DNA of 64,000 bases, taken from NCBI GenBank assembly GCA_948567375.1, contig OX419758.1:39199473-39263472 (forward strand), read 5' to 3'. Positions within the stretch are counted from its first letter, which is position 1. Each line of letters begins with the position of its first letter. This document shows positions 1 through 64,000 of the stretch, piece after piece. Below the pieces are notes generated by a model. That model worked only from the letters and a program-made list of their open reading frames with translations, did not search any database and was not told the origin of the DNA. This stretch comes from Lunularia cruciata (taxonomy: Eukaryota > Streptophyta > Marchantiopsida > Lunulariales > Lunulariaceae). The position numbers were made by a program, and so were the translations under genes.

Positions 1-558
1 TGTAAGGAATAGGAAATAGGACCTGCTCGATTCCTTTTCTTTCTTCATGTGCTTGGCTAGTCAGTGTGCTTTGGTTTGGTCACTGTTTGGTTAGGAGCCG
101 TGTGTCGTGGCTCAAAGGATTATAAACTGTGAAACTTGGAACTGAGATGGAAATGAGATTCTTAGTGATTGAGTGTGTGTACTTGATGTGCGAACAGCGG
201 TAGAGAAAATAATAATAAAATTTTTTTTATATTTTCTTTTTTACACTCAGTCCAGCTTATGTAGATGGGTCAGCACATTTAACTAATTGCCCGGGATTGA
301 GTCCGGTCGCATAACTTGTGGACAACTCCACAAAACTCCACCAGATCATTCTTTATGGGAGATCAGTCTAGACCAGAACTGCAAAACCCACCAAACCCAG
401 AACATACTAAAGTCGAGGATAATAGACCAAACAAGAGGTCAAGAATAATGAGCCGGGACTAATAATAGACGGTACAAGAAGGACAAAACACTCCAAAAGC
501 CTAAGCACAAGCAGCCAGGTGCCCAATGCAATCTCGAGACCATACAATCCCCACGACA
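1..558. mobile_element. Epsilon element, terminal 558 bp (cut by window edge)
   Basis: This segment matches 62235-62793 almost base for base and in the same orientation, ending at the same ...CCCCACGACA terminus (551-558). The other copy shows that this is the right-hand end of a 3.8-kb TGTCGT...ACGACA insertion, so the rest of this copy lies left of the window. No coding capacity is evident. It could be part of a very long LTR, in which case 559-2856 would be internal sequence of the same element or flanking DNA. I cannot tell which. Confidence 0.7.
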
Positions 559-2856
559 CCGCATACTAAGAACTCTATAACTCAGCACTTCATACCAGCT
601 CATGCAATCTTTCTTCTTCTTGATGGCTGACTGCCAACTTCTCTTTGCCACTCTTCTTCAAGCTTTCTAACTCCTGCTCCATTATTGCGGCCATCGTCTT
701 CACATGAATACTCTTGATGCACACATCATTGACCTCCTCTTTCATCTTGGTCAGCAACATTGCCTGCTCTTTCAGTTCTTTGGCTTGCTTTTGCATTTCC
801 TTACCTCTTGACTCAAAACTCTCTTGCAACTTCTTGAAAGTCTTCTTCTTCAAGACTGCATCCACCTGAAGTTCTTCAACTCCTTGTCTCTTTGGGTTAC
901 ATGCTCTTGCAAACCCTTCACTTCAACCAGCAGATACTTCACCACTTGCAACTCATTCATCACCTTCATACGATTTTGGGGAATTACCTTCTGGTGCTCC
1001 TTCAACAATTCCAACAATGGAGTGACAACCTTTGATAGATAATGTATTCCGCCAAATTTCTCTTCATCTTTGGCCCCATCTTTGTACTTTGCCTCTTCCA
1101 TTGGCTCCTTTTGCCAAAGTCACAATCTTTGTATCTTCAAATACATTACTTCTGAGCTTCCTTCTTCCTTACCTACTGAACTCAGCTCCGCAGGATACTC
1201 CTTCTGTTTTTCAGCCCCCTTCTCTTCCACAACCAGGGCTACGCAATGATTTGTCTTTCCTAGTACATTGTCAATCATTGCATGAAAAGCTTCATCCACT
1301 CCAACCGATTGCTGAACCTCATGTTCATCCTCACTTTGTAAAGTGAGTTTGTCTTCTTCTGAGTCCTCTCCTTTAGACTGTATCTCCCCTTCAGAATCAG
1401 TTTCTGATGGTGCTTCTTTCACCATCTTCTTACTCTACAAAACCAATCTTTGGGTCTTCCTTTGTGCTAGAGGTGACTTTGCTTCTTTGGGTTTATTGTG
1501 CTTCTTCTTCTTCTTTGGGCTTGTGCCTTCTTCCATCTTCTATTGTCCCGTCTTCAAGAAGTGATCATCACTGGCTTGTAGGTGTGCCATATATTGTTGC
1601 TCTTCTTCATCTGCTTCCCATCTCAAATCAGGATAGAAATGTGACACCATGCAACGCCTCTCCTCTGCTATCAGCAAGTTCAACCTAAAGTAGAAGTGTG
1701 TTGCAAACGGTGCAAAATAATGTGGAGGCAAACCTGTCCTCCAATTGACCACCATCTGCCTCTTTTGTTGGTGAAAACACTTTGCCCAGTTCACCTTCAC
1801 TCTTGCAAACATCTAGTGGAAAAAGACTGTCTGCTGCATATTCATGTAAGTCATTTGTTCTAGTTTGAACATGGCTATTATCGTCCCCATGATACTTTGT
1901 TTAATAGGGTCCCGATAGGACTCCACCTTGTAACCGTTCATTGTGTGTAGAGCAAAGAATGAATTTTGTATGTCCATTGTCTCCGCTGTAGCATCACACT
2001 TCCTATAGAAGGTGATCCCCGTTGGTTCTCCTGCTTCCTTCCCCAACACTAACCTCCAATCCGACTCAGTCCATCAAGCCGGATTTCTTCTCTTTCCCTC
2101 AACTTCGGGGCCTTCCTCACAATTACTGGCAGCTATCTCTGCCATGACTCTTGGGAAACTAAAATTCCAATTCCATGCTAAGAAAGTAATACAAAGTCTA
2201 TTCAAGACTTTGATTCTTGCTACAAAGTCCAACCTACAAATTGCAAAACTTTGCACTACCAGAGCATTTGTGACCTTCTTTGCCATGATTTGCTCTCTTG
2301 TTCTTTGGCACTAGAAAACTATTCCTTCCCTAAACACTCTAACCCCTTTTGGATTTTGGAAAATTTCACTCTCAATTGGCTTCTTGACACGCATTACTGC
2401 AGGACGACTACTCATAGGGATAGGAAATCTACTTGACATATTCAACTTGTCCCTGTGCAATTGCAATTTTATATTACCCCAAATTGCAGTCATTCTTTGA
2501 TCAATTTCAAAATTGACTTCCCTTTCTTTTGCGTGTTGTTGTCTTGTAACTGTCAAGACACGCTTCTTTTGCCTCCGCCGTTTCTTGAAGTGTACTTTCT
2601 TGCCATGTACCAAGGTTGTTAGACAGTCTTCGTATCGGCCTTTGCTTCCCAATCCGAAGATGATGCTCTTTGGACTTCTTTCTTTGTACTCCTCTCCTGA
2701 GTACCTCCATCATTGGATCCAAAGTTGAATTCTTTGGATTTCCTCCAAAGACACTCCTATCCATTCCTTCTTTCGCAATTCAGTTTTCTTTGCTTACTTC
2801 TTCTCCAAATGCTAATAAATAGAAAAAAGCCAAAAAATGTGGACACCACAAAGAGT
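559..2856 (-). pseudogene. Unrecognised minus-strand ORF block with coiled-coil C-terminus
   Basis: On the minus strand, successive open stretches (2764-2507, 2652-2311, 2286-2074, 2049-1813, 1812-1540, 1425-1120, 1101-850, 865-590) read like one decayed protein of roughly 700 residues. The N-terminal part is basic. The middle part is rich in aromatic residues and Met. An acidic Ser/Glu tract lies at about 1425-1320. The C-terminus (about 1100-590) is a Lys/Glu/Gln-rich predicted coiled coil. The pieces are separated by stops and frame changes. I recognise no gag, pol, transposase or host family. It ends about 30 bp from the epsilon terminus, so an accessory ORF of that element is possible but unproven. 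Confidence 0.4.
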
Positions 2857-2952
2857 TTGATGGAGTTGGGGTTTCTTTGCCTTCTTAGTCCATGATGTGC
2901 TACCATGATAACCATAAGAGGTTCATCTTGAGTGAGGGACAAGCTGCTTACA
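2857..2952 (+). repeat. Alpha copy 3, remnant of 5' LTR (3' end only)
   Basis: About 96 bp match the last part of the alpha LTR (compare 31785-31879), ending in a TTACA terminus before the primer site. The remaining roughly 600 bp of the LTR are missing, replaced by the unrelated minus-strand ORF block. Confidence 0.8.
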
Positions 2953-2955
2953 TTT

Positions 2956-2973
2956 TGGTTCTATTGCCGAGAC
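2956..2973 (+). promoter_or_regulatory. Decayed tRNA-Glu primer-binding site, alpha copy 3
   Basis: TGGTTCTATTGCCGAGAC matches the intact site at 31884-31901 with three changes, all transitions. It sits directly after the LTR end. Confidence 0.7.
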
Positions 2974-3321
2974 CTCTCTAGAAGGCAAGATAATGTTCTA
3001 AGTACAATTCTATATTAGACAAAAGGAGGCTATGAGAGCTCACTTAAAGAGAACATTAAGGGAAGAGAGAGCTGAACTTATGTTAGAGAATCAAGATCCA
3101 TTTTTATACCTTGTAGTTCATTATGATATCTTTGAGGTAATATTGTATATCTTGTACACATGAGAGGATTTGGAGAGATTGTGTGAGATGAATTCAAATT
3201 TTGGGGATTATGATGATTTTGGGCAAAATCTCAAGTTTGAGATCTAGACTTGACATTTCTACATATGATAGATTAGGTTATCCTTCAATTATAACACTTA
3301 AAATTATTAAACGAGCTAATA

Positions 3322-3683
3322 TATGAAAGATCCAAGACCAAGGAGAAATAGGAGAATGGAAGATCACATTGGGACACTTGAATGAGGGAAACTCCCAATG
3401 CCTAGCATGATCAAGCTTTGGTATTTATAGGGAGCATACAAGGCATTGAGAAGCTTCTCATGAAGCTTCTTTGAGCCAATTTCTTGGAGTGCAAGCCAAG
3501 TTAACCGGGAAACTTCTCAAGAAGCTTCTTTCTAGAAACCGTTTACTTGGCACGCAAGCTAAGCTAGCCGAGTAGCTTCCCAAGAAGCTTCCTAGATACT
3601 TATGTAATATTGTAGGCTAATTTGTCCTATTTACTATTTTGTTAGCCCTAACTAACTTCATTGCTAAAATTTATATTGTTACA
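3322..3683 (-). repeat. 3' LTR of minus-strand beta-type element
   Basis: In the minus orientation it starts TGTAACAATA at 3683 and ends near 3322. It is about 362 bp, against 408 bp for the partner LTR at 9150-9557, so it carries internal deletions. The partner LTR starts with the same bases. A short purine-rich run (TAGGGGAATA, minus strand) lies directly upstream at 3684-3693 and could be the polypurine tract. Confidence 0.85.
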
Positions 3684-3703
3684 TATTCCCCTACCGCTAG
3701 TTT

Positions 3704-4110
3704 GTGATGTCCTCATTGCCATTGAAGCTTCAAACTCCTAGATGGCCATCTTTGCATTTTGGAGAGAAAGAGGTTCCCATGTGGCATCATGAAGAGGATA
3801 CCCTTTCCAAAGGACCTTGTACTCTATATGTTGTCAATAGCCTTGTTGAATGTGGCAATGCACAAGGATACAATCAACTTTGTACTCCTCATCATCATTG
3901 ATAGGGACGAAAAGAGGAAGAGGTTGGACTTGAGAAGACAAAGAAGATGGGTTAGGAACAAAGGGTTTCAACTTGGAAATGTGAGAGACAGGGTGGATGC
4001 ACATATGATAAGGCAAGGCAAGTCAATAAGCAATAAGAGAGATGATTTGGGTGACATCAAAGGGTCCTATCCAATTAGGGGCAAGTTTACAAACTTGGGT
4101 TGATACCCAA
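3704..4110 (-). pseudogene. Integrase C-terminus with chromodomain
   Basis: On the minus strand the sequence first gives a chromovirus-like segment containing HVSxLKPF-type residues (about 4016-3960), then a DEEYKVDCIL start and, after one stop, YKVLWKGYPLHDATWEPL. That last motif is a typical chromodomain with its aromatic cage residues. Chromodomains fused to integrase bind methylated histone H3 and bias integration to heterochromatin. The domain is broken by an in-frame stop in the middle. It shows that this family is a chromovirus and hence distinct from alpha. Confidence 0.8.
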
Positions 4111-4169
4111 GTGGGTGGAGTAGGTTATTAGAGGAGAGCATGACCTTATCACCAACTTGAAAGGTGAGA

Positions 4170-5272
4170 TCACAACAATGGTGGTCCGCATATTGTTTCT
4201 GACAATTCTAAGCAACAAGGAGATGAGATTTGGCTTGTTGGAGGGATTGCAATATGGTGGTCAAGAAGGTGGAAGTATGAGGGACATGAGATGGAGTTGG
4301 AGCAACAAGGGAATCTGGAACAAGTGGATCTTGGCTGAAATTGAGGAAGAAAGGAGAGAATCCACTGCTTGCTTATTTGGATTATTGTATGCAAACTCTA
4401 CAACTGCAAGACATTCATCCAAATTAGTATTGTGGATGTTGATGAAGAGACGGAGCATATCCTCCAAGGTGCAATTTGCACATTTAGTTTGCCCATCAAT
4501 TTGAGAATGATAGGTCGTAGACAAAGCAAGCTTGGTGCCAAGTATTTGAAAGAATGCTTGCCAAAAATTTCAAGGATCACAATTGGAGATGAGTACACGA
4601 GGCATCCCATGATGCTTGAAGATAATATCAAAGTAGATCTATGCCAATGTTAAGAGCATCTAGTGTATCAAAGGTTGGTGCCAAATGGATTTGCTTACTA
4701 TTTATCCACTCAAACAAACACCACTATTGTTGTGTGACCTTGCTTTGTCTTGGGTAAGGATATAATGAGATCCAAGCTCATGTGTTCCTATCAAGTAGAG
4801 AAAATGGGGAGTGGTTGAAGGATTCCACTCGGTTTTTGGTTGTTGGCCTTGTTACATTGCAGCTCTTACACAATTAGAAAAACACTTAAACATCTTGTGC
4901 CATGTTAGGCCACTACCATTGGTGTGGAGGGTACCCAAGGTCTTGTCCACACCCATGTGACTAGCAAAAGGTAAGTCATGGGCTTCTTGGAGGTGCACAA
5001 GTTAGAGATCACCCTTGGTTGGATATATATCCGGTCCTCATGGAATAGAAGGCCTTCCTTGAAGGAGAAGGTATTGTACTCCTTGTTTCATGTTACAAGA
5101 TAACCATGTACTCTTTGAAAGGAGGGATCTTATTGTAGAGATGAGCTAAACTCTTTTGGACCTTGGAATTGATTGATATTGTTGTAATGGCTGCCATGAT
5201 GAGAAGAAGACACTAAAAATCAGGTCATTGTGATAAAAATCAGGTCATTGTGTATCAAGGATGACATAGAAC
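4170..5272 (-). pseudogene. Integrase core remnant, beta-type element
   Basis: Minus-strand fragments resemble the integrase core. At 4524-4370 there is a TTYHSQIDGQTK motif followed by NxxLDExLAVVEFAYNN, the region around and after the third acidic catalytic residue, here replaced (TKCAN where TERxN is usual). Upstream at 4631-4540 an EIFGKHSFKYLAPSL stretch corresponds to the segment after the second catalytic Asp. The zinc-binding region toward 5270 is too decayed to define. A 21-bp unit (AAAATCAGGTCATTGTGATA) is duplicated at 5216-5252. Confidence 0.6.
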
Positions 5273-5951
5273 TGTGAGCCGGCCTGTCTCTCACTCAGGA
5301 TGAACCTCTGATAGCTATTATGGTAGCGCACCATGGACTAAGAAGGCAAGGAACCCCAACTCTATCATACTCCTCCAAGGCTAACACTCCAAGACTCAAG
5401 ACATTGCTCACTAGAGAACTCAATGAGAGAGAGATAGTTGCAAATGAAAGGATGATGAGTACCTCCTCACCCCTTGTTTATATATTTGTGAAATAGTTAC
5501 TAATTACCATAGTAACTCAGTTTACTAGACTAAAAGTCAAGTAAAGTCAAAAAGTAGAAAGGAATATCCATTCACATAAGCATATTCCCCTAAGCATGTG
5601 GTCTTATCTTGACCCAACCACTAAGTCAAGGATTCCTTCACATGGGCTATCCTTGGACTAAAGAAGAATCCAAAACAAAAAGGCTTGCGGGCCCAAGAGT
5701 TCTCAACTCTTTCCTCAAAGCCAAACACCTAGGAATAATACTAAGTCAACACACTAAAGTCCAAAATAGTGGTGCTCATCTTTTCTACTTCCTCTAAAGT
5801 AAGGTCCCCTCTATCTTAGCTATGACTAACTTTAGCTAACCATGACTAATATAGAACCATCCTTTATCTCTATATAAATAATATCTCTAAAGTACTTGTA
5901 ATACCAAGCTAAATATCACAATACCACACACATGCACAAATGGGTGTTACA
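5273..5951 (-). repeat. Solo LTR of the alpha family
   Basis: This is an almost full-length reverse-oriented copy of the 692-bp alpha LTR, from TGTAACACCC (minus strand, 5951) to CGGCTCACA (5273), with no internal sequence. Flanks AGAAC (5268-5272) and GAAC(C) (5952-5956) give a 4-5-bp target duplication, which supports insertion of a full element followed by LTR-LTR recombination. It lies inside the minus-strand beta-type element. Confidence 0.9.
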
Positions 5952-6178
5952 GAACCAACATGGTTTGTACTCAAGTTTGATTTCAAACAATTGGAGTTGC
6001 TCCTCCCATTGATGATGTAGACTCTTCATGTGTTCCAAATGTGATGTCTACAACAAGGGTTTGTGATTGATTCACATGATCACCTATTTTCCCAAGAGAT
6101 AATGCCTCCATACCTTGGTGGTATATACTATTGCTAGTTGTTCTTGATCTCATGCAGAGTAATTCCTTTGTGTGGTGT

Positions 6179-6430
6179 TTAATTGGCAAGACACAAAGGC
6201 AATGAGATGTAAACCATTTGGGAATTCTTGCTACAACATAACTCCAATGGCAAAGTTATAAGTATCAAATTCAACCACACAAGGTAGTTGAAAATCATAA
6301 GGTTGAAGAATGGGTTGAAGAATTGGCTTGAAGACACCATATGGTTCAGCTTTTGGAATGCTTCTTTATGCTTGGCAATCCATTGAAAGCTTGATTTTTC
6401 TCCCAAGAGGTTTGTCAATGGTGTTGCCAT
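6179..6430 (-). pseudogene. RNase H-like segment, beta-type element
   Basis: The reading frame contains LTNLLGEKSSFQW followed by HKEAFQKLNHMVSSS, the hallmark of the RT/RNase H junction of Ty3/Gypsy pol (KxFxWTxxxxxAFxxLK). The catalytic Asp region that should follow is degraded. It lies directly downstream of the RT segment. Confidence 0.7.
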
Positions 6431-6440
6431 GGATGAATCA

Positions 6441-7059
6441 TTAATAAAAACTTGCCAATCTATTGAATGCTTGCACCTCTATGGGCATCCTTTGGATTAG
6501 GCCAATCAATAATGGCCTTGATTTTCTCCTCTTCCATCTTGATCCCTTCTGATGAGTTCTTGTGATCCACAAAGGTGACTTCCTTCTGCCAAGAAGTACA
6601 ATTTGACTTCTTGCAATAAAACTTCCATTAACATAGTTTCCTGAGGACTTCTTGCACATGATTTATGTGTTTTGCCTCCGTCTTGCTATAGATTAAAATT
6701 TCATCCAAGAACACCACCATGTACTGACCTAGTAGTCCATCCAACACCCAATGCATCTGATCCATGAAGATTGCTAGAGCATTAATGAGCCCCAAAGGTA
6801 GAACTCTCCATTCAAAAATGCACATACCTTGTGCAAAAGGCAATCTTTTGGACATCCTCCCTACAATGGGGATTTGCCAATAGCCATTGCAAAGATCTAA
6901 CTTGGAGAAGTATGGTGCTTCACTCAATTGATCAAGCAAGTCATCAATTTGAGACAAAGGATATGTATTCTTCACTGTTTGTTTATTGAGCCTATGATAA
7001 TGATATAGAAATGAAGTCCTTGATCCTTCTTTGGAACAAATAATACTGGTGCTCCACAA
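6441..7059 (-). pseudogene. Reverse transcriptase, beta-type element
   Basis: The minus-strand frame 7059-6628 contains the RT palm: YPLSQIDDLLDQLSEAPYFSKLDL with the first catalytic Asp, then FEWRVLPLGLINALAIF. The catalytic box reads FLDEILIYS, so the second Asp of the usual F/Y-x-D-D is Glu. The frame continues, shifted, to 6441. Loss of that Asp and the frame break make it inactive. Confidence 0.85.
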
Positions 7060-7359
7060 GGAGATGTACTATATCATATGAAATCCTTCTCTAACAACTC
7101 CGTAAGTATTATTTACAACTCCTCCAACTCCTTTGGTGAGAGCCTATGGATTGATGTACTCACTTGAGTACTCCCTAGCAATAACTCAATCTTGAAGGGC
7201 ATACCATAATTATAGAGTAATCCCTTTGGCAGATCATTTGGAAACACGTCTGCAAACTCCTTAATTATTTGATCAACTGTTGATTGATGAGGCTCTTGAC
7301 CCTCCTCAAATCCTCATTGTGCAGTTGGCTTGATCTATACCGCAAAAATAAACTTACCT

Positions 7360-7545
7360 TCCTCCAAAGCTTGCTCTATAGTTGCTTCATTGACAAACTT
7401 CACATTCATGGACTTATCTTCCTTCAAAGCTTGCTCTATGGTTACTTTCTTGACAAACTTCCCATCTTGGGACTTATCTTCCTTCAAAGCTTGCTCTATG
7501 GCTACTTTCCTAACAAACTTCTCATCTTAGGACTGACTATTCTTA
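7360..7545 (-). repeat. Three 60-bp tandem repeats coding a 20-residue linker unit
   Basis: CAAAGCTTGCTCTAT recurs at 7365, 7425 and 7485, exactly 60 bp apart. Read on the minus strand this is a 20-residue unit containing EQALKEDKS and KFVxKVxI, between protease and RT. The plus-strand beta element has one unit-like VEQALEED at about 18926-18950, so the array expanded in this copy or lineage. Confidence 0.8.
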
Positions 7546-7599
7546 GGTGTCTTACTAAAAGGTATTAGACAACTTAATTGGAAATTCCTACCTTGGTGT

Positions 7600-9127
7600 T
7601 ATACTTGAATTTATTATAGGTTCCAAGCAAGTTGAAACTTATGATGTTCAAGCCAAGGCAGACCCAAAATGACATCATAGTGTAGAGGTGCCACTACAAA
7701 CCTCATACACTACAAATACTCTTTCCCAATCTTGAAGGTAACAAGATGCAAGGTACAGAATGCATAACCCTTTCTACCATCCGCCATCATCAATCTACTT
7801 CCAATTATTGGCTTGATAGGAATACACAATATCTTTGCTAATTGCATAAATATGGAATTTTCTAATCAACCAAAATCCTACAACCATGATCAAATATCAT
7901 ACCTTGCAAGTAAAGCAAACTTGCATAGATTGAGCCTTCAATCCTATTGGAACTAATCAAGTTCCCAATAGAAAACTCAAAATCTCCTATAGGGGTTCCT
8001 CATTTCTTGATCATTTTGCTCCACAATCTCCATTTGATTTGTTGAGATTTCACATTCTTGAATGGACATTCAACAATGCAATGTCCAATCTAGTGACAAT
8101 GAAAACAACCACTATTTTACCACAATATTTCATGATCCATTGTACCAAGTGGTTTCTGTTGGATGGCATTAATCTCCATCGGTGTTAGCTCCTCCACATG
8201 TGTGTAATGTGCTAGTTGGTTTTGTGAAGGTCAAGGTTGAGACCAAGTTGTCACAACCAAGGAATCAAAATGCTCTACTAGCTACATGGCTTCTTCAAAG
8301 TATTTTGGCTCTCGCATAGTCACTTGTAATTTGGTTTGTGACTTCAAGCCCCACAAAAATTCATCCAGATCTTCACCATCCATTATATCTAGAATTTTCA
8401 TAATGGTGTTTTGGAATTGTATGATGTAGCTTCTTATAGAATCAACCTCCTTCAACTTTGCCAGCTTATCTTGTGCAACTCATGTGGTATTTATTGCTTG
8501 GAATCACCTAATTATTGCATCCTTCCCATGTTAGGATTGGTGCAACAAACTGCCTTTTAGCTCACTCTACTTGGAATCACCACCATAGCTTTGCTACTCC
8601 GTCCAATAGGCTTGAAGCTAAGAGAATTATTTCTATTCATCTTGAAGATTTGTAGCTTCAAAATAACATTCACAATCAAATACAAAATTCTCCACTATGC
8701 CCAAGAGATTCTTGTCATCAAATACCTTGGGTTTTGGAAATCAGATTTGGTCTTCTCCTTCTAAAAATGGTGCTCTCTCTACATGCTCTTGTTGTTGTTG
8801 GTCTAATTCATCCAACAATCGAGTAAGGTGATCGACTTGTTACTACATAGCAATGATAACCTTGGACATTGTCACCATAGCTACTACTTTATCATACTAC
8901 CCATACTTTATATAATTTACTAACACATAGATGCAACACATCCATTGTTCTCCATAAGTTACAACCGGAAGTACCAAGAGTTCCTTGGACAAGGTGATTG
9001 CATTTAGAAAATTCTGCCCAAAATATGAGGTGATGAACTGTGTGAAGTGATGCTTGCGTAGTACTTGAACACAAAAATCCCAATGGTTTGGTAAAAATGG
9101 ATTTGGCGGTCCATAAATTCCATCCAT
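7600..9127 (-). pseudogene. Gag and protease region, beta-type element
   Basis: Gag starts near 9127 with MDGIYGPPNPF, matching the start of the plus-strand beta gag at 17284. A nucleocapsid zinc knuckle of form CX2CX4HX4C (CFHCH*IGHCIVEC) lies at 8066-8107, with one in-frame stop inside it. The protease-like region lies at about 7960-7650. It is heavily interrupted and I see no clean D-S/T-G motif. Confidence 0.75.
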
Positions 9128-9138
9128 CCCTACCTCAT

Positions 9139-9148
9139 TCTAATACCA
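9139..9148 (-). promoter_or_regulatory. Initiator-Met-type primer-binding site, decayed
   Basis: The minus strand reads TGGTATTAGA immediately after the 5' LTR, one transition from the TGGTATCAGA start of the common plant iMet-tRNA primer site. Confidence 0.7.
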
Positions 9149-9149
9149 A

Positions 9150-9557
9150 TGTAAAAGATCCAAGACCAAGGAGAGAAATAGGAGAATGGAGGATCAAATT
9201 GGAACAATTGAATGAAGGAAACTCTAAGTGCCTAGCATGAGCTTCGGCTTTGGTATTTGTAGGGAGCATACAAGGCCTTGAGAAGCTTCTCTTAGCCGCT
9301 TTCTTGGAGTGCAAGCCAAGTTAATTGGGAAACTTCTCAAGAAGCTTTCTTCTAGAAGCAACTTACTTGGCATGCAAGCTAAGCTAGTTGGAAGCTTCTA
9401 GAAGCTTCCTTCTAGGAGTTACCTACTTGCAAGCTAAGCTAGTTGGGAACCTTCCCAAGAAGCTTCTTAGATATTTATGGAATATTCTAGGCTAATTTTC
9501 TTCTTTGCTACTTTGTTAGCCCTAACTAACTTTGTCACTAAACTCCATATTGTTACA
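9150..9557 (-). repeat. 5' LTR of minus-strand beta-type element
   Basis: A 408-bp LTR, minus strand TGTAACAATA...CTTTTACA. Its U5 end resembles the beta LTR end at 17150-17264, which places the two elements in related lineages. It is rich in imperfect AAGCTTCT-type repeats (9280-9470) that are partly lost in the 3' LTR. Confidence 0.85.
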
Positions 9558-10029
9558 TAGTACATGAACTAAGCTAGAATTTTTGAAAGTTGATAGGGTA
9601 AATTACTCTTGAAACTACATGCTGTCTAGAAATTTGTATAGAGTCTGCCATTTCTTCAATTTTCAATGGATTAATCTAAAACTTTCCAAAAAATTTAATG
9701 CATATTATTCTACCTTTTGGCTCAAGAATTAAAGAGAGATTATTCTTGCACATGAAATTATGAGTTTTTTAAATAAGGGGGTGATTTTTAGACCAATTCT
9801 GAAATATGTATGTTAAATAGAAAGGTGCCTAGGCCAAATGGCTCAATGAAAGATCTAGAATTTTGCAAGAGAGCACTCCTTGGGGTTGTAATCAAGTGTA
9901 CAAAATTTTAGAGGACTCTAAAATACCAATTGAGCAAATATAGTGACATTGTGAGGAGGAGTCAATTCTGTAAAGTTGAGATCTCATGCATGAAGAGTGT
10001 GAGAGCAACAAAGAGCATGTTTGAGTGTT

Positions 10030-10519
10030 TAGACTCATCTTGGGAACATGGAGTATCACAAAGAGTGGAAATTGAGGCTATGCAAGGTTCCCCAAAGGTT
10101 TGAAGTGATTGTAGGGGTGGATTTGACAAAAAGAGAGTTTAGAATAGAATTTGAAGAAAGTGTTGAGAGGATCCAAAAATATACATCACTTGGAGAAAGA
10201 GTGAGTCTAAGTGATTTTATATAGAAAGAAGAGACATAAGGTAAGTTCATGTCTATTGACCTTTGAGAGCAAGAGATTGAGGGAAAGGAGAGGCTTACTT
10301 GACTTGGGGTTTGCATGTTGTACGTTTTTCACCAAGATTGGAGGGGAGAAGATCTAAGACCAAGGAGTTGTCTGAGGTTTGTGGAGTGGGAGGACTTCCA
10401 AAAGGACATGAGTATAGTGGAGTAATAGCACTTTTGGAAACTTTGGTGAAGGATCTTGGAGAGAGTCTTTGTATAGCTACAGAAATACTACCACCTTCAT
10501 CATCTAGTTCTCAAGATTA
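10030..10519 (+). pseudogene. Alpha copy 3, upstream zinc-knuckle ORF (ORF0) remnant
   Basis: This aligns with the intact ORF at 32716-33213: the EWKLRL-like start, GFEVIVGVDL, a damaged first zinc knuckle near 10210-10250, an ESKRLRER segment and a C-terminal Ser-rich tail ending in SSSQD and a stop at 10519. Frameshifts split it. Confidence 0.75.
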
Positions 10520-10751
10520 GTGATGGAGATAATATTTCAACTTATGGATAAACTATCCATGGGGGTTCAATTAATATGCACTCTAGGATTTGAAATTGCT
10601 ATAGAAATCTTAAAGTAATTTGAAACTTTTGTGTTTCCTAGGGTGGATTATTCTCAAATAGTGTTAGTCATATATATAATATATTAGTTATAGAGTGAGA
10701 GGAAAGGAAAAACATTTGAGAGAAAGAAGAAAGATAGTGAAGGGCTAAGAT

Positions 10752-12815
10752 GTGGAAACTTCCATTTTTCTTTGGCAAGGATGGAGAAGATGTGGAGGTC
10801 TTTGTGAAAGACTTCAAGAGAACTTGCATATGAAACAATAAGACGAGGAAGAATGAGTGGGCCTCATTATTACCAAATTTCTTTGAGGATGCAACACTTA
10901 CATGGAATGAATCAGAATACCAAAAGAGAGAGAGGTAAGATGGGCAAGAAGAGCCTTGGGAGAGTTTGACTTCAATACTCATTGGGAACTTTCTTCCATA
11001 TGAAAGTTATGAGAGATTGATGAGTGAGGTTATCTTTCTCAAACAAGGAGATGGAGAGAAGTGAGAGTCTATGTAGAAAGAGTGGAGAAATTAGAGTCTA
11101 AATTTTGCATAGTGTTGAGGAAGGGTGGAGATGATGTGGAAACTACTATGATTGGCATAGGAGCCATGCTCACCAAGAATTTTGTGGGAAGATTGAGACC
11201 ATAGATTAGAAGTAAGGTGAGATATGAGAAACCTTCTTCCAAGGTTGAAGCTATCAAGATTGCAATTCATATGGAAGAGAGTTTGGAAGGAGATGAGAGT
11301 GATTTGGTGGTGAAGAAGGTTGTGCATCCTCCTCAAGGCTACAAGTATGGTAATAATTTTGACACTTTGGTTGCACCATAAGTATTAGTTGCTCCAATTC
11401 TTGCATCTCCACCAAAAGATCCACTTCAAACCATCATAGAACAACTTGCAGATCTCAAGATCAATGTGGTGCAACTATAGGAGAAGAGAGAGGTGGATCA
11501 AAATGTGAAGAGAGGGTCTAGGAGTTACAAAAACTATTCATATAAAGGAGGTCAACCAACCAACAACAATTTCAATGAAAGAAATTATTTTGGTTGTGGA
11601 GGAAGAGGTCACATCCAAAGGAATTGCCCAAATTCTACTTACAATAGAGGAAGGAGTTATGAGGGAGCCAATAGAGGGAACAAGGGAGGTGGTGAAACCC
11701 AAGTGCCTCCTAATCCAAACAAAGGTAAGGAGATAGCATCCATAGATGTGGTTGAGAGCAAGTATGAGAATGAGGAGTACTCAAACTCCAAAGTTTTAAT
11801 TTGGAGCTTTTGGCACAAGAGAAGAAGAGAGCTTGTTTTGCAAAGGATGTACACTCTTCTCAAGGATTTACTCTTAGCAAGGATATTTCTATATCTACTA
11901 GGAGCACGTGCACCTCAACACCATCAACAACAAAGACTCCAAGAAAGAAGTTGGGGATGGAAGACTTCTTGATATCAAAGCAGCAATGGAACTACAATGT
12001 GTTGGAGGATATTAGTAGTCACAAGGCTAACATCACAATGGGCTAATTAATTGCTTTGAACCCTATCTTGAGAAAGGAGCTTAGATGTGGTTTGAGTTCT
12101 ACAAGGAGCAAGAGGAAGAAGAAAGCAAAAGCTCCAATATCAATGGGGATGGTGGATGCCAAACCAACACCATGGGAGGCTTGTGAATATGCTTCCAAGA
12201 TTGATGTGAGAGTGAATTGTCACAATATCAAGGATGCACTTGTTGATGGAGGATCAGCAGTGAATGCTATATCAGAAAGGTTGATGAAAAAGTTGGGTAT
12301 GATACCCTCTAGACCTTCAACATTTGTGGTGAGCATGGAAAACAAGCAAAAAATTTGACCAATAAAGGTGATGGATAAGGTGGTAGTTTCAATTATGGGA
12401 GTTCAAAATCTCATGATTTTCCAAGTCTTGAAGGATTCAAGTTATGATTTGCTTCTTTGGAAGCCATGGTTGAAAGCACAACACACATAAATAATTGATA
12501 ACACAAAGTGTACTTGAGGATTGGGCCATCAAACCATAGAGTCATAGTTCTTGTGACTAACACCACCAACACTTCACATTCAGATACACCATCTTTTGAT
12601 TATTGGTAATCAGATTTTGAAGAAGGAGCTTCAAGTGTGAACACAAGCATGGAGGAGGATGAATCTGAATTTGATTAAGATGTGTATCCCTTGTGTGCTA
12701 TACATTTTACACCTAAGCTAGAGGTTTTGAAGGACCCAAATAAATCACCATTGATACTTGAGGAGATAGAGAGGAGGTTATCTACACTCAAGTATGGTCC
12801 AAATATTACCAAGGA
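10752..12815 (+). pseudogene. Alpha copy 3, gag-protease remnant
   Basis: It aligns with 33450-35535. The gag capsid region is at 10752-11480. The knuckle (CGGRGHIQRNC) is near 11600-11630. The protease DALVDGGSAVNA motif is near 12235-12265. Several frameshifts and stops are present, for example in the capsid and at the end of the protease. At about 12815 the sequence jumps from the pre-RT linker directly to the FIDD region. Confidence 0.85.
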
Positions 12816-13135
12816 AATTTGTGAGAGACTTCATTGATGACTTTGGTGTCTATGGGAGTAAGGAGGAGCACTTTGAGCACCTGATCAAGGTCTTGCAACA
12901 TTTGGATGAAGCAAATGCATCACTCAACCCAGAGAAGTGCATTTTTGGTTGTGAAGAAGGTCTAGTTTTGGAGCACATCATCTCCAAGGATGGAATAGCA
13001 ATTGACCCTAAGAAGGTGAGGAAAATCTTATACCTTACATTCCCTTCAAGCTGGAAAAAGTTACGCCAATTCTTGGGGATGGTTGGGTACTATAGGAGGT
13101 TCATCTTCTCATTTTCCAACAAGGAATATACCTAA
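12816..13135 (+). pseudogene. Alpha copy 3, C-terminal part of reverse transcriptase
   Basis: It starts at RDFIDDFGVYGS, which retains the FIDD catalytic box, and runs to the thumb (FLGMVGYYRRF). About 565 bp present in copy 1 (about 35540-36104), covering fingers and most of the palm, are missing. The element therefore cannot encode an active RT. Confidence 0.85.
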
Positions 13136-13152
13136 AGAAGGGTGTAGAATAC

Positions 13153-14396
13153 ATGATGATTTTGGAGGACAAGGAGTTTCTCAAAGCTTTTGAGGAGCTC
13201 AAGCAATCCCTTGTTGTAGCTCCAATTTTTGCTAAACCTGATTGGAGTAAGCCTTTCATCCTCTACACTGATGCTTCTAATGTAGCTATGAGATGCACTT
13301 TTAGTCAATTAGACCAAGATAGGTATGATCATTCAATAGCTTATGCTAGTAGGCAGATGGTTTCAGCAGAAAAGAACTACTTTGTCACGGAGAGAGAAGT
13401 GTTGGTAGTGATCTTTGGTCTCAAGAAGTTTAGACACTACTTGATTGGAGGGAAAGCCACCATTGTCATGGATCACAAGGCTTTGAAGTACATCTTCAAC
13501 AAGCCTAATGTGGAAGGGAGACTAGCAAGGTGGATGATACTCTTATTTGAGTATGACTACACCATTGAGGATAGGCTAGGGAAGAAACACACAAATGCTG
13601 ATTTGTTATCTAGGGCCTATGATCATGATGGAGATGAGCCAATGGATGATTCTTTCTCAGATGAGGAGCTCATGACAATCTCAATCATTCAAGAGGTTCC
13701 AATGGAGTACAAGGAGATTTTGGACTTTATGACAAGAGGTAACTACCCCAAAGGCATGCATGCTAAGGAGAGGAAGGCTCTTGAAGCAAAATCTAGACCT
13801 TACACAATGGTGGAGGATATTTTTTTTCACCAAGGAGAAAATGGTCTACTTCAAAGAGCAATGTGTAAGGAAGAGTCTATCTTACTTATAAAGGAGTTTC
13901 ATGAAGGTTTAGGGTGTGGAGAACACTTTGCAAGAGAGGTGACTGCTTTCAAGATTCTAAATGTTGGTTACTATTGGAGGGGAATTTTTAAGGATTATCT
14001 TGATTATTGCAAAACTTGTCATGTTTGTCAAGCTTTTGCTAGAAAGTCTACTTCCACTAACTCCACCACTTAGATCAATTCCATTGCTAGGACCTTTTGA
14101 GAAGTGGGGAATTGATTTTGTAGGTCCTCTTAATAGAACCCCAAGGAACAATTGGTACAATTGTGGTAGTTATTTATTATCTTACAAAGTGGGTTGAGGC
14201 TAGACCATTGAAGGAAAAGAATGAAAATGAAGTTGAGATATTTTTGTATGAACGCATTATCACTAGGTTTGGGTGCCCTTTGGAGTTGATTTTTGATCAA
14301 GAAGAAAAGTTTACATGAATCATTACTACAGCCATGCTACAACATTTCTCTATCACACATAGAATAACTACATCCTATAAGCCAAATTCCAATGTT
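13153..14396 (+). pseudogene. Alpha copy 3, RNase H and N-terminal integrase
   Basis: A 306-codon open stretch (13153-14073) holds RNase H (LYTDASNVAMRC, with DHKALKYIF further on) and the integrase zinc-binding region (YCKTCHVCQAF). A frameshift near 14058 leads into the integrase core (WGIDFVGPL, 14108 on). The second catalytic region is decayed and the sequence ends at about 14396, before the third acidic residue. No C-terminus, polypurine tract or 3' LTR follows. Confidence 0.85.
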
Positions 14397-15339
14397 AAAC
14401 TTATTTTTCACTTTCAGCAAATACTAATATAATTTTAGTGACTCAATTTAGAGTAATATACTAATTCATCTCTTGTTTAGTAGAATGTATGGTTGAGCCT
14501 ATATTGATTATTAAATATGACTATTATTTGAGTAGCATATTGCAACAATATGTAAATGAAATAATTTCCATATCTATATATATGATTTTCCTTTATCTAC
14601 CAACATTATTTAGTGCTTGCTAATTGTATTCACTTAAGAGCTTGCTTTTTGCTACCATATATATTTTTTACTTATATCTATAAGGACTTGGAAGGATTCA
14701 ATGAGTTTTATTTAATTGACTAAATATATCAGGACCTAGTTCATCAAAGTAGTTCATGACTAGTTCTCAATGGTATATCTTTGTTTAGTCTAAACAAATA
14801 AATTTATCTCAAATTTGAATATCAGACAAAGACATTCGTCAATCTTTCTCCTGTCCAACTATTCCCAATCATACCATGGAAGGGTCTCTTGCATTAATAC
14901 CCTTGTACGTCATTTTTAAAATTACTTTCTGCTGATGTTGACGAGTAAATATGTTAGGCACCTTTTTAAACGATGTAGCTACTGACTAAGGAAAATCCAC
15001 AAGGAGAGTGAACAAACAAGAACAAGAGTAAAAATTTATCCTCCAAACTGAAAATGATACCTTGTTCTAAGTTTGAACGAAAATAACTCTATATAATGGT
15101 CATGTCTTTTGAAATAATCTGTTAATGAGATCGACCTATAAGATTATTGAGAAAAAAGCTTCCTACTTGTCACTTCTTACTGCATATTCGTTAGTTCAAC
15201 CACTATCCCACAATTAAAAGGATAACTATGCATCATCCATAGAAAACTATGAAATATCATTGTGAAGATCGTAAATACCGTAAATACCAATCGAAACCTG
15301 GTTTCAAAATGGAGGTCATATTTAAATGAAATTACCATA
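14397..15339. other. AT-rich sequence without recognisable features
   Basis: This follows the broken end of alpha copy 3. It is AT-rich, with stops in all frames. It contains a small tandem CGTAAATAC repeat (about 15270-15290). I recognise no LTR, coding or RNA feature. Confidence 0.5.
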
Positions 15340-16440
15340 TGAAGGAAGGCGATTTGAAACTAATCACACCCTTGAGTTCTCACGCAGGAAGGGTTTTGTC
15401 GTACTAGGGAAGTGGTCCATGTAATCCACACATCGCATTCATGCATGTCAGTAAATAGGAGAGAAATACCAGATCGACCAACAACCCCAGAAATGTCAAC
15501 TCAACAGGTAACTTGCTGGCTATCAGCTCTTCGGTCAAGAGAACAGATCCAGAGGAGCGGTGTATGACGCCATCGGAAGGACGTGCGCAACTGCTGCAGT
15601 CAGTCAGTCAGGTAGAAGAGAAAATAAGTCGTTTCCGCGTATCGTATACCCATGTTTCGTCCCGGCTTACAGCCCCAGTTATTGCGCGCAAGAGTATGAT
15701 TCCTGTCTACCAGGTCGTGGACGAAACAACTCCACGTCATAATGGGAACCAGGCTACTGGGTGCGGAAGGCGTGGCAACCCGGATTTCTTTTCCTGTAAG
15801 TTTGACCGCCCTTACGTTTTTGTCGGCTTGGCATTTCCCTCGGTGGGACCAGTTTACTGTCTGCTTCAATGAAGACGTTGCATTATACGTACAAAAGGGT
15901 ACGGGGGCCTTTTAAGACATGTAAATACCCCAACCCCATCGGTTCGTACTTCAAAGCTTCTTTCTATATGAGGAAGGTTTGAACCCAGTGCTGTACAGGG
16001 CAATCTATGCAAAACTTTTAGACTCTTAGTTTCTTCGTGTTTTACGAGGGGCTCGCCTCTCATGTGTGCTCGTGCAAATCCAATTCTCTCGTAGGAAAAC
16101 CGTCGAGAGAAATTGATGGCAGAGTATATCCATTGGGGCGTGCAGAGAAGTTTCTGTCTCCGTGTAACACTTGTCAAATTCTGACTCGTTTCCCGAGTCT
16201 GCTCCTACATATCCGATACAGAATTTAATAACAGTCCTATTATTTCTCGATATAGAATAATGGTCCTGTAGGATCGTATCTTTTCCAGATTTCATTTTTC
16301 ACCATATCCTTCTGCAGATTAAGGAAAACCTAGAAGAATCTAGGCCTATGTAGCAACTCGGAACGAGGGGTAGTAGATATGCGCGGTTGCAGTTACTGAC
16401 TTGCCGCACCCAGTCAAATTTACAAATAATTTTGTAAAAC
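15340..16440. other. CpG-rich island of unknown origin
   Basis: Base composition differs sharply from all surroundings. By my count 15541-15900 holds 25 CpG, against none in 36361-36720 of the youngest retroelement. Open frames of 60-119 codons exist on both strands (for example 15513-15872 plus, 16177-15866 minus). They overlap each other, show no family motif and look like by-products of low stop density. Nothing in it resembles the LTR elements. It could be a host promoter or gene fragment, a recent foreign or organellar insertion, or an unmethylated patch. Confidence 0.45.
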
Positions 16441-16911
16441 ATTTTTTAATTTATATAGGGACATATTTTAACCAATAATAGCGTATTCAATTTTCGATTC
16501 ATATTTTGATGTGAAGTTCATGAGTTTTTCTTTTATTGCTTTTACTCCATCCTCAAATTAACCTATTCTGCATTGGATAAATTGATAGAACAATAATAAA
16601 TTCAGCACAATGAACAATTCTTGACATGGAAACGGATCAAAATTAAAGATTTAGAATCTAAAAGTTTCAATTGATTTTCAATTATTATAATCAATTCTAT
16701 ATTCTAGTAAAGACAACATACATTCTTTTCCTCATTTTTGTGATTTTATGGTGTATTTTTTCTTTTTACATTATATGATTTTTCATATTCATGCAGAAGT
16801 ATAATTTTTATGATATTTGATAAAATATAATTTCAGTTCAAGTTGAATGGGTGCATCTAGTTCAACTTATTTGAGGTGCATCTACATTTACTTGGTGTAG
16901 TAGTGTGGCAT
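16441..16911. other. AT-rich flank of beta element
   Basis: An AT-rich spacer between the CpG-rich island and the beta LTR. I see no gene or repeat in it. Confidence 0.4.
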
Positions 16912-17264
16912 TGTTATTATAGTGATTTGGTAGACTTTTTCCTTTAAGTTACTAGAAGCTTCTTAAGAAATATAGTGAAATATACTCCAAAACGTTTTAG
17001 AAACTTAATTATAAAGCATTATGATAGTATTGAGTAGGCTAATAAGATACTTGTGAATCTTTTTGGATGATAAGTTGTTGAAAAACTTTCCTTGGGGTTG
17101 AGTAACTTTGAGTGGGAAACTTCTCTAGAACCTTGTATTGTTTCACTATAAATATCAGAACCCAAGTTCATGTTAGGCATTCAAAGTTTACTTCATTTGA
17201 GAATTCCAATGTGATCTTCCACTTTGATATTCTATTCTCTTAATTTTTTCCTTAGTCTTTTATA
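16912..17264 (+). repeat. 5' LTR of beta element (left boundary approximate)
   Basis: The right end abuts the primer site and resembles the end of the 9150-9557 LTR (GCTAGGCA, TTCATT and GATCTTCCA blocks). A TATA-like ACTATAAATA lies at about 17140-17150. With no 3' LTR to compare, the left boundary is a guess from the TG start and the length of the related LTR. Confidence 0.5.
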
Positions 17265-17265
17265 T

Positions 17266-17277
17266 TGGTATCAGAGC
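17266..17277 (+). promoter_or_regulatory. Primer-binding site, initiator-Met tRNA
   Basis: TGGTATCAGAGC is an exact match to the common plant retrotransposon primer site complementary to the 3' end of initiator-Met tRNA. It lies just upstream of the gag ATG at 17284. Confidence 0.9.
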
Positions 17278-17283
17278 ATAAAT

Positions 17284-18400
17284 ATGATTAATGGAATCTA
17301 TGTACCACCAAATCCATTTCCTCCAAAACCATTGTGGATTTCCTTGTCCATGTATTACCAATGTATTATTTCACTAAGTTCATCATTTCATACTTTATGC
17401 AGAATTTTCTAAATGTGATCACCTTGTTTGATGAACTCTTGATCCTTCAAATTGTAACTCACTAAGAGAGGTGGACTTGTTGCATCTATCTATTAACTTA
17501 GATAATTGCAAGTAAGTAGTTTGGTAGAGTAAAAAGTCATGATAGCAATACACAAAGTTATTATTGCTATGAAGCAACAAATTAAGCACCTTACTCAATT
17601 GGAAGAAAGGGATCATCAATGATATGAGCATGTAGAGATAGTAGTGTTTCAAGAAGTAAGAAAGAAAATTTGATTTTTGAAGCCAAAGATATTTGAAAAC
17701 AATAATCTACCATGTGTAATATAGATTTTGTGTTTGATTGTGAACATTATTTTGAAGCTATAAATATTTAAGATGAAAAAAGACCAATTCTCTTGGATTC
17801 AAGCCAATTAGAAACCATGGCAAAACTATGGTTGCAATTCAAAGTGGAGCAAGCTCAACGGTAGTTTGTTGCTCCAATCTCAACATAGAAAACATTCTTG
17901 AGAGCAATACTTAGGAGATTTCAAGTAGTGAATGCTGTACAAGCCGTATATGATAGATTGGTAGAATTGAAGTAGATTGGTTGTATGAAGAATTATATCA
18001 CTTAGTTCCAAAACACCATAATGAAATTTTAATGATACTACAAGGTGAAACCTTGGATCAATTAATGAGTGGCTTGAAATTACATACCAAATTGAAAGTA
18101 ACCATACAAGAACATAAACATTTAGAAGAAGCCATACAATTGGCTTAGTGCTTTGATTCTATGGTTGCCAAAACTTATTCTTGACCAAGACATGCACAAA
18201 ACATGCAAATACATCACCCATTGGTGGAGAGTTGACACAAATGGAAATTGATGCCATCCAATGGAGATTACTTGGGAGAGCAAATTGAGAACAATTGCAA
18301 CAAAATGGTTGTTGTTGCCAAATTGGACATTGTATTGAGGAATGCACACTCCAAAATAGATGACCTTGACTAGTTGCACAAATGGAGTTTGTGGAGCGTG
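17284..18400 (+). pseudogene. Gag of beta element, decayed
   Basis: It begins MINGIYVPPNPFPP, homologous to the gag start of the minus-strand element at 9127. The nucleocapsid knuckle at 18304-18345 reads NGCCCQIGHCIEEC: the second Cys, the His and the last Cys are in register, but the first Cys position is Asn. Multiple frameshifts interrupt the capsid region. Confidence 0.75.
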
Positions 18401-18407
18401 ATGATTA

Positions 18408-18960
18408 GTGAAACAAAGAATCCTATTGGGAGATATCAAACCACTTATTGGGAACTTGGTTAGCTCTTATGTGATTGAAGGCTCAGCCTATGCAAGTTTA
18501 CTTTACTTGCAAGATATGATATCTGATCATGGTTATAGAATTTTGGTTGATTTTGAGAGTTTGGAAAATTTCATATTCATGCAATTAGCAAAGGACTTAA
18601 GAAGTATTCATATAAAGCTAGTATTAGGTAATAGATTGTAGATGGTAGGTGGTAGAAAGGGCTATACATTCCAAACCTCACAACCTACTACATTCAAGAT
18701 TAGGAAGGAGTATTCTAAGTTCATGAGATTTATAGTCACTCCCTTACATTGCAATATCATCTTAGATCTTCCTTGTCTTGAACATCATAAGGTTCAATTT
18801 GATTGGGTCCAACAACAAATTCACATACAATACCAAGGTAAGAGTTACCGATTAGGTTATCTAGTATGTTTGATAAAACACCTAAGAATAATCAATCCAA
18901 AGATGAGAAGTTTGGAAGTATAGTAGTTGTAGAGCAAGCTTTGGAGGAAGATATTCTTGT
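18408..18960 (+). pseudogene. Aspartic protease region of beta element
   Basis: Two consecutive frames (18408-18641 and 18642-18923) give a retropepsin-like segment with GYRILVDFES where a D-S/T-G active site is expected. Later comes a hydrophobic HCNIILDLPCLEHHKVQFDW stretch typical of the C-terminal half. The active-site motif is lost. An EQALEED linker follows before RT. Confidence 0.65.
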
Positions 18961-19086
18961 TTTTATGGTGTGGATCAAACCTATTGTACAAGGGGACCCA
19001 AATGAGGATAAGAATCCAATGGTTGATTAGATAGTTCAGTAGTTTGCAAACTTGATTTTTCAAAGGGACTACCCGCTTATCAAGGT

Positions 19087-19893
19087 ATGCCTTTCAAGAA
19101 CAAGTTATTTCCAAATAGTACTCTAGTGAGTAGACCAATCTATTGGCTCTTCTTTGGAGGAACTTTGACAACACTGACCAAGTTGTTGGAAAGGATTTCA
19201 TGCAATAAATTACATCTCCTTAAGGAGCACCAATACTCTTTGTACCAAAAAAGGATGGAGGACTTTGATTTTATATTGACTACCTTGACCTTAATGAACA
19301 AACTATGAAGATATGTATCCCTTGCCTTGAATTGATGACTTGTTGGATCAATTAAGTAGAGCACAATACTTCTCAAAGTTAGATCTTTGAAGTGGCTATT
19401 GGTAGATTTACATTGATAGGGAGGATGTGACAAATATTACCTTTTGCATGAAGTATGGGCATTTTGGATGGAGAGTTCTCCTTTTTGGGCTCACTAATGC
19501 TCCAATAGTTTTCATGGATCCAATGAATTAGATATTGAAGGGTATTAGATTGATACTTAGGGGTGTTCTTGGATGATGTTTTAATCTATAGTAAGATGGA
19601 GGAAAATTGTAAAAATCATGTATAAGATGTCTTAAGACTACTATGCCAATGGAAGTTCTTTTGCAAGAAGTCAAAATATACCTTTTGGCATAAACATGTT
19701 ACCTTCTTGGGTCATAGGGTTCATTCTAGAGGATTAAGATGAAAGAAGAGAAAGCCAAGGCAATCAATGATTGGTATACTCCTAAGGAGGCCATGGAAGT
19801 TTAGGCATTTCATGGATTGGCATATTTTTACTCTTGGTTCATCCACTTTTATGATAATGTGGCCTGTATTGTTGAAAAATCTCTTGGGGACAA
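19087..19893 (+). pseudogene. Reverse transcriptase of beta element
   Basis: Fragments give PxIDDLLDQLSRAQYFSKLDL, then KYGHFGWRVLLFGLTNAPIVFMD, then GVFLDDVLIYSKME, which retains the FLDD catalytic box, and a YTFWHKHVTFLGHRVHSRG thumb segment. Stops and frameshifts separate them. Delta copy A interrupts the sequence at 19894. Confidence 0.85.
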
Positions 19894-20546
19894 TGTTGTG
19901 CGTATATACATCGCTACACAACATACATCGCTGTCAACATCATACACTATAGAAACACAACTCACACATAAGTCATACATAGACTCTAAAGTGCCACAAT
20001 AATCAGATTGCTTAACACTCTCAACTCAGATCAAAACTTGATCTGTCACTCTATAAACTGCCAACAACTGGGCACTAATTACAGTCAAGCCACACCCACT
20101 CAAGCATAGAGAATCCAGGTGACGCTTGCCGGCCTCTGTCCACCATAGCCAGGAACTTGAAGGCTCAACATCAGAGAAGTGAGCTCTCTGGAGCTCACTT
20201 CAAAACTATACCTCCTGGACTCGAGCTAGCACTAGAACCCTAACGGTCCCGCTGATGGCACACTTGACGGTGCAAACGGTGCAAAGTGACGGTGGGCCCC
20301 ACCGTGAAGTCAGTACCCTGAACACCAAATCAGACTGTCGGAAAGTAGTCCCTGAGAAACTACTAGAATAACTCTAACTACTATCACTGGAACTCCAGTG
20401 TCCGAGCAGCTAGATGCGGAACTACAAATGGCGTGACAGCTATCGTGCATATATACATCACTACACAACATACATCGCTGTCAACATCATACATTATAGA
20501 AACACAACTCACACATAAGTCATACATAGACTCTAAAGTGCCACAA
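19894..20546 (-). repeat. Delta copy A compound 3' terminus: A - LTR core - A
   Basis: A 439-bp LTR core (20000-20438) matching the 5' LTR is flanked by two direct copies of a block of about 105 bp (block A, 19894-19999 and about 20440-20546). Both contain TATATACATC, ACATACATCGCTGTCAACAT and TCTAAAGTGCCACAA. The 5' LTR (29355-29810) has no block A on either side. Copy B shows the same arrangement, so this is a family property. A purine run (GGGGGGCG, minus strand) at 20548-20556 probably serves as the polypurine tract. Confidence 0.85.
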
Positions 20547-20717
20547 TCGCCCCCCTAGCTGGCGGTTAGGTCCCTCTACCTCCAGATAGCCATCAACTCT
20601 AAGTATATGTTATACCCTCTAATGGGCAAAGATCAGGAGGCTGGGTGCTATGGAGCCCCATCGTTAGTCGCCTGTCTGCAATCTATACCATATAAAGAAT
20701 GAACTAGCTACAGGTCA

Positions 20718-21059
20718 AGTACATCTAGGACATAACCACTGTCCCTAAGGAACCACCGTGAGGGGAGGAGTCATACATGCCATATGCCATCCTCTCGAAC
20801 AGCTATCACACACTAACATAGTAGCAGCTCCACCAGAAGAGCCACATAACATACACCTCAAGCCTGCACGTACAAGTGCCAAGCTTGGGTCCATAGTACC
20901 ATCAATGTTTGGAAGGTGGCATGGCGCACAATTGCGCACATGATCCTTCCAAACAACACCATCACGTCCTTCTAACACAAGGACTCCAAATGGCAAAACC
21001 TCGCGCACTCTCAAGATAGTGCGGCCTGTAGAAACATCAAGTGTCATCGGTGCTATCTG
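20718..21059 (-). pseudogene. Integrase C-terminal extension with PHD finger, delta copy A
   Basis: This continues the integrase frame after one TAG stop at about 21060. A short barrel-like stretch (TILRVREVLPFGVLVLEG) comes first. Then comes a full C4HC3 zinc-finger pattern: CMLC, 11 residues, CDSC, four residues, H, two residues, C, then after 14 positions CPRC. GWHMAC and GQWLCPRC are diagnostic of PHD fingers. One TAG stop (20745-20747) falls between the two halves, and the frame ends at a stop at 20715-20717. PHD fingers read histone H3 tails, often the lysine-4 methylation state. In chromoviruses this position is held by a chromodomain. All eight zinc ligands are present. Confidence 0.88.
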
Positions 21060-22334
21060 CTATAGATATACATAGTTGCCTGGATGAAATCGACGGATCG
21101 AGGGTCTATAACCTCCTCCTTGAATGGTAGCATAGCGTAAAGTATCTCTATGCTGAGCAATCGCCAAGTTCTCAAAGGCCATCGGCATCACTCTCCGAAA
21201 GATCTCTGCCCGCTGAGAACATGCGCTCATCCATACATCGGGGTCATCCAAGTCCAAAACTATAGTAACATCTTGACGAATGGCTGCACGTAAATCTGGA
21301 TCTCGTCCATAAAGTAGAAAGTATGGAGAGAAGGATGCTAAGGAGGCTTGCCGGCTGAACCGATAGCCCATGGCCAACCAAGGTACCTGGAGATCCCAAT
21401 CTCCTAAGTGGCCTCTCTGCAAACCATACTTTTGCAATCCTCTCTTCACTGTCTGAACCACTCTCTTTGCTAAGCCATCTGCCTCAGGGTGATCTCGGGA
21501 TGTAGTACGATGATCAATCAAAGCCTTGTCACACAAGACCTGAAACTCTCCCAAGAACTCTGTACCCTGATCAGTCAAAACCTCAGCTGGTGCACCAAAA
21601 TGACTAAGAACTCGATCTAGGAACGAGTAAGCTGTCCCCTCACTAGACTTGTCAGGAAGTGCCACCAACTCAATCCACTTGGAGAAGTGCTCCACCATCA
21701 CCAAAACATACCGATGATGTCTCACAGTCAGCGGTAAATGTCCGGCGAAGTCCAAACTCCAACGGTAACCCAATCCCATGATAGGTAATGGGTGTAACTG
21801 TGGCGTAGGAGCATTGAATGATGCTCTAACTCAGTCACAAACCACGCATCTGGCAACAAACTGCTGTACCTCGGTCTGCATACCGCGCCACCAATAATGA
21901 CTCTGAAGTAAGCTATATGTATGCTTTACTCCAAAATGTCCTAGCTCCTCATGAGCATGACGGACCAACTGTGGTCTCTGTGATGGAAGTGGTACCACTT
22001 GCACTCTACCATCCTCCCATACACGCAAAAGGTGTCTACCCTCCAATCTGAACCGTCTGGCTCGCTGAAGAACACGGTCTCTCTCCTTGGCCCCAACTGT
22101 GCCACCCACAACACCAGTGCGAAGATAGTCCATCACTAAGACATCATCATGAATGTCTCGCTGAACTGTACCAATATCTTCACTCTCTGGATGAGTGACC
22201 TCAATAACTCCTCCTGTATGCGCTGAGAGAGATACCACCAAAGCCTCTGCAAATATACACAGAAAGGCCGATGCATGCCAACCTGGCACCATCTCCTCAT
22301 CTGTCTTACCATGCCAACGTGCTCCGGTCTGATC
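21060..22334 (-). pseudogene. Integrase of delta copy A
   Basis: The frame contains the HHCC zinc-binding domain (HAHEELGHFGVKHT, then CVVC at about 21835). The RNase H-fold core follows, with the first Asp in SLDFAGHL and the second in LTDQGTEFLGEF. The expected catalytic Glu position reads ADGLAKRVVQ, that is Lys. Copy B has the same Lys. A GPY-like segment and a hydrophobic FHPGNYVYL precede the PHD extension. In-frame stops occur at 21831 and 21060. With Lys in the DDE triad this protein should not be catalytic, unless Glu is provided by another copy. Confidence 0.85.
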
Positions 22335-23790
22335 CTACTGGCTGGGACATGGGTTTCTACTCAACCCATCTGCATCACGGTTCACCACTCTAGGTCTGTG
22401 AACAACCGTGAAATCATACTCCTGTACAATCAAAGCCCATCGTGCAAGCTTCCCTGAAAGCTTGTCGGACTCCATCAACCACTTCAGTGGCTGATGATCA
22501 ATGATGAGAGTGAAAGGGTTACCAAATAGGTAACATCGGAAATGTGCTACTGCCCAAACTACTGCCAAGCACTCTCCCTCATATGAACTATACTTTGCCT
22601 CCGCTGAATTGTTGGAGCAACTAGCATAGGCCACCACAAACTCCTTCTCCTCATCATCATGTTGGGTGAGCACCGCTCCAAGCCCCAACATACTCTAATT
22701 AGTATGAACCTGAAATGGTTGTCCCCTGATCGGTCTCCTCAAAATATGAGCAGATGTCAACCTCTCCTTGAGCTCTACAAAAGCTCTCTCCTGCTCATCT
22801 CCCCAACACCACTCATGTGTAAGCTTGGTCAGCTTCGTCAAGGCCTTGGCAATGGCACTAAATCCTCTAACATAGCGGCGATAGAAGTTTGCCAACCTAA
22901 GGAATGCTCGCACTCTACTCACATCCGTAGGCCAAGGAATACATGCAATAGCCTCCACCTTGGTCTGCTGGACACCAAGTCCTCCGGGGTAGATAGTGTG
23001 ACCCAAATACTCAACCTGCTTGTGGAAGAACCTACACTTCCCAGGATGTAGTTTGAGTCCATGAGATCTCAACCTCTCAAACACCTCCAACAATTGTCTC
23101 TCATGCTCCTCCACAATAATGCTATAAACCAAAATGTCATCAATATAGCACCAAGCAAAATCCAATCCAGCTAGGATCCTATCCATGACCCTCTGGAACT
23201 CAGCAGGAGCGTTCTTCAACCCAAATGGTAAGAACCTCCACTGATATAACACATCCTTGCCGTGAGGATCAATAGCCCAAAATGCTGTCTTGGACTTATC
23301 CTCCTCCTTGATTGGCAACTAATGATATCCCGCTCGAAGATCCAAAGTACTGAAGACCTTTGCATGCCCAATCGCATCAAAAATCTCCTCCGGTGTAGGC
23401 ATGGCATACCGATCAGCCCTGGTCTGTTGGTTGATAGGATGGTAATCTCCACATATCCGCCTATCTATATAGTTGCCATGCATATCCTTCTTGGCTGGCA
23501 TCACTGTTGCTGATGCATACTCTCCATGTGAAATCTCCACCAAACCAACCTCAAAAAGGTCACTACTCCGGCTCTAAATCAATGTCCTCTCCATATCACT
23601 ATATCAATAAGGACGTCGGAAAACTGGTGTGTTGCTAGTCAGCTCACTCCGTATACCAGGTCCCTTTAGAGCACCCAAATCCTTCATACTAAAGGCAAAA
23701 CAACTAGTGTGACTCCTCAAGAACCTCCAAACCCTCCAAACCCTCCGTCTTTCCTCTCCAGTAAGCTTGGTCCAAGATCTGGCTCCCAAG
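22335..23790 (-). pseudogene. Reverse transcriptase and RNase H of delta copy A
   Basis: RT fingers and palm: YASATVMPAKKD, RRICGDYHPIN, FSTLDLRAGYHQ-type first Asp, FLPFGLKNAPAEFQ and the catalytic YIDDILVYS (about 23135). The thumb includes FLRLANFYRRYVRGFS. RNase H starts at QVHTN (Asp replaced by Asn) followed by a TAG stop at 22692, then LGLGAVLTQHD, YASCSNNSAEAKYSSYEGECLAVVWA, and HQPLKWLM to DADGLSRNP. The single frame change of the polyprotein lies between 23837 and 23543, upstream of the palm. It is homologous to copy B, where much of RT is deleted. Confidence 0.9.
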
Positions 23791-24169
23791 TATCCTCTGT
23801 AACTGTAGTAGGAGTGGAAGACGTATTGACTGGCTGCTACACTGGGCCCTTGGGAGCAATAGTGTCATGCTCCCGATTACTAGAGGTCCCAACCTCTGTG
23901 TGAAAAACTCCCTCCACTTTGGCTGCAAGCTCCACACATCCTCTGGCTGCATCCCATGTGGACCAAGAGTGTAATCCAAGTAGCCCACGCTCACCTGGAT
24001 GGACTCCAAGTAGACCACTCTCCTTAGTAGCTACTGGATGTGTCCCAAGAATACCATGTCCACTCGGTCCATCGCCCCCAGCATGTGCCTGAATTGTCTC
24101 GATAGGCACAGGGCTCACAAGTGTCCAAGTGGTGATGCCTATCAAGCGCATCCTATGCTGCTCTGCCAA

Positions 24170-25130
24170 GCCAAGGCTCACAATCCTGGTCAAACAGTTC
24201 AGGTCCATAGCCTGACCTAACACCTGACGCCTAGATGCCTCTGACACTGCTAGAACAGCGGTAATACCGGTGCAAAAACCCATCGCCCGCTCTCTCTCAT
24301 CAACATTGGGCTCCACCAACTGTTGTAACCGTGAGTCCCAAACAAGTCCAGGTCCTCCCTCTCAAAAAGCATGAGAGCCTGGGAAACTCATGAGTGTGGG
24401 AAATGCAGCTCTAGGCTGTCCAACTAGGTTCACCACTGCCATAGGTGACCTATCAGCCACTACCATTGTCTGAGACTGACGTCCAACATCCAAGATATCA
24501 TCAACAAGAATGTGGTCTAGTCGCTGAATCCCATCATAACTACGCTGTAGAACCTCTCTGGGTAAGAGGTTCGTCCACCAAAGACGAAGACGATGAGCCC
24601 GTGATCCCACTCTGGCTGCATCTAACAATACATCAGGTCCTATCCATGAATGGACCTGATGTGTACTCGCCACCATTCTAGTGCAAGAATCACCCATCAA
24701 TGGAACATTCTCCAAAAGGTAAGCTGGAGAAATAGACTGATGAACCTGGAGATGTCGTAGTATCCATAACATCTCCCAAAACACACCAGAACGAGGATCC
24801 TAAAGACCCAAACCGTGGCCCGCACGTGTATGTCCCTGACATGGCCATCCAGAAATCACCAAGTGAATAGGCCCATGTCTCTCTAGGTCATGTGCCCCCA
24901 GTAAGGAAATGTCTCCTGGTAAGGCCTTCTGGTAACCTCTGACTGCTGACATCGGTAATAACTCCGGATACCGATAAGCCAAGTGTGCGACATGATGTAG
25001 AGAGACTTGCCTAGCAGTCTCATCTCTCTCTACATACAACTACCTTTGTACTCGTATACCCGCTTGTAACACCGCAGCTAGTCCGGTGCTGATCCCACCA
25101 AACAACTCCAATAGGCATATCCCCTCTATT
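24170..25130 (-). pseudogene. C5 cytosine-DNA methyltransferase domain, delta copy A
   Basis: It lies in frame between protease and RT. C5-methyltransferase motifs occur in canonical order. Motif I is LLELFGGISTGLAAVLQAGI (25055-25114), the AdoMet-binding loop, followed by a VERDETA acidic segment. Motif IV is ISGWPCQGHTRAG, with the catalytic Cys codon at 24839-24841. Motif VI is LLENV (about 24691-24720), motif VIII-like GSRAHRLRLWW (about 24578-24606), and an RAAFPTLMSFPGSHAF segment (24362-24410). Motif X is RRQVLGQAMDLN (about 24195-24240). The order and the LFGGISTG / SRAHRLRLWW flavour are closest to DNMT3-type enzymes, not to the rearranged plant DRM. It runs about 315 residues. Stops at 25040, 24800 and 24362 break it. 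The known reaction of the family is methyl transfer from AdoMet to DNA cytosine C5. Confidence 0.92.
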
Positions 25131-25134
25131 GGAT

Positions 25135-25987
25135 ACTGCCAAGCAATGAGTGTGGTATCCAGAGGTGTCAAAGCAATCGCCTCTGGATGCTCATCCTCAC
25201 ACTCATCCCCTGATGGTACAAAGGCTCCACTCCAAGCCTGCTGCACCAACTGATCTGCATGCTGCTGCAATGCCTCCTCTGAACTCCACAATGGAACATC
25301 CAAGGTGGATCGAACAATCCCACTCATACTCCATAGCCGAGTGATCTCCTCTGGTACTGGAGTATCCTCTGCATGGGCGTTCCCCTCCAACAAGTCACCA
25401 GGCCAAGTAACTGCACCGCTGAAAGCCAAAATTGATGCTGCCATGGTCCCGGACTGTAGTGAGCCAAGACTGCCACTACTGAAGCATACTGGTAGGTGAC
25501 ATACCCGTCCCTCACCAGACTGCCAACCAGGTCTATAAGAGGCTATCTCCTCCCAATAGTCAATGCTGAAACCCATAGGGTATAACACTGCTCCCCCAAC
25601 TAGCACATCATATGACTCAGCTATCGTCGCAATAGCCTGAGCTCTCACCACCGAGCTATCAGTCGGATGACCAGGCTGAACTTGGACAACAAGCTCTCCA
25701 CGTGTGATGTACTGTGTTGAACCACCACCAAGAGATGTCTGGATCTGAAATGGACACCTCTCCACATCGGTCTTCCGTAACTCCAGACCGACAACTACAG
25801 CCTTCCCCAACATAAGGGGCTGCGCACCAGAGTCTAACAAGACTCTTTGTGGTGTATAAACCTTCCCTGAAAGTCCCACCAAACAAAAGATCCCCCTTTG
25901 GTTATCCAATAGGACAACACCAGGTGTAAACCGCGCTCTCTCAAAGGCCGGTCTAGTTGGCAACTCCTCCAGTCTAGCCGTTGCTGC
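25135..25987 (-). pseudogene. Aspartic protease and linker, delta copy A
   Basis: The open frame 25963-25040 starts in a linker. It gives the retropepsin core with QRVLLDSGAQPLMLGKAVV (active-site DSG at about 25826-25845), a SYDVLVGGAVLYPMGFSIDYW C-terminal segment, and then a linker of about 130 residues rich in acidic residues that leads into the methyltransferase. The DSG motif is intact. The frame continues unbroken from here into motif I. Confidence 0.88.
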
Positions 25988-28015
25988 CTACCATAAACCA
26001 CTGGTCGCTGAACGGATCCCATGCTCCTCAACCAAGTCAGCTCCACTACCAACCACCTCTGCTCTAGTAGTAGGAACTGCACCATACCTACTCTCACACA
26101 ATGTGGCAGCCAACCGGGACACTAGGGCTGGGTCAACTCCCAATGTAAACATGTCATTGGCTGAAAACAAAGGATGCCGCATAATCAGCTGAGCCGCCCC
26201 CAACATCATGCTAGACTCAGTTTGTGTAGTAGTAGGTGGCTGACTAATAGGTAGTCCATCATGTACTCCATCACCACCTACCACACCTGCACTGGGACGT
26301 CTAGGAACCATGGATGTCGTCTGTAATGCCTCAGATAGCGTGAAAGACTGGGGAAGTCTGACCTGTCTCCCAACCTCTCCTCTCTGTGGGTCCAACTCCA
26401 TTGATGCTCCTCTAGGCTCTGGAGCACGTACTGCACTCCTAGTCACTGTTGCAGATGCATCCACCTATGCTGCTCCGCACATGAAGTCCAAAGCATCTCT
26501 ATCACCAACATATGAGGTTGAAGCCTCAACACCCGAATTTGATCTCCTTTGAGCAATAGCCATACTAGCCAATCTCTGCTCCAACTGCTCAATCCGAGTA
26601 GCCATAGCTGTGTTTGAAGTAAGGGCAGGTACTGCACCCCTACTAGATGTAGATCCTCTACTACCTTGTCCTCCATGAACTAGAGCTCCTCTACTACCTG
26701 CCATAGTAGCCCTACCACTCCGTAACTCCGGGTGTAGGTCAAAACACCGGTCACTAGTGTGACCAAATCTATGGCAGTGCTCACACTGCCTCTATGCTGG
26801 CTGTGATGCACCAGAGGTATCAGGTCCGCTGCCCTGAGTACACTCTCTCCTATGGTGAGGTCCACCACAAGTCCAACAAGCAACACCACCACTCATTGGC
26901 TGCTATTGACCCGAAAATGAGGGTAAGGGTCTAACTCCACTAGGCCCTCCACTCGCTCCATAGGATCTGGGCTATCCACCTTGTCCTTGAAAACCAACTG
27001 GGCGTGGTGCACTCTGCTGCACTCTAGAAGAAGTCACAACTGTGGATGAGGTCTCTCTACCAAATCCAGATGTCACCACTCTCTCCTCCACCATGTTGAG
27101 CTCAATACGCTCAGCCAAACCAAAGACACCTGCCAAAGTGGGCGAAGTAGCCTGCAACAACGTAGCATCACGAACTCTACGTTGCAACTCCCTGTCCAAT
27201 ATCCCATACCAAAACTGGACTGCTTGGGCCTCAGTAACTCCCTGAGTGAAATTGATCAGCCACCTCATGCGAGTATATGCCTTGCGTAGGCTCTCTCCAG
27301 CCTTTCGCTGGAACTCCTACAAGCTCCTCAGCTTGTCAGTCCGCACTCCCTGGTAGTTCTGCCTCAAACATAGGAAGAACTCAACCATGGGGTTAAACCC
27401 CGGTACCACACCACCTCTTGCAGCGGTACCTCCACTCGTAGTAACACTATCTCCAGCTAGTGTACCTCCACTAGCTCCACCAACACTACTCGAGCTAGAA
27501 CTCGTGGGTACAGCCGATCTACTCTTGGCAACCGAGCCTGAAGTGATGGAGACATAATGTGGAGACCAATATTGTCTCCATAACTTGATCTCCTCCAAAT
27601 GAGCTCTCCTGAACTCATGGTAGTCATCCATCGGCGGACCCTCCAGATGCTGGAACAACCCCTTCCATGCCATGAAGGGTGTGAACAAAGTTGGGTTCCG
27701 CATCTACTGCAGATCACACCAACTATCAAACTCCTAGATGAAGTCATCCAACTCAATGGTACCCACTGTACTAGAGTAACGCCTAGGGCCTTTGGAGGCC
27801 CCATAAATCTCGTCCATGTCCCACAACAATGGTGCGGACACACCAAGTGCACTCTCAACTGAATCAACTCCTGTGTCAAACTCCAACTCAGAGTCAATCT
27901 CCTCCCTCACTGGGACCTGAGATACAAGCTGATACCAAGCACCACTCCGAGTAAACCCACTACGTATTGCATGGCTAACTCCTCTGGAATCTCCAAAGGA
28001 CTCCGTCGTGACCAT
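25988..28015 (-). pseudogene. Gag of delta copy A
   Basis: The best start is the ATG at 28015 (MVTTESFGDSRGVS), conserved in copy C at 62850, although the frame is open upstream to 28111. The N-terminal region is acidic. The capsid-like middle carries WKGLFQHLEGPPMDDYHEFRRA and, further on, MRWLINFTQGVTEAQAVQFWY. Two nucleocapsid knuckles follow: CWTCGGPHHRREC (about 26845-26885, slightly irregular spacing) and CEHCHRFGHTSDRC (about 26755-26800, CX2CX4HX4C). About eight in-frame stops, mostly TAG at Gln positions, interrupt it. No frameshift is needed. Confidence 0.85.
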
Positions 28016-29354
28016 GTAACTGCAACAGCAAACCCGAACCACCAACTGCAACCGCAAGTCACAACCGCAAGTGCCCCACCAAGTGCCAACACCACCACGT
28101 GCCAACACCAACTAGACACCACCCACTAATGTAACTTTAACCAAGATAACTACACTAGGGGAAAGGCAACCTGTAACCTGCCATCATAACACGCACTCTC
28201 ATAATCTGCAGGTCATCACTTCCTGCCTTACCGGAGAGAAACAAAGGTAGTCTGATTGGTCATCACTCCAGCCTCACCACCGAGAGCACACTAGAGCACC
28301 AACGCTCAAAAGTCAGGGCACCTCACACAAACGTGGTGCACAAACAGGAAGCAAAGAATGGAGGAGATCAAATCACAAGAAATCTAATCAAAAACCCTCC
28401 ATCTCATAACACAACACGGGACTGACTCTGCCACCATTTGGCATTTGACATAAGAGCAGTTTGTATCTAAGTCCTAAGCTACCATGATCACCAAGAATGG
28501 GATCAAACTGCCTCTCCTAGCCAAAGCTACATGTGTATAGATAACAGTGGCGCAGTCACTAGGACAACAAGTGAGGGTGGACCAGTTGGCTAGGGCACCA
28601 GTCTAGGAACAAGAGATCTAGAGGTCAAACCCTGTTGCGCACAATCTAGCAAGAAAGGCAGATTTTGCCAACCAATGACCAAGATCTACTCTAAACTAAC
28701 TAGCAAGCCAGCAAGCCAACTTGCTGGCTTGCTGACCCTTCTAGTCCTTTGTAGCCTCTCATAGCCCATAGCCCTATGCCTCGAAGCCTTGAAATGCCAA
28801 AATTCAGCCAAATGAGGCCTTTCTTGTTGCCACTTCAAAACCTCTTCCAAAATTGGCAAAACTTCTCCAAATATGTGAAAGTCCTCCAAACTAGCAAAAC
28901 TCCTCCAAATCTGGCCAAATAGTGAAAACTCCTCCAAATCTGACATAAAATCTGACGTAAACCCTAAAGATGGCTGTCTGCCAAATCCCTCGCTAACTTT
29001 CCACTCGAGCCAAATTGACAAAACGGGTTTTTCCAAATCACAATTTCATGAGAAGAGCTTCCCAACTCCACCTTCAATTTCACTTTTTGAGCCCAACTCG
29101 CAGCAAATTGGTCTTGCCTTCACCTCCTGAGCTCAAAATCACAACACTACTCAAAAATTGCTCCTTCTTTGCTCAAAATTTGGCCGGCACTTCCGCACAC
29201 CGTCCGCCTAACTGCCAAATTGAATCACTTGAACGAGCTTCTGCACACTAAGGAAACAAAACTTGAATCGAGCTACCACGATCCACCGAGCTTGGAGATA
29301 CCACCAACACTCAACGTTCTTGCACCCGATTTCCCCCTGACTTCACTTCTCTGA
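28016..29354 (-). other. Delta copy A leader, non-coding
   Basis: A leader of about 1.3 kb between 5' LTR and gag, conserved in copies B and C. It contains many short imperfect repeats built on AAATTTGG/CCAAATCT (28800-28990) and the tRNA-like segment at 28570-28645. No canonical primer-binding site follows the LTR end: the minus strand reads TCAGAGAAGTGAAG there. Confidence 0.7.
28570..28645 (+). repeat. tRNA-like segment with A and B boxes (SINE-head-like)
   Basis: On the plus strand, antisense to the element, TGGACCAGTTGG (28578-28589) resembles a tRNA A box. AGGTCAAACCC (28622-28632) resembles a B box with one mismatch to RGTTCRANNCC. The 44-bp spacing fits tRNA-derived SINEs. The same segment occurs in copies B (51289-51342) and C (58430-58486, minus). 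I see no full cloverleaf, so it is not called as a tRNA gene. Confidence 0.45.
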
Positions 29355-29810
29355 TGTAATCAGATTGCTTAACACTCTCAACTCAACTCAACTCAACTCA
29401 GATCAGTACTTGATCTGTCACTCTATAAATTGCCAACAACTGGGCACTGATTACAGTCAAGCCACACCCACTCAACCATAGAGAATCCAGGTGATGCTCG
29501 CTGGCCTCTGTCCACCATAGCTAGGAACTCGAAGGCTCAACACCAAAGAAGTGAGCTCTCTGGAGCTCACTTCAAAACTATACCCCCTGGACTCAAGCTA
29601 GCACTGGAACCCTAACGGTCCCGCTGATGGCACACTCGACGGTGCAAACGATGCAAAGTAACGGTGGGCCCCACCGTGAAGTCAGTACCCCAAACACCAA
29701 ATCAGACTGTCAAAAAGTAGTCCCTGAGAAACTACTAGAATAACTCTAACTACTATCACTGGAACTCCAGTGTCCGAGCAGCTAGATGCATAACTACAAA
29801 TGGCGTGACA
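29355..29810 (-). repeat. 5' LTR of delta copy A
   Basis: 456 bp, minus strand TGTCACGCCATTTG...CTGATTACA. It corresponds to the core at 20000-20438 with about 20 substitutions, mostly transitions, and an expanded ACTCA microsatellite at about 29378-29400. It lacks the flanking block A that brackets the 3' copy. Confidence 0.88.
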
Positions 29811-30250
29811 ACAACATCAGGCTTTGTGTGGACAACCAAGCACAAAGAAGCATTAAAGAAATTGAAGTATATAGTTTGTTCACGTTCCAACTTCCAACTA
29901 TATGATCCCAAACTACCAATTGTGGTTGATTTTGATGCTTCTAACTTTGCCATTGAAGTTGTGTTGCAACAAGAATCTCCAAATAGACTACATCCCATTG
30001 CCTTTGTGTCTTGTGGACTAAACAAATTAAAAATAAATTACTCTACCCAACATCAAGAACAATTGGCAGTGGTATAAGCCACAAAGGTATGGAGATATTA
30101 TCTCTTGGAGAAACAAGTGATTATACAAATAGATCAAAACCTTACAATTGGAGCATGTGAAGAATTGACATCATTGATGGGAGAAACAACTAAATTTTTG
30201 ACATCAAGCTTGAGTAAAAACCCGGCAAGTTCCATATCATCCTTGATGCC
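29811..30250 (+). pseudogene. RNase H of beta element (continuation after delta insertion)
   Basis: It resumes with TSGFVWTTKHKEALKKLKYI, then PIVVDFDASNFAIEVVLQQE (RNase H catalytic Asp region), and LHPIAFVSCGLNKLKINYST with a following EQLAVV. A stop at 30075 and further frame damage follow. It directly continues the RT sequence cut at 19893. Confidence 0.85.
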
Positions 30251-30479
30251 CTATCATGATGACCTAATTTGAAGATTCTTCTTGAATCTCCCATGATACC
30301 AACAATCACCATGGTGTCAATCAACTCTAAGATACACATAGAGTTCAAGACTACTTTATGATAAGATACTTCCTTTCAACTAGTGCAATCATCTTGTAGC
30401 ACAAGATAAGGAATAAACTACTTTTTCCTTCAAGGAGGTCCTTTTATTTTATGAGAACATGATCTGTGTTCCAACTATA

Positions 30480-31170
30480 GATGATCTTTGACTTATGAGG
30501 TTTCAAGAGGCCCATGACTTACCAATAATTGGTCACTTGGGTGTGGAAAAAACCTTGAGTACTCTCCAATGTTAATGGTAGTTGCCAAACATGGCTCAAG
30601 TGGTTCAAAATTTGTTTGATCTTTTGAGAGTTGCCAATGCCACAAGGTCAACAACCATAAACTAGGTGGACTACTTCAACCACTCCCCATTCAAGCTGCA
30701 CAATGAGAACATGTAAGTCTTAACCTAATCACATCCTTGCCTAAGATGGATTAAGGCTATAATGCTATCGTGGTGCTTGTTGATAAGTTTAGCAAGAAGA
30801 CTCACTTGGCACCTAGCATGGATACTCCAACACTAGCCAATATTTACTTTGACACTATCTTCAAGTACCACTTGATGCCAACGGTTCTCATCTCCCATTG
30901 TGATCCTCAATTCATTGGTAAATTTTAGCAAGTGCTCTTCAGCTACTTGGCACCAAGCTTGCCTTGTCTATGGCTTACCTTCCTCAAACTGAGGGATAAA
31001 CCAAATGTGCACATCACACCTTAATGATATGCTTTGTGCATTCATCAATGTTCACCACACCAACATGGATATTTGTCTTGCGGTCCCCAAATTTGCCTAC
31101 AATAATTCCAAGCAAGCAAATATTGGGTTCTCTTCCTTAATTTTGGACACAATTCACTTGTTCCATGTTC
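30480..31170 (+). pseudogene. Integrase of beta element, truncated
   Basis: Segments recognisable as integrase: VLVDKFSKKTHLAPS near 30775-30820, TIFKYHLMPTVLISHCDPQFIGKF (second Asp region) near 30855-30930, and NVHHTNMDICLAVPKFAYNNS at 31050-31115. The sequence ends at 31170 where a gamma LTR fragment starts. No chromodomain is left. Confidence 0.8.
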
Positions 31171-31187
31171 CAGGGGGAGGGAAGGCC
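31171..31187 (-). repeat. Gamma LTR fragment, part 1
   Basis: The minus strand reads GGCCTTCCCTCCCCCTG, matching the gamma LTR near 41648-41665. It continues the fragment at 39016-39409 once alpha copy 1 and its duplicated GGCC target are removed. Confidence 0.7.
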
Positions 31188-31879
31188 TGTAACACCCATT
31201 TGTGCATGTGTGTGGTATTGTGATATTTAGCTTGGTATTACAAGTACTTAAGAGATATTATTTATATAGAGATAAAGGATGGTTCTATATTAGTCATGGT
31301 TAGCTAAAGTTAGTCATAGCTAAGATAGATGGGACCTTACTTTAGAGGAAGTAGAAAAGATGAGCACCACTATTTTGGATTTTAGTGTGTTGACTTGGTA
31401 TTATTCCTAGGTGTTTGGCTTTGGGGAAAGAGTTGAGAACTCTTGGGCCCGCAAGCCTTTTTGTTTTGGATTCTTCTTTAGTCCAAGGATAGCCCATGTG
31501 AAGGAATCCTTGCTTTAGTGGTTGGGTCAAGATAAGACCACATGCTTAGGGGAATATGCCCATGTGAATGGATATTCCTTTCTACTTTTTGACTTTACTT
31601 GACTTTTAGTCTAGTAACTTGAGTTACTACGGTAATTAGTAACTTTGGTACATAACTATTTCACAAGTATATAAACAAGGAGTGAGGAGGTACTCATCAT
31701 CCTTTCATTTGCAACTATCTCTCTCTCATTGAGTTCTCTAGTGAGCAATGTCTTGAGTCTTGGAGTGTTAGCCTTGGAGGAGTATGATGGAGTTGGGGTT
31801 CCTTGCCTTCTTAGTCCATGGTGCGCTACCTTAATAGCCATCAGAGGTTCATCCTGAGTGAGAGACAGGCCGGCTCACA
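31188..31879 (+). repeat. 5' LTR of alpha copy 1
   Basis: 692 bp, TGTAACACCC...CGGCTCACA. It differs from the 3' LTR at two sites: A/G within GTACxTAAC, and G/T within GAGACAxGCC. Confidence 0.97.
31668..31674 (+). promoter_or_regulatory. TATA box of alpha LTR promoter
   Basis: TATATAA lies about 210 bp before the LTR end and is conserved in the 3' LTR (38814-38820). It probably sets the U3/R transcription start. Confidence 0.65.
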
Positions 31880-31883
31880 TTTT

Positions 31884-31901
31884 TGGTTCCGTTGCCGGGA
31901 C
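31884..31901 (+). promoter_or_regulatory. Primer-binding site for tRNA-Glu
   Basis: TGGTTCCGTTGCCGGGAC is complementary to CCA plus the acceptor and T arm of plant tRNA-Glu as I know it (3' end GTCCCGGCAACGGAACCA). It sits four bases after the LTR. It is unlike the iMet site of the beta and gamma elements. Confidence 0.85.
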
Positions 31902-32715
31902 CTCTCTAGAAGGCAAGATAATGTTCCGCGTCCAATTCTACATTAGGCAGAAGGAGGCTATGAGAGCTCACTTGGAGAGAACATTAGGAGAGGAGAGGGC
32001 TGAACTTATGTTAGAGAACCAAGATCCATTTGTATACTCTGTAGTTCATTATGATGTCTTTGAGGTGATTTTGTACATCTTGTACACATGAGAGGAATTG
32101 GAGAGATTGTGTGAGGTGGATTGCAGATTTTGGGGATTAAGGTGATTTTGGGCAAAATCTCAAGTTTGAGATCTGGACTTGATATTTCTACACATGATAG
32201 CTTGGGTTATCTTTCAGTTAGCACACTTGAAATTATTGAGAGAGCTTCTATGCGCACTGGGCTAGAATTTTTGAAAGTTGATAGGGTAAAGTGCTCCCGC
32301 AACTGCATGCTCTCTGGAAAATTGTACAGAGTCTGCCATTTCTTCAATTTTCAGTGAATTGTCCTGAAAATTTCCAAGAAAATTCAGTGCATTGTATCCT
32401 ACCTGCTGCCACAAAAATTAGAGAGAGATCGTTTTTGCGCAGGGCGTGATGAGTTTTTGAAGTGAGGGGGGTGGTTTTCAGACCAAATCTGAAATATGGG
32501 TGCTGAATAGAAAGGTGTCTAGGCCAAATGGCTCGATGAAAAGATCTGAAATTTTGCAGGGAGGGACGCCCTGGAGTTGTGATCAAGTGTGGAAAATTTA
32601 AGAGGACTGTGACATATTGGTTGGGAGATTTGAGTGACATTGTGAGGAAGGGTCAATTCTGCAGAGTGGAGATCTCATGCATGAGAAGTTTGAGATCAAC
32701 AAAAAGCATGTTTGA

Positions 32716-33213
32716 GTGTTTAGATTCATCTTGGGGAACATGGAGGGTCATCAAGAGTGGAAATTGAGATTATACAATGTTCCCCAAGGGTTTGAGGTGA
32801 TTGTAGGGGTGGATTTGAGGAAAAGAGAGTTTACAATAGAATTTGAAGAGAGTGTTGAGAGGATCCAAAAACCTACACCACTTGGAGGAAAGAGTGAGTC
32901 TAAGTGCTTTCTATGTGGAGAGAAGGGACATAAGGCAAGTTCATGTCCATTGACCTTTGAGAGCAAGAGATTGAGGGAAAGGAGAAGCTTACTTGACTTG
33001 GGTTTGCATGTTGGACCTTCTTCACCAAGATTGGGAGGGAGAAGATCTAAGACCAAGGAGTTGTGTGAGGTTTGTGGAGTTGAAGGACTTCCAAAAGGAC
33101 ATGAGTGTAGTGGAGTAAAAGCACTTTTGGAAACTTTGGTGAAGGATCTTGGAGAGAGTCTTAGTACAGCTACAGAAATACTACCACCTTCATCAGCTAG
33201 TTCTCAAGATTAG
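32716..33213 (+). CDS. Alpha ORF0: small zinc-knuckle protein upstream of gag-pol
   Basis: An intact 165-codon ORF between leader and gag-pol. An alternative ATG at 32743 (MEGHQEWKL) may be the true start, because similarity to copy 3 is clear from there. The N-terminal half (LRLYNVPQGFEVIVGVDL, FTIEFEESV) looks like a small alpha/beta domain of the type found before knuckles in plant gag/DUF4283-like proteins. Then comes CFLCGEKGHKASSC (CX2CX4HX4C) and a second Cys-rich CEVCGVEGLPKGHEC. The tail is Ser-rich. Probably a nucleic-acid-binding accessory protein. Decayed versions precede gag in copies 2 (39410-39721) and 3 (10030-10519), so it is a family feature. Function unknown. Confidence 0.7.
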   Translation: MFRFILGNMEGHQEWKLRLYNVPQGFEVIVGVDLRKREFTIEFEESVERIQKPTPLGGKSESKCFLCGEKGHKASSCPLTFESKRLRERRSLLDLGLHVGPSSPRLGGRRSKTKELCEVCGVEGLPKGHECSGVKALLETLVKDLGESLSTATEILPPSSASSQD

Positions 33214-33449
33214 TGATGGAGATAATCTTTCAACTTATGGATAAACTATCCATGAGAGTTAGATTAATATGCACTCTAGGATTTGATGTTGCTATAGAAA
33301 TCTTGGAGCAACCTGAACCTTTTTTGTTCCCTAGAGTGGATTATTCTCAGATGGTGTTAGTCATGTATATACTCTATTAGTAATAGAGTGAGAAAAAAAA
33401 AAAAGAAAAAAAAAAATTTGAGAGAAAAGAAAGATAGTGAGGGGTTAAG
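33214..33449 (+). other. Spacer between ORF0 and gag-pol
   Basis: A non-coding spacer. It includes an A-rich run (about 33393-33417) just before the gag-pol ATG. The same arrangement, with A-rich runs of differing length, occurs in copy 2 (39722-39962). Confidence 0.6.
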
Positions 33450-36353
33450 ATGGAGAAACTTCCGGTTTTCTTTGGCAAGGATGGAGAAGATGTGGAGGCC
33501 TTTGTGAGAGACTTCAAGAGAGCTTGCATAGGAAACAATGAGAGGAGGAAGAATGAGTGGGCCTCATTATTACCAGATTTCTTTGAGGATGCAGCACTTA
33601 CATGGTATGAGTCAGAATACCAAAAGAGAGAGAGGAGAGAGGGGGAAGAGGAGTCTTGGGAGACTTTGACTTCAGCACTCATTGAGAACTTTCTTCCTGA
33701 TGAGAGTTATGAGAGATTGATGAGTGAGGTTACATTTCTCAAGCAAGGAGATGGAGAGAAAGTGAGGGTCTATGTGGAAAGAGTGGAAAAGTTGGAGTCC
33801 AGATTTCGCATAGTGTTGAGGAAGGGTGGGGATGATGTGGAGACTACAATGATTGGCATAGGGGCCATGCTCACCAAGAATTTTGTGGGAGGATTGAGAA
33901 CACAAATTAGAAGCAAGGTGAGATATGAGAAACCTTCTTCCAAGGTTGAAGCTATCAAGATCGCAATTTGTATGGAGGAGAGTTTGGAAGGGGATGAGAG
34001 TGATTTGGTGGTGAAGGAGGTTGTGCATCCTCCTCAAGGCTACAAGTATGGTGGAACTTCTGATACTTTGGTGACAAGGGTTGCACCACAAGTAGTAGTT
34101 GCTCCAGTTCTTGCACCTCCACCAAAAGATCCACTCCAAACCATCACAGAACAACTTGCAGATCTCAAGATCAATGTGGTGCAACTATGGGAGAAGACAG
34201 AGGTGGATCAGAATGTAGGGAGAGGGCCTAGGAGTTATGGAAACTATCCATATAGAGGAGGCCAACCAGCCAACAATTTCAATGATAGAAATTGTTTTGG
34301 TTGTGGAGGAAGAGGCCATATCCAAAGGAATTGCCCAAATTCCACTTACCATGGAGGAAGGGGTTATGAGGGAGCCAATAGAGGGAAAGAGGGAGGTAGT
34401 GAAACCCAAGTGGCTCCTAATCCCAACAAAGGTAAGGGGATAGCATCCATAGATGTGGTTGAGAGCAAGTATGAGAAGGGAGAGTGCTCAAACTCCAAGG
34501 GTCCTAATTTGGAGCTTTTGGCACAAGAGAAGAAGAGAGCTCGTTTTGCAGAGGATGTTCACTCTTCTCAAGGATTTACTTCAAGCAAGGATACTCCTAT
34601 GTCTACTAGGAGCACTCGCACCTCAGCACCATCAACAACAAAGACTCCAAGGAAGAAGTTGGGGATGGAGGACTTCTTGATCTCAAAGCAACAATGGAAC
34701 TACAATGTGTTGGAGGATGTTGGTAGTCACAAGGCTAACATCACAGTGGGCCAATTAATTGCTTTGAACCCTACCTTGAGAAAGGAGCTTAGAGGTGGTT
34801 TGAGTTCTACAAGGAGCAAGAAGAAGAAGAAGGCAAAAGTTCCAGTATCAATGGGGGTGGTGGATGCCAAGCCAGCACCATGGGAGGCTTGTGAATATGC
34901 CTCCAAGATTGATGTGAGAGTGAATGGTCACAACATCAAGGATGCATTGGTTGATGGAGGATCAGCAGTGAATGCCATGTCAGAAAGGTTGATGAAGAAG
35001 TTGGGTATGATACCCTCAAGACCTTCAACATTTGTGGTGAGCATGGCAAACAAGCAACAAGTTCGACCAGTAGGAGTGATGGATAAGGTGGTAGTTTCAG
35101 TTATGGGAGTCCAAAATCTCATGACTTTCCAAGTCTTGAAGGATTCAAGCTATGACTTACTTCTTGGGAGGCCATGGTTGAGAGCAGCACGCACAACTGA
35201 TCGATGGCACAAAGGGTACTTAAGGATTGGGCCATCAAACCATAGAGTCACTGTTCCTGTGACTAACACCACCAACACTTCACATTCAGATACCCCATCT
35301 TCTGATTATTGGGAATCAGATTCTGAAGGAGGAGCTTCAGGTGTGGACACAAGCATGGAAGAGGAGACTTCCACGGAGGAGGATGAATCTGAATCTGATT
35401 CAGATGTGTATCCTTTATGTGCTATGGATTTTGCACCTAAGCCAGAGGTTTTGAAGGACCCAGATAAATCACCATTGACACTTGAGGAGGTAGAGAGAAG
35501 GTTATCTACCCTCAAGTATGGCCCAAATGTTACCAAGGAGGAGAAGGTGAGATTTGAGGAGATTTTCCGCAAGTTCATCCATGTGTTTGCTTTTAGTTAC
35601 AAGGATTTGAAGGAAGTCACCTTGGAGGAGCACAAGATAGAGGTGGAGTCACATGCAAGACCAATCCGCCAAAAGCAACGTCGCATTAGCCCACCAATAT
35701 CTTTGGTTGTGAAGGAGGAGATTGATAAGCTCAAGGAGGCTGGATTTATCTTTGAGGTGGAGAATTCAGAATGGGTGTCTCCAATTGTCATTGTGAAGAA
35801 AAAGAATGGCAAGCTTCGGGTATGTGTGGATTACAAGAAGCTCAATGCTGTTACCAAGAAGGACTACTACCCATTGCCATTCATTGATGAGATCTTGGAG
35901 GAGGTTGCAGGTCATGAGAGGTACAGTTTTGGAGATGGTTATAGTGGATATAACCAAATCAAGATTGCACCAGAGCATCAACAACTCACCACATTCACCA
36001 CACCTTGGGGAACTTACGCTTTCAAGGTCATGCCTTTTGGGCTTTGCAATGCTCCAGCCACATTCCAACGGTTCATGAACAAGGTATTTGAACCTTTCAT
36101 TGGGAAATTTGTGAGAGATTTCATTGATGACTTTTGTGTCTATGGGAGCAAGGAGGAGCACTTTGAGCACCTAATCAAAGTCTTGCAACGCTTGGATGAG
36201 GCAAATGCATCACTCAACCCAGAGAAGTGCATTTTTGGATGTGAAGAAGGTCTACTTTTGGGGCACATCATCTCCAAGGATGGAATAGCAGTTGATCCTG
36301 AGAAGGTGAGGAAAATCTCAGACCTTCCATTCCCTTCAAGCTTGACAAAGTAA
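33450..36353 (+). CDS. Alpha copy 1 gag-protease-RT (5' part of gag-pol)
   Basis: 967 codons, ATG at 33450 in MEKLPVFFGKDGEDVEAFVRDF, the start of a retrotransposon gag capsid domain (about residues 1-180). The knuckle CFGCGGRGHIQRNC is near 34294-34335. The protease DGGSAVNAMSERL motif is near 34950-34990, with LLLGRPWL at its C-terminus (about 35160). An acidic linker (35330-35410) follows. RT runs from about 35640: VSPIVIVKKKNGKLRVCVDY, FGDGYSGYNQI, MPFGLCNAPATFQ and the catalytic FIDDFCVYG at 36119-36133. A TAA stop (36351-36353) ends the frame at the RT thumb. Copy 3 has a sense TTA codon here, so this is a recent nonsense change. Confidence 0.93.
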   Translation: MEKLPVFFGKDGEDVEAFVRDFKRACIGNNERRKNEWASLLPDFFEDAALTWYESEYQKRERREGEEESWETLTSALIENFLPDESYERLMSEVTFLKQGDGEKVRVYVERVEKLESRFRIVLRKGGDDVETTMIGIGAMLTKNFVGGLRTQIRSKVRYEKPSSKVEAIKIAICMEESLEGDESDLVVKEVVHPPQGYKYGGTSDTLVTRVAPQVVVAPVLAPPPKDPLQTITEQLADLKINVVQLWEKTEVDQNVGRGPRSYGNYPYRGGQPANNFNDRNCFGCGGRGHIQRNCPNSTYHGGRGYEGANRGKEGGSETQVAPNPNKGKGIASIDVVESKYEKGECSNSKGPNLELLAQEKKRARFAEDVHSSQGFTSSKDTPMSTRSTRTSAPSTTKTPRKKLGMEDFLISKQQWNYNVLEDVGSHKANITVGQLIALNPTLRKELRGGLSSTRSKKKKKAKVPVSMGVVDAKPAPWEACEYASKIDVRVNGHNIKDALVDGGSAVNAMSERLMKKLGMIPSRPSTFVVSMANKQQVRPVGVMDKVVVSVMGVQNLMTFQVLKDSSYDLLLGRPWLRAARTTDRWHKGYLRIGPSNHRVTVPVTNTTNTSHSDTPSSDYWESDSEGGASGVDTSMEEETSTEEDESESDSDVYPLCAMDFAPKPEVLKDPDKSPLTLEEVERRLSTLKYGPNVTKEEKVRFEEIFRKFIHVFAFSYKDLKEVTLEEHKIEVESHARPIRQKQRRISPPISLVVKEEIDKLKEAGFIFEVENSEWVSPIVIVKKKNGKLRVCVDYKKLNAVTKKDYYPLPFIDEILEEVAGHERYSFGDGYSGYNQIKIAPEHQQLTTFTTPWGTYAFKVMPFGLCNAPATFQRFMNKVFEPFIGKFVRDFIDDFCVYGSKEEHFEHLIKVLQRLDEANASLNPEKCIFGCEEGLLLGHIISKDGIAVDPEKVRKISDLPFPSSLTK

Positions 36354-37817
36354 CGCCAATTCTTGGGAATGGTTGGGTACTATAGGAGGTTCATCTTCTC
36401 ATTTTCCAACAAGGCTTATGCATTGACCATCTACATGAAGAAGGGTGTAGATTACATGGTGATTTTGGAAGACAAGGAGGCTCTCAAAGCTTTTGAGGAG
36501 CTCAAGCAATCCCTTGTTGTAGCTCCAATTCTTGCTAAACCTGATTGGAGTAAGCCTTTCATCCTCTACACTGATGCTTCTAATGTAGCTATAGGATGCA
36601 CTCTTAGTCAATTAGACCAAGATGGGCATGATCATCCAATAGCTTATGCTAGTAGGCAGATGGTTTCAGCAGAGAAGAACTACTCTGTCACAGAGAGAGA
36701 AGGGTTGGCAGTGATCTTTGGTCTCAAGAAGTTTAGACACTACTTGATTGGAGGGAAAGCCACAATTGTCACGGATCACAAGGCTTTGAAGTACATCTTC
36801 AACAAGCCTAATGTTGAAGGGAGACTAGCAAGGTGGATGATTCTCTTGTCTGAGTATGACTACACAATTGAGGATAGGCCAAGAAAGAAACATGCAAATG
36901 CTGATTTGTTATCTAGAGCCTATGATCATGATGGAGATGAGCCAGTAGATGATTGCTTCCCGGATGAGGAGCTCATGACAATCTCAGTCACTCAAGAGGT
37001 TCCAATGGAGTACAAGGAGATTGTGGATTTTGTGACAAGAGGTAACTATCCAGAAGGGATGCATGCTAGGGAGAGGAAGGCCCTTGCAGCAAGATCTAGA
37101 CCTTACACAATGGTGGATGATATTCTTTTTCACCAAGGAGCAGATGGTCTACTTCGAAGAGCAGTGGGTAAGGAAGAGTCTATCTTACTCATAAAGGAGT
37201 TTCATGAAGGTTTAGTATGTGGAGGACACTTTGCAGGAAAGGTGACTGCTTTCAAGATTCTAGATGCAGGTTACCATTGGAGAGGGATTTTCAAGGATTG
37301 TCTTGATTATTGCAAAACTTGTCATGTTTGTCAAGCTTTTGCTAGAAAGTCTACATCCACTCCACCACTTAGATCAATTCCATTGCTAGGACCCTTTGAG
37401 AAGTGGGGAATTGATTTTGTAGGACCTCTCAATAGAACCCCAAGGAACAATCGGTACATTGTGGTAGTTACTGATTACCTTACCAAGTGGGTTGAGGCTA
37501 GACCATTGAGGGACAAGAATGAAGATGAAGTGGGTAGATTTCTTTATGAACGCATTATCACTAGGTTTGGATGCCCTTTGGAGTTGGTTTCTGATAGAGG
37601 AGGAGAGTTTACAGGAAGCATTACTACAGCCATGCTACGACATTTCTCTATCACACATAGAGTAACTACATCCTATAAGCCAAATTCCAATGGCTTGGCA
37701 GAGAGAACCAATCAGACCTTGTGCATGATGTTCGCCAAAGATGCAGAAATGGAGGGGCTAAACATCATTGGGACAAGAGGATTCATGCAGTTTTGTGGGA
37801 GTATAGGACAACCATGA
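36354..37817 (+). CDS. Alpha copy 1 RNase H-integrase (middle part of gag-pol)
   Basis: It continues the same frame after the TAA stop. The thumb is FLGMVGYYRRF. RNase H has LYTDASNVAIGCTLSQ (Asp), the ITxREGLAVIFGLKKFRHYL region and DHKALKYIF. Integrase has the zinc-binding FHEGLVCGGHF...YCKTCHVCQAF, first Asp in WGIDFVGPL (about 37405), second in SDRGGEFTG (about 37595) and Glu in NGLAERTNQ (about 37700). All three catalytic acids are present. The frame then shifts near 37745-37765 and ends at an out-of-frame stop at 37817. It lacks a Met start of its own, being the downstream part of one polyprotein. Confidence 0.92.
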   Translation, partial: RQFLGMVGYYRRFIFSFSNKAYALTIYMKKGVDYMVILEDKEALKAFEELKQSLVVAPILAKPDWSKPFILYTDASNVAIGCTLSQLDQDGHDHPIAYASRQMVSAEKNYSVTEREGLAVIFGLKKFRHYLIGGKATIVTDHKALKYIFNKPNVEGRLARWMILLSEYDYTIEDRPRKKHANADLLSRAYDHDGDEPVDDCFPDEELMTISVTQEVPMEYKEIVDFVTRGNYPEGMHARERKALAARSRPYTMVDDILFHQGADGLLRRAVGKEESILLIKEFHEGLVCGGHFAGKVTAFKILDAGYHWRGIFKDCLDYCKTCHVCQAFARKSTSTPPLRSIPLLGPFEKWGIDFVGPLNRTPRNNRYIVVVTDYLTKWVEARPLRDKNEDEVGRFLYERIITRFGCPLELVSDRGGEFTGSITTAMLRHFSITHRVTTSYKPNSNGLAERTNQTLCMMFAKDAEMEGLNIIGTRGFMQFCGSIGQP

Positions 37818-38275
37818 AGACTTCCACTGGATATTCTCCATTCCAATTGGTGTATGGTATTGAGTCTACCTTACCTATTCACTTTGATCTTCCTACCTTC
37901 CAAAGCATTCATAGGAGATTGAAGAAAGCACAAGGAAGTGATGCAGAGAAGTCAAGGAAGGATCAACTCATGGAGTTGGAAGAGGCAAGAGCAGTTGCTA
38001 TGGTTCGAGTGGAGCAAGCCCAAAGGAAACAAAAGGAGAGCTATGACAAGAGGCAAGGCAAGAAGAAGGTGGAGCCTTTCAAAGAAGGTGATTGGGTAAT
38101 GTTGTTTGATTCCATTCGATTCAAGAGAGTACAAAAGAAGTTTTTGCCTAAGTACTTTGGACCTTTCATAGTAGAGAAGGTGTGGGGAAATTACACTTAT
38201 GATCTCAAGGAGTTGGGAGGAAGACACTTTGATAGGATTAACCATGATAAGTTGAAGATGTACCATAGAAGGTAG
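37721..38275 (+). CDS. Alpha copy 1 integrase C-terminus (3' part of gag-pol)
   Basis: The polyprotein continues in a second frame. The shift equals loss of one base relative to the upstream frame. The segment gives KHHWDKRIHAVLWEYRTT, GYSPFQLVYGIESTLP, a basic helix rich in Lys/Arg/Gln, and the C-terminal GPFIVEKVWGNYTYDLKEL motif. It ends KMYHRR and a stop at 38273-38275. There is no chromodomain. Only the overlap 37721-37760 is ambiguous. The true product is the end of gag-pol, not a separate protein. Confidence 0.9.
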   Translation: MHDVRQRCRNGGAKHHWDKRIHAVLWEYRTTMKTSTGYSPFQLVYGIESTLPIHFDLPTFQSIHRRLKKAQGSDAEKSRKDQLMELEEARAVAMVRVEQAQRKQKESYDKRQGKKKVEPFKEGDWVMLFDSIRFKRVQKKFLPKYFGPFIVEKVWGNYTYDLKELGGRHFDRINHDKLKMYHRR

Positions 38276-38310
38276 AGAGACCTTCACTTTGAGGACAAAG
38301 TGAAAACTTA

Positions 38311-38323
38311 GTCCGGGGGTAAA
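38311..38323 (+). promoter_or_regulatory. Polypurine tract of alpha copy 1
   Basis: GTCCGGGGGTAAA directly precedes the 3' LTR. The G run is the likely plus-strand primer site, though the tract is short and interrupted. Confidence 0.6.
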
Positions 38324-39015
38324 TGTAACACCCATTTGTGCATGTGTGTGGTATTGTGATATTTAGCTTGGTATTACAAGTACTTAAGAGATATTATTTA
38401 TATAGAGATAAAGGATGGTTCTATATTAGTCATGGTTAGCTAAAGTTAGTCATAGCTAAGATAGATGGGACCTTACTTTAGAGGAAGTAGAAAAGATGAG
38501 CACCACTATTTTGGATTTTAGTGTGTTGACTTGGTATTATTCCTAGGTGTTTGGCTTTGGGGAAAGAGTTGAGAACTCTTGGGCCCGCAAGCCTTTTTGT
38601 TTTGGATTCTTCTTTAGTCCAAGGATAGCCCATGTGAAGGAATCCTTGCTTTAGTGGTTGGGTCAAGATAAGACCACATGCTTAGGGGAATATGCCCATG
38701 TGAATGGATATTCCTTTCTACTTTTTGACTTTACTTGACTTTTAGTCTAGTAACTTGAGTTACTACGGTAATTAGTAACTTTGGTACGTAACTATTTCAC
38801 AAGTATATAAACAAGGAGTGAGGAGGTACTCATCATCCTTTCATTTGCAACTATCTCTCTCTCATTGAGTTCTCTAGTGAGCAATGTCTTGAGTCTTGGA
38901 GTGTTAGCCTTGGAGGAGTATGATGGAGTTGGGGTTCCTTGCCTTCTTAGTCCATGGTGCGCTACCTTAATAGCCATCAGAGGTTCATCCTGAGTGAGAG
39001 ACATGCCGGCTCACA
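38324..39015 (+). repeat. 3' LTR of alpha copy 1
   Basis: 692 bp, identical to 31188-31879 apart from two substitutions. It is followed by GGCC, the repeated target site. Confidence 0.97.
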
Positions 39016-39409
39016 GGCCAGCCTTTGGTCCATTGGAGAAGAAGGTGCACATTTTTGAGGTCTAATTCATTCGGTTAGGTCTCCAAAATTGCCTTCAAAG
39101 ATTTCAAGCATATTTTGGTTCCTACTCTATAAGTAGAAGTCCCCTTTGGTGATACCTCTTTTTGATCTATTTAGTCCATCATGTGTAACATCCTTCCAGA
39201 TGTTACCAAACCATTCTCACCTTTAAATCATATGTCTAGCTATTGGTTCTAAGGTTTTCAAATCTATTTTGATTTCTGCCCTATTAGTAGAAGTATTCTT
39301 TTGGTGATACTTCTATCTGATCTATTTTGACCATCATGTATAATATCATTCTAGATGTTACCAAACTGAATTTCACATCTAGATCATATGGCTAGCTCTT
39401 GGTATTACA
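39016..39409 (-). repeat. Gamma LTR fragment, part 2
   Basis: On the minus strand it starts TGTAATACCAAG at 39409 and matches about the first 390 bp of the gamma LTR (41248 on). It joins part 1 across the alpha copy 1 insertion. The rest of the LTR is missing, and it abuts beta on the left and alpha copy 2 on the right. Confidence 0.88.
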
Positions 39410-39721
39410 AAGTGCTTTCTACGTGGAGAGAAGGAACATAAGGCAAGTTCATGTCCATTGATCTTTGAGAGCAAGAGATTGAGAGAAAGGAGAGGATTAC
39501 TTGACTTAGGTTTGCATGTTGGACCTCCTTCACCAAGATTGGGAGGGAGAAGATCTAAGACCAAAGAATTGTGTGAGGTTTGTGGAGTTGAAGGACATCC
39601 AAAAAGACATAAGTTTAATGGAGTAAAAACACTTTTGGAGACTTTGGTGAAGGATCTTGGAGAAAGTCTTAGTATAGCTACAGAAATACTATCATCTTCA
39701 TCAGCTAGTTCTCAAGATTAG
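39410..39721 (+). pseudogene. Alpha copy 2 ORF0 remnant
   Basis: It corresponds to the knuckle and C-terminal half of the ORF at 32716-33213. The first knuckle reads CFLRGEKEHKASSC, so the second Cys and the conserved Gly are lost. It ends SSASSQD with a stop at 39721. Confidence 0.8.
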
Positions 39722-39962
39722 TGATGGAGATAATCTTTCAACTTATGGATAAACTACCCATGAGGGTTTGATTAATATGCACTCTAGGATTTGCTACTTC
39801 TATAGAAATCTTGGAGCAACCTGAACCTTTTGTGTTCCCTAGGGTGGATTAATCTCAAATGGTATTAGTCATGTACAAACTCTATTAGTTATAGATTGAG
39901 AGAAAAAAGAAAAAAAGAAAAAAAGAAAAATTGAGGGAAAAGAAAGATAGTGAGGGGTTAAG

Positions 39963-41247
39963 ATGAGGAAACTTCTGGTTTTCTTTGGCAAGGATGGACA
40001 AGATGTGAAGGCCTTTGTGAGACACTTCAAGAGAGCTTGCATAGGAAACAATGAGAGGAGAAAGAATGAGTGGGCCTCATTATTACCTCATGATTTCTTT
40101 GAGGATGCAACACTTACATGGTATGAGTCAGAATACCAAAAGAGAGAGAGGAGAGATGTGCAAGAAGAGTCTTTGGAGAGTTTGTCTTCAACACTCATTG
40201 AGAACTTTCTTCTTGATGAAAGTTATGAGAGATTGATGAGTGAGGTTACCTTTCTCAAGCAAGGAGATGGAGAGAAAGTGAGAGTCTAGGTGGAAACTGT
40301 GGAGAAGTTAGAGTCCAAATTTTGCATAGTATTGAGGAAAGGTGGGGATGATATGGAGACTACTATGATTGGCATAGGAGCTATGCTCACCAAGAATTTT
40401 GTGGGAGGGTTGAGACCACAAATTAGAAGCAAAGTGAGATATGAGAAACCTTCTTCCAAGGTTGAAGCTATCAAGATTGCAATTCGTATGGAGGAGTGTT
40501 TGGAAGGAAATGAGGGTGATTTGGTGGTCAAGGAGATTGTGCATCCTCCTCAAGGCTACAAGTATGGTGGAAATTCTGATAATTTGGTGGCAAGGGTTGC
40601 ACCACAAGTAGTAGTTGCTCCAATTCTTGCACCTCCACCAAAAGATCCACTTTGAACCATCATAGAACAACTTGCAGATCTCAAGATCAATGTGGTGCAA
40701 CTATGGGAGAAGAGAGAGGTGGATCAGAATGTAGGGAGAAGGCCTAGGAGTTATGGAAACTATCCATATAGAGGAGGCCAACCAACCAAAAAATTTGATG
40801 ATAAAAATTGTTTTGGTTGTGGAGGAAGAGGCCATATCCAAAGGAATTGCCCAAATTCCACTTACCATGGAGGAAGGGGTTATGAGGAGGCCAATAGAGA
40901 GAAAGAGGGAGGTAGTGAAACCCAAGTGGCTCCTAATCAAAAAAAGGTAAGGAGATAGCATCCATAGATGTGGTTGAGAGCAAGTATGAGAAGGGAGAGT
41001 GCTCAAACTCCAAGGGTCTTAATTTGGAGCTTTTGGCTCAAGAGAAGAAGAGGCTCATTTTACAAAGGATGTTCACTCTTCTCAAGGATCTACTCCAAGC
41101 AAGGATACTCCTATTTCTAAAAGGAGCACTTGCACCTCAACACCATAAAAAAAAAGACTCCAAGGAAGAAGTTGGGGATGGAGGATTTCTTGATTTCAAA
41201 GCAACAATGGAACTATAATTTGTTGGAGGATGTTGGTAGTCACAAGA
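39963..41247 (+). pseudogene. Alpha copy 2 gag remnant
   Basis: It starts MRKLLVFFGKDGQDVKAF, matching copy 1 gag. A stop at about 40287 and others near 40655 split the capsid region. The knuckle CFGCGGRGHIQRNC is intact at about 40810-40850. A frameshift follows near 40945. It is interrupted at VGSHK by the gamma LTR. Confidence 0.88.
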
Positions 41248-41992
41248 TGTAATACCAAGAGCTAGCCATTTGATCTAGATGTAAAATTTGGTTTGGTAAT
41301 ATCTGGAATGATATTATACATGATGGTCAAAATATATTAGATAGAAGTATCACCAAAAGAATACTTTTACTAATAGGGTAAAAATAAAAATAGACTTGAA
41401 AACCTTAGAACCAATAGCTAGACATATGATTTAAAGGTGAAAATTGGTTTGGTGACACCTGGAAGTATGTTACACATGATGGACTTAATAGATCAAGAGG
41501 AGATATCAACAAAAAGGGACTTCTACTAATAGAGTAGGAACCAAAATATGCTTGAAATCTTTGAAGGCAATTTTGGAGGCCTAAACGGATGAATTAGGCC
41601 CTAAACATGTGCAACTTACCCCCTCCCCTCCCCAACATAGGAAAGGCTAGACTTCCCTCCCCTTGGTTTGTCTTGTCAAGAGCTTTCCAATGGTACCTCA
41701 CCCACGTGATTCTGAGATTCCTATAGGAAGATTACCTAAAAGTTTCTCTCTGGTTGAAGCTTGTTTGACCAACCAGATAGGACCAGGACCAACATGTCAC
41801 CCATCCAAGTAGGTAATCCAAGGGTGGATCTTGCTGACATGTCACCTATCTGTGTGCTTAATCCTATGGTTAAGCTTCCTTGGAGGAGATCCTCTTTGTC
41901 TATATAATAAAGAGAAGGTGCTCCTTAGGGATATCAGATGATTGAGTGTGAAATCTATGTTTTCTCTCTTTTCTTACCCTTGGAGTATTACA
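41248..41992 (+). repeat. 5' LTR of gamma element
   Basis: 745 bp, TGTAATACCAAG...GAGTATTACA. A TATA-like TATATAATAAA lies near 41901-41911. Confidence 0.9.
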
Positions 41993-41993
41993 A

Positions 41994-42005
41994 TGGTATC
42001 ATAGC
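41994..42005 (+). promoter_or_regulatory. Primer-binding site, initiator-Met type
   Basis: TGGTATCATAGC matches the iMet site TGGTATCAGAGC with one mismatch, one base after the LTR. Confidence 0.8.
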
Positions 42006-42596
42006 AAGTGTTTTAGTTCAAGATAGTGGATCATCCTTCTTGGAAGAACATGAACTACTAAAACTGAGTAATTTGAGGTAGAGAACATAGAGTAATTGCT
42101 AGACTTAGGAAGGACTTTAGAGAGCGGATGGGATGGATGCACTAGGAGGACAATTTCCCACACCTAGCTTTCTATTCTTGAATCTATTCCTCATCAAGAT
42201 TATGTACATCTAGCATGAGCAAATGAGAGTATCACTAGTTTATCACTTTGGAGCAAAATTCATGGACAAGGTGATGAACTCACCAAACCTGGTGATTCTA
42301 CCTATGGTGGTATACAACAGAGAGTGGGATTTGACAATCTACATTCTATTATGATGTCATGGATGTGAATGTCCCAAATCCTCTCCCTTTCAACACTCAA
42401 GTAGAAATTTGTTATGTAGTGAGACCAAAAGTGATATTTAGAGATTTTGTGGTTTGGAATTTTGGTGAGGAGTATTATCAACAAGTGATAGCTTTTGAGG
42501 TCCCAATGGTAGTGCCGATAGTTTGTACTCCTTCTAGGGTGATCATATTGACTATGTATTGAAGTAGACATTAGCAATTAAGTGTTGCATGAACCA

Positions 42597-43191
42597 TGGA
42601 TCCACAATTGCAAGAGCTAGTGCAAGGAATGCAAGGGATGTTGAATGAATTTTGAGAGATTAAGATGACCATGGAGACATTACAAAGTCAAGTGCAGATC
42701 CTCAGGAATGATCAAGCAATGCAAGAAGAAGAGCCATCTCAAAACCCAATACATGTGACTGAAGTACTTGGAGAGGCACTCGTGCCTACGAACCCTGTCA
42801 ATGATGAAGTCCCATTGCTACTCCGGATGAAGAAGACCTACAACATTGAGCCTTACAAGGAGTAGTGTACAATGGGAGTAGTAGAAAATTGGATCTCAAG
42901 AATGTCAATATTTTTTATTATTCTCAACAAAGATCACGGAGCATGTTGCACGTGTGTTTGCATGTGGGTACTTGACCGATAGAGCCCTCACATGGTACAA
43001 TGCTTGGGAATGATCCATGTTAGCATAGAGAAGGGAGGTCACGTGGACAGTAATGCAAGAAGGATTGTTGAAGAATTTCCAATCAATGGATACCGTACAG
43101 ATGGCCCAAATCCGACTATGGGGATTGAGATAGAAGAAAATCGTACAAGAGTATATGGAGGCATTTTTGGGTCTAAAAGTTGCAATAACCG
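42597..43191 (+). pseudogene. Gag of gamma element, N-terminal part
   Basis: It starts at MDPQLQELVQGMQGML near 42597. A coiled-coil-like stretch (TMETLQSQVQILRNDQAMQ) and a capsid-like segment (YNIEPYKE, then an Ala/Met/Trp pattern) follow. Stops and frame changes are frequent. Interrupted at 43192 by delta copy B. Confidence 0.7.
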
Positions 43192-43858
43192 TGTTGTGTG
43201 TATATACATCGCTACACAACATACATCACTATCAACATCATACACTATAGAAGCACAACTCACACATAAGTCATACATAGACTCTAAAGTGCCATAATAA
43301 GCAGATTGTTTACAACTCTCAAATCCACTCAACTCAGATTAGTACTTGATCTATCACTCTATAAATTGCCAACAACTGGGCACTAATTACAGTAAAGCCA
43401 CACCCACTCTAGCTAAGAGAATCCAAGTGACGCTTGCCGGCTTCTGTCCACCATAGCCAAGAACTCAAAGGCTCAACATCAAAGAAGTGAGCTCTCTAGA
43501 GCTACACTTCAAAAGTATACCCCTAGACTCAAGCTAGGTATAAAAACCCTAACGGTCCCACTGATGGCACACTCAACGGTGCAAATGGTGCAAAGTGGTG
43601 GTGGGCCCCACAGTGAAAGTCAGTACTCCAAATACAAAATCTGACCATTGGAAAGTAGTCTCTGAGAAATTGCTGAAATAACTCTAACTACTATCACTAT
43701 AACTCCAGTGTCCAAGCAATCTAGATGTGACACTACAAATGGTGTGACAGTTGTCATGCATATATACATCACTACACAACATACATCGCTACACAACATC
43801 ATACACTATAGAAGTACAACTCACACTTAAGTCATACATAGACTCTAAAGTGCCATAA
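43192..43858 (-). repeat. Delta copy B compound 3' terminus: A - LTR core - A
   Basis: Block A at 43192-43297 and about 43755-43858 brackets an LTR core at 43298-43749, the same arrangement as at 19894-20546. The inner block A has a small rearrangement (ACATACATCGCTACACAACATC). Confidence 0.85.
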
Positions 43859-44019
43859 TTGCACTCCTAGCTGGGGATTAGGTCCCTCTAACTCCAGATA
43901 GCCATCTACTCCAAGTATATGGTATACCCTATGATGGGCAAAGATCAGAAGGCCAGGTGCTATGGAGCCCCATCGTTAGTCGCCTATCTGCAATCTATAT
44001 ATACCATAGAAAGAATGAA

Positions 44020-44363
44020 CTAGCTATAAGTCAAGTCCATCTAGGACATAACTACTGTCCTTGAGGTATCATCGTGAGGGGAGGAGTCATACATGCCATA
44101 TGCCATCTTCTTGAATAGCTATCACACACTAACATAGTAGTAGCTCCACCAAAAGAGCCACATAACATACACCTCAAGCCTACACGTACAAGTACCAAGC
44201 TTGGGTCCATAGTACCATCAATGTTTGGGAGGTGACATGGCACACAATTGCACATATGATCCTTCCAGACAACACCATCATGTCCTTCTAACACAAGGAC
44301 TCCAGATGGCAAAACCTCATGCACTCTCAAGATAGTACAGCCTATGAAAACATCAAGTGTCAT
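44020..44363 (-). pseudogene. PHD finger region, delta copy B
   Basis: Homologous to 20718-21059. CMLC and the WHMAC part are present. The second pair reads CDSY, so one zinc ligand is lost. After PPLTMIPQGQ a TAG replaces the conserved Trp codon, followed by LCPRW, losing the last Cys too. Breaks differ from copy A (where the stop precedes GQW), so both copies descend from a family with a complete PHD finger. Confidence 0.85.
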
Positions 44364-44399
44364 TGGTGTTGTCTGCTATAGATATACATAGTCTCTTGG

Positions 44400-45330
44400 A
44401 TGAAATCTACAGATCAAGGTTCTATAACCTCCTCCTCGAATGGTAGCATAGCGTAAAGTATCTCTATGTTGAGCAATTTCCAATTTCTCAAAGGCCATCG
44501 GCATCACTCTCCAAAAGATCTTTGCCCGTTGAGAACATGTGCTAACTCATACATCTAGATCATCCAAGTCCAAGACTATAGTAACATCTTGATGAATGGC
44601 TGTAGGTAAATTTGGATCTTGTCCATAGAGTAGAAAGTATGGAGAAAAAGATGCTAAGGAGGCTTGCCGGCTGAACCAATAGCCTTGGCCAACCAAGGTA
44701 ATTGGAGATCCTAATCTCCCAAGTGGCCTCTCTACAAACCATACTTTTGCAATCCTCTCTTCACTGTTTGAACCACTCTCTTTGCTAAACCATCTGCCTC
44801 AAGGTGATCTCTAGAGGTAGTATGGTGATCAATCAAAGCCTTGTCATACAAGACCTAAAACTCCTCTAAGAACTCTATATCCTGATCAGTCAAAACCTCA
44901 AATGATGCACCAAAATGACTAAGAACTTGATCCAAGAACAAGTAAGTTGTCCCTTCACTAGACTTGTCAGGAAGTGCCACCAACTCAATTGTGGAGTAGG
45001 AGCATTGAATGATGCTCTAACTCGATCACAAACCACACATCTAGCAACAAATTGTTGTACTTCAATCTGCATACCGTGCCACCAATAATGACTCTGGAGT
45101 AAGCTATATGTACGTTTTACTCCAAAATGTCCTAGCTCCTCATGAGCATGACGGACCAACTGTGGTCTTTGAGATGGAAGTGGTACAACTTGCATTCTAC
45201 CATCCTCCCATACACGCAAAAGTGTTTTCTCTCCAAACTAAACCGTCTGGCTCGCTGAAGAACACAATCTCCCTCCTTGGCCCCAACTGTGCCACCCACA
45301 ACACCAGTGCAAAGATAGTCCATCACTAAG
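44400..45330 (-). pseudogene. Integrase, delta copy B
   Basis: Zinc-binding HAHEELGHFGVKRT and CVVC are present (45150-45020). A deletion of about 140 bp near 44990-45000 removes the region of the first catalytic Asp. The third catalytic position reads EADGLAKRVVQ (44770-44815), again Lys as in copy A. Confidence 0.8.
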
Positions 45331-45347
45331 ACATCATCATGAATGTC

Positions 45348-46150
45348 TCACTGAATTGTACCAATATCTTCACTCTCTAGATCTATGACCTCAATAACTC
45401 CTCCTATATATGCTGAGAGAGATACCACCAAAGCCTCAAAATATATACAGAGAAAGGCAAATGCATGCCAACCTGGCACCATCTCCTCATTTGTGTCACC
45501 ATGCCAACGTGCTCCGGTCTGATCTTGTTGGCTGGGACATGGGTTTCTACTCAACCCATCTGTATCACGGTTCACCACTCCATGTATGTGAACAACCATG
45601 AAATCTTACTCTTGTAAAATCAAAGCACATCATGCAAGCTTCCTTGAAAGCTTGTCGGACTCCATCAACCACTTCAGCGGCTGATGATCAATGATGAGAC
45701 TGAAGGGGTTACCAAATAGGTAACATTGGAAATGTGTTACTGCCCAAATAGCTACCAAGCACTCTCCATCATATGAACTATACTTTGCCTCCGCTGAATT
45801 GTTGGAGCAACTAGCATAGGCCACCACAAACTCCTTCTCCTCATCATCATGTTGGGTGAACACTACTCCAAGCCCCAACATACTCCAATCAGTATGAACT
45901 TGAAATGGTCGTCCCTTGATCAGTCTTCTCAAAATAGGAGTAGATGTCAACCTCTCCTTGAGCTCTACAAAAGCTCTCTCATGCTCATCTCCCCAACACC
46001 ACTCTTGTGTAAGCTTAGTCAGCTTTGTCAAGGCCTTGGCAATGACACTAAATCCTCTAACATAACGGCGATAGAAGTTTGCCAACCCAAGAAATGCTCG
46101 CACTCTACACACATCCGTAGGCCGAGGAATATGTGCAATAACCTCCACCT
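45348..46150 (-). pseudogene. RNase H and RT thumb, delta copy B
   Basis: The frame 46148-45630 gives the thumb (FLGLANFYRRYVRGFS) and RNase H with QVHTDWSMLGLGVVFTQHD, retaining the Asp that is Asn in copy A, then YASCSNNSAEAKYSSYDGECL and HQPLKWLM. A frameshift near 45640 leads to DTDGLSRNPCPSQQ. Confidence 0.85.
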
Positions 46151-46157
46151 TGGTTTG

Positions 46158-46560
46158 CTAAACACCAAGTCCTTTGGGGTAGATAGTGTGACCCAAATAC
46201 TCAATGTGCTCATGGAACCAAACTAGCCTCAAAAAAGGTCTCCACTGGTCCAAAAAGGTCTCCAAAATGATCTCCACCAAACTAGCCTTAAAAAGGTCAC
46301 TACTCCGCCTCTGAATCAATGTCCTCTCCATATTCACTATATTGATAAGAACATCCAAAAATTGGCATATCACTATTCAGCTCAATCCGTATACGAGGTC
46401 CCTTTAGAGCACACAAATCCTTCATATTGAAGGCAAAATAACTCATGTGGCTCCTCAAGAACCTCCAAACCCTCCGTCTTTCCTCTCCAGTGACCTTGGG
46501 TCCAAGATCTAGTTCCCAAGTATCCTTTGTAACTGTTGTAGGAGTGGAAGACATATTAAC
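46158..46560 (-). pseudogene. RT N-terminus with internal deletion, delta copy B
   Basis: The pre-RT segment (GEERRRVWRFLRSHMSYF) is present. Between SLVEI and EHIEYLGHTIYP about 500 bp found in copy A (about 22990-23530), including the YIDD catalytic box, are gone. In their place is about 60 bp of repeated AAGGTCTCCA/CCAAACTAGCC filler (46218-46290). RT activity is impossible. Confidence 0.85.
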
Positions 46561-46879
46561 TGGCTGCTACACTGGGCCCTTGGGAGCAAAAGTGTCATGC
46601 CCCCAACCTTTATGTGAAAAACTCCCTCCACTTTGGCTGCAAGCTCCACACATCCTCTCATTGCATCCCAAGTGGACCAAGAGTGTAATCCAGGTAGCCC
46701 ACGCTCACCTGGATGGACTCCAAGTAGATCACTCTCCCTAGTAGCTACTGGTTGTTTCCCAAGAATACCATGTCTACTCGGTCCATCACCTCCAGCATAT
46801 GCTTGAATCGTCTTGATTGGCAAAGGGCTCACAAGTGTCCGAGTGGTGATGCCTATCAAGTGCATCCTACGCTGCTCTA

Positions 46880-47909
46880 CCAAGCCAAGGCTCATAATCC
46901 AGGTCAAAAAATTCAGGTCCATAGCCTGACCTAACACCTGATGCCTAAATGCCTCTAACATTGTTGGAACAGCGGTAATCTGTTGGAACAACGGTAATAC
47001 AAATGTGAAAACCCATCACCCGCTCTCTCTCATCAATGTTGGGCTCCACCAACTATTGTACCTATGAGTCCCAAAGTCTAGGTCCTCTCTCAAAAAAAGC
47101 ATGAGAGCTTGGCAAACTCATGAGTGTGGGAAATGTGGCTCTAGGCTGTCCAACTAGGTTCACCATTGCCTTAAGTGACCTATCAACCACTACCACTATG
47201 TGAGATTGATGCCCAACATCCAAGATATCACCAACAAGGATGTGGTCAAGTTGCTGAATCCCATCATAAGCATGCTGTAAAACCCCTCTGGGTAAGAGGT
47301 TTGTCCACCAAAGACAAAGACGATGAGCCCGTGATCCCACTCTGGCTGCATCTAACAATACAATAGGTCCCATCCAAGAATGGACTTGATGTGTACTCGC
47401 CACCGCTTTGGTGCAAGAATCACCCATCAAAGGAACGTTCTCCAAAAGGTAAGCTTGAGAAATAGACTGATGAACCTAGAGATGTCGTAGTATCCGTAAC
47501 ATCTTCCAAAACACACTAGAATGAGGATCCTGAAGACCCAAACCTCAGCTAGCATGCGTATATCCCTGACATGGCCATCCAAAAATCACCAAGTAAATAG
47601 GCCCATGTCTCTCTAGATCATGCGCCCCCAGAAAGGAAATATTTATTGGTAGGGCCTTCTAGTAACCTTTGATTGTTGACATCGGTAATAACTCTGGATA
47701 CCGATAGGCCAAGTGTGCCACATAATTAGAGAGACTTGCCTAGCAGTCTCATCTCTCTCTACATACAAGTACCTTTGTACTCGTTTACCCACCTGTAATA
47801 CCGCAACTAGTCTGTTGCTAATCCCACCAAACAACTCCAACAGGAATATCTCCTCTACTAGATATTTCCAAGCAATGAGTGTGGTATCTAGAGGTATCAA
47901 AGTAATCAA
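46880..47909 (-). pseudogene. C5 cytosine-DNA methyltransferase domain, delta copy B
   Basis: Motif I is IFLLELFGGISNRLVAVLQVG (about 47850-47790), followed by the intact YLYVERDETARQV segment, where copy A has a stop at the Tyr. Motif IV is GWPCQGYT, with the catalytic Cys kept (about 47570). Motif VI is LLENVPLMGDS (about 47445-47415), followed by GSRAHRLCLWWTNL, RATFPTLMSLPSSHAF and motif X HQVLGQAMDLNFL (about 46940-46900). Frameshifts lie near 47640 and 47050. Retention of every motif in a second, independently inserted copy shows the domain is native to the family. Confidence 0.9.
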
Positions 47910-48179
47910 CTCTGGAGGCTCATCCTCACACTCATCTCTTGATGATATGAAGGCTCCTTTCCAAGCCTATTGCACCAACTGATCTGCATGATGCTGTAAT
48001 GCCTCCTCTGAACTCCACAATGGAACATCCAAGGTGGATGGAACAATCTCACTTGTACTCCAAATCCAAGTGATCTCCTCTGGTATTGGAGTATCCTCTG
48101 TATGGGCATTCCCCTCCATCAAGTCACTAAGCTAAGTAACTATACCATTGAAAGCTAAAATTGATGTTGCCATGGTCTC

Positions 48180-48640
48180 CGACTATAGTGAGCCAAGACT
48201 GCCACTACTAAAGCGTATTGGTAGGCAACATACCCGTCTCTTACCAGACTGCCAACTTGGTCTATAGGAGGTTGTCTCCTCCCAATAGTCAATACTGAAA
48301 CCCATGGAGTATAACACTACTCCCCCAACTAGCACATCATATGACTCAACTATTGTCACAATAGCCTGAGCTCTCACCACTGAGCTATCAATGAGATGAC
48401 CAGGCTGAACCTAGACAACAAGCTCTCCACATGTGATGTACTATGTCAAACCACCACCTAGAGATGTCTAGATCTGAAATGGACACCTCTCCATATTGGT
48501 CTTCCAAAACTCCAGACCGACAACTTTAGCCTTCCCCAACATAAGTGGTTGTGCACCAAAGTCTAACAAGACTCTCCATGGTGTATAAAACTTCCCTAAA
48601 GGTCCCACCAAACGGAAAATCCCCCTCTGGTTATCCAATA
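48180..48640 (-). pseudogene. Aspartic protease, delta copy B
   Basis: It matches copy A (RVLLDFGAQPLMLGKAKVV, ESYDVLVGGVVLYSMGF). The active-site triad reads DFG instead of DSG. A frameshift or stop lies near 48468. Confidence 0.82.
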
Positions 48641-50715
48641 GGACAACACCAGGTGTGAACCGTGCTCTCTCAAAGGCCGGTCTAGTTGGCAACTCCTCCA
48701 ATCTAGCCGCTACTACTTGCCATAAACCATTGGTCATTGAACGGATCCCATGCTCCTCAACCAAGTCAGCTCCACTATCAACCACTTCTGCTCTAGGAGT
48801 AGGAACCGCATCATCCCTACTCTCACAAAGCGTAGCAGCCAACTGGAACACTGGAGCTGGGTCAACTCCCAATGTAAACATGTCACTAGTTGAAAACAAA
48901 GGGCACCGCATAATCAGCTGAGCCGCCCCAAACATTGTGCTAGACTTAGTCTTTGTAATAGCAGGTAGCTAACTAGTAGGTAGTCCATCATGCAGTCCAT
49001 CACCACCTACCACACTTGCATTGGGACATCTAGGAGCCATAGATGTCATTTGCAATGCCTCAGATAGTGTGAAAGACTGGGGAAGTCTGACCTATCTCCC
49101 AACCTCTCCTCTATGTGGGTCCAACTCCACTAATGCTCCTCTAGACTCTAGAGCACGTACTGCACTCCTAGTCACTATTGCAAATGCATCTACCTAAGCT
49201 ACTCCACAAATGAAATCCAAAGCATCTCTATCACCAGCATATGAGGTAGAAGCCTTAGCACCCAAATTTGATCTCCTTTGAGCAATGGCCATATTAGCCA
49301 ATCTTTGTTCCAATTGCTCAATCCTAGTAGCCATAGCTATATCAAAAGTAAGGGTAGGTATTGCACCTCTACTAGGTGTAGATCCTCTACCACCACCTCT
49401 ACTACCTTGTCCTCAATGAACTAGAGCTCCTCTACTACTTGCCATAGCAGCCCTACCACTCCGTAATTTAGGGTGTAGGTCAAAGCATTGGTCACTAGTG
49501 TGACCAAATCTATGGCAATGCTCACACTGCCTATGTGTTGGTTGTGATGCACTAGAGGTATCAGGTCCGCTGCCCTAAGTGCACTCTCTCCTATGGTGAG
49601 GTCCACCACAAGTCCAACAAGCAACACCACTACTCACTGGCTGCTGCTGACTCAAAAATGAAGGTAAGGGTCTAGCTCCACTAGGCCCTCCACTCGCTCC
49701 ATAGGATCAAGGCTGTCCACCTTGTCCTCACAAACCAACTGGGCATGGTGCGCTCTGCTGCACTCTACGAGAAGTAACCATTGTGGATGAGGTCTCCCTA
49801 CCAAATCCAGATGTCACCACTCTCTCCTCCACCATGTTGAGCTCAATACGCTCAGCCAAACCAAAGTAGGCAAAGTAACTTATAATAATGTAGCATCTCA
49901 AACTCTATGTTGCAACTCCCTATCGAGTATCCCATACCATAATTGGACTATCTGGGCCTAAGTAACTCCATGAATGAAACTGATCAGCCACCTCATGCAA
50001 GTGTATACCTCGCGTAGACTCTCTCCAGCCTTCCATTGGAACTCCTACAAGCTCCTCTGCTTGTCGGTCCGCACTCCTTGGTAGTTCTGCCTCAAATACA
50101 AGAAAAACTCCACCATGGGGTTAAACCCCGGTACCACACCACCTCTTGTAGCGGTACCTCCACTCGTGGTAGCACTATCTCCAACTAACGCACCTCCACT
50201 AGCTCCACCAATACTACTTGAGGTAGAACTTGTGGGTACAGCCGATCTACTCTTGGCAACCAAGCCTGAAGTGATAGAGATATAGTTTGGAGACCAATAT
50301 TGTCTCCATAACTCAATCTCCTCCAAATGAGCTCTCCTAAACTCATGGTAGTCATCCATTGGTGGACCTTCCAAGTGCTGAAACAACCCCTTCCATGCCA
50401 TGAAGGGCATAAACAAAGTTGGGTTCCGCATCTACTGTAGATCACACCAACTATCAAGCTCCTAAATGAAGTCATCCAACTCAATAGTACCCACTATACC
50501 ATAGTAACAACTAGGGCCTTTGGAGGCCCCATAAATCTCATGCATGTCCCACAACAACGGTGCGGACACACCAAGTGCACTCTCAACTGAATCAACTCTT
50601 GTGTCAAACTCCAATTCAGAGTCAATCTCCTCCCTCACTAGGACTTGAGATACAAGCTAATACCAAGCGCCACTCCAAGTAAACCCATTGTGTATTGCAG
50701 GGCTAACTCCTCTAG
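48641..50715 (-). pseudogene. Gag of delta copy B
   Basis: It carries the same segments as copy A: a capsid region with MAWKGLFQHLEGPPMDDYHEFRRA (about 50400-50330) and two knuckles at about 49500-49620, plus the Ser-rich SSTSSSIGGASGG stretch. A small deletion near 49865 and many stops (TAG/TGA at Gln, Arg and Trp positions) are present. Confidence 0.8.
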
Positions 50716-52061
50716 AATCCCCAACAAACTCCATTGTGACAAAGTAACCGCAACTACAATTGCAAACCAAAACCACAAATTGCAACCACAAGTTGCAAAC
50801 CACAAGTACCCTACCAAGTGCCAACACCAACTAAGCACCACCAAGTGCCAATACCTATGGAACACCACACACTAATGTAACTCTAACCTATGATCACAAC
50901 ACACACTCTGACAATTTGTAGGTCATCACTTCTTACCCCACCGGAGAGAAACAAAGGTAGTCTGACTAGTCATCACTCCAGCCTCACTACCAAGAGCACA
51001 CCAGAGCACCAACACTCAAAAGTCAGGGCACCTCACACAAACATGGTGCACAAACATGAAGTAGAGAATGGGGGGGGGTCCAATCACAAGAAATCTAAAC
51101 AAAAACACTCCATCTCATAAAACTACACAAGACTAACTCTGCCACCATTTGGCATTTGATGTAAGAGAAGTTTGTATCTAAGTCCTAAGCTACCAAGATC
51201 ACCAAGAATGGGATCAAATTGCCTCCCTTCACCAAAGCTACAAGTGTATATATAACGATGACACAACCACTAGGACAACAAGTGAGGGTGGACCAGTTGG
51301 CTAGGGCACCAGTCTAGGAACAAGAGATCTAGGGATCAAACCTTGTTGTGCACAATCTAGCAGGATGGGCAGATTTTGCCAACCAATGACCAAGATCTAC
51401 TCTAAACTAGCTAGCCTCACCCCAACAAGTTGGCTTGCTGGCCCTTTGTAGCCTCTCATAGCTCACAACCCTATCCTCTAAATGCCAAATGAAGCATTTG
51501 TTCTTGCCACTTTGAACCTCCTTTAAAATTTGGCAAAACTCCTCTAAACTTGCAAAAGTCCTCCAAATTGGCAAAACTCTTCCAAATGTGGCCAACTAGC
51601 AAAACTCTTCTAAATCTGGCCTAAATCTGATGTAAACTCTAGCAAAATCTGATGTAAAATCTGATGTAAAATTTGACATAAACTCTAAATTTGGCTAATT
51701 GTCAAATCCCTTGCTAACTCTTCACTCAAGCCAAATTGAAAATACATGTTTCTTCAAATCACAAATTCACAAGAATAGCTTCCCAACTCCACCTTCAATT
51801 TCACTTTCTGAGCTCAACTTGCAACAAATTGGTCATACTTTCACCTCTTGAGCTCAAAATAACAACCACTGCTCAAAAATTGCTTCTTCTTTGCTCAAAA
51901 ATTAGCCAACGCTTCCGCACACCGTCTACCTTATTGCCAAATCTACATCAAGCAATGAGCTTCTGCACACCAAAGAAAAACTAAACTTCAATCGAACTAC
52001 CAACGATCCACCAATGCTCAAAGTTCCTGCACCCAATTTCCCCCTACCTTCACTTCTTTGA
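50716..52061 (-). other. Delta copy B leader, non-coding
   Basis: It corresponds to 28016-29354 and includes the tRNA-like A/B box segment (51289-51342) and a G run at about 51070. No conserved ORF. Confidence 0.65.
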
Positions 52062-52513
52062 TGTAATCAGATTGTTTACAACTCTTGAATCCACTCAACT
52101 CAGATCAGTACTTGATTTGTCACTCTATAAATTGCAAACAACTGGGTACTAATTACAGTCAAGCCACACGCACTCTAGCTAAGAGAATCCAAGTGATGCT
52201 TGCCGGCCTCTGTCCACCATAGCCAGGAACTCGAAGGCTCAACATCAAAGAAGTGAACTCTCTGGAGCTGCACTTTGAAAGTATACCCCTAGACTTGAGC
52301 TAGGTTTGAAACCCTAACGGTTGTGCCGACGGCACACTCAACAGTGCAAATGGTGAAAAGTGATGGTGGACCTTACCGTGAAGTCAGTACACCAAACACA
52401 AAATTTGACCATCGGAAAGTAGTCTTTGAGAAACTGTTGAAATAACTCTTATTACTATCATTGCAACTCTAGTGTCCGAGCAATCTAGATGCAACACTAC
52501 AAATGGCGTGACA
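52062..52513 (-). repeat. 5' LTR of delta copy B
   Basis: 452 bp, minus strand TGTCACGCCATTTG...CTGATTACA, without block A on either side. Confidence 0.87.
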
Positions 52514-53100
52514 ATTAACATGAATCCAATAGAGTCTCTTGACAATTTCAAACGAGGGTTGAAAGAGTGGATTTGCCAAGAAGTCATTGTGCAAAATCCT
52601 TGCATGGTATTTGAAGCCATTGCTTGTGCGCATAGAATAGCAAGAGCATTAGGTGGAGGTGAAAGAGTAGTTCCACCTCAACATTATTGGGCAAAAATGC
52701 TATACATGGGTGGACTAGTACCAATGAAATTGGGCAACCTTCAATTCCGAGATCAAGGAGCATGACCGCTTCAAGGAAAGCATGGACAGGTAGAAGAACA
52801 AAGAGATGGAGTCCCACAAGGAGAAGGAACTCAAGGAGAACAATGTTGTTGTTACAATTATGGCCGTATTGGGCACATATCTACCAATTGTTGTGCTCGT
52901 TTCCCTAGAGGCCCTTGGTTTTCATATAGGCAATCTTTGAACAGCATGGAGAGGCACATTGAGGAGGAGGAGGTGGAAATCATTTTGGAAAATAAAGATC
53001 ACCAGTAAATGTACCTTGCGGCCTTATTGGCTCCATAAGGAAGTAAAGAAGCAAGGGAAGGAAGAAGAAAAGGTTGCAAAAGGCAACCTCATAATTGATT
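52514..53100 (+). pseudogene. Gag of gamma element, C-terminal part
   Basis: It resumes after delta copy B with NPIESLDNFKRGLKEWICQE and an Ala-rich helix, then a knuckle at about 52845-52890 reading CYNYGRIGHISTNC (second Cys replaced by Tyr). Confidence 0.75.
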
Positions 53101-53520
53101 ATTAAAATGGAGTCCTAGAAGGCAATCAAGTGAGAATTTTAATAGATCCAAGAGCAATAGAGATTTCTTGTCTTGCTTTGTTGCAATAAGATTGGGAATG
53201 GATATAAAGAGAGATGAGAGTGAAGAAGTAGAGTTACCTAATGGGCAAATAGAGAGGATTGAATCATTACCTAGACAATTAACACTCTCTCTAGGAGAAT
53301 ATCAAGAAGCAATTGAGTGGCAAGTGATACAATTAGCTCGTTATGATGAAATATTAGGCATGTCATCTTAGGAGCATTACAACCCTATGGTAGATTGGAA
53401 GAAGAAAGTAGTGAGAACCTACCAATGGTCAATCATTGGAGTTAAGAAAAATCACACAAGCAAGAATTTCCTTTGTTTGTCATAAGGATGGCAACTATCT
53501 ATTAGACCGATAGATGTTTC
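53101..53520 (+). pseudogene. Aspartic protease region of gamma element
   Basis: VRILIDPRAIEISCL near 53130-53165 corresponds to the active-site strand (DPR where D-S/T-G is expected). Then come LGMDIKRDES, a beta-rich VELPNGQ segment, and ARYDEILGMS at 53330-53371, which matches the YDVILGMxWL motif of plant chromovirus protease ends. Confidence 0.7.
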
Positions 53521-54500
53521 ATGGGTCTAATAAGAGAAGTCAAAAGTGCACAACTTGATGGAAAAATTCTTGAGAAGTTGAAAGATGTGATAGATGAGTT
53601 TCAAGATGTCTTTCTTGATGATCTACCCTTAGGATTACCACCAAAAAGGAGAGTAGATCATAAAATTGAGACACTCTCGAGGAAGAGACCTCCTTGTAAG
53701 GTCCCATATCGCTTATCACCTCATGAGTTGGAGGAGTGTAAGACTCAAATTGAGGAGATGCTACAAAAAGGGTTCATCCAACCTAGCATATCACCATATG
53801 GGCTCTTGTCTTGTTTTTGAAGAAGAAGGATGTTACAATGTGCATGTGCATTTACTATTGAGGTCTCAATCAGCAAACAATGAAGAACAAATACCCCTTA
53901 CCTTGCAAGGATGACCTATTTGATCAACTCCATGGAGCAAGATACTTCACCAAATTGGACTTGCAAAGTGGTTACAATCAAATCCGAATCGCAGAGGAGG
54001 ATGTGTACAAAATTGCCTTTTGAACCAAGTATGGCCACTTTGAGTATCTTTTGATGCCTTTTGGCCTCACCAATGCACCTGTCACTTTCATGAGTCTAAT
54101 GAATGACATATTTTTTCCATACTTGGATGAATCTATTATTGTCTTTTTGGACAACATCTTAGTATACAATAGCACAATGACAAAATACAAACAACATCTA
54201 CAAGAAGTCCTCCAGGTTCTAAGATAGAATTGATTGTATGCCAAAATCTCAAAGTGCAAGTTTGGCAAGTCTGAAGTAGACTACTTAGGGCATAGAGTAT
54301 GAGCAAAGGGAATTCAATTATTGATGGATAAAATTGAGGTCATTCAAAAATGGATTGCCCCAGAAGATCAGACTCAACTCAAGAGCTTCTTGGGGTTGAC
54401 GGGATTCTATCATAGATTTGTCAAGGACTTCTCCAAGGTTGCACAACCTTTAATGGCACTACTTGGCAAGGGAAGGAAGTGGAAATAGGAAACAACACAA
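53521..54500 (+). pseudogene. Reverse transcriptase of gamma element
   Basis: Frames give the pre-RT FQDVFLDDLPLGLPPKRRVDHKIE, then [33 protein letters not shown] and the catalytic box FLDNILVY, where the second Asp is Asn. The thumb SFLGLTGFYHRFVKDFS follows. Several stops (about 53818, 54022, 54228, 54487) interrupt it. Confidence 0.87.
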
Positions 54501-54960
54501 GAGTTGGCCTTTCAAGAATTGAAATCTACCTTGCTACATGCACCAATCTTGAAGTGGTATGACCCAAAATGTCCAATCAAGTTGGCTATAGATGCATCAA
54601 GCATAGCAATAGGAGCAGTCCTACAACAAGAGTGGCATGAAGGATGGCATCCAATTGCATATTTCTCTCCAAAATTGTTATCGGTAGAGCGCAACTACCA
54701 TACCACTGAATGAGAAGAGTTGGCCATCATTCTTGTAACCAAGCGTTGGAAGCACTATTTGGGCAAGAAGGCATTTGTAGTAAAGATAGACCATAAACCT
54801 CTAGTCTACCTCAAGATACAAAAGGATCTATCTCATCTTTGGGTTTGGTGGGCATAGTGGCAACAACACTTTAACATGACAATCACCTATGTGGAAGGTA
54901 AGAAGCAACTTGTAGATGCATTCACCCGCATGCCAATGGCAAACAACTTGGTGGCAGAGG
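54501..54960 (+). pseudogene. RNase H of gamma element
   Basis: ELAFQELKSTLLHAPIL is followed by PIKLAIDASSIAIGAVLQQE (catalytic Asp) and WHPIAYFSPKLLSVERNYHTTE, a TGA stop at 54711, then ELAIILVTKRWKHYL, DHKPLVYL and QHFNMTITYVEGKKQLVDAFTR. Confidence 0.85.
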
Positions 54961-56180
54961 TTAAGATTAACCTTGAATTCTGGCCAGAGATTTTGGCTAT
55001 TATAAAAACTGATCTACATATGGTAAAAGTGCAATCATCCAAAGGCGTCACTAGCACTCAAGGACTCACCTTTCATGATGGCAGATTATGGATCCTAAAT
55101 GTCCCAGAATTATGCACCACCATTCTAGCAGAATATCATGATTCTACCATTGCAGATCATGTTCAAGTAATCAAGACCTTGGATGTAGTCCAATACCATT
55201 ACTATTGGCCCAAGATGAGCAATGACGTGATGGACTACATGCGCAATTGTCTACTTTTTCAACATAACAAAGCTTCTAATCAAACTCCTGTAGGGCTCCT
55301 TCAACCTCTCCCTACTTCTACACAACGTTGAGAACAGGTGAGTATGGATCTTGTTTGTGAATTACCCAAGACCATCTTAGGGTTTGACTCCATCTAGTCT
55401 TTGAGGACCGGCTCAACAAAATGATTAATGTAAGCCCTACCACCAAGGATATGACCGCTCCACAACTAGCTCAGTTATACTTAGATGTAGTCTTCTCTCA
55501 CCATGGCTTGTCTCGAGTACTCATCACCGATAGAGGCACTCAATTCACTAGTTTATTTTGGCAAACACTCTTTAGTTTCTTCAAAACCAAGTTGGCCATG
55601 TCCACAACTTACCACCCACAAATAGATGGACAATCAAAGCGGGCTAATTGCATTATTGAAGACATGTTACAAGGCTTCACCTTAGAAGAGCAAGAGAGGT
55701 GGGACACCCTACTCCCATTGGTGGAATTTGCTTACAAAAATTCAGTGAATGCATCCACCTAGGTCACTCCATTCTTCCTCATGTATGGTGAGCATCCCTT
55801 CACACCTTCTAGCTTGGTGAAAATCTATTTGGTGGCTACAAAGGTCACCGTAGTCAACACATTTGTTTCTAAAATCCAACAAGGTGTAGAAAGCACCCAA
55901 CATAGATTATGGATTGCGCAAAATTGACAAAAGTAGTATGCTAATGCACACCATTGGCACATGGAGTTCAATGTTGGGATCAAGTGTGGCTATTGACATC
56001 CACCCTCACATTAGTTGGATCTCCTAAGCTCGGACCTCATTTTATTGGGCCTTTCGTGATTCTTTGTCAAGTCGGCAATGTGGCCTATTACCTCAGGCTT
56101 CCACCACACATGAAGATCCATCTAGTGTTCCATGTTTCCCTACTATGCAGATATGCTCTCCAATCAGGCTAGTGTCATTC
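54961..56180 (+). pseudogene. Integrase of gamma element
   Basis: Zinc-binding-like region: ILAEYHDSTIADHV, HYYWPKMSNDVMDYMRNCLLFQHNK (last Cys replaced). Core: VSMDLVCELPK (first Asp, about 55340), VLITDRGTQFTSLFW (second Asp, about 55520) and TTYHPQIDGQSKRAN (Glu replaced by Lys, about 55620). A LPLVEFAYKNSVN segment and GPHFIGPFVILCQVGNVAYYLRLP follow. Stops at about 55329, 55400 and 55760. Confidence 0.85.
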
Positions 56181-56400
56181 CACACAAGACATTTGACCTT
56201 CTCTGACACTCATTGATTGCACGGAGGAATATGAAGTGGAGCGTATTGTCCAAAAATGCATGTGTAGTACTCACCATCCGTGGGTGGACTATCCAGTACA
56301 ATGGAAAGTTTACCCCCTCTATGAAGCAACTTGGGAGCTTGTTGCCAATTTAACACATGCACTGGTGTTGGTGCAAGCGTTTGAGCAATAGCTACACAAT
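56181..56400 (+). pseudogene. Chromodomain at end of gamma integrase
   Basis: The frame reads EEYEVERIVQK, then YPVQWKVYPLYEATWELVANL, the chromodomain pattern seen in plant chromoviruses (YxVxWKGYxxxxATWE). Gly is replaced by Val in WKVY. It ends shortly before the polypurine tract AAAAGGAGGGAAG (56417-56429). Confidence 0.82.
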
Positions 56401-56431
56401 GAGGACATTGCATCTTAAAAGGAGGGAAGTC

Positions 56432-57171
56432 CATAATACCAAGACCTAGCCATATGACCTAGATGTGAAATTTGGTTTGGTAACATCTGAAATGATTTTA
56501 TACATGATGGTCAAAATAGATCAGATAGAAGTATCACCAAAAGAGTACTTCTACTTATAGGGCAAAAATCGAAATAGACTTGAAAACCTTAGAACCAATA
56601 GTTAGACATGTGATTTAAAGGTGAGAATTGGTTTGGTAACATCTAGAAGAATGTTACACATGATGGACTAAACAGATCAGAAAGAGGTATCACCAAAAAT
56701 GTACTTCTACTAATAGAGTAGGAACCACAATATGTCTGAAATCTTTGAAGGTAATTTTAGAGGTCTAAACAGATGAATTAGGCCTAAAAAATGTGCTAAT
56801 TCCCTCTCCCCAATGGAAGAAAGGTTAGCCTTCCCCCCCCCTTGGTTTTTCTTGTCAAGAGCTTTCCAATGGTACCTCACCCACATGATTTTGAGATTCC
56901 TACAAGAAGATTCCCTAATAGATTCCCTACGGTCAAAGCTTGTTTGACCAACCAGATAGGACCAAGACCAACATGTCACCCATCCAAGTAAGTAATCCAA
57001 GGGTGGAGCTTGCTGACATGTCACCTACCTGTGTGCCTAATCCTATGGTGGAGCTTCCTTGGAGGAGATCCTCTTTGTCTATATAATAAAGAGAAGGTGC
57101 TACTTTGGTGTATCAGATGATTGAGTGTGAAATTTTTGTTTTCTCTCTTCTCTTGTCCTTGGAGTATTACA
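56432..57171 (+). repeat. 3' LTR of gamma element
   Basis: 740 bp, starting CATAATACCAAG (terminal TG lost) and ending GTATTACA. Clearly more diverged from the 5' LTR than the alpha copy 1 pair. A C run lies at about 56834-56842. Confidence 0.9.
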
Positions 57172-57255
57172 TAAGGTTAGCATCACACTGTGCCAATTGA
57201 TTGCTTTGAACCCTACCTTGAGAAGGAGCTTAGAGGTGGTTTCAATTCTAAAAGA
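57172..57255 (+). pseudogene. Alpha copy 2, gag continuation (84 bp)
   Basis: It matches 34735-34815 of alpha copy 1 (CCAATTAATTGCTTTGAACC region), so it continues the gag that stops at 41247. Delta copy C cuts it at about 57256. Confidence 0.82.
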
Positions 57256-57707
57256 GATCATGCCATTTGTAGTGTTGCATCTAGATTGCTTAGACACTAG
57301 AGTTGCAGTGATAGTAGTTAGAGTTATTTCAACAATTCCTCAGAGACTACTTTTTGACAGTCAGATTTTGTGTTTGGGATACTAACTTCACGGTGGGGCC
57401 CATTGTCACTTTGCACCGTTTGCACCATCGAGTGTGCCATCAGCGGGACCGTTAGGGTTCAGACCTAGCTCAAGTCTAGGGGGTATACTTTCAAACTAAA
57501 GCTCCAGAGAGCTCACTTCTCTCATGCTGAGCCTTCGAGTTCCTGGCTATGGTGGACAGAGGCCGGTGAGCGTCACCAAGATTCTCTATGCTTGAGTGGG
57601 TGTGGCTTGACTATAATCAGTGCCCAATTGTTGGCAGTTTGTAGAGTGATAGATCAAGTATTGATCTGAGTTGAGTTGAGTTGAGAGTGGTAAACAATCT
57701 GATTACA
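57256..57707 (+). repeat. 5' LTR of delta copy C
   Basis: It starts GATCATGCCATTTGTAG (decayed TGTCACGCC) and ends CTGATTACA. About 452 bp, with GAGTT microsatellite units at 57669-57685. Confidence 0.85.
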
Positions 57708-58982
57708 TTAGAGAAGTGAAGTCAGGGGGAAATTGGGTGTAGGATTTTGGAGTGTTGGTGGTATCTCCAAGCTCGATGGATCGTTGGTAGCTTGATTCAA
57801 GTTTAACTTTTACCTAGTGTGCAAAAGCTTATTCAACTGATATAGATTTGGCAATAAGGCAAACGGTGTGCAAAAGTGCTGGCCAATTTTTGAGCAAAGG
57901 AGCAAATTTTGAGTAGTGGTTGTGATTTTGAGCTCAAGAAGTGAAAGCAAGACCAATTTTTTGCGAGGTGGGCTTAGAAAGTCAAATTGAAGGTGGAGTT
58001 GGGAAGCTATTCTCATGAATTTGTGATTTGGAGAAACCCTGTTGTCAATTTGGCTTGAGTAGAAAGTTAGCAAAGGATTTGGCAAACAGCCAACTTTAGG
58101 GTTTACATTAGATTTTATGTTAGAATTTGGCTGGATTTTACATCAGATTCTGGCCAGATTTGGAGGAGTTTTGCTGTTTGGCCAGATTTGGAGTACTTTT
58201 GCAAGTTTGGAGAAGTTTCACCAATTTTGGAGGAGGTTCAAAGTGCAAGAAGAAAGACCTCATTTGGTTGAATTTTGGTGTTTAGAGGCTTCAAGGCATA
58301 GGGCTATGGGCTATGAGAGGCTACAAAAGTCTAGAAGGGCCAGCTTGATGGCGTGATGCTAGCTAGTTTAGAGTAGATCTTGGTCATTGGTTGGCAAAAT
58401 TTGCCCATCCTACTAGATTGTGCGCAACAAGGTTTGACCCTTAGATCTCTTGTTCCTAGACTGGTGCCCTAGACAACTGGTCCACCCTCACTTGTTGTCC
58501 TAGTGACTGTGCCACTGTTGTCTATACACATGTAGCTTTGGCTAGGAGAGGCAATTTGATCCCATTCTTGGTGATCTTGGTAGCTTAGGACTTAATAACA
58601 AATTGCTCTTATGTCAAATGCCAAATGGTGGTAGAGTCAGTCCCATGTTGTGTCATGAGATGGAGGGTTTTTGTTTAGATTTCTTGTGATTGGACCCACT
58701 CCATTCTCTACTTCCTATTTCTGCACCATGTTTGTGTGAGGTGCCCTGACTTTTGAGCGTTGGTGCTCTGGTGTGCTCTTGATAGTGAGGCCGGAGTGAT
58801 GACCAATCAAACTATCTTTGTTTCTCTCCGATGAGGCAGGAAGTGATGACCTGCAGACTATGAGAGTGTGTGTTATGATGGCAGGTTACAGGTTGCACTT
58901 TCTCCTAGTATAGTTATCTTGGTTAGAGTTACATTAGTGGGTGGTGCTTAGTTGGTATTGGCACGTGGTGGGGTACTTGCGG
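57708..58982 (+). other. Delta copy C leader, non-coding
   Basis: It matches the leaders of copies A and B in reverse orientation, including the tRNA-like boxes (B box 58430-58440, A box 58475-58486, both on the minus strand). It ends at CTTGCGG, where epsilon inserted. Confidence 0.75.
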
Positions 58983-59098
58983 TGTCGTCAGGAAAAGGCC
59001 AGATGAGAGTGATGAGGACTGGACAGCAGAGAGTTTTCAAAAAAAAAAGAATGTCAGATGAGCTTGGTAAGGAGTGGTAGCTGGAAATTTTGTGAAAG

Positions 59099-59203
59099 GA
59101 ACAGAAAAAGGTTTTGCAAAGGACAGGAACAGGAAAAGGTTTTTTGCAAAGGACAGGAACAGAAAAAGGTTTTTTGCAAAGGACAGGAACAGAAAAAGGT
59201 TTT
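59099..59203 (+). repeat. 30-bp tandem repeats
   Basis: GGACAGGAAC recurs at 59121, 59151 and 59181, with an imperfect fourth unit to the left. The 30-bp period keeps a frame open on both strands (unit CKGQEQKKVF on plus). Confidence 0.85.
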
Positions 59204-59344
59204 TTTCTGCGAAGGAGAAATGAAGAAAAGAAAAACAAGGAGACAAGGAAGTCAAGGGGTTTTTGGGAAGGGACAGGAACAGTTTGAAAGGGGTTTGGGA
59301 ATTGGAGGTAAGGTAGGAAGGATGGAGGGGAGAAAAAAGAGGAA

Positions 59345-60415
59345 GGTGAAAAGGAAAAGAAAGAGAAGGAAGGAGAAAACAGAGTTCAGATTTGGAACAA
59401 GGGAATAGAGGAGAGAGTTTTGACAAATCGAAGGAGTGTTGTGACAGGACTAGGAAAAATAGAGAGTTCACAAATCGCATGGAGGGTTTTGAGACTTTTT
59501 TTGCAGAGTTCAGGTTTCTAAGGAGGAAGCAGGAAAGAGATAGAAGGATCGAATAGGAACAAGGAAATGTAGGGGAGATAAGGTCATCGACAGACAGTGA
59601 TCAAAGAGAGAACAGGGAATAGAAAAGGAAAAGAAAGAGAAGGAAGGAGAAAACAGAGTTCAGCTTTGGAACAAGGGAATAGAGGAGAGAGTTTTGACGA
59701 ATCGAAGGAGTGTTGTGATAGGACTGGGAAAAATAGAGAGTTCACAAATCACATGGAGGGTTTTTAGACTTTTTTTGCAGAGTTCAGGTTTCTAAGGAGG
59801 AAGTAGGAAAGAGATAGAAGGATCGAATAGGAACAAGGAAACGCAGGGGAGATAAGGTCATCGACAGAGAGTGATCAAAGAGAGAACAGGGAATAGAAAA
59901 GGAAAAGAAAGAGAAGGAGAAAATAGAGTTCAGATTTGGAACAAGGGAATAGAGGAGAGAGTTTTGACGAATCGAAGGAGTGTTGTGACAGGATTGGGAA
60001 AAATAGAGAGTTCACAAATCGCATGGAGGGTTTTTAGACTTTTTTTTTGCAAAGTTCAGGTTTCGAAGGAGGAAGCAGGAAAGGGATAGAAGGATCGAAT
60101 AGGAACAAGGAAACGTAGGGGAGATAAGGTCATCGACAGAGAGTGATCAAAGAGAGAACAGGGAATAGAAAAGGAAAAGAAAGAGAAGGAAGGAGAAAAC
60201 AGAGTTCAGATTCGGAACAAGGGAATAGAGGAGAGAGTTTTGACAAATCAAAGGAGTGTTGTGACAAGATTGGGAAAAATAGAGAGTTCACAAATTGCAT
60301 GAAGGGTTTTGAGACTTTTTTTTGCAGAGTTTAGGTTTCAAAGGAGGAAGCAGGAAAGAGGTAGAAGGATCGAATAGGAACAAGGAAACGCAGGGGAGAT
60401 AAGGTCATCGACATA
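59345..60415 (+). repeat. Four tandem repeats of about 273 bp
   Basis: The anchor GGAACAAGGGAATAGAGG occurs at 59394, 59668, 59938 and 60214 (spacing 274, 270, 276). Units are A/G-rich on the plus strand and share TCATCGACA, GTGTTGTGACAGG and TTTTTTTGCAGAGTT blocks. Confidence 0.9.
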
Positions 60416-61596
60416 GGAGGCAAAGAGAGAGGAATTGAAGAAGAAAAGAGAACGGGGGGTTTGAATCTGCGGGTGGAGAGAGGAAGTGAGAAAAATTGGA
60501 GTGTTGGATCAAGGATAGTGAGGAAAGGTAGGGCTTTTGATTCTCACAGAGAGAAAATATCAAGGATAGGAGTGGTTGTTCGTTGAGATGATGGGATGTT
60601 GGGGTAGGGATTACAGATGTTGTGGAAGATGAGAGGTTGTGAAATGTGAAATGCCGTTGAAGGAATATCGGATGTGAACTACTTGCTTGCTTCTATACCT
60701 GCTGGGGTAAATTCATTAGAATCAGGGGAGCATGCCTTTCTTACGAGCTCATGTTGAATATAGTTGTGTACTGCAAACAACCTTTCATCATTGAGTAGAC
60801 CGGGACGGTGACAGGTGATCTCACCGTTAGAGATTATCTGGAGAGATCTATGTTGTGTTGTCTTTAACTAGTGATCAACAGAGTTGCTGGTAAGGGTTGA
60901 GAGCAATAAAAGTTCCAAAGATAGAAGAAGCAGATGTCTTGGTGATGGAGGTTGGGGCCAAGAGTTATTCCTGACACTGGTTTAGTGTCAGCAAGATAGT
61001 AGACAGAGATTGAACAAGAGACACAAGCTGGTCCAGGGGATTTGGATTTTACTTCTGGGAGTTGGTGGCTCTCTGAATGGAAAGGGTGGAAGCTATCTTG
61101 TAGTATACGGAAGTTGTGGAATTGTGTTTAAAGACAAAGTGTCACTAGAAAGGCACGTCAAGCTGGTGAAAATTTCACTAGGGATGCTAAAGTGGACGGG
61201 CATGCCGTGGAGCAGATACTCACTACAATGTGGACAGTAGGTGTCTCAAAACTCTCTCATAGTGGACGTTGGATATGGGATCTCAAGGAGACTGGAAATC
61301 TATAAAGTTTAAGTGCTAAGCAAAGAGGAACCCATTCAAGAATAGGTGATGGATATTACACGAGGTGACTTTTGGCAAAATGTCCGGAAGACATCAGCAT
61401 GTTAGGGAGTATAGATGGTTACCTTACTGGCAGCTCTATTTGCATGGGACGTAGGAAGAAATCAGCATCAAGTGGATTGTTTTTGCTTTGCTGGCGTGAT
61501 AGCATTCAAAGTAGGTAGATTTTTGCAGATTAGTCTACATTGATTTGCCATCATTGTTTTTGAATCGCAATTCTTTCTCTGCAATTGTGAGGCTTG
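60416..61596. other. Unique part of epsilon element
   Basis: No repeat, RNA or protein family is recognised. Short open frames such as 61010-61240 have no recognisable motif. Confidence 0.4.
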
Positions 61597-61599
61597 ACA

Positions 61600-61973
61600 A
61601 AGGGTTTCAGTGGATTTTCATGAGAATTTTCAAAGGAGAAGTTTGCGGGAGTGCACATGATGACAGTGTGTGAAATTTTTTGAAAAAAATGAGGGCTGGA
61701 CAGAGAGCTTTCGGGTAATGACAGTAGAGAGTTTTTGGGAAAGGCCAGACTATCTTGCAAAGGAGAGGTTGCAAGATTTTCAAGAAGGAGAAGGGCTGAA
61801 CAGGGGTTTTTAAGTGGATCTACGTGAGATTTTTCAAAGGAGAAGTTTGCGGGAGTGCACATGATGACAGTGGGTGAAATTTTTCGAGAAAAATGAGGGC
61901 TGGACAGAGAGCTTTTGGGAAATGACAGTAGAGAGGTTTTGGTAAAGGCCAGACTAGCTTTGCAAAGGAAAGG
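61600..61973 (+). repeat. Tandem duplication of about 204 bp
   Basis: GTTTGCGGGAGTGCACATGA occurs at 61641 and 61845. The two units share GAGGGCTGGACAGAGAGCTTT and GGCCAGACTA blocks. Confidence 0.85.
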
Positions 61974-62234
61974 TGGGCATGAACAAAAAGAAGAGAGAAG
62001 TCATGTTCAGCTCAAGATAATATGAGGACTGGATATAGAAGCTCGATACGGGATTCATCAGGAGCTTCTACAAGGCGTAGAGACCTTTGGCAAGAGCAGT
62101 GTAGAGCGTTTGGGAGGATCTAACATACCGGAATATCGAAGAGAAAGGAGAATCCCGAGGAAGGACCTACTGGACAATGGAGACTCGGAAAGAACAACAA
62201 ATTGGAGATGCTGCAGAACAGTGAGATAACGAGT

Positions 62235-62793
62235 TGTAAGGAATAGGGAAATAGGACCTGCTCAATTCCTTTTCTTTCTTCATGTGCTTGGCTAGTCAGT
62301 GTGCTTCAGTTTGGACACTGTTTGGTTAGGAGCCGTGTGTCATGGCTCAAAGGATTATAAACTGTGAAACTTGGAATTGAGATGGAAATGAGATTCCTAG
62401 TGATTGAGTGTGTGTACTTGATGTGCAAACAGCGGTAGGAAAGATAATAATAATGTTTTTTATTTTACTTCTTTTTTTACACTCAGTCCGGATTATGTAG
62501 ATGGTCAGCACATTTAACCAATTGCCCGGGATTGAGTCTGGTTGCATAACTTGTGGACAACTCCACAAAACCCCACCAGATCATTCTCTCTGGAAGATCA
62601 GTCTGGGCCAGAACTGCAAAACCCACCAAACCCAAAACATATTAAAGCCGAGGATAATAGACCAACCAAGAGGTCAAGAATAATGAGCCGGGACTAATAA
62701 TAGATGGTACAAGAAGGACAAAACACTCCAAAAGCCTAAGCGCAGGCAGCCAGGTGCCCAGCACAATCTCGAGACCATCTGATCCCCACGACA
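62235..62793. repeat. Epsilon terminal region, second copy of 1-558
   Basis: About 559 bp nearly identical to the first 558 bp of the window, with the same ACGACA end. This identifies 1-558 as part of another epsilon copy. Confidence 0.92.
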
Positions 62794-62849
62794 GCGGTTG
62801 CAACTTGCAATTGGTGGTTCTTGTTTGCTATTGCGGTTACTTTGTCACG

Positions 62850-64000
62850 ATGGAGTTCTTTGGAGATTCCAGAGGAGTTAGCCTTGCAGTATGTAGTAGT
62901 TTTACTCTGAGTGGTGCTCAATATCAGCTTGTATCTCAGGTCCCAATGAGAGAAGAGATTGACTCTGAGTTGGAGTTTGACACAAGAACTGATTCAATTG
63001 AGAGTGCACTTGGTGTGTCCGCACCGTTGTTGTGGGACATGGACAAGATTTATGGGGCCTCCAAAGGCCCTATGCATTATTTTGGTACAATGGGTACCAT
63101 TGAGTTGGATGACATTCATCCAAGAGTTTGATAGTTGGTGTGATTTGCAGCAGATGCGGAACCCGACCTTGTTCACACCCTTCATGGCATGGAAGGGGTT
63201 GTTCAGCATCTAGAGGGTCCATTGATGGATGACTACCATGAGTTCAGGAGAGCTCATTTGGAGGAGATTGAGTTATGGAGACAATATTGGTCTCCAAACT
63301 ATGTCTCCATCACTTTAGGCTTGGTGGCCAAGAGTAGATTGGCTGTACCTATGAGTTCTAGCTCGAGTAGTGTGGGTGGAGCTAGTGGAGGTGCACTAGC
63401 TGGAGATAGTGTTACCACGAGTGGGGTACCGCTATAGGAGGTGGTGTGCTACCGGGGTTTAACCACATGGTGGAGTTCTTCATATGTTTGAGGCATAACT
63501 ACCAGGGAGTGCGGATTGACAAGCTGAGGAGCTTGCAGGAGTTCTAGCAAAAGGCTGGAGAGAGCCTATGCAAGGCATACACTCGCATGAGGCAGCTGAT
63601 CAGTTCCACTCAAGGAGTTACTGAGGCCTAGGCAGTCCAGTTTTAGTATGGGATACTGGATAAGGAGTTATGACGTAGAGTTTGTGATGCTACATTGTTG
63701 TAGGCTACTTTGCCTACTTTGGCAATGGTCTTTGGTTTGGCTGAGCATATTGAGCTCAACATGGTGGAGGAGAGGGTGGTGACATCTGGATTTGGTAGGG
63801 AGACTTATCCACGGCCGTGACTTCTTCTAGAGTGAAGTAGAGTGCACCACGCCCAGTTGGTTTTCAAGGACAGGGTGGACAGCCCAGATCCTATGGAGTG
63901 AGTGGAGGGCCTAGTGGAGTTAGACCCTTAACTTCATTTTTGGGTCAATAGCAGCTAGTGAGTGGTGGTGTTGCTTGTTGGACTTGTGGTGGACCTCACC
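62850..64000 (+). pseudogene. Gag of delta copy C, cut by window end
   Basis: The ATG at 62850 (MEFFGDSRGVS) matches the start used for copy A. The frame reads the acidic N-terminus and the WDMDKIYGASKGP segment, then frame changes near 63110 and 63200, MDDYHEFRRAHLEEIELW, a Ser/Gly-rich stretch and a capsid-like part with several stops. The first knuckle begins at 63972 (CWTCGGPH). Some Gln codons that are stops in A are intact here and vice versa. Confidence 0.8.

Follow-up and report, generated by a model that had tools for sequence, protein, structure and literature searches.

A Ty3/Gypsy element of Lunularia cruciata with a DNMT3-type methyltransferase ahead of a conserved UAG in a readthrough-type context

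The stretch of Lunularia cruciata DNA analyzed here, in the following the window, spans 64,000 nucleotides (C7:39199473-39263472 of the searched genome of 565.8 Mb in 74 contigs). On its minus strand lies a Ty3/Gypsy element of 9,917 bp, W1 (19894-29810), delimited by its repeats, by the termini TGTC...AACA and by a 4-bp target-site duplication, ACAA, on the two flanks (29811-29814 and 19890-19893). Its 5' end is formed by the terminal repeat A1 (29358-29810; 94% identical to A2, K2P 0.061), followed by a 5' untranslated leader (27818-29357) that is common to a second copy, W2, and to the sampled copies extending that far. ORF1 (23837-27817, frame 1) runs to a UAG from an ATG at 27817, picked by likeness to the Marchantia protein P0002, and encodes Gag, zinc knuckles, a DSG protease and a methyltransferase (MTase), with several premature stops in W1. 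The aspartic protease region (25600-25987) is assigned from its motif, which reads DSGAQP in W1 (DSGA at 25823-25834), and is without a Pfam match. Beyond the UAG follow the reverse transcriptase (RT; 22698-23600, in the frame given by tblastn; PF00078, E 1.2e-23 on 22698-23318), RNase H (22338-22694; PF17917, E 1.5e-31) and an integrase with H2C2 zinc finger and rve core (21063-22334; PF17921, E 3e-17; PF00665, E 2.9e-14). The integrase C-terminus carries a PHD finger (20715-20855; PF00628, E 9.6e-8), including the UGA at 20715-20717 that ends ORF2 in all 22 copies compared. A putative polypurine tract, read from the letters as CTAGGGGGGCG (20548-20558), directly precedes repeat B1 (20445-20547; 97% identical to B2), and the element closes with A2 (20001-20438) and, at its 3' end, B2 (19894-20000), both placed by repeat comparison and the latter also by the element ends. 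The order protease, RT, RNase H and integrase with an rve (DDE) core is that of Ty3/Gypsy elements. W1 itself is a dead copy, with three stops in the MTase and a frameshift ahead of RT. RT/RNase H remnants of another, plus-strand Gypsy element flank it at 19412-19736 and 29814-30140, and W1 seems to have inserted into that element. No tRNA genes were found in the window.

The MTase, located in frame downstream of the protease at approximately 24115-25144 of the minus strand, is a full-length DNMT3-type C5 methyltransferase. In the minus-strand reading of 23837-25963, its motifs, named by eye, follow each other in the canonical, unrearranged order I-IV-VI-VIII-IX-X of the DNMT3 family (I, LELFGGISTGL; IV, GWPCQGH; VI, LLENV; VIII, SRAHRLRLWWTN; IX/X, DERERAMGF ... 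RRQVLGQAMDLN). PF00145 matches with 27.0 bits (E 3.9e-6; cut-off 22), provided that the three in-frame stops (TAG at 25040-25042, TAG at 24800-24802 and TGA at 24362-24364) are read as X. When the same stretch is taken as four separate open pieces, no Pfam match appears at E<=1, so that in W1 the domain is not only broken but also diverged. The nearest solved structures are DNMT3A, B and C (1.2e-9 to 1.4e-4), with M.HaeIII next (0.005), and the domain is nearer to DNMT3 than to DRM, DNMT2, DNMT1/CMT or bacterial enzymes. For L006, a copy from elsewhere in the genome, the predicted fold of the domain corresponds to a full MTase; the best 50 rows of a VIA-align comparison of this fold hold no DNMT1, CMT or DRM, which rules out none of them. 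The initial annotation, which had placed a complete DNMT3-like enzyme with motifs I, IV (PCQ), VI, VIII-like and X in canonical order inside a Ty3/Gypsy polyprotein, is hence borne out as to the domain, its minus-strand motif order and the PF00145 search it proposed. Completeness holds for the motifs but not for the W1 reading frame, the interval 24170..25130 is correctly located but slightly narrower than the domain, and the frame is shared with the DSG protease, as claimed, whereas RT is in another frame in W1.

Two further members of the family are present in the window. W2 (43192-52513, minus strand) is old and broken and has the repeat plan A1...B1 A2 B2; its MTase region (46570-47864) is 88% identical to that of W1 in DNA. 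W3 (57258-64000, plus strand) comprises the 5' part only (A1, leader and gag) and runs off the window; an insertion in it, at 58971-62805, holds tandem-like repeats at 59348-60430 and 61605-61974. A protein search with the MTase matches only W1 and W2 within the window (E<=1e-3). Across the genome, a PF00145 scan yielded 2161 candidates at first look; 123 of them were scored, all above the cut-off and many with open frames of several hundred codons. With a 248-bp DNA probe spanning B1-A2, the first look yielded 5742 candidates, and the 40 that were scored all matched. These candidate numbers are distinct from copy counts. A few of the 123 rows are host genes as judged by eye, namely a DNMT3-like exon, a DRM-like piece and a CMT-like piece. 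The family is present in hundreds of copies in the genome, the assembly of which has been described as 580 Mb in size and enlarged by Ty3/Gypsy bursts in the accessible text of PMC9985172.

Twenty copies were fetched for comparison, corresponding to rows 9 to 30 of the 123 with two atypical rows omitted, i.e. the best PF00145 scorers rather than a random sample. All 20 carry the MTase between protease and RT. The initial annotation had named absence of the domain from other family members as grounds for regarding it as a separately inserted host gene fragment; instead, the MTase occupies the same place in 20/20 fetched copies, W1 and W2, 73 relatives were found in a first protein search, and the host's own DNMT3-like exon, read by eye, differs in sequence. 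A piece of host DNMT3 that landed in one copy and is foreign to the element can therefore hardly be entertained any longer. At three of the fetched loci, L012, L017 and L027, no MTase match was found besides the family copy.

Replacement relative to silent change in the MTase is 0.55 of the neutral value (14 of 22 copies; codon bootstrap 0.43-0.74), where the neutral value is corrected for sequence context from the measured CG, CHG and CHH substitution rates and copies judged to be frame-shifted are omitted domain by domain. Elsewhere the same ratio is 0.53 in the protease, 0.55 in the stretch before the protease, 0.45 in RT, 0.42 in Gag, 0.65 in the C-terminus with the PHD finger and 0.73 in the integrase. 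By this measure RNase H, at 0.93 (0.55-1.63), is without constraint, which speaks against the reading that we favor below, and the stretches flanking the MTase reach 0.81 (0.59-1.04) and 0.83 (0.48-1.27), with both intervals including 1. As estimated from these alignments, the MTase core is constrained about as strongly as the protease. A first set of pN/pS values (MTase 0.45, RT 0.29, GAG 0.31, RNase H 0.53 and integrase 0.58) is superseded, since it ignored mutation bias and included frame-shifted copies.

The MTase might also be retained because it has a structural function in the Gag polyprotein or binds nucleic acid there, with catalysis incidental or absent. The location of the domain on the Gag side of the UAG would suit such a role, as would the replacement of PCQ by PYQ in 2 of the 61 relatives in which motif IV is detectable by pattern (73 examined). 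However, the other 59 have the motif IV cysteine, and in an alignment of 25 of the 73 relatives little or no variation is seen at this residue, at the motif VI glutamate or at the motif VIII arginines. Together with the predicted fold of a full MTase, these residues make a purely structural role distinctly improbable.

The MTase is separated from RT by a stop codon. An in-frame UAG follows the domain in 21/21 copies (the 20 fetched and W1), and in 22/22 when W2 is included, where the frame is broken. In W1 it forms part of UAG CAG CCA (23831-23839), in agreement with UAG CAR YYA, and the CAR YYA context is found in 19 of the 21 copies, or 20 of 22 with W2, which retains TAG CAGCCA with the frame broken nearby. 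The exceptions, L012 and L014 (2/22), weigh against our preferred reading. An exact 24-mer around the UAG occurs 673 times in the genome and its reversed control not at all; with any codon allowed at the TAG position, the count rises to 697, so that TAG accounts for 96.6%, and among the non-TAG sites listed (4 of 24) are TAA twice, TAT and GAG. In ten aligned polyprotein stretches, by comparison, the ORF2 end is the only codon at which a majority of the copies have a stop. MTase and RT share one frame in 19/20 fetched copies, W1 being frameshifted between them. A similar arrangement is found in L058, a relative from another assembly, in which the domains read from the translation form an ORF1 of Gag, protease and MTase, a stop, and a same-frame ORF2 of RT, RNase H, integrase and PHD finger. 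Between its MTase and that of L006 the identity is 51%, and the stop with its context reads TAG CAA TCA. The two elements thus use different hexanucleotides that both fit CAR YYA, arguing for selection on the motif.

Tobacco mosaic virus signals readthrough by CAR YYA after UAG, known as type I (available text of PMC2754532 and PMC11166343), and the former mentions readthrough candidates among rice gypsy-type elements. The Lunularia element has the same stop and hexanucleotide context as the viral signal, conserved between copies and followed by a continuing frame; the difference from the viral cases is that here the UAG would part an MTase-bearing Gag product from RT. No stop of such kind beside an MTase was found among the top-ranked titles and abstracts of the openly licensed readthrough literature. 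If the UAG is leaky, as its sequence context suggests, the MTase would be made at Gag level, and RT, integrase and PHD finger would exist only in the readthrough product.

It is also conceivable that ORF1 simply terminates at the UAG and that RT is produced from a separate or spliced transcript. The Marchantia gene models P0010 and P0019 join MTase to RT, which a splice removing the stop could explain. Against this stand the frame that MTase and RT share across the UAG in 19/20 fetched copies and the CAR YYA context spelled with different letters in two elements, and we regard this explanation as unlikely. Two other readings can be set aside. A genetic code in which UAG means glutamine disagrees with C-to-T decay yielding UGA as well and with only the UAG behind the MTase being universal; a frameshift as recoding signal is hinted at by W1 alone, while the 19 of 20 fetched copies keep the frame from MTase to RT.

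The ends of the element indicate how it is inserted. With the element tips taken as TGTC...(G/A)ACA, an exact 4-bp target duplication is present in 13 of the 16 copies with both flanks visible (14 fetched, W1 and W2), and in none of the 16 was a duplication of 3, 5 or 6 bp found; in a control, 0/240 mismatched flank pairs agree at 4 bp. The three copies without the duplication (L013, L019 and W2) are counted against the favored reading. TG...CA ends and a short target-site duplication are typical of Ty3/Gypsy elements. The repeats, on the other hand, do not form matching LTRs at the two ends, but are split as A1 ... B1 A2 B2, with all four parts present in W1, W2 and 14/20 fetched 10-kb stretches, the edge of the stretch cutting B2 in most others. 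B1-A2-B2 is found in 18/20 fetched copies, the exceptions being L018, where A2 is shortened, and L028. In the latter, A2 is followed by the element leader and not by B2, as would be seen in a tandem array or a copy derived from a circle. At the internal B1-A2 junction, the letters of W1 resemble two element ends connected by a 2-bp linker. Although split repeats of this kind are DIRS-like, the rve integrase core and the target duplications are unlike DIRS-type elements, and ten scanned pieces covering part of the element gave no match to a tyrosine recombinase. As far as termini can tell, insertion looks like that of a DDE-type integrase acting on linear DNA, as the 4-bp duplications imply.

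Protein searches with the MTase returned 73 and 46 relatives, 105 different ones in all. Named sources are Marchantia polymorpha, Calypogeia fissa, Sphagnum and Closterium, and many others come from metagenomes. In 52 of the 105, the protein ends less than 330 residues past motif X; RT follows the MTase within one protein in nine, RT or RNase H precedes it in another nine, 28 are partial or unclear, and seven lack the motif used. The two sets of nine, in which the arrangement differs, speak against our preferred reading. The tree was built from 87 rows, in each of which over 230 query residues were matched within a span below 450, drawn from the 105 relatives, L058, the L006 domain and the host exon, the last of which dropped out with 56 matched residues; arrangement labels were set by motif order. 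The order RNase H-MTase-integrase occupies one side of a branch (support 99/89; 11 labelled rows, with two rows of this clade unlabelled), so the domain has moved at least once or has been captured twice. The window family falls inside a 20-row clade (100/100), the named members of which are Marchantia, Calypogeia and Sphagnum elements, and for another Gypsy element of the window the closest protein is from Marchantia (75%). The vascular-plant origin assumed in the initial annotation is thereby not supported, and the host is probably a bryophyte, either a liverwort or a relative.

Outside these sets, a scan of viral contigs turned up 15 matching loci at 26-43% identity. Of six loci from a genome scan, five are short matches on contigs of Streptomyces and Saccharothrix, and the sixth is the full relative L058. 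The latter lies on contig CADCWO010000201.1, filed as a cyanobacterial (Synechococcales) MAG, and another retroelement sequence, P0027, is filed under a Candidatus Obscuribacterales bin; both are probably eukaryotic, L058 being a probable contaminant of its bin. The C-termini of P0225, P0223 and P0073 have an extra stretch behind the PHD finger, with DPWAGDGA and SPWF in P0225, which by eye recalls a second methyltransferase.

Gypsy elements with unusual features are also known from green algae, as in the REM1 type of Chlamydomonas. The kind of element described here is already known: de Mendoza et al. reported in 2018, as the initial annotation had correctly stated for C5 methyltransferases of retrotransposons, a DNMT3 in a Gypsy element of Klebsormidium nitens with DIRS-like repeats, KnitGypsy-Dnmt3 (main text of PMC5890265). 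Compared by description, the Lunularia element shares with it the Gypsy domains, an unrearranged DNMT3-class MTase within the polyprotein, DIRS-like repeats and purifying selection on the MTase. The main text of PMC5890265 is without the terms 'PHD', 'target site' and 'split', and its sole 'stop codon' passage and two 'integrase' passages concern Symbiodinium elements. In the same text, fewer element copies are given for K. nitens, and no protein so named was returned by either of our MTase protein searches. SymbioDIRS-Dnmt3 of Symbiodinium likewise combines a retrotransposon DNMT3 with repeat sets A and B, but has a tyrosine recombinase (PMC5890265) where the Lunularia element has an rve integrase and 4-bp duplications. 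New here are the abundance in a bryophyte-type genome and the relatives in Marchantia, Calypogeia and Sphagnum, as well as the UAG CAR YYA between MTase and RT, the 4-bp duplications and the PHD finger behind the integrase. No report of MTase-bearing retroelements in bryophytes was found among the top-ranked titles and abstracts of the openly licensed literature.

The sequence itself establishes the domain and its constraint, how the parts are ordered, the context of the UAG, the termini and the target duplications. On this basis we propose, with a probability of roughly 60%, that the element makes its MTase at Gag level ahead of a leaky UAG, packages it and methylates the new DNA copy before integration. 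The Gag-protease-DNMT3 polyprotein would end at the UAG in its leaky context, and a minority of ribosomes would presumably read through, adding RT, RNase H, integrase and PHD finger. The MTase would then be present at approximately the level of Gag and likely be packaged in the particle, where it most likely methylates cytosines in the newly made DNA copy, possibly with the CG specificity expected by analogy with DNMT3. Next, the integrase would insert the methylated copy as a linear molecule, giving rise to the 4-bp duplications. Methylation of the element's own DNA copy, which the initial annotation had already suggested and which is plausible, is thus the likeliest role that we infer for the enzyme. 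In the main text of PMC5890265, the DNMT3 domains of two dinoflagellate retrotransposons, identified there as two SymbioDIRS-Dnmt3 copies, carry out de novo CG methylation in yeast. With the related KnitGypsy DNMT3, no methylation was seen in that system, a result that its authors deem inconclusive (PMC5890265) and that we count against the proposal.

Alternatively, the MTase may be produced in excess, enter the nucleus together with the integrase and methylate the insertion site or host chromatin, which would silence the new copy and spare the host some damage. Elsewhere, enzymes of the DNMT3 type work on chromatin, and the PHD finger attached to the integrase is a histone-reading type of domain; both are in favor of this alternative. 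Effects on the insertion site and slowed retrotransposition are also discussed in the main text of PMC5890265. However, PHD finger and MTase are on opposite sides of the UAG, and if readthrough is the minor path, most MTase molecules would be without a PHD finger. We consider action at the insertion site a possibility of some substance, but a doubtful one.

A wider history may tentatively be sketched. A single capture of DNMT3 by a Gypsy element before the origin of land plants might have given rise to a widespread group of green-lineage retroelements, today in bryophytes, a desmid and the organisms behind the metagenomes. In its main branch, the enzyme would have become a particle component at Gag level behind a leaky UAG, methylating new copies before they enter the genome, and such elements might keep more CpG and CHG than MTase-free neighbors because they live with methylation rather than evading it.

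Relatives of the family occur in Marchantia, which is genetically tractable. An MTase ahead of a conserved stop of leaky type predicts both the dose of the enzyme and its place in the particle. The element also offers a way to ask why mobile DNA carries a silencing-type enzyme; why a transposon should carry the class of enzyme that plants use against transposons is left open in the main text of PMC5890265.

In a preliminary comparison of base composition, CpG is at 0.43 and CWG at 1.41 of expectation in family bodies (17 copies), compared to 0.02-0.20 and 0.19-0.71 in other Gypsy sequences (six window stretches, two of them overlapping, and three at fetched loci, including an element with LTRs 99.7% alike). 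The contrast is tempered by W2, the oldest MTase copy, in which the values are 0.26 and 0.75, and by the remaining window DNA with 0.36 and 0.79; three host-gene loci have CpG at 0.61-0.82. Divergence between A1 and A2 ranges from 0.002 to 0.136 per copy (16 copies, ten of them at 0.018-0.031; W1 0.061 and W2 0.136), and its low values suggest, as judged from the repeats, that the family was active until recently. With the direction C-to-T assumed, transitions between A1 and A2 affect 87 of 565 CG, 78 of 816 CHG and 62 of 2201 CHH sites, next to 34 transversions in 7074 sites, and the 226 stops in the aligned stretches of the copies, excluding the ORF2 end, comprise 119 CAG-to-TAG and 44 CGA-to-TGA changes and 18 at mostly-TGG positions. 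As far as such footprints can be read, decay at CG and CHG is what is expected of ordinary host silencing, and marks set by the element and by the host are not separable; that CG and CHG decay alike, as host silencing would give, counts against our main proposal.

Several single observations accompany this pattern. Codon 260 of the MTase (24362-24364) is TGA in 11 of 22 copies, CGA in eight, CAA in two and TTT in W2. Sharing of the TGA by descent is disfavored, since the TGA copies are scattered on the tree beside CGA and CAA copies, and a recurrent CpG hot spot is likelier. In L019, the repeats A1 and A2 are identical at all but 1 of 446 sites, although the copy has two stops in the MTase and one in gag; it may have been mobilized in trans, or its repeats may have been converted. 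Finally, a young Gypsy element without an MTase occupies 31188-39015 of the window; it has 692-bp LTRs that are 99.7% alike and two open frames, of 970 and 487 aa, and its CG and CHG sites are strongly depleted.
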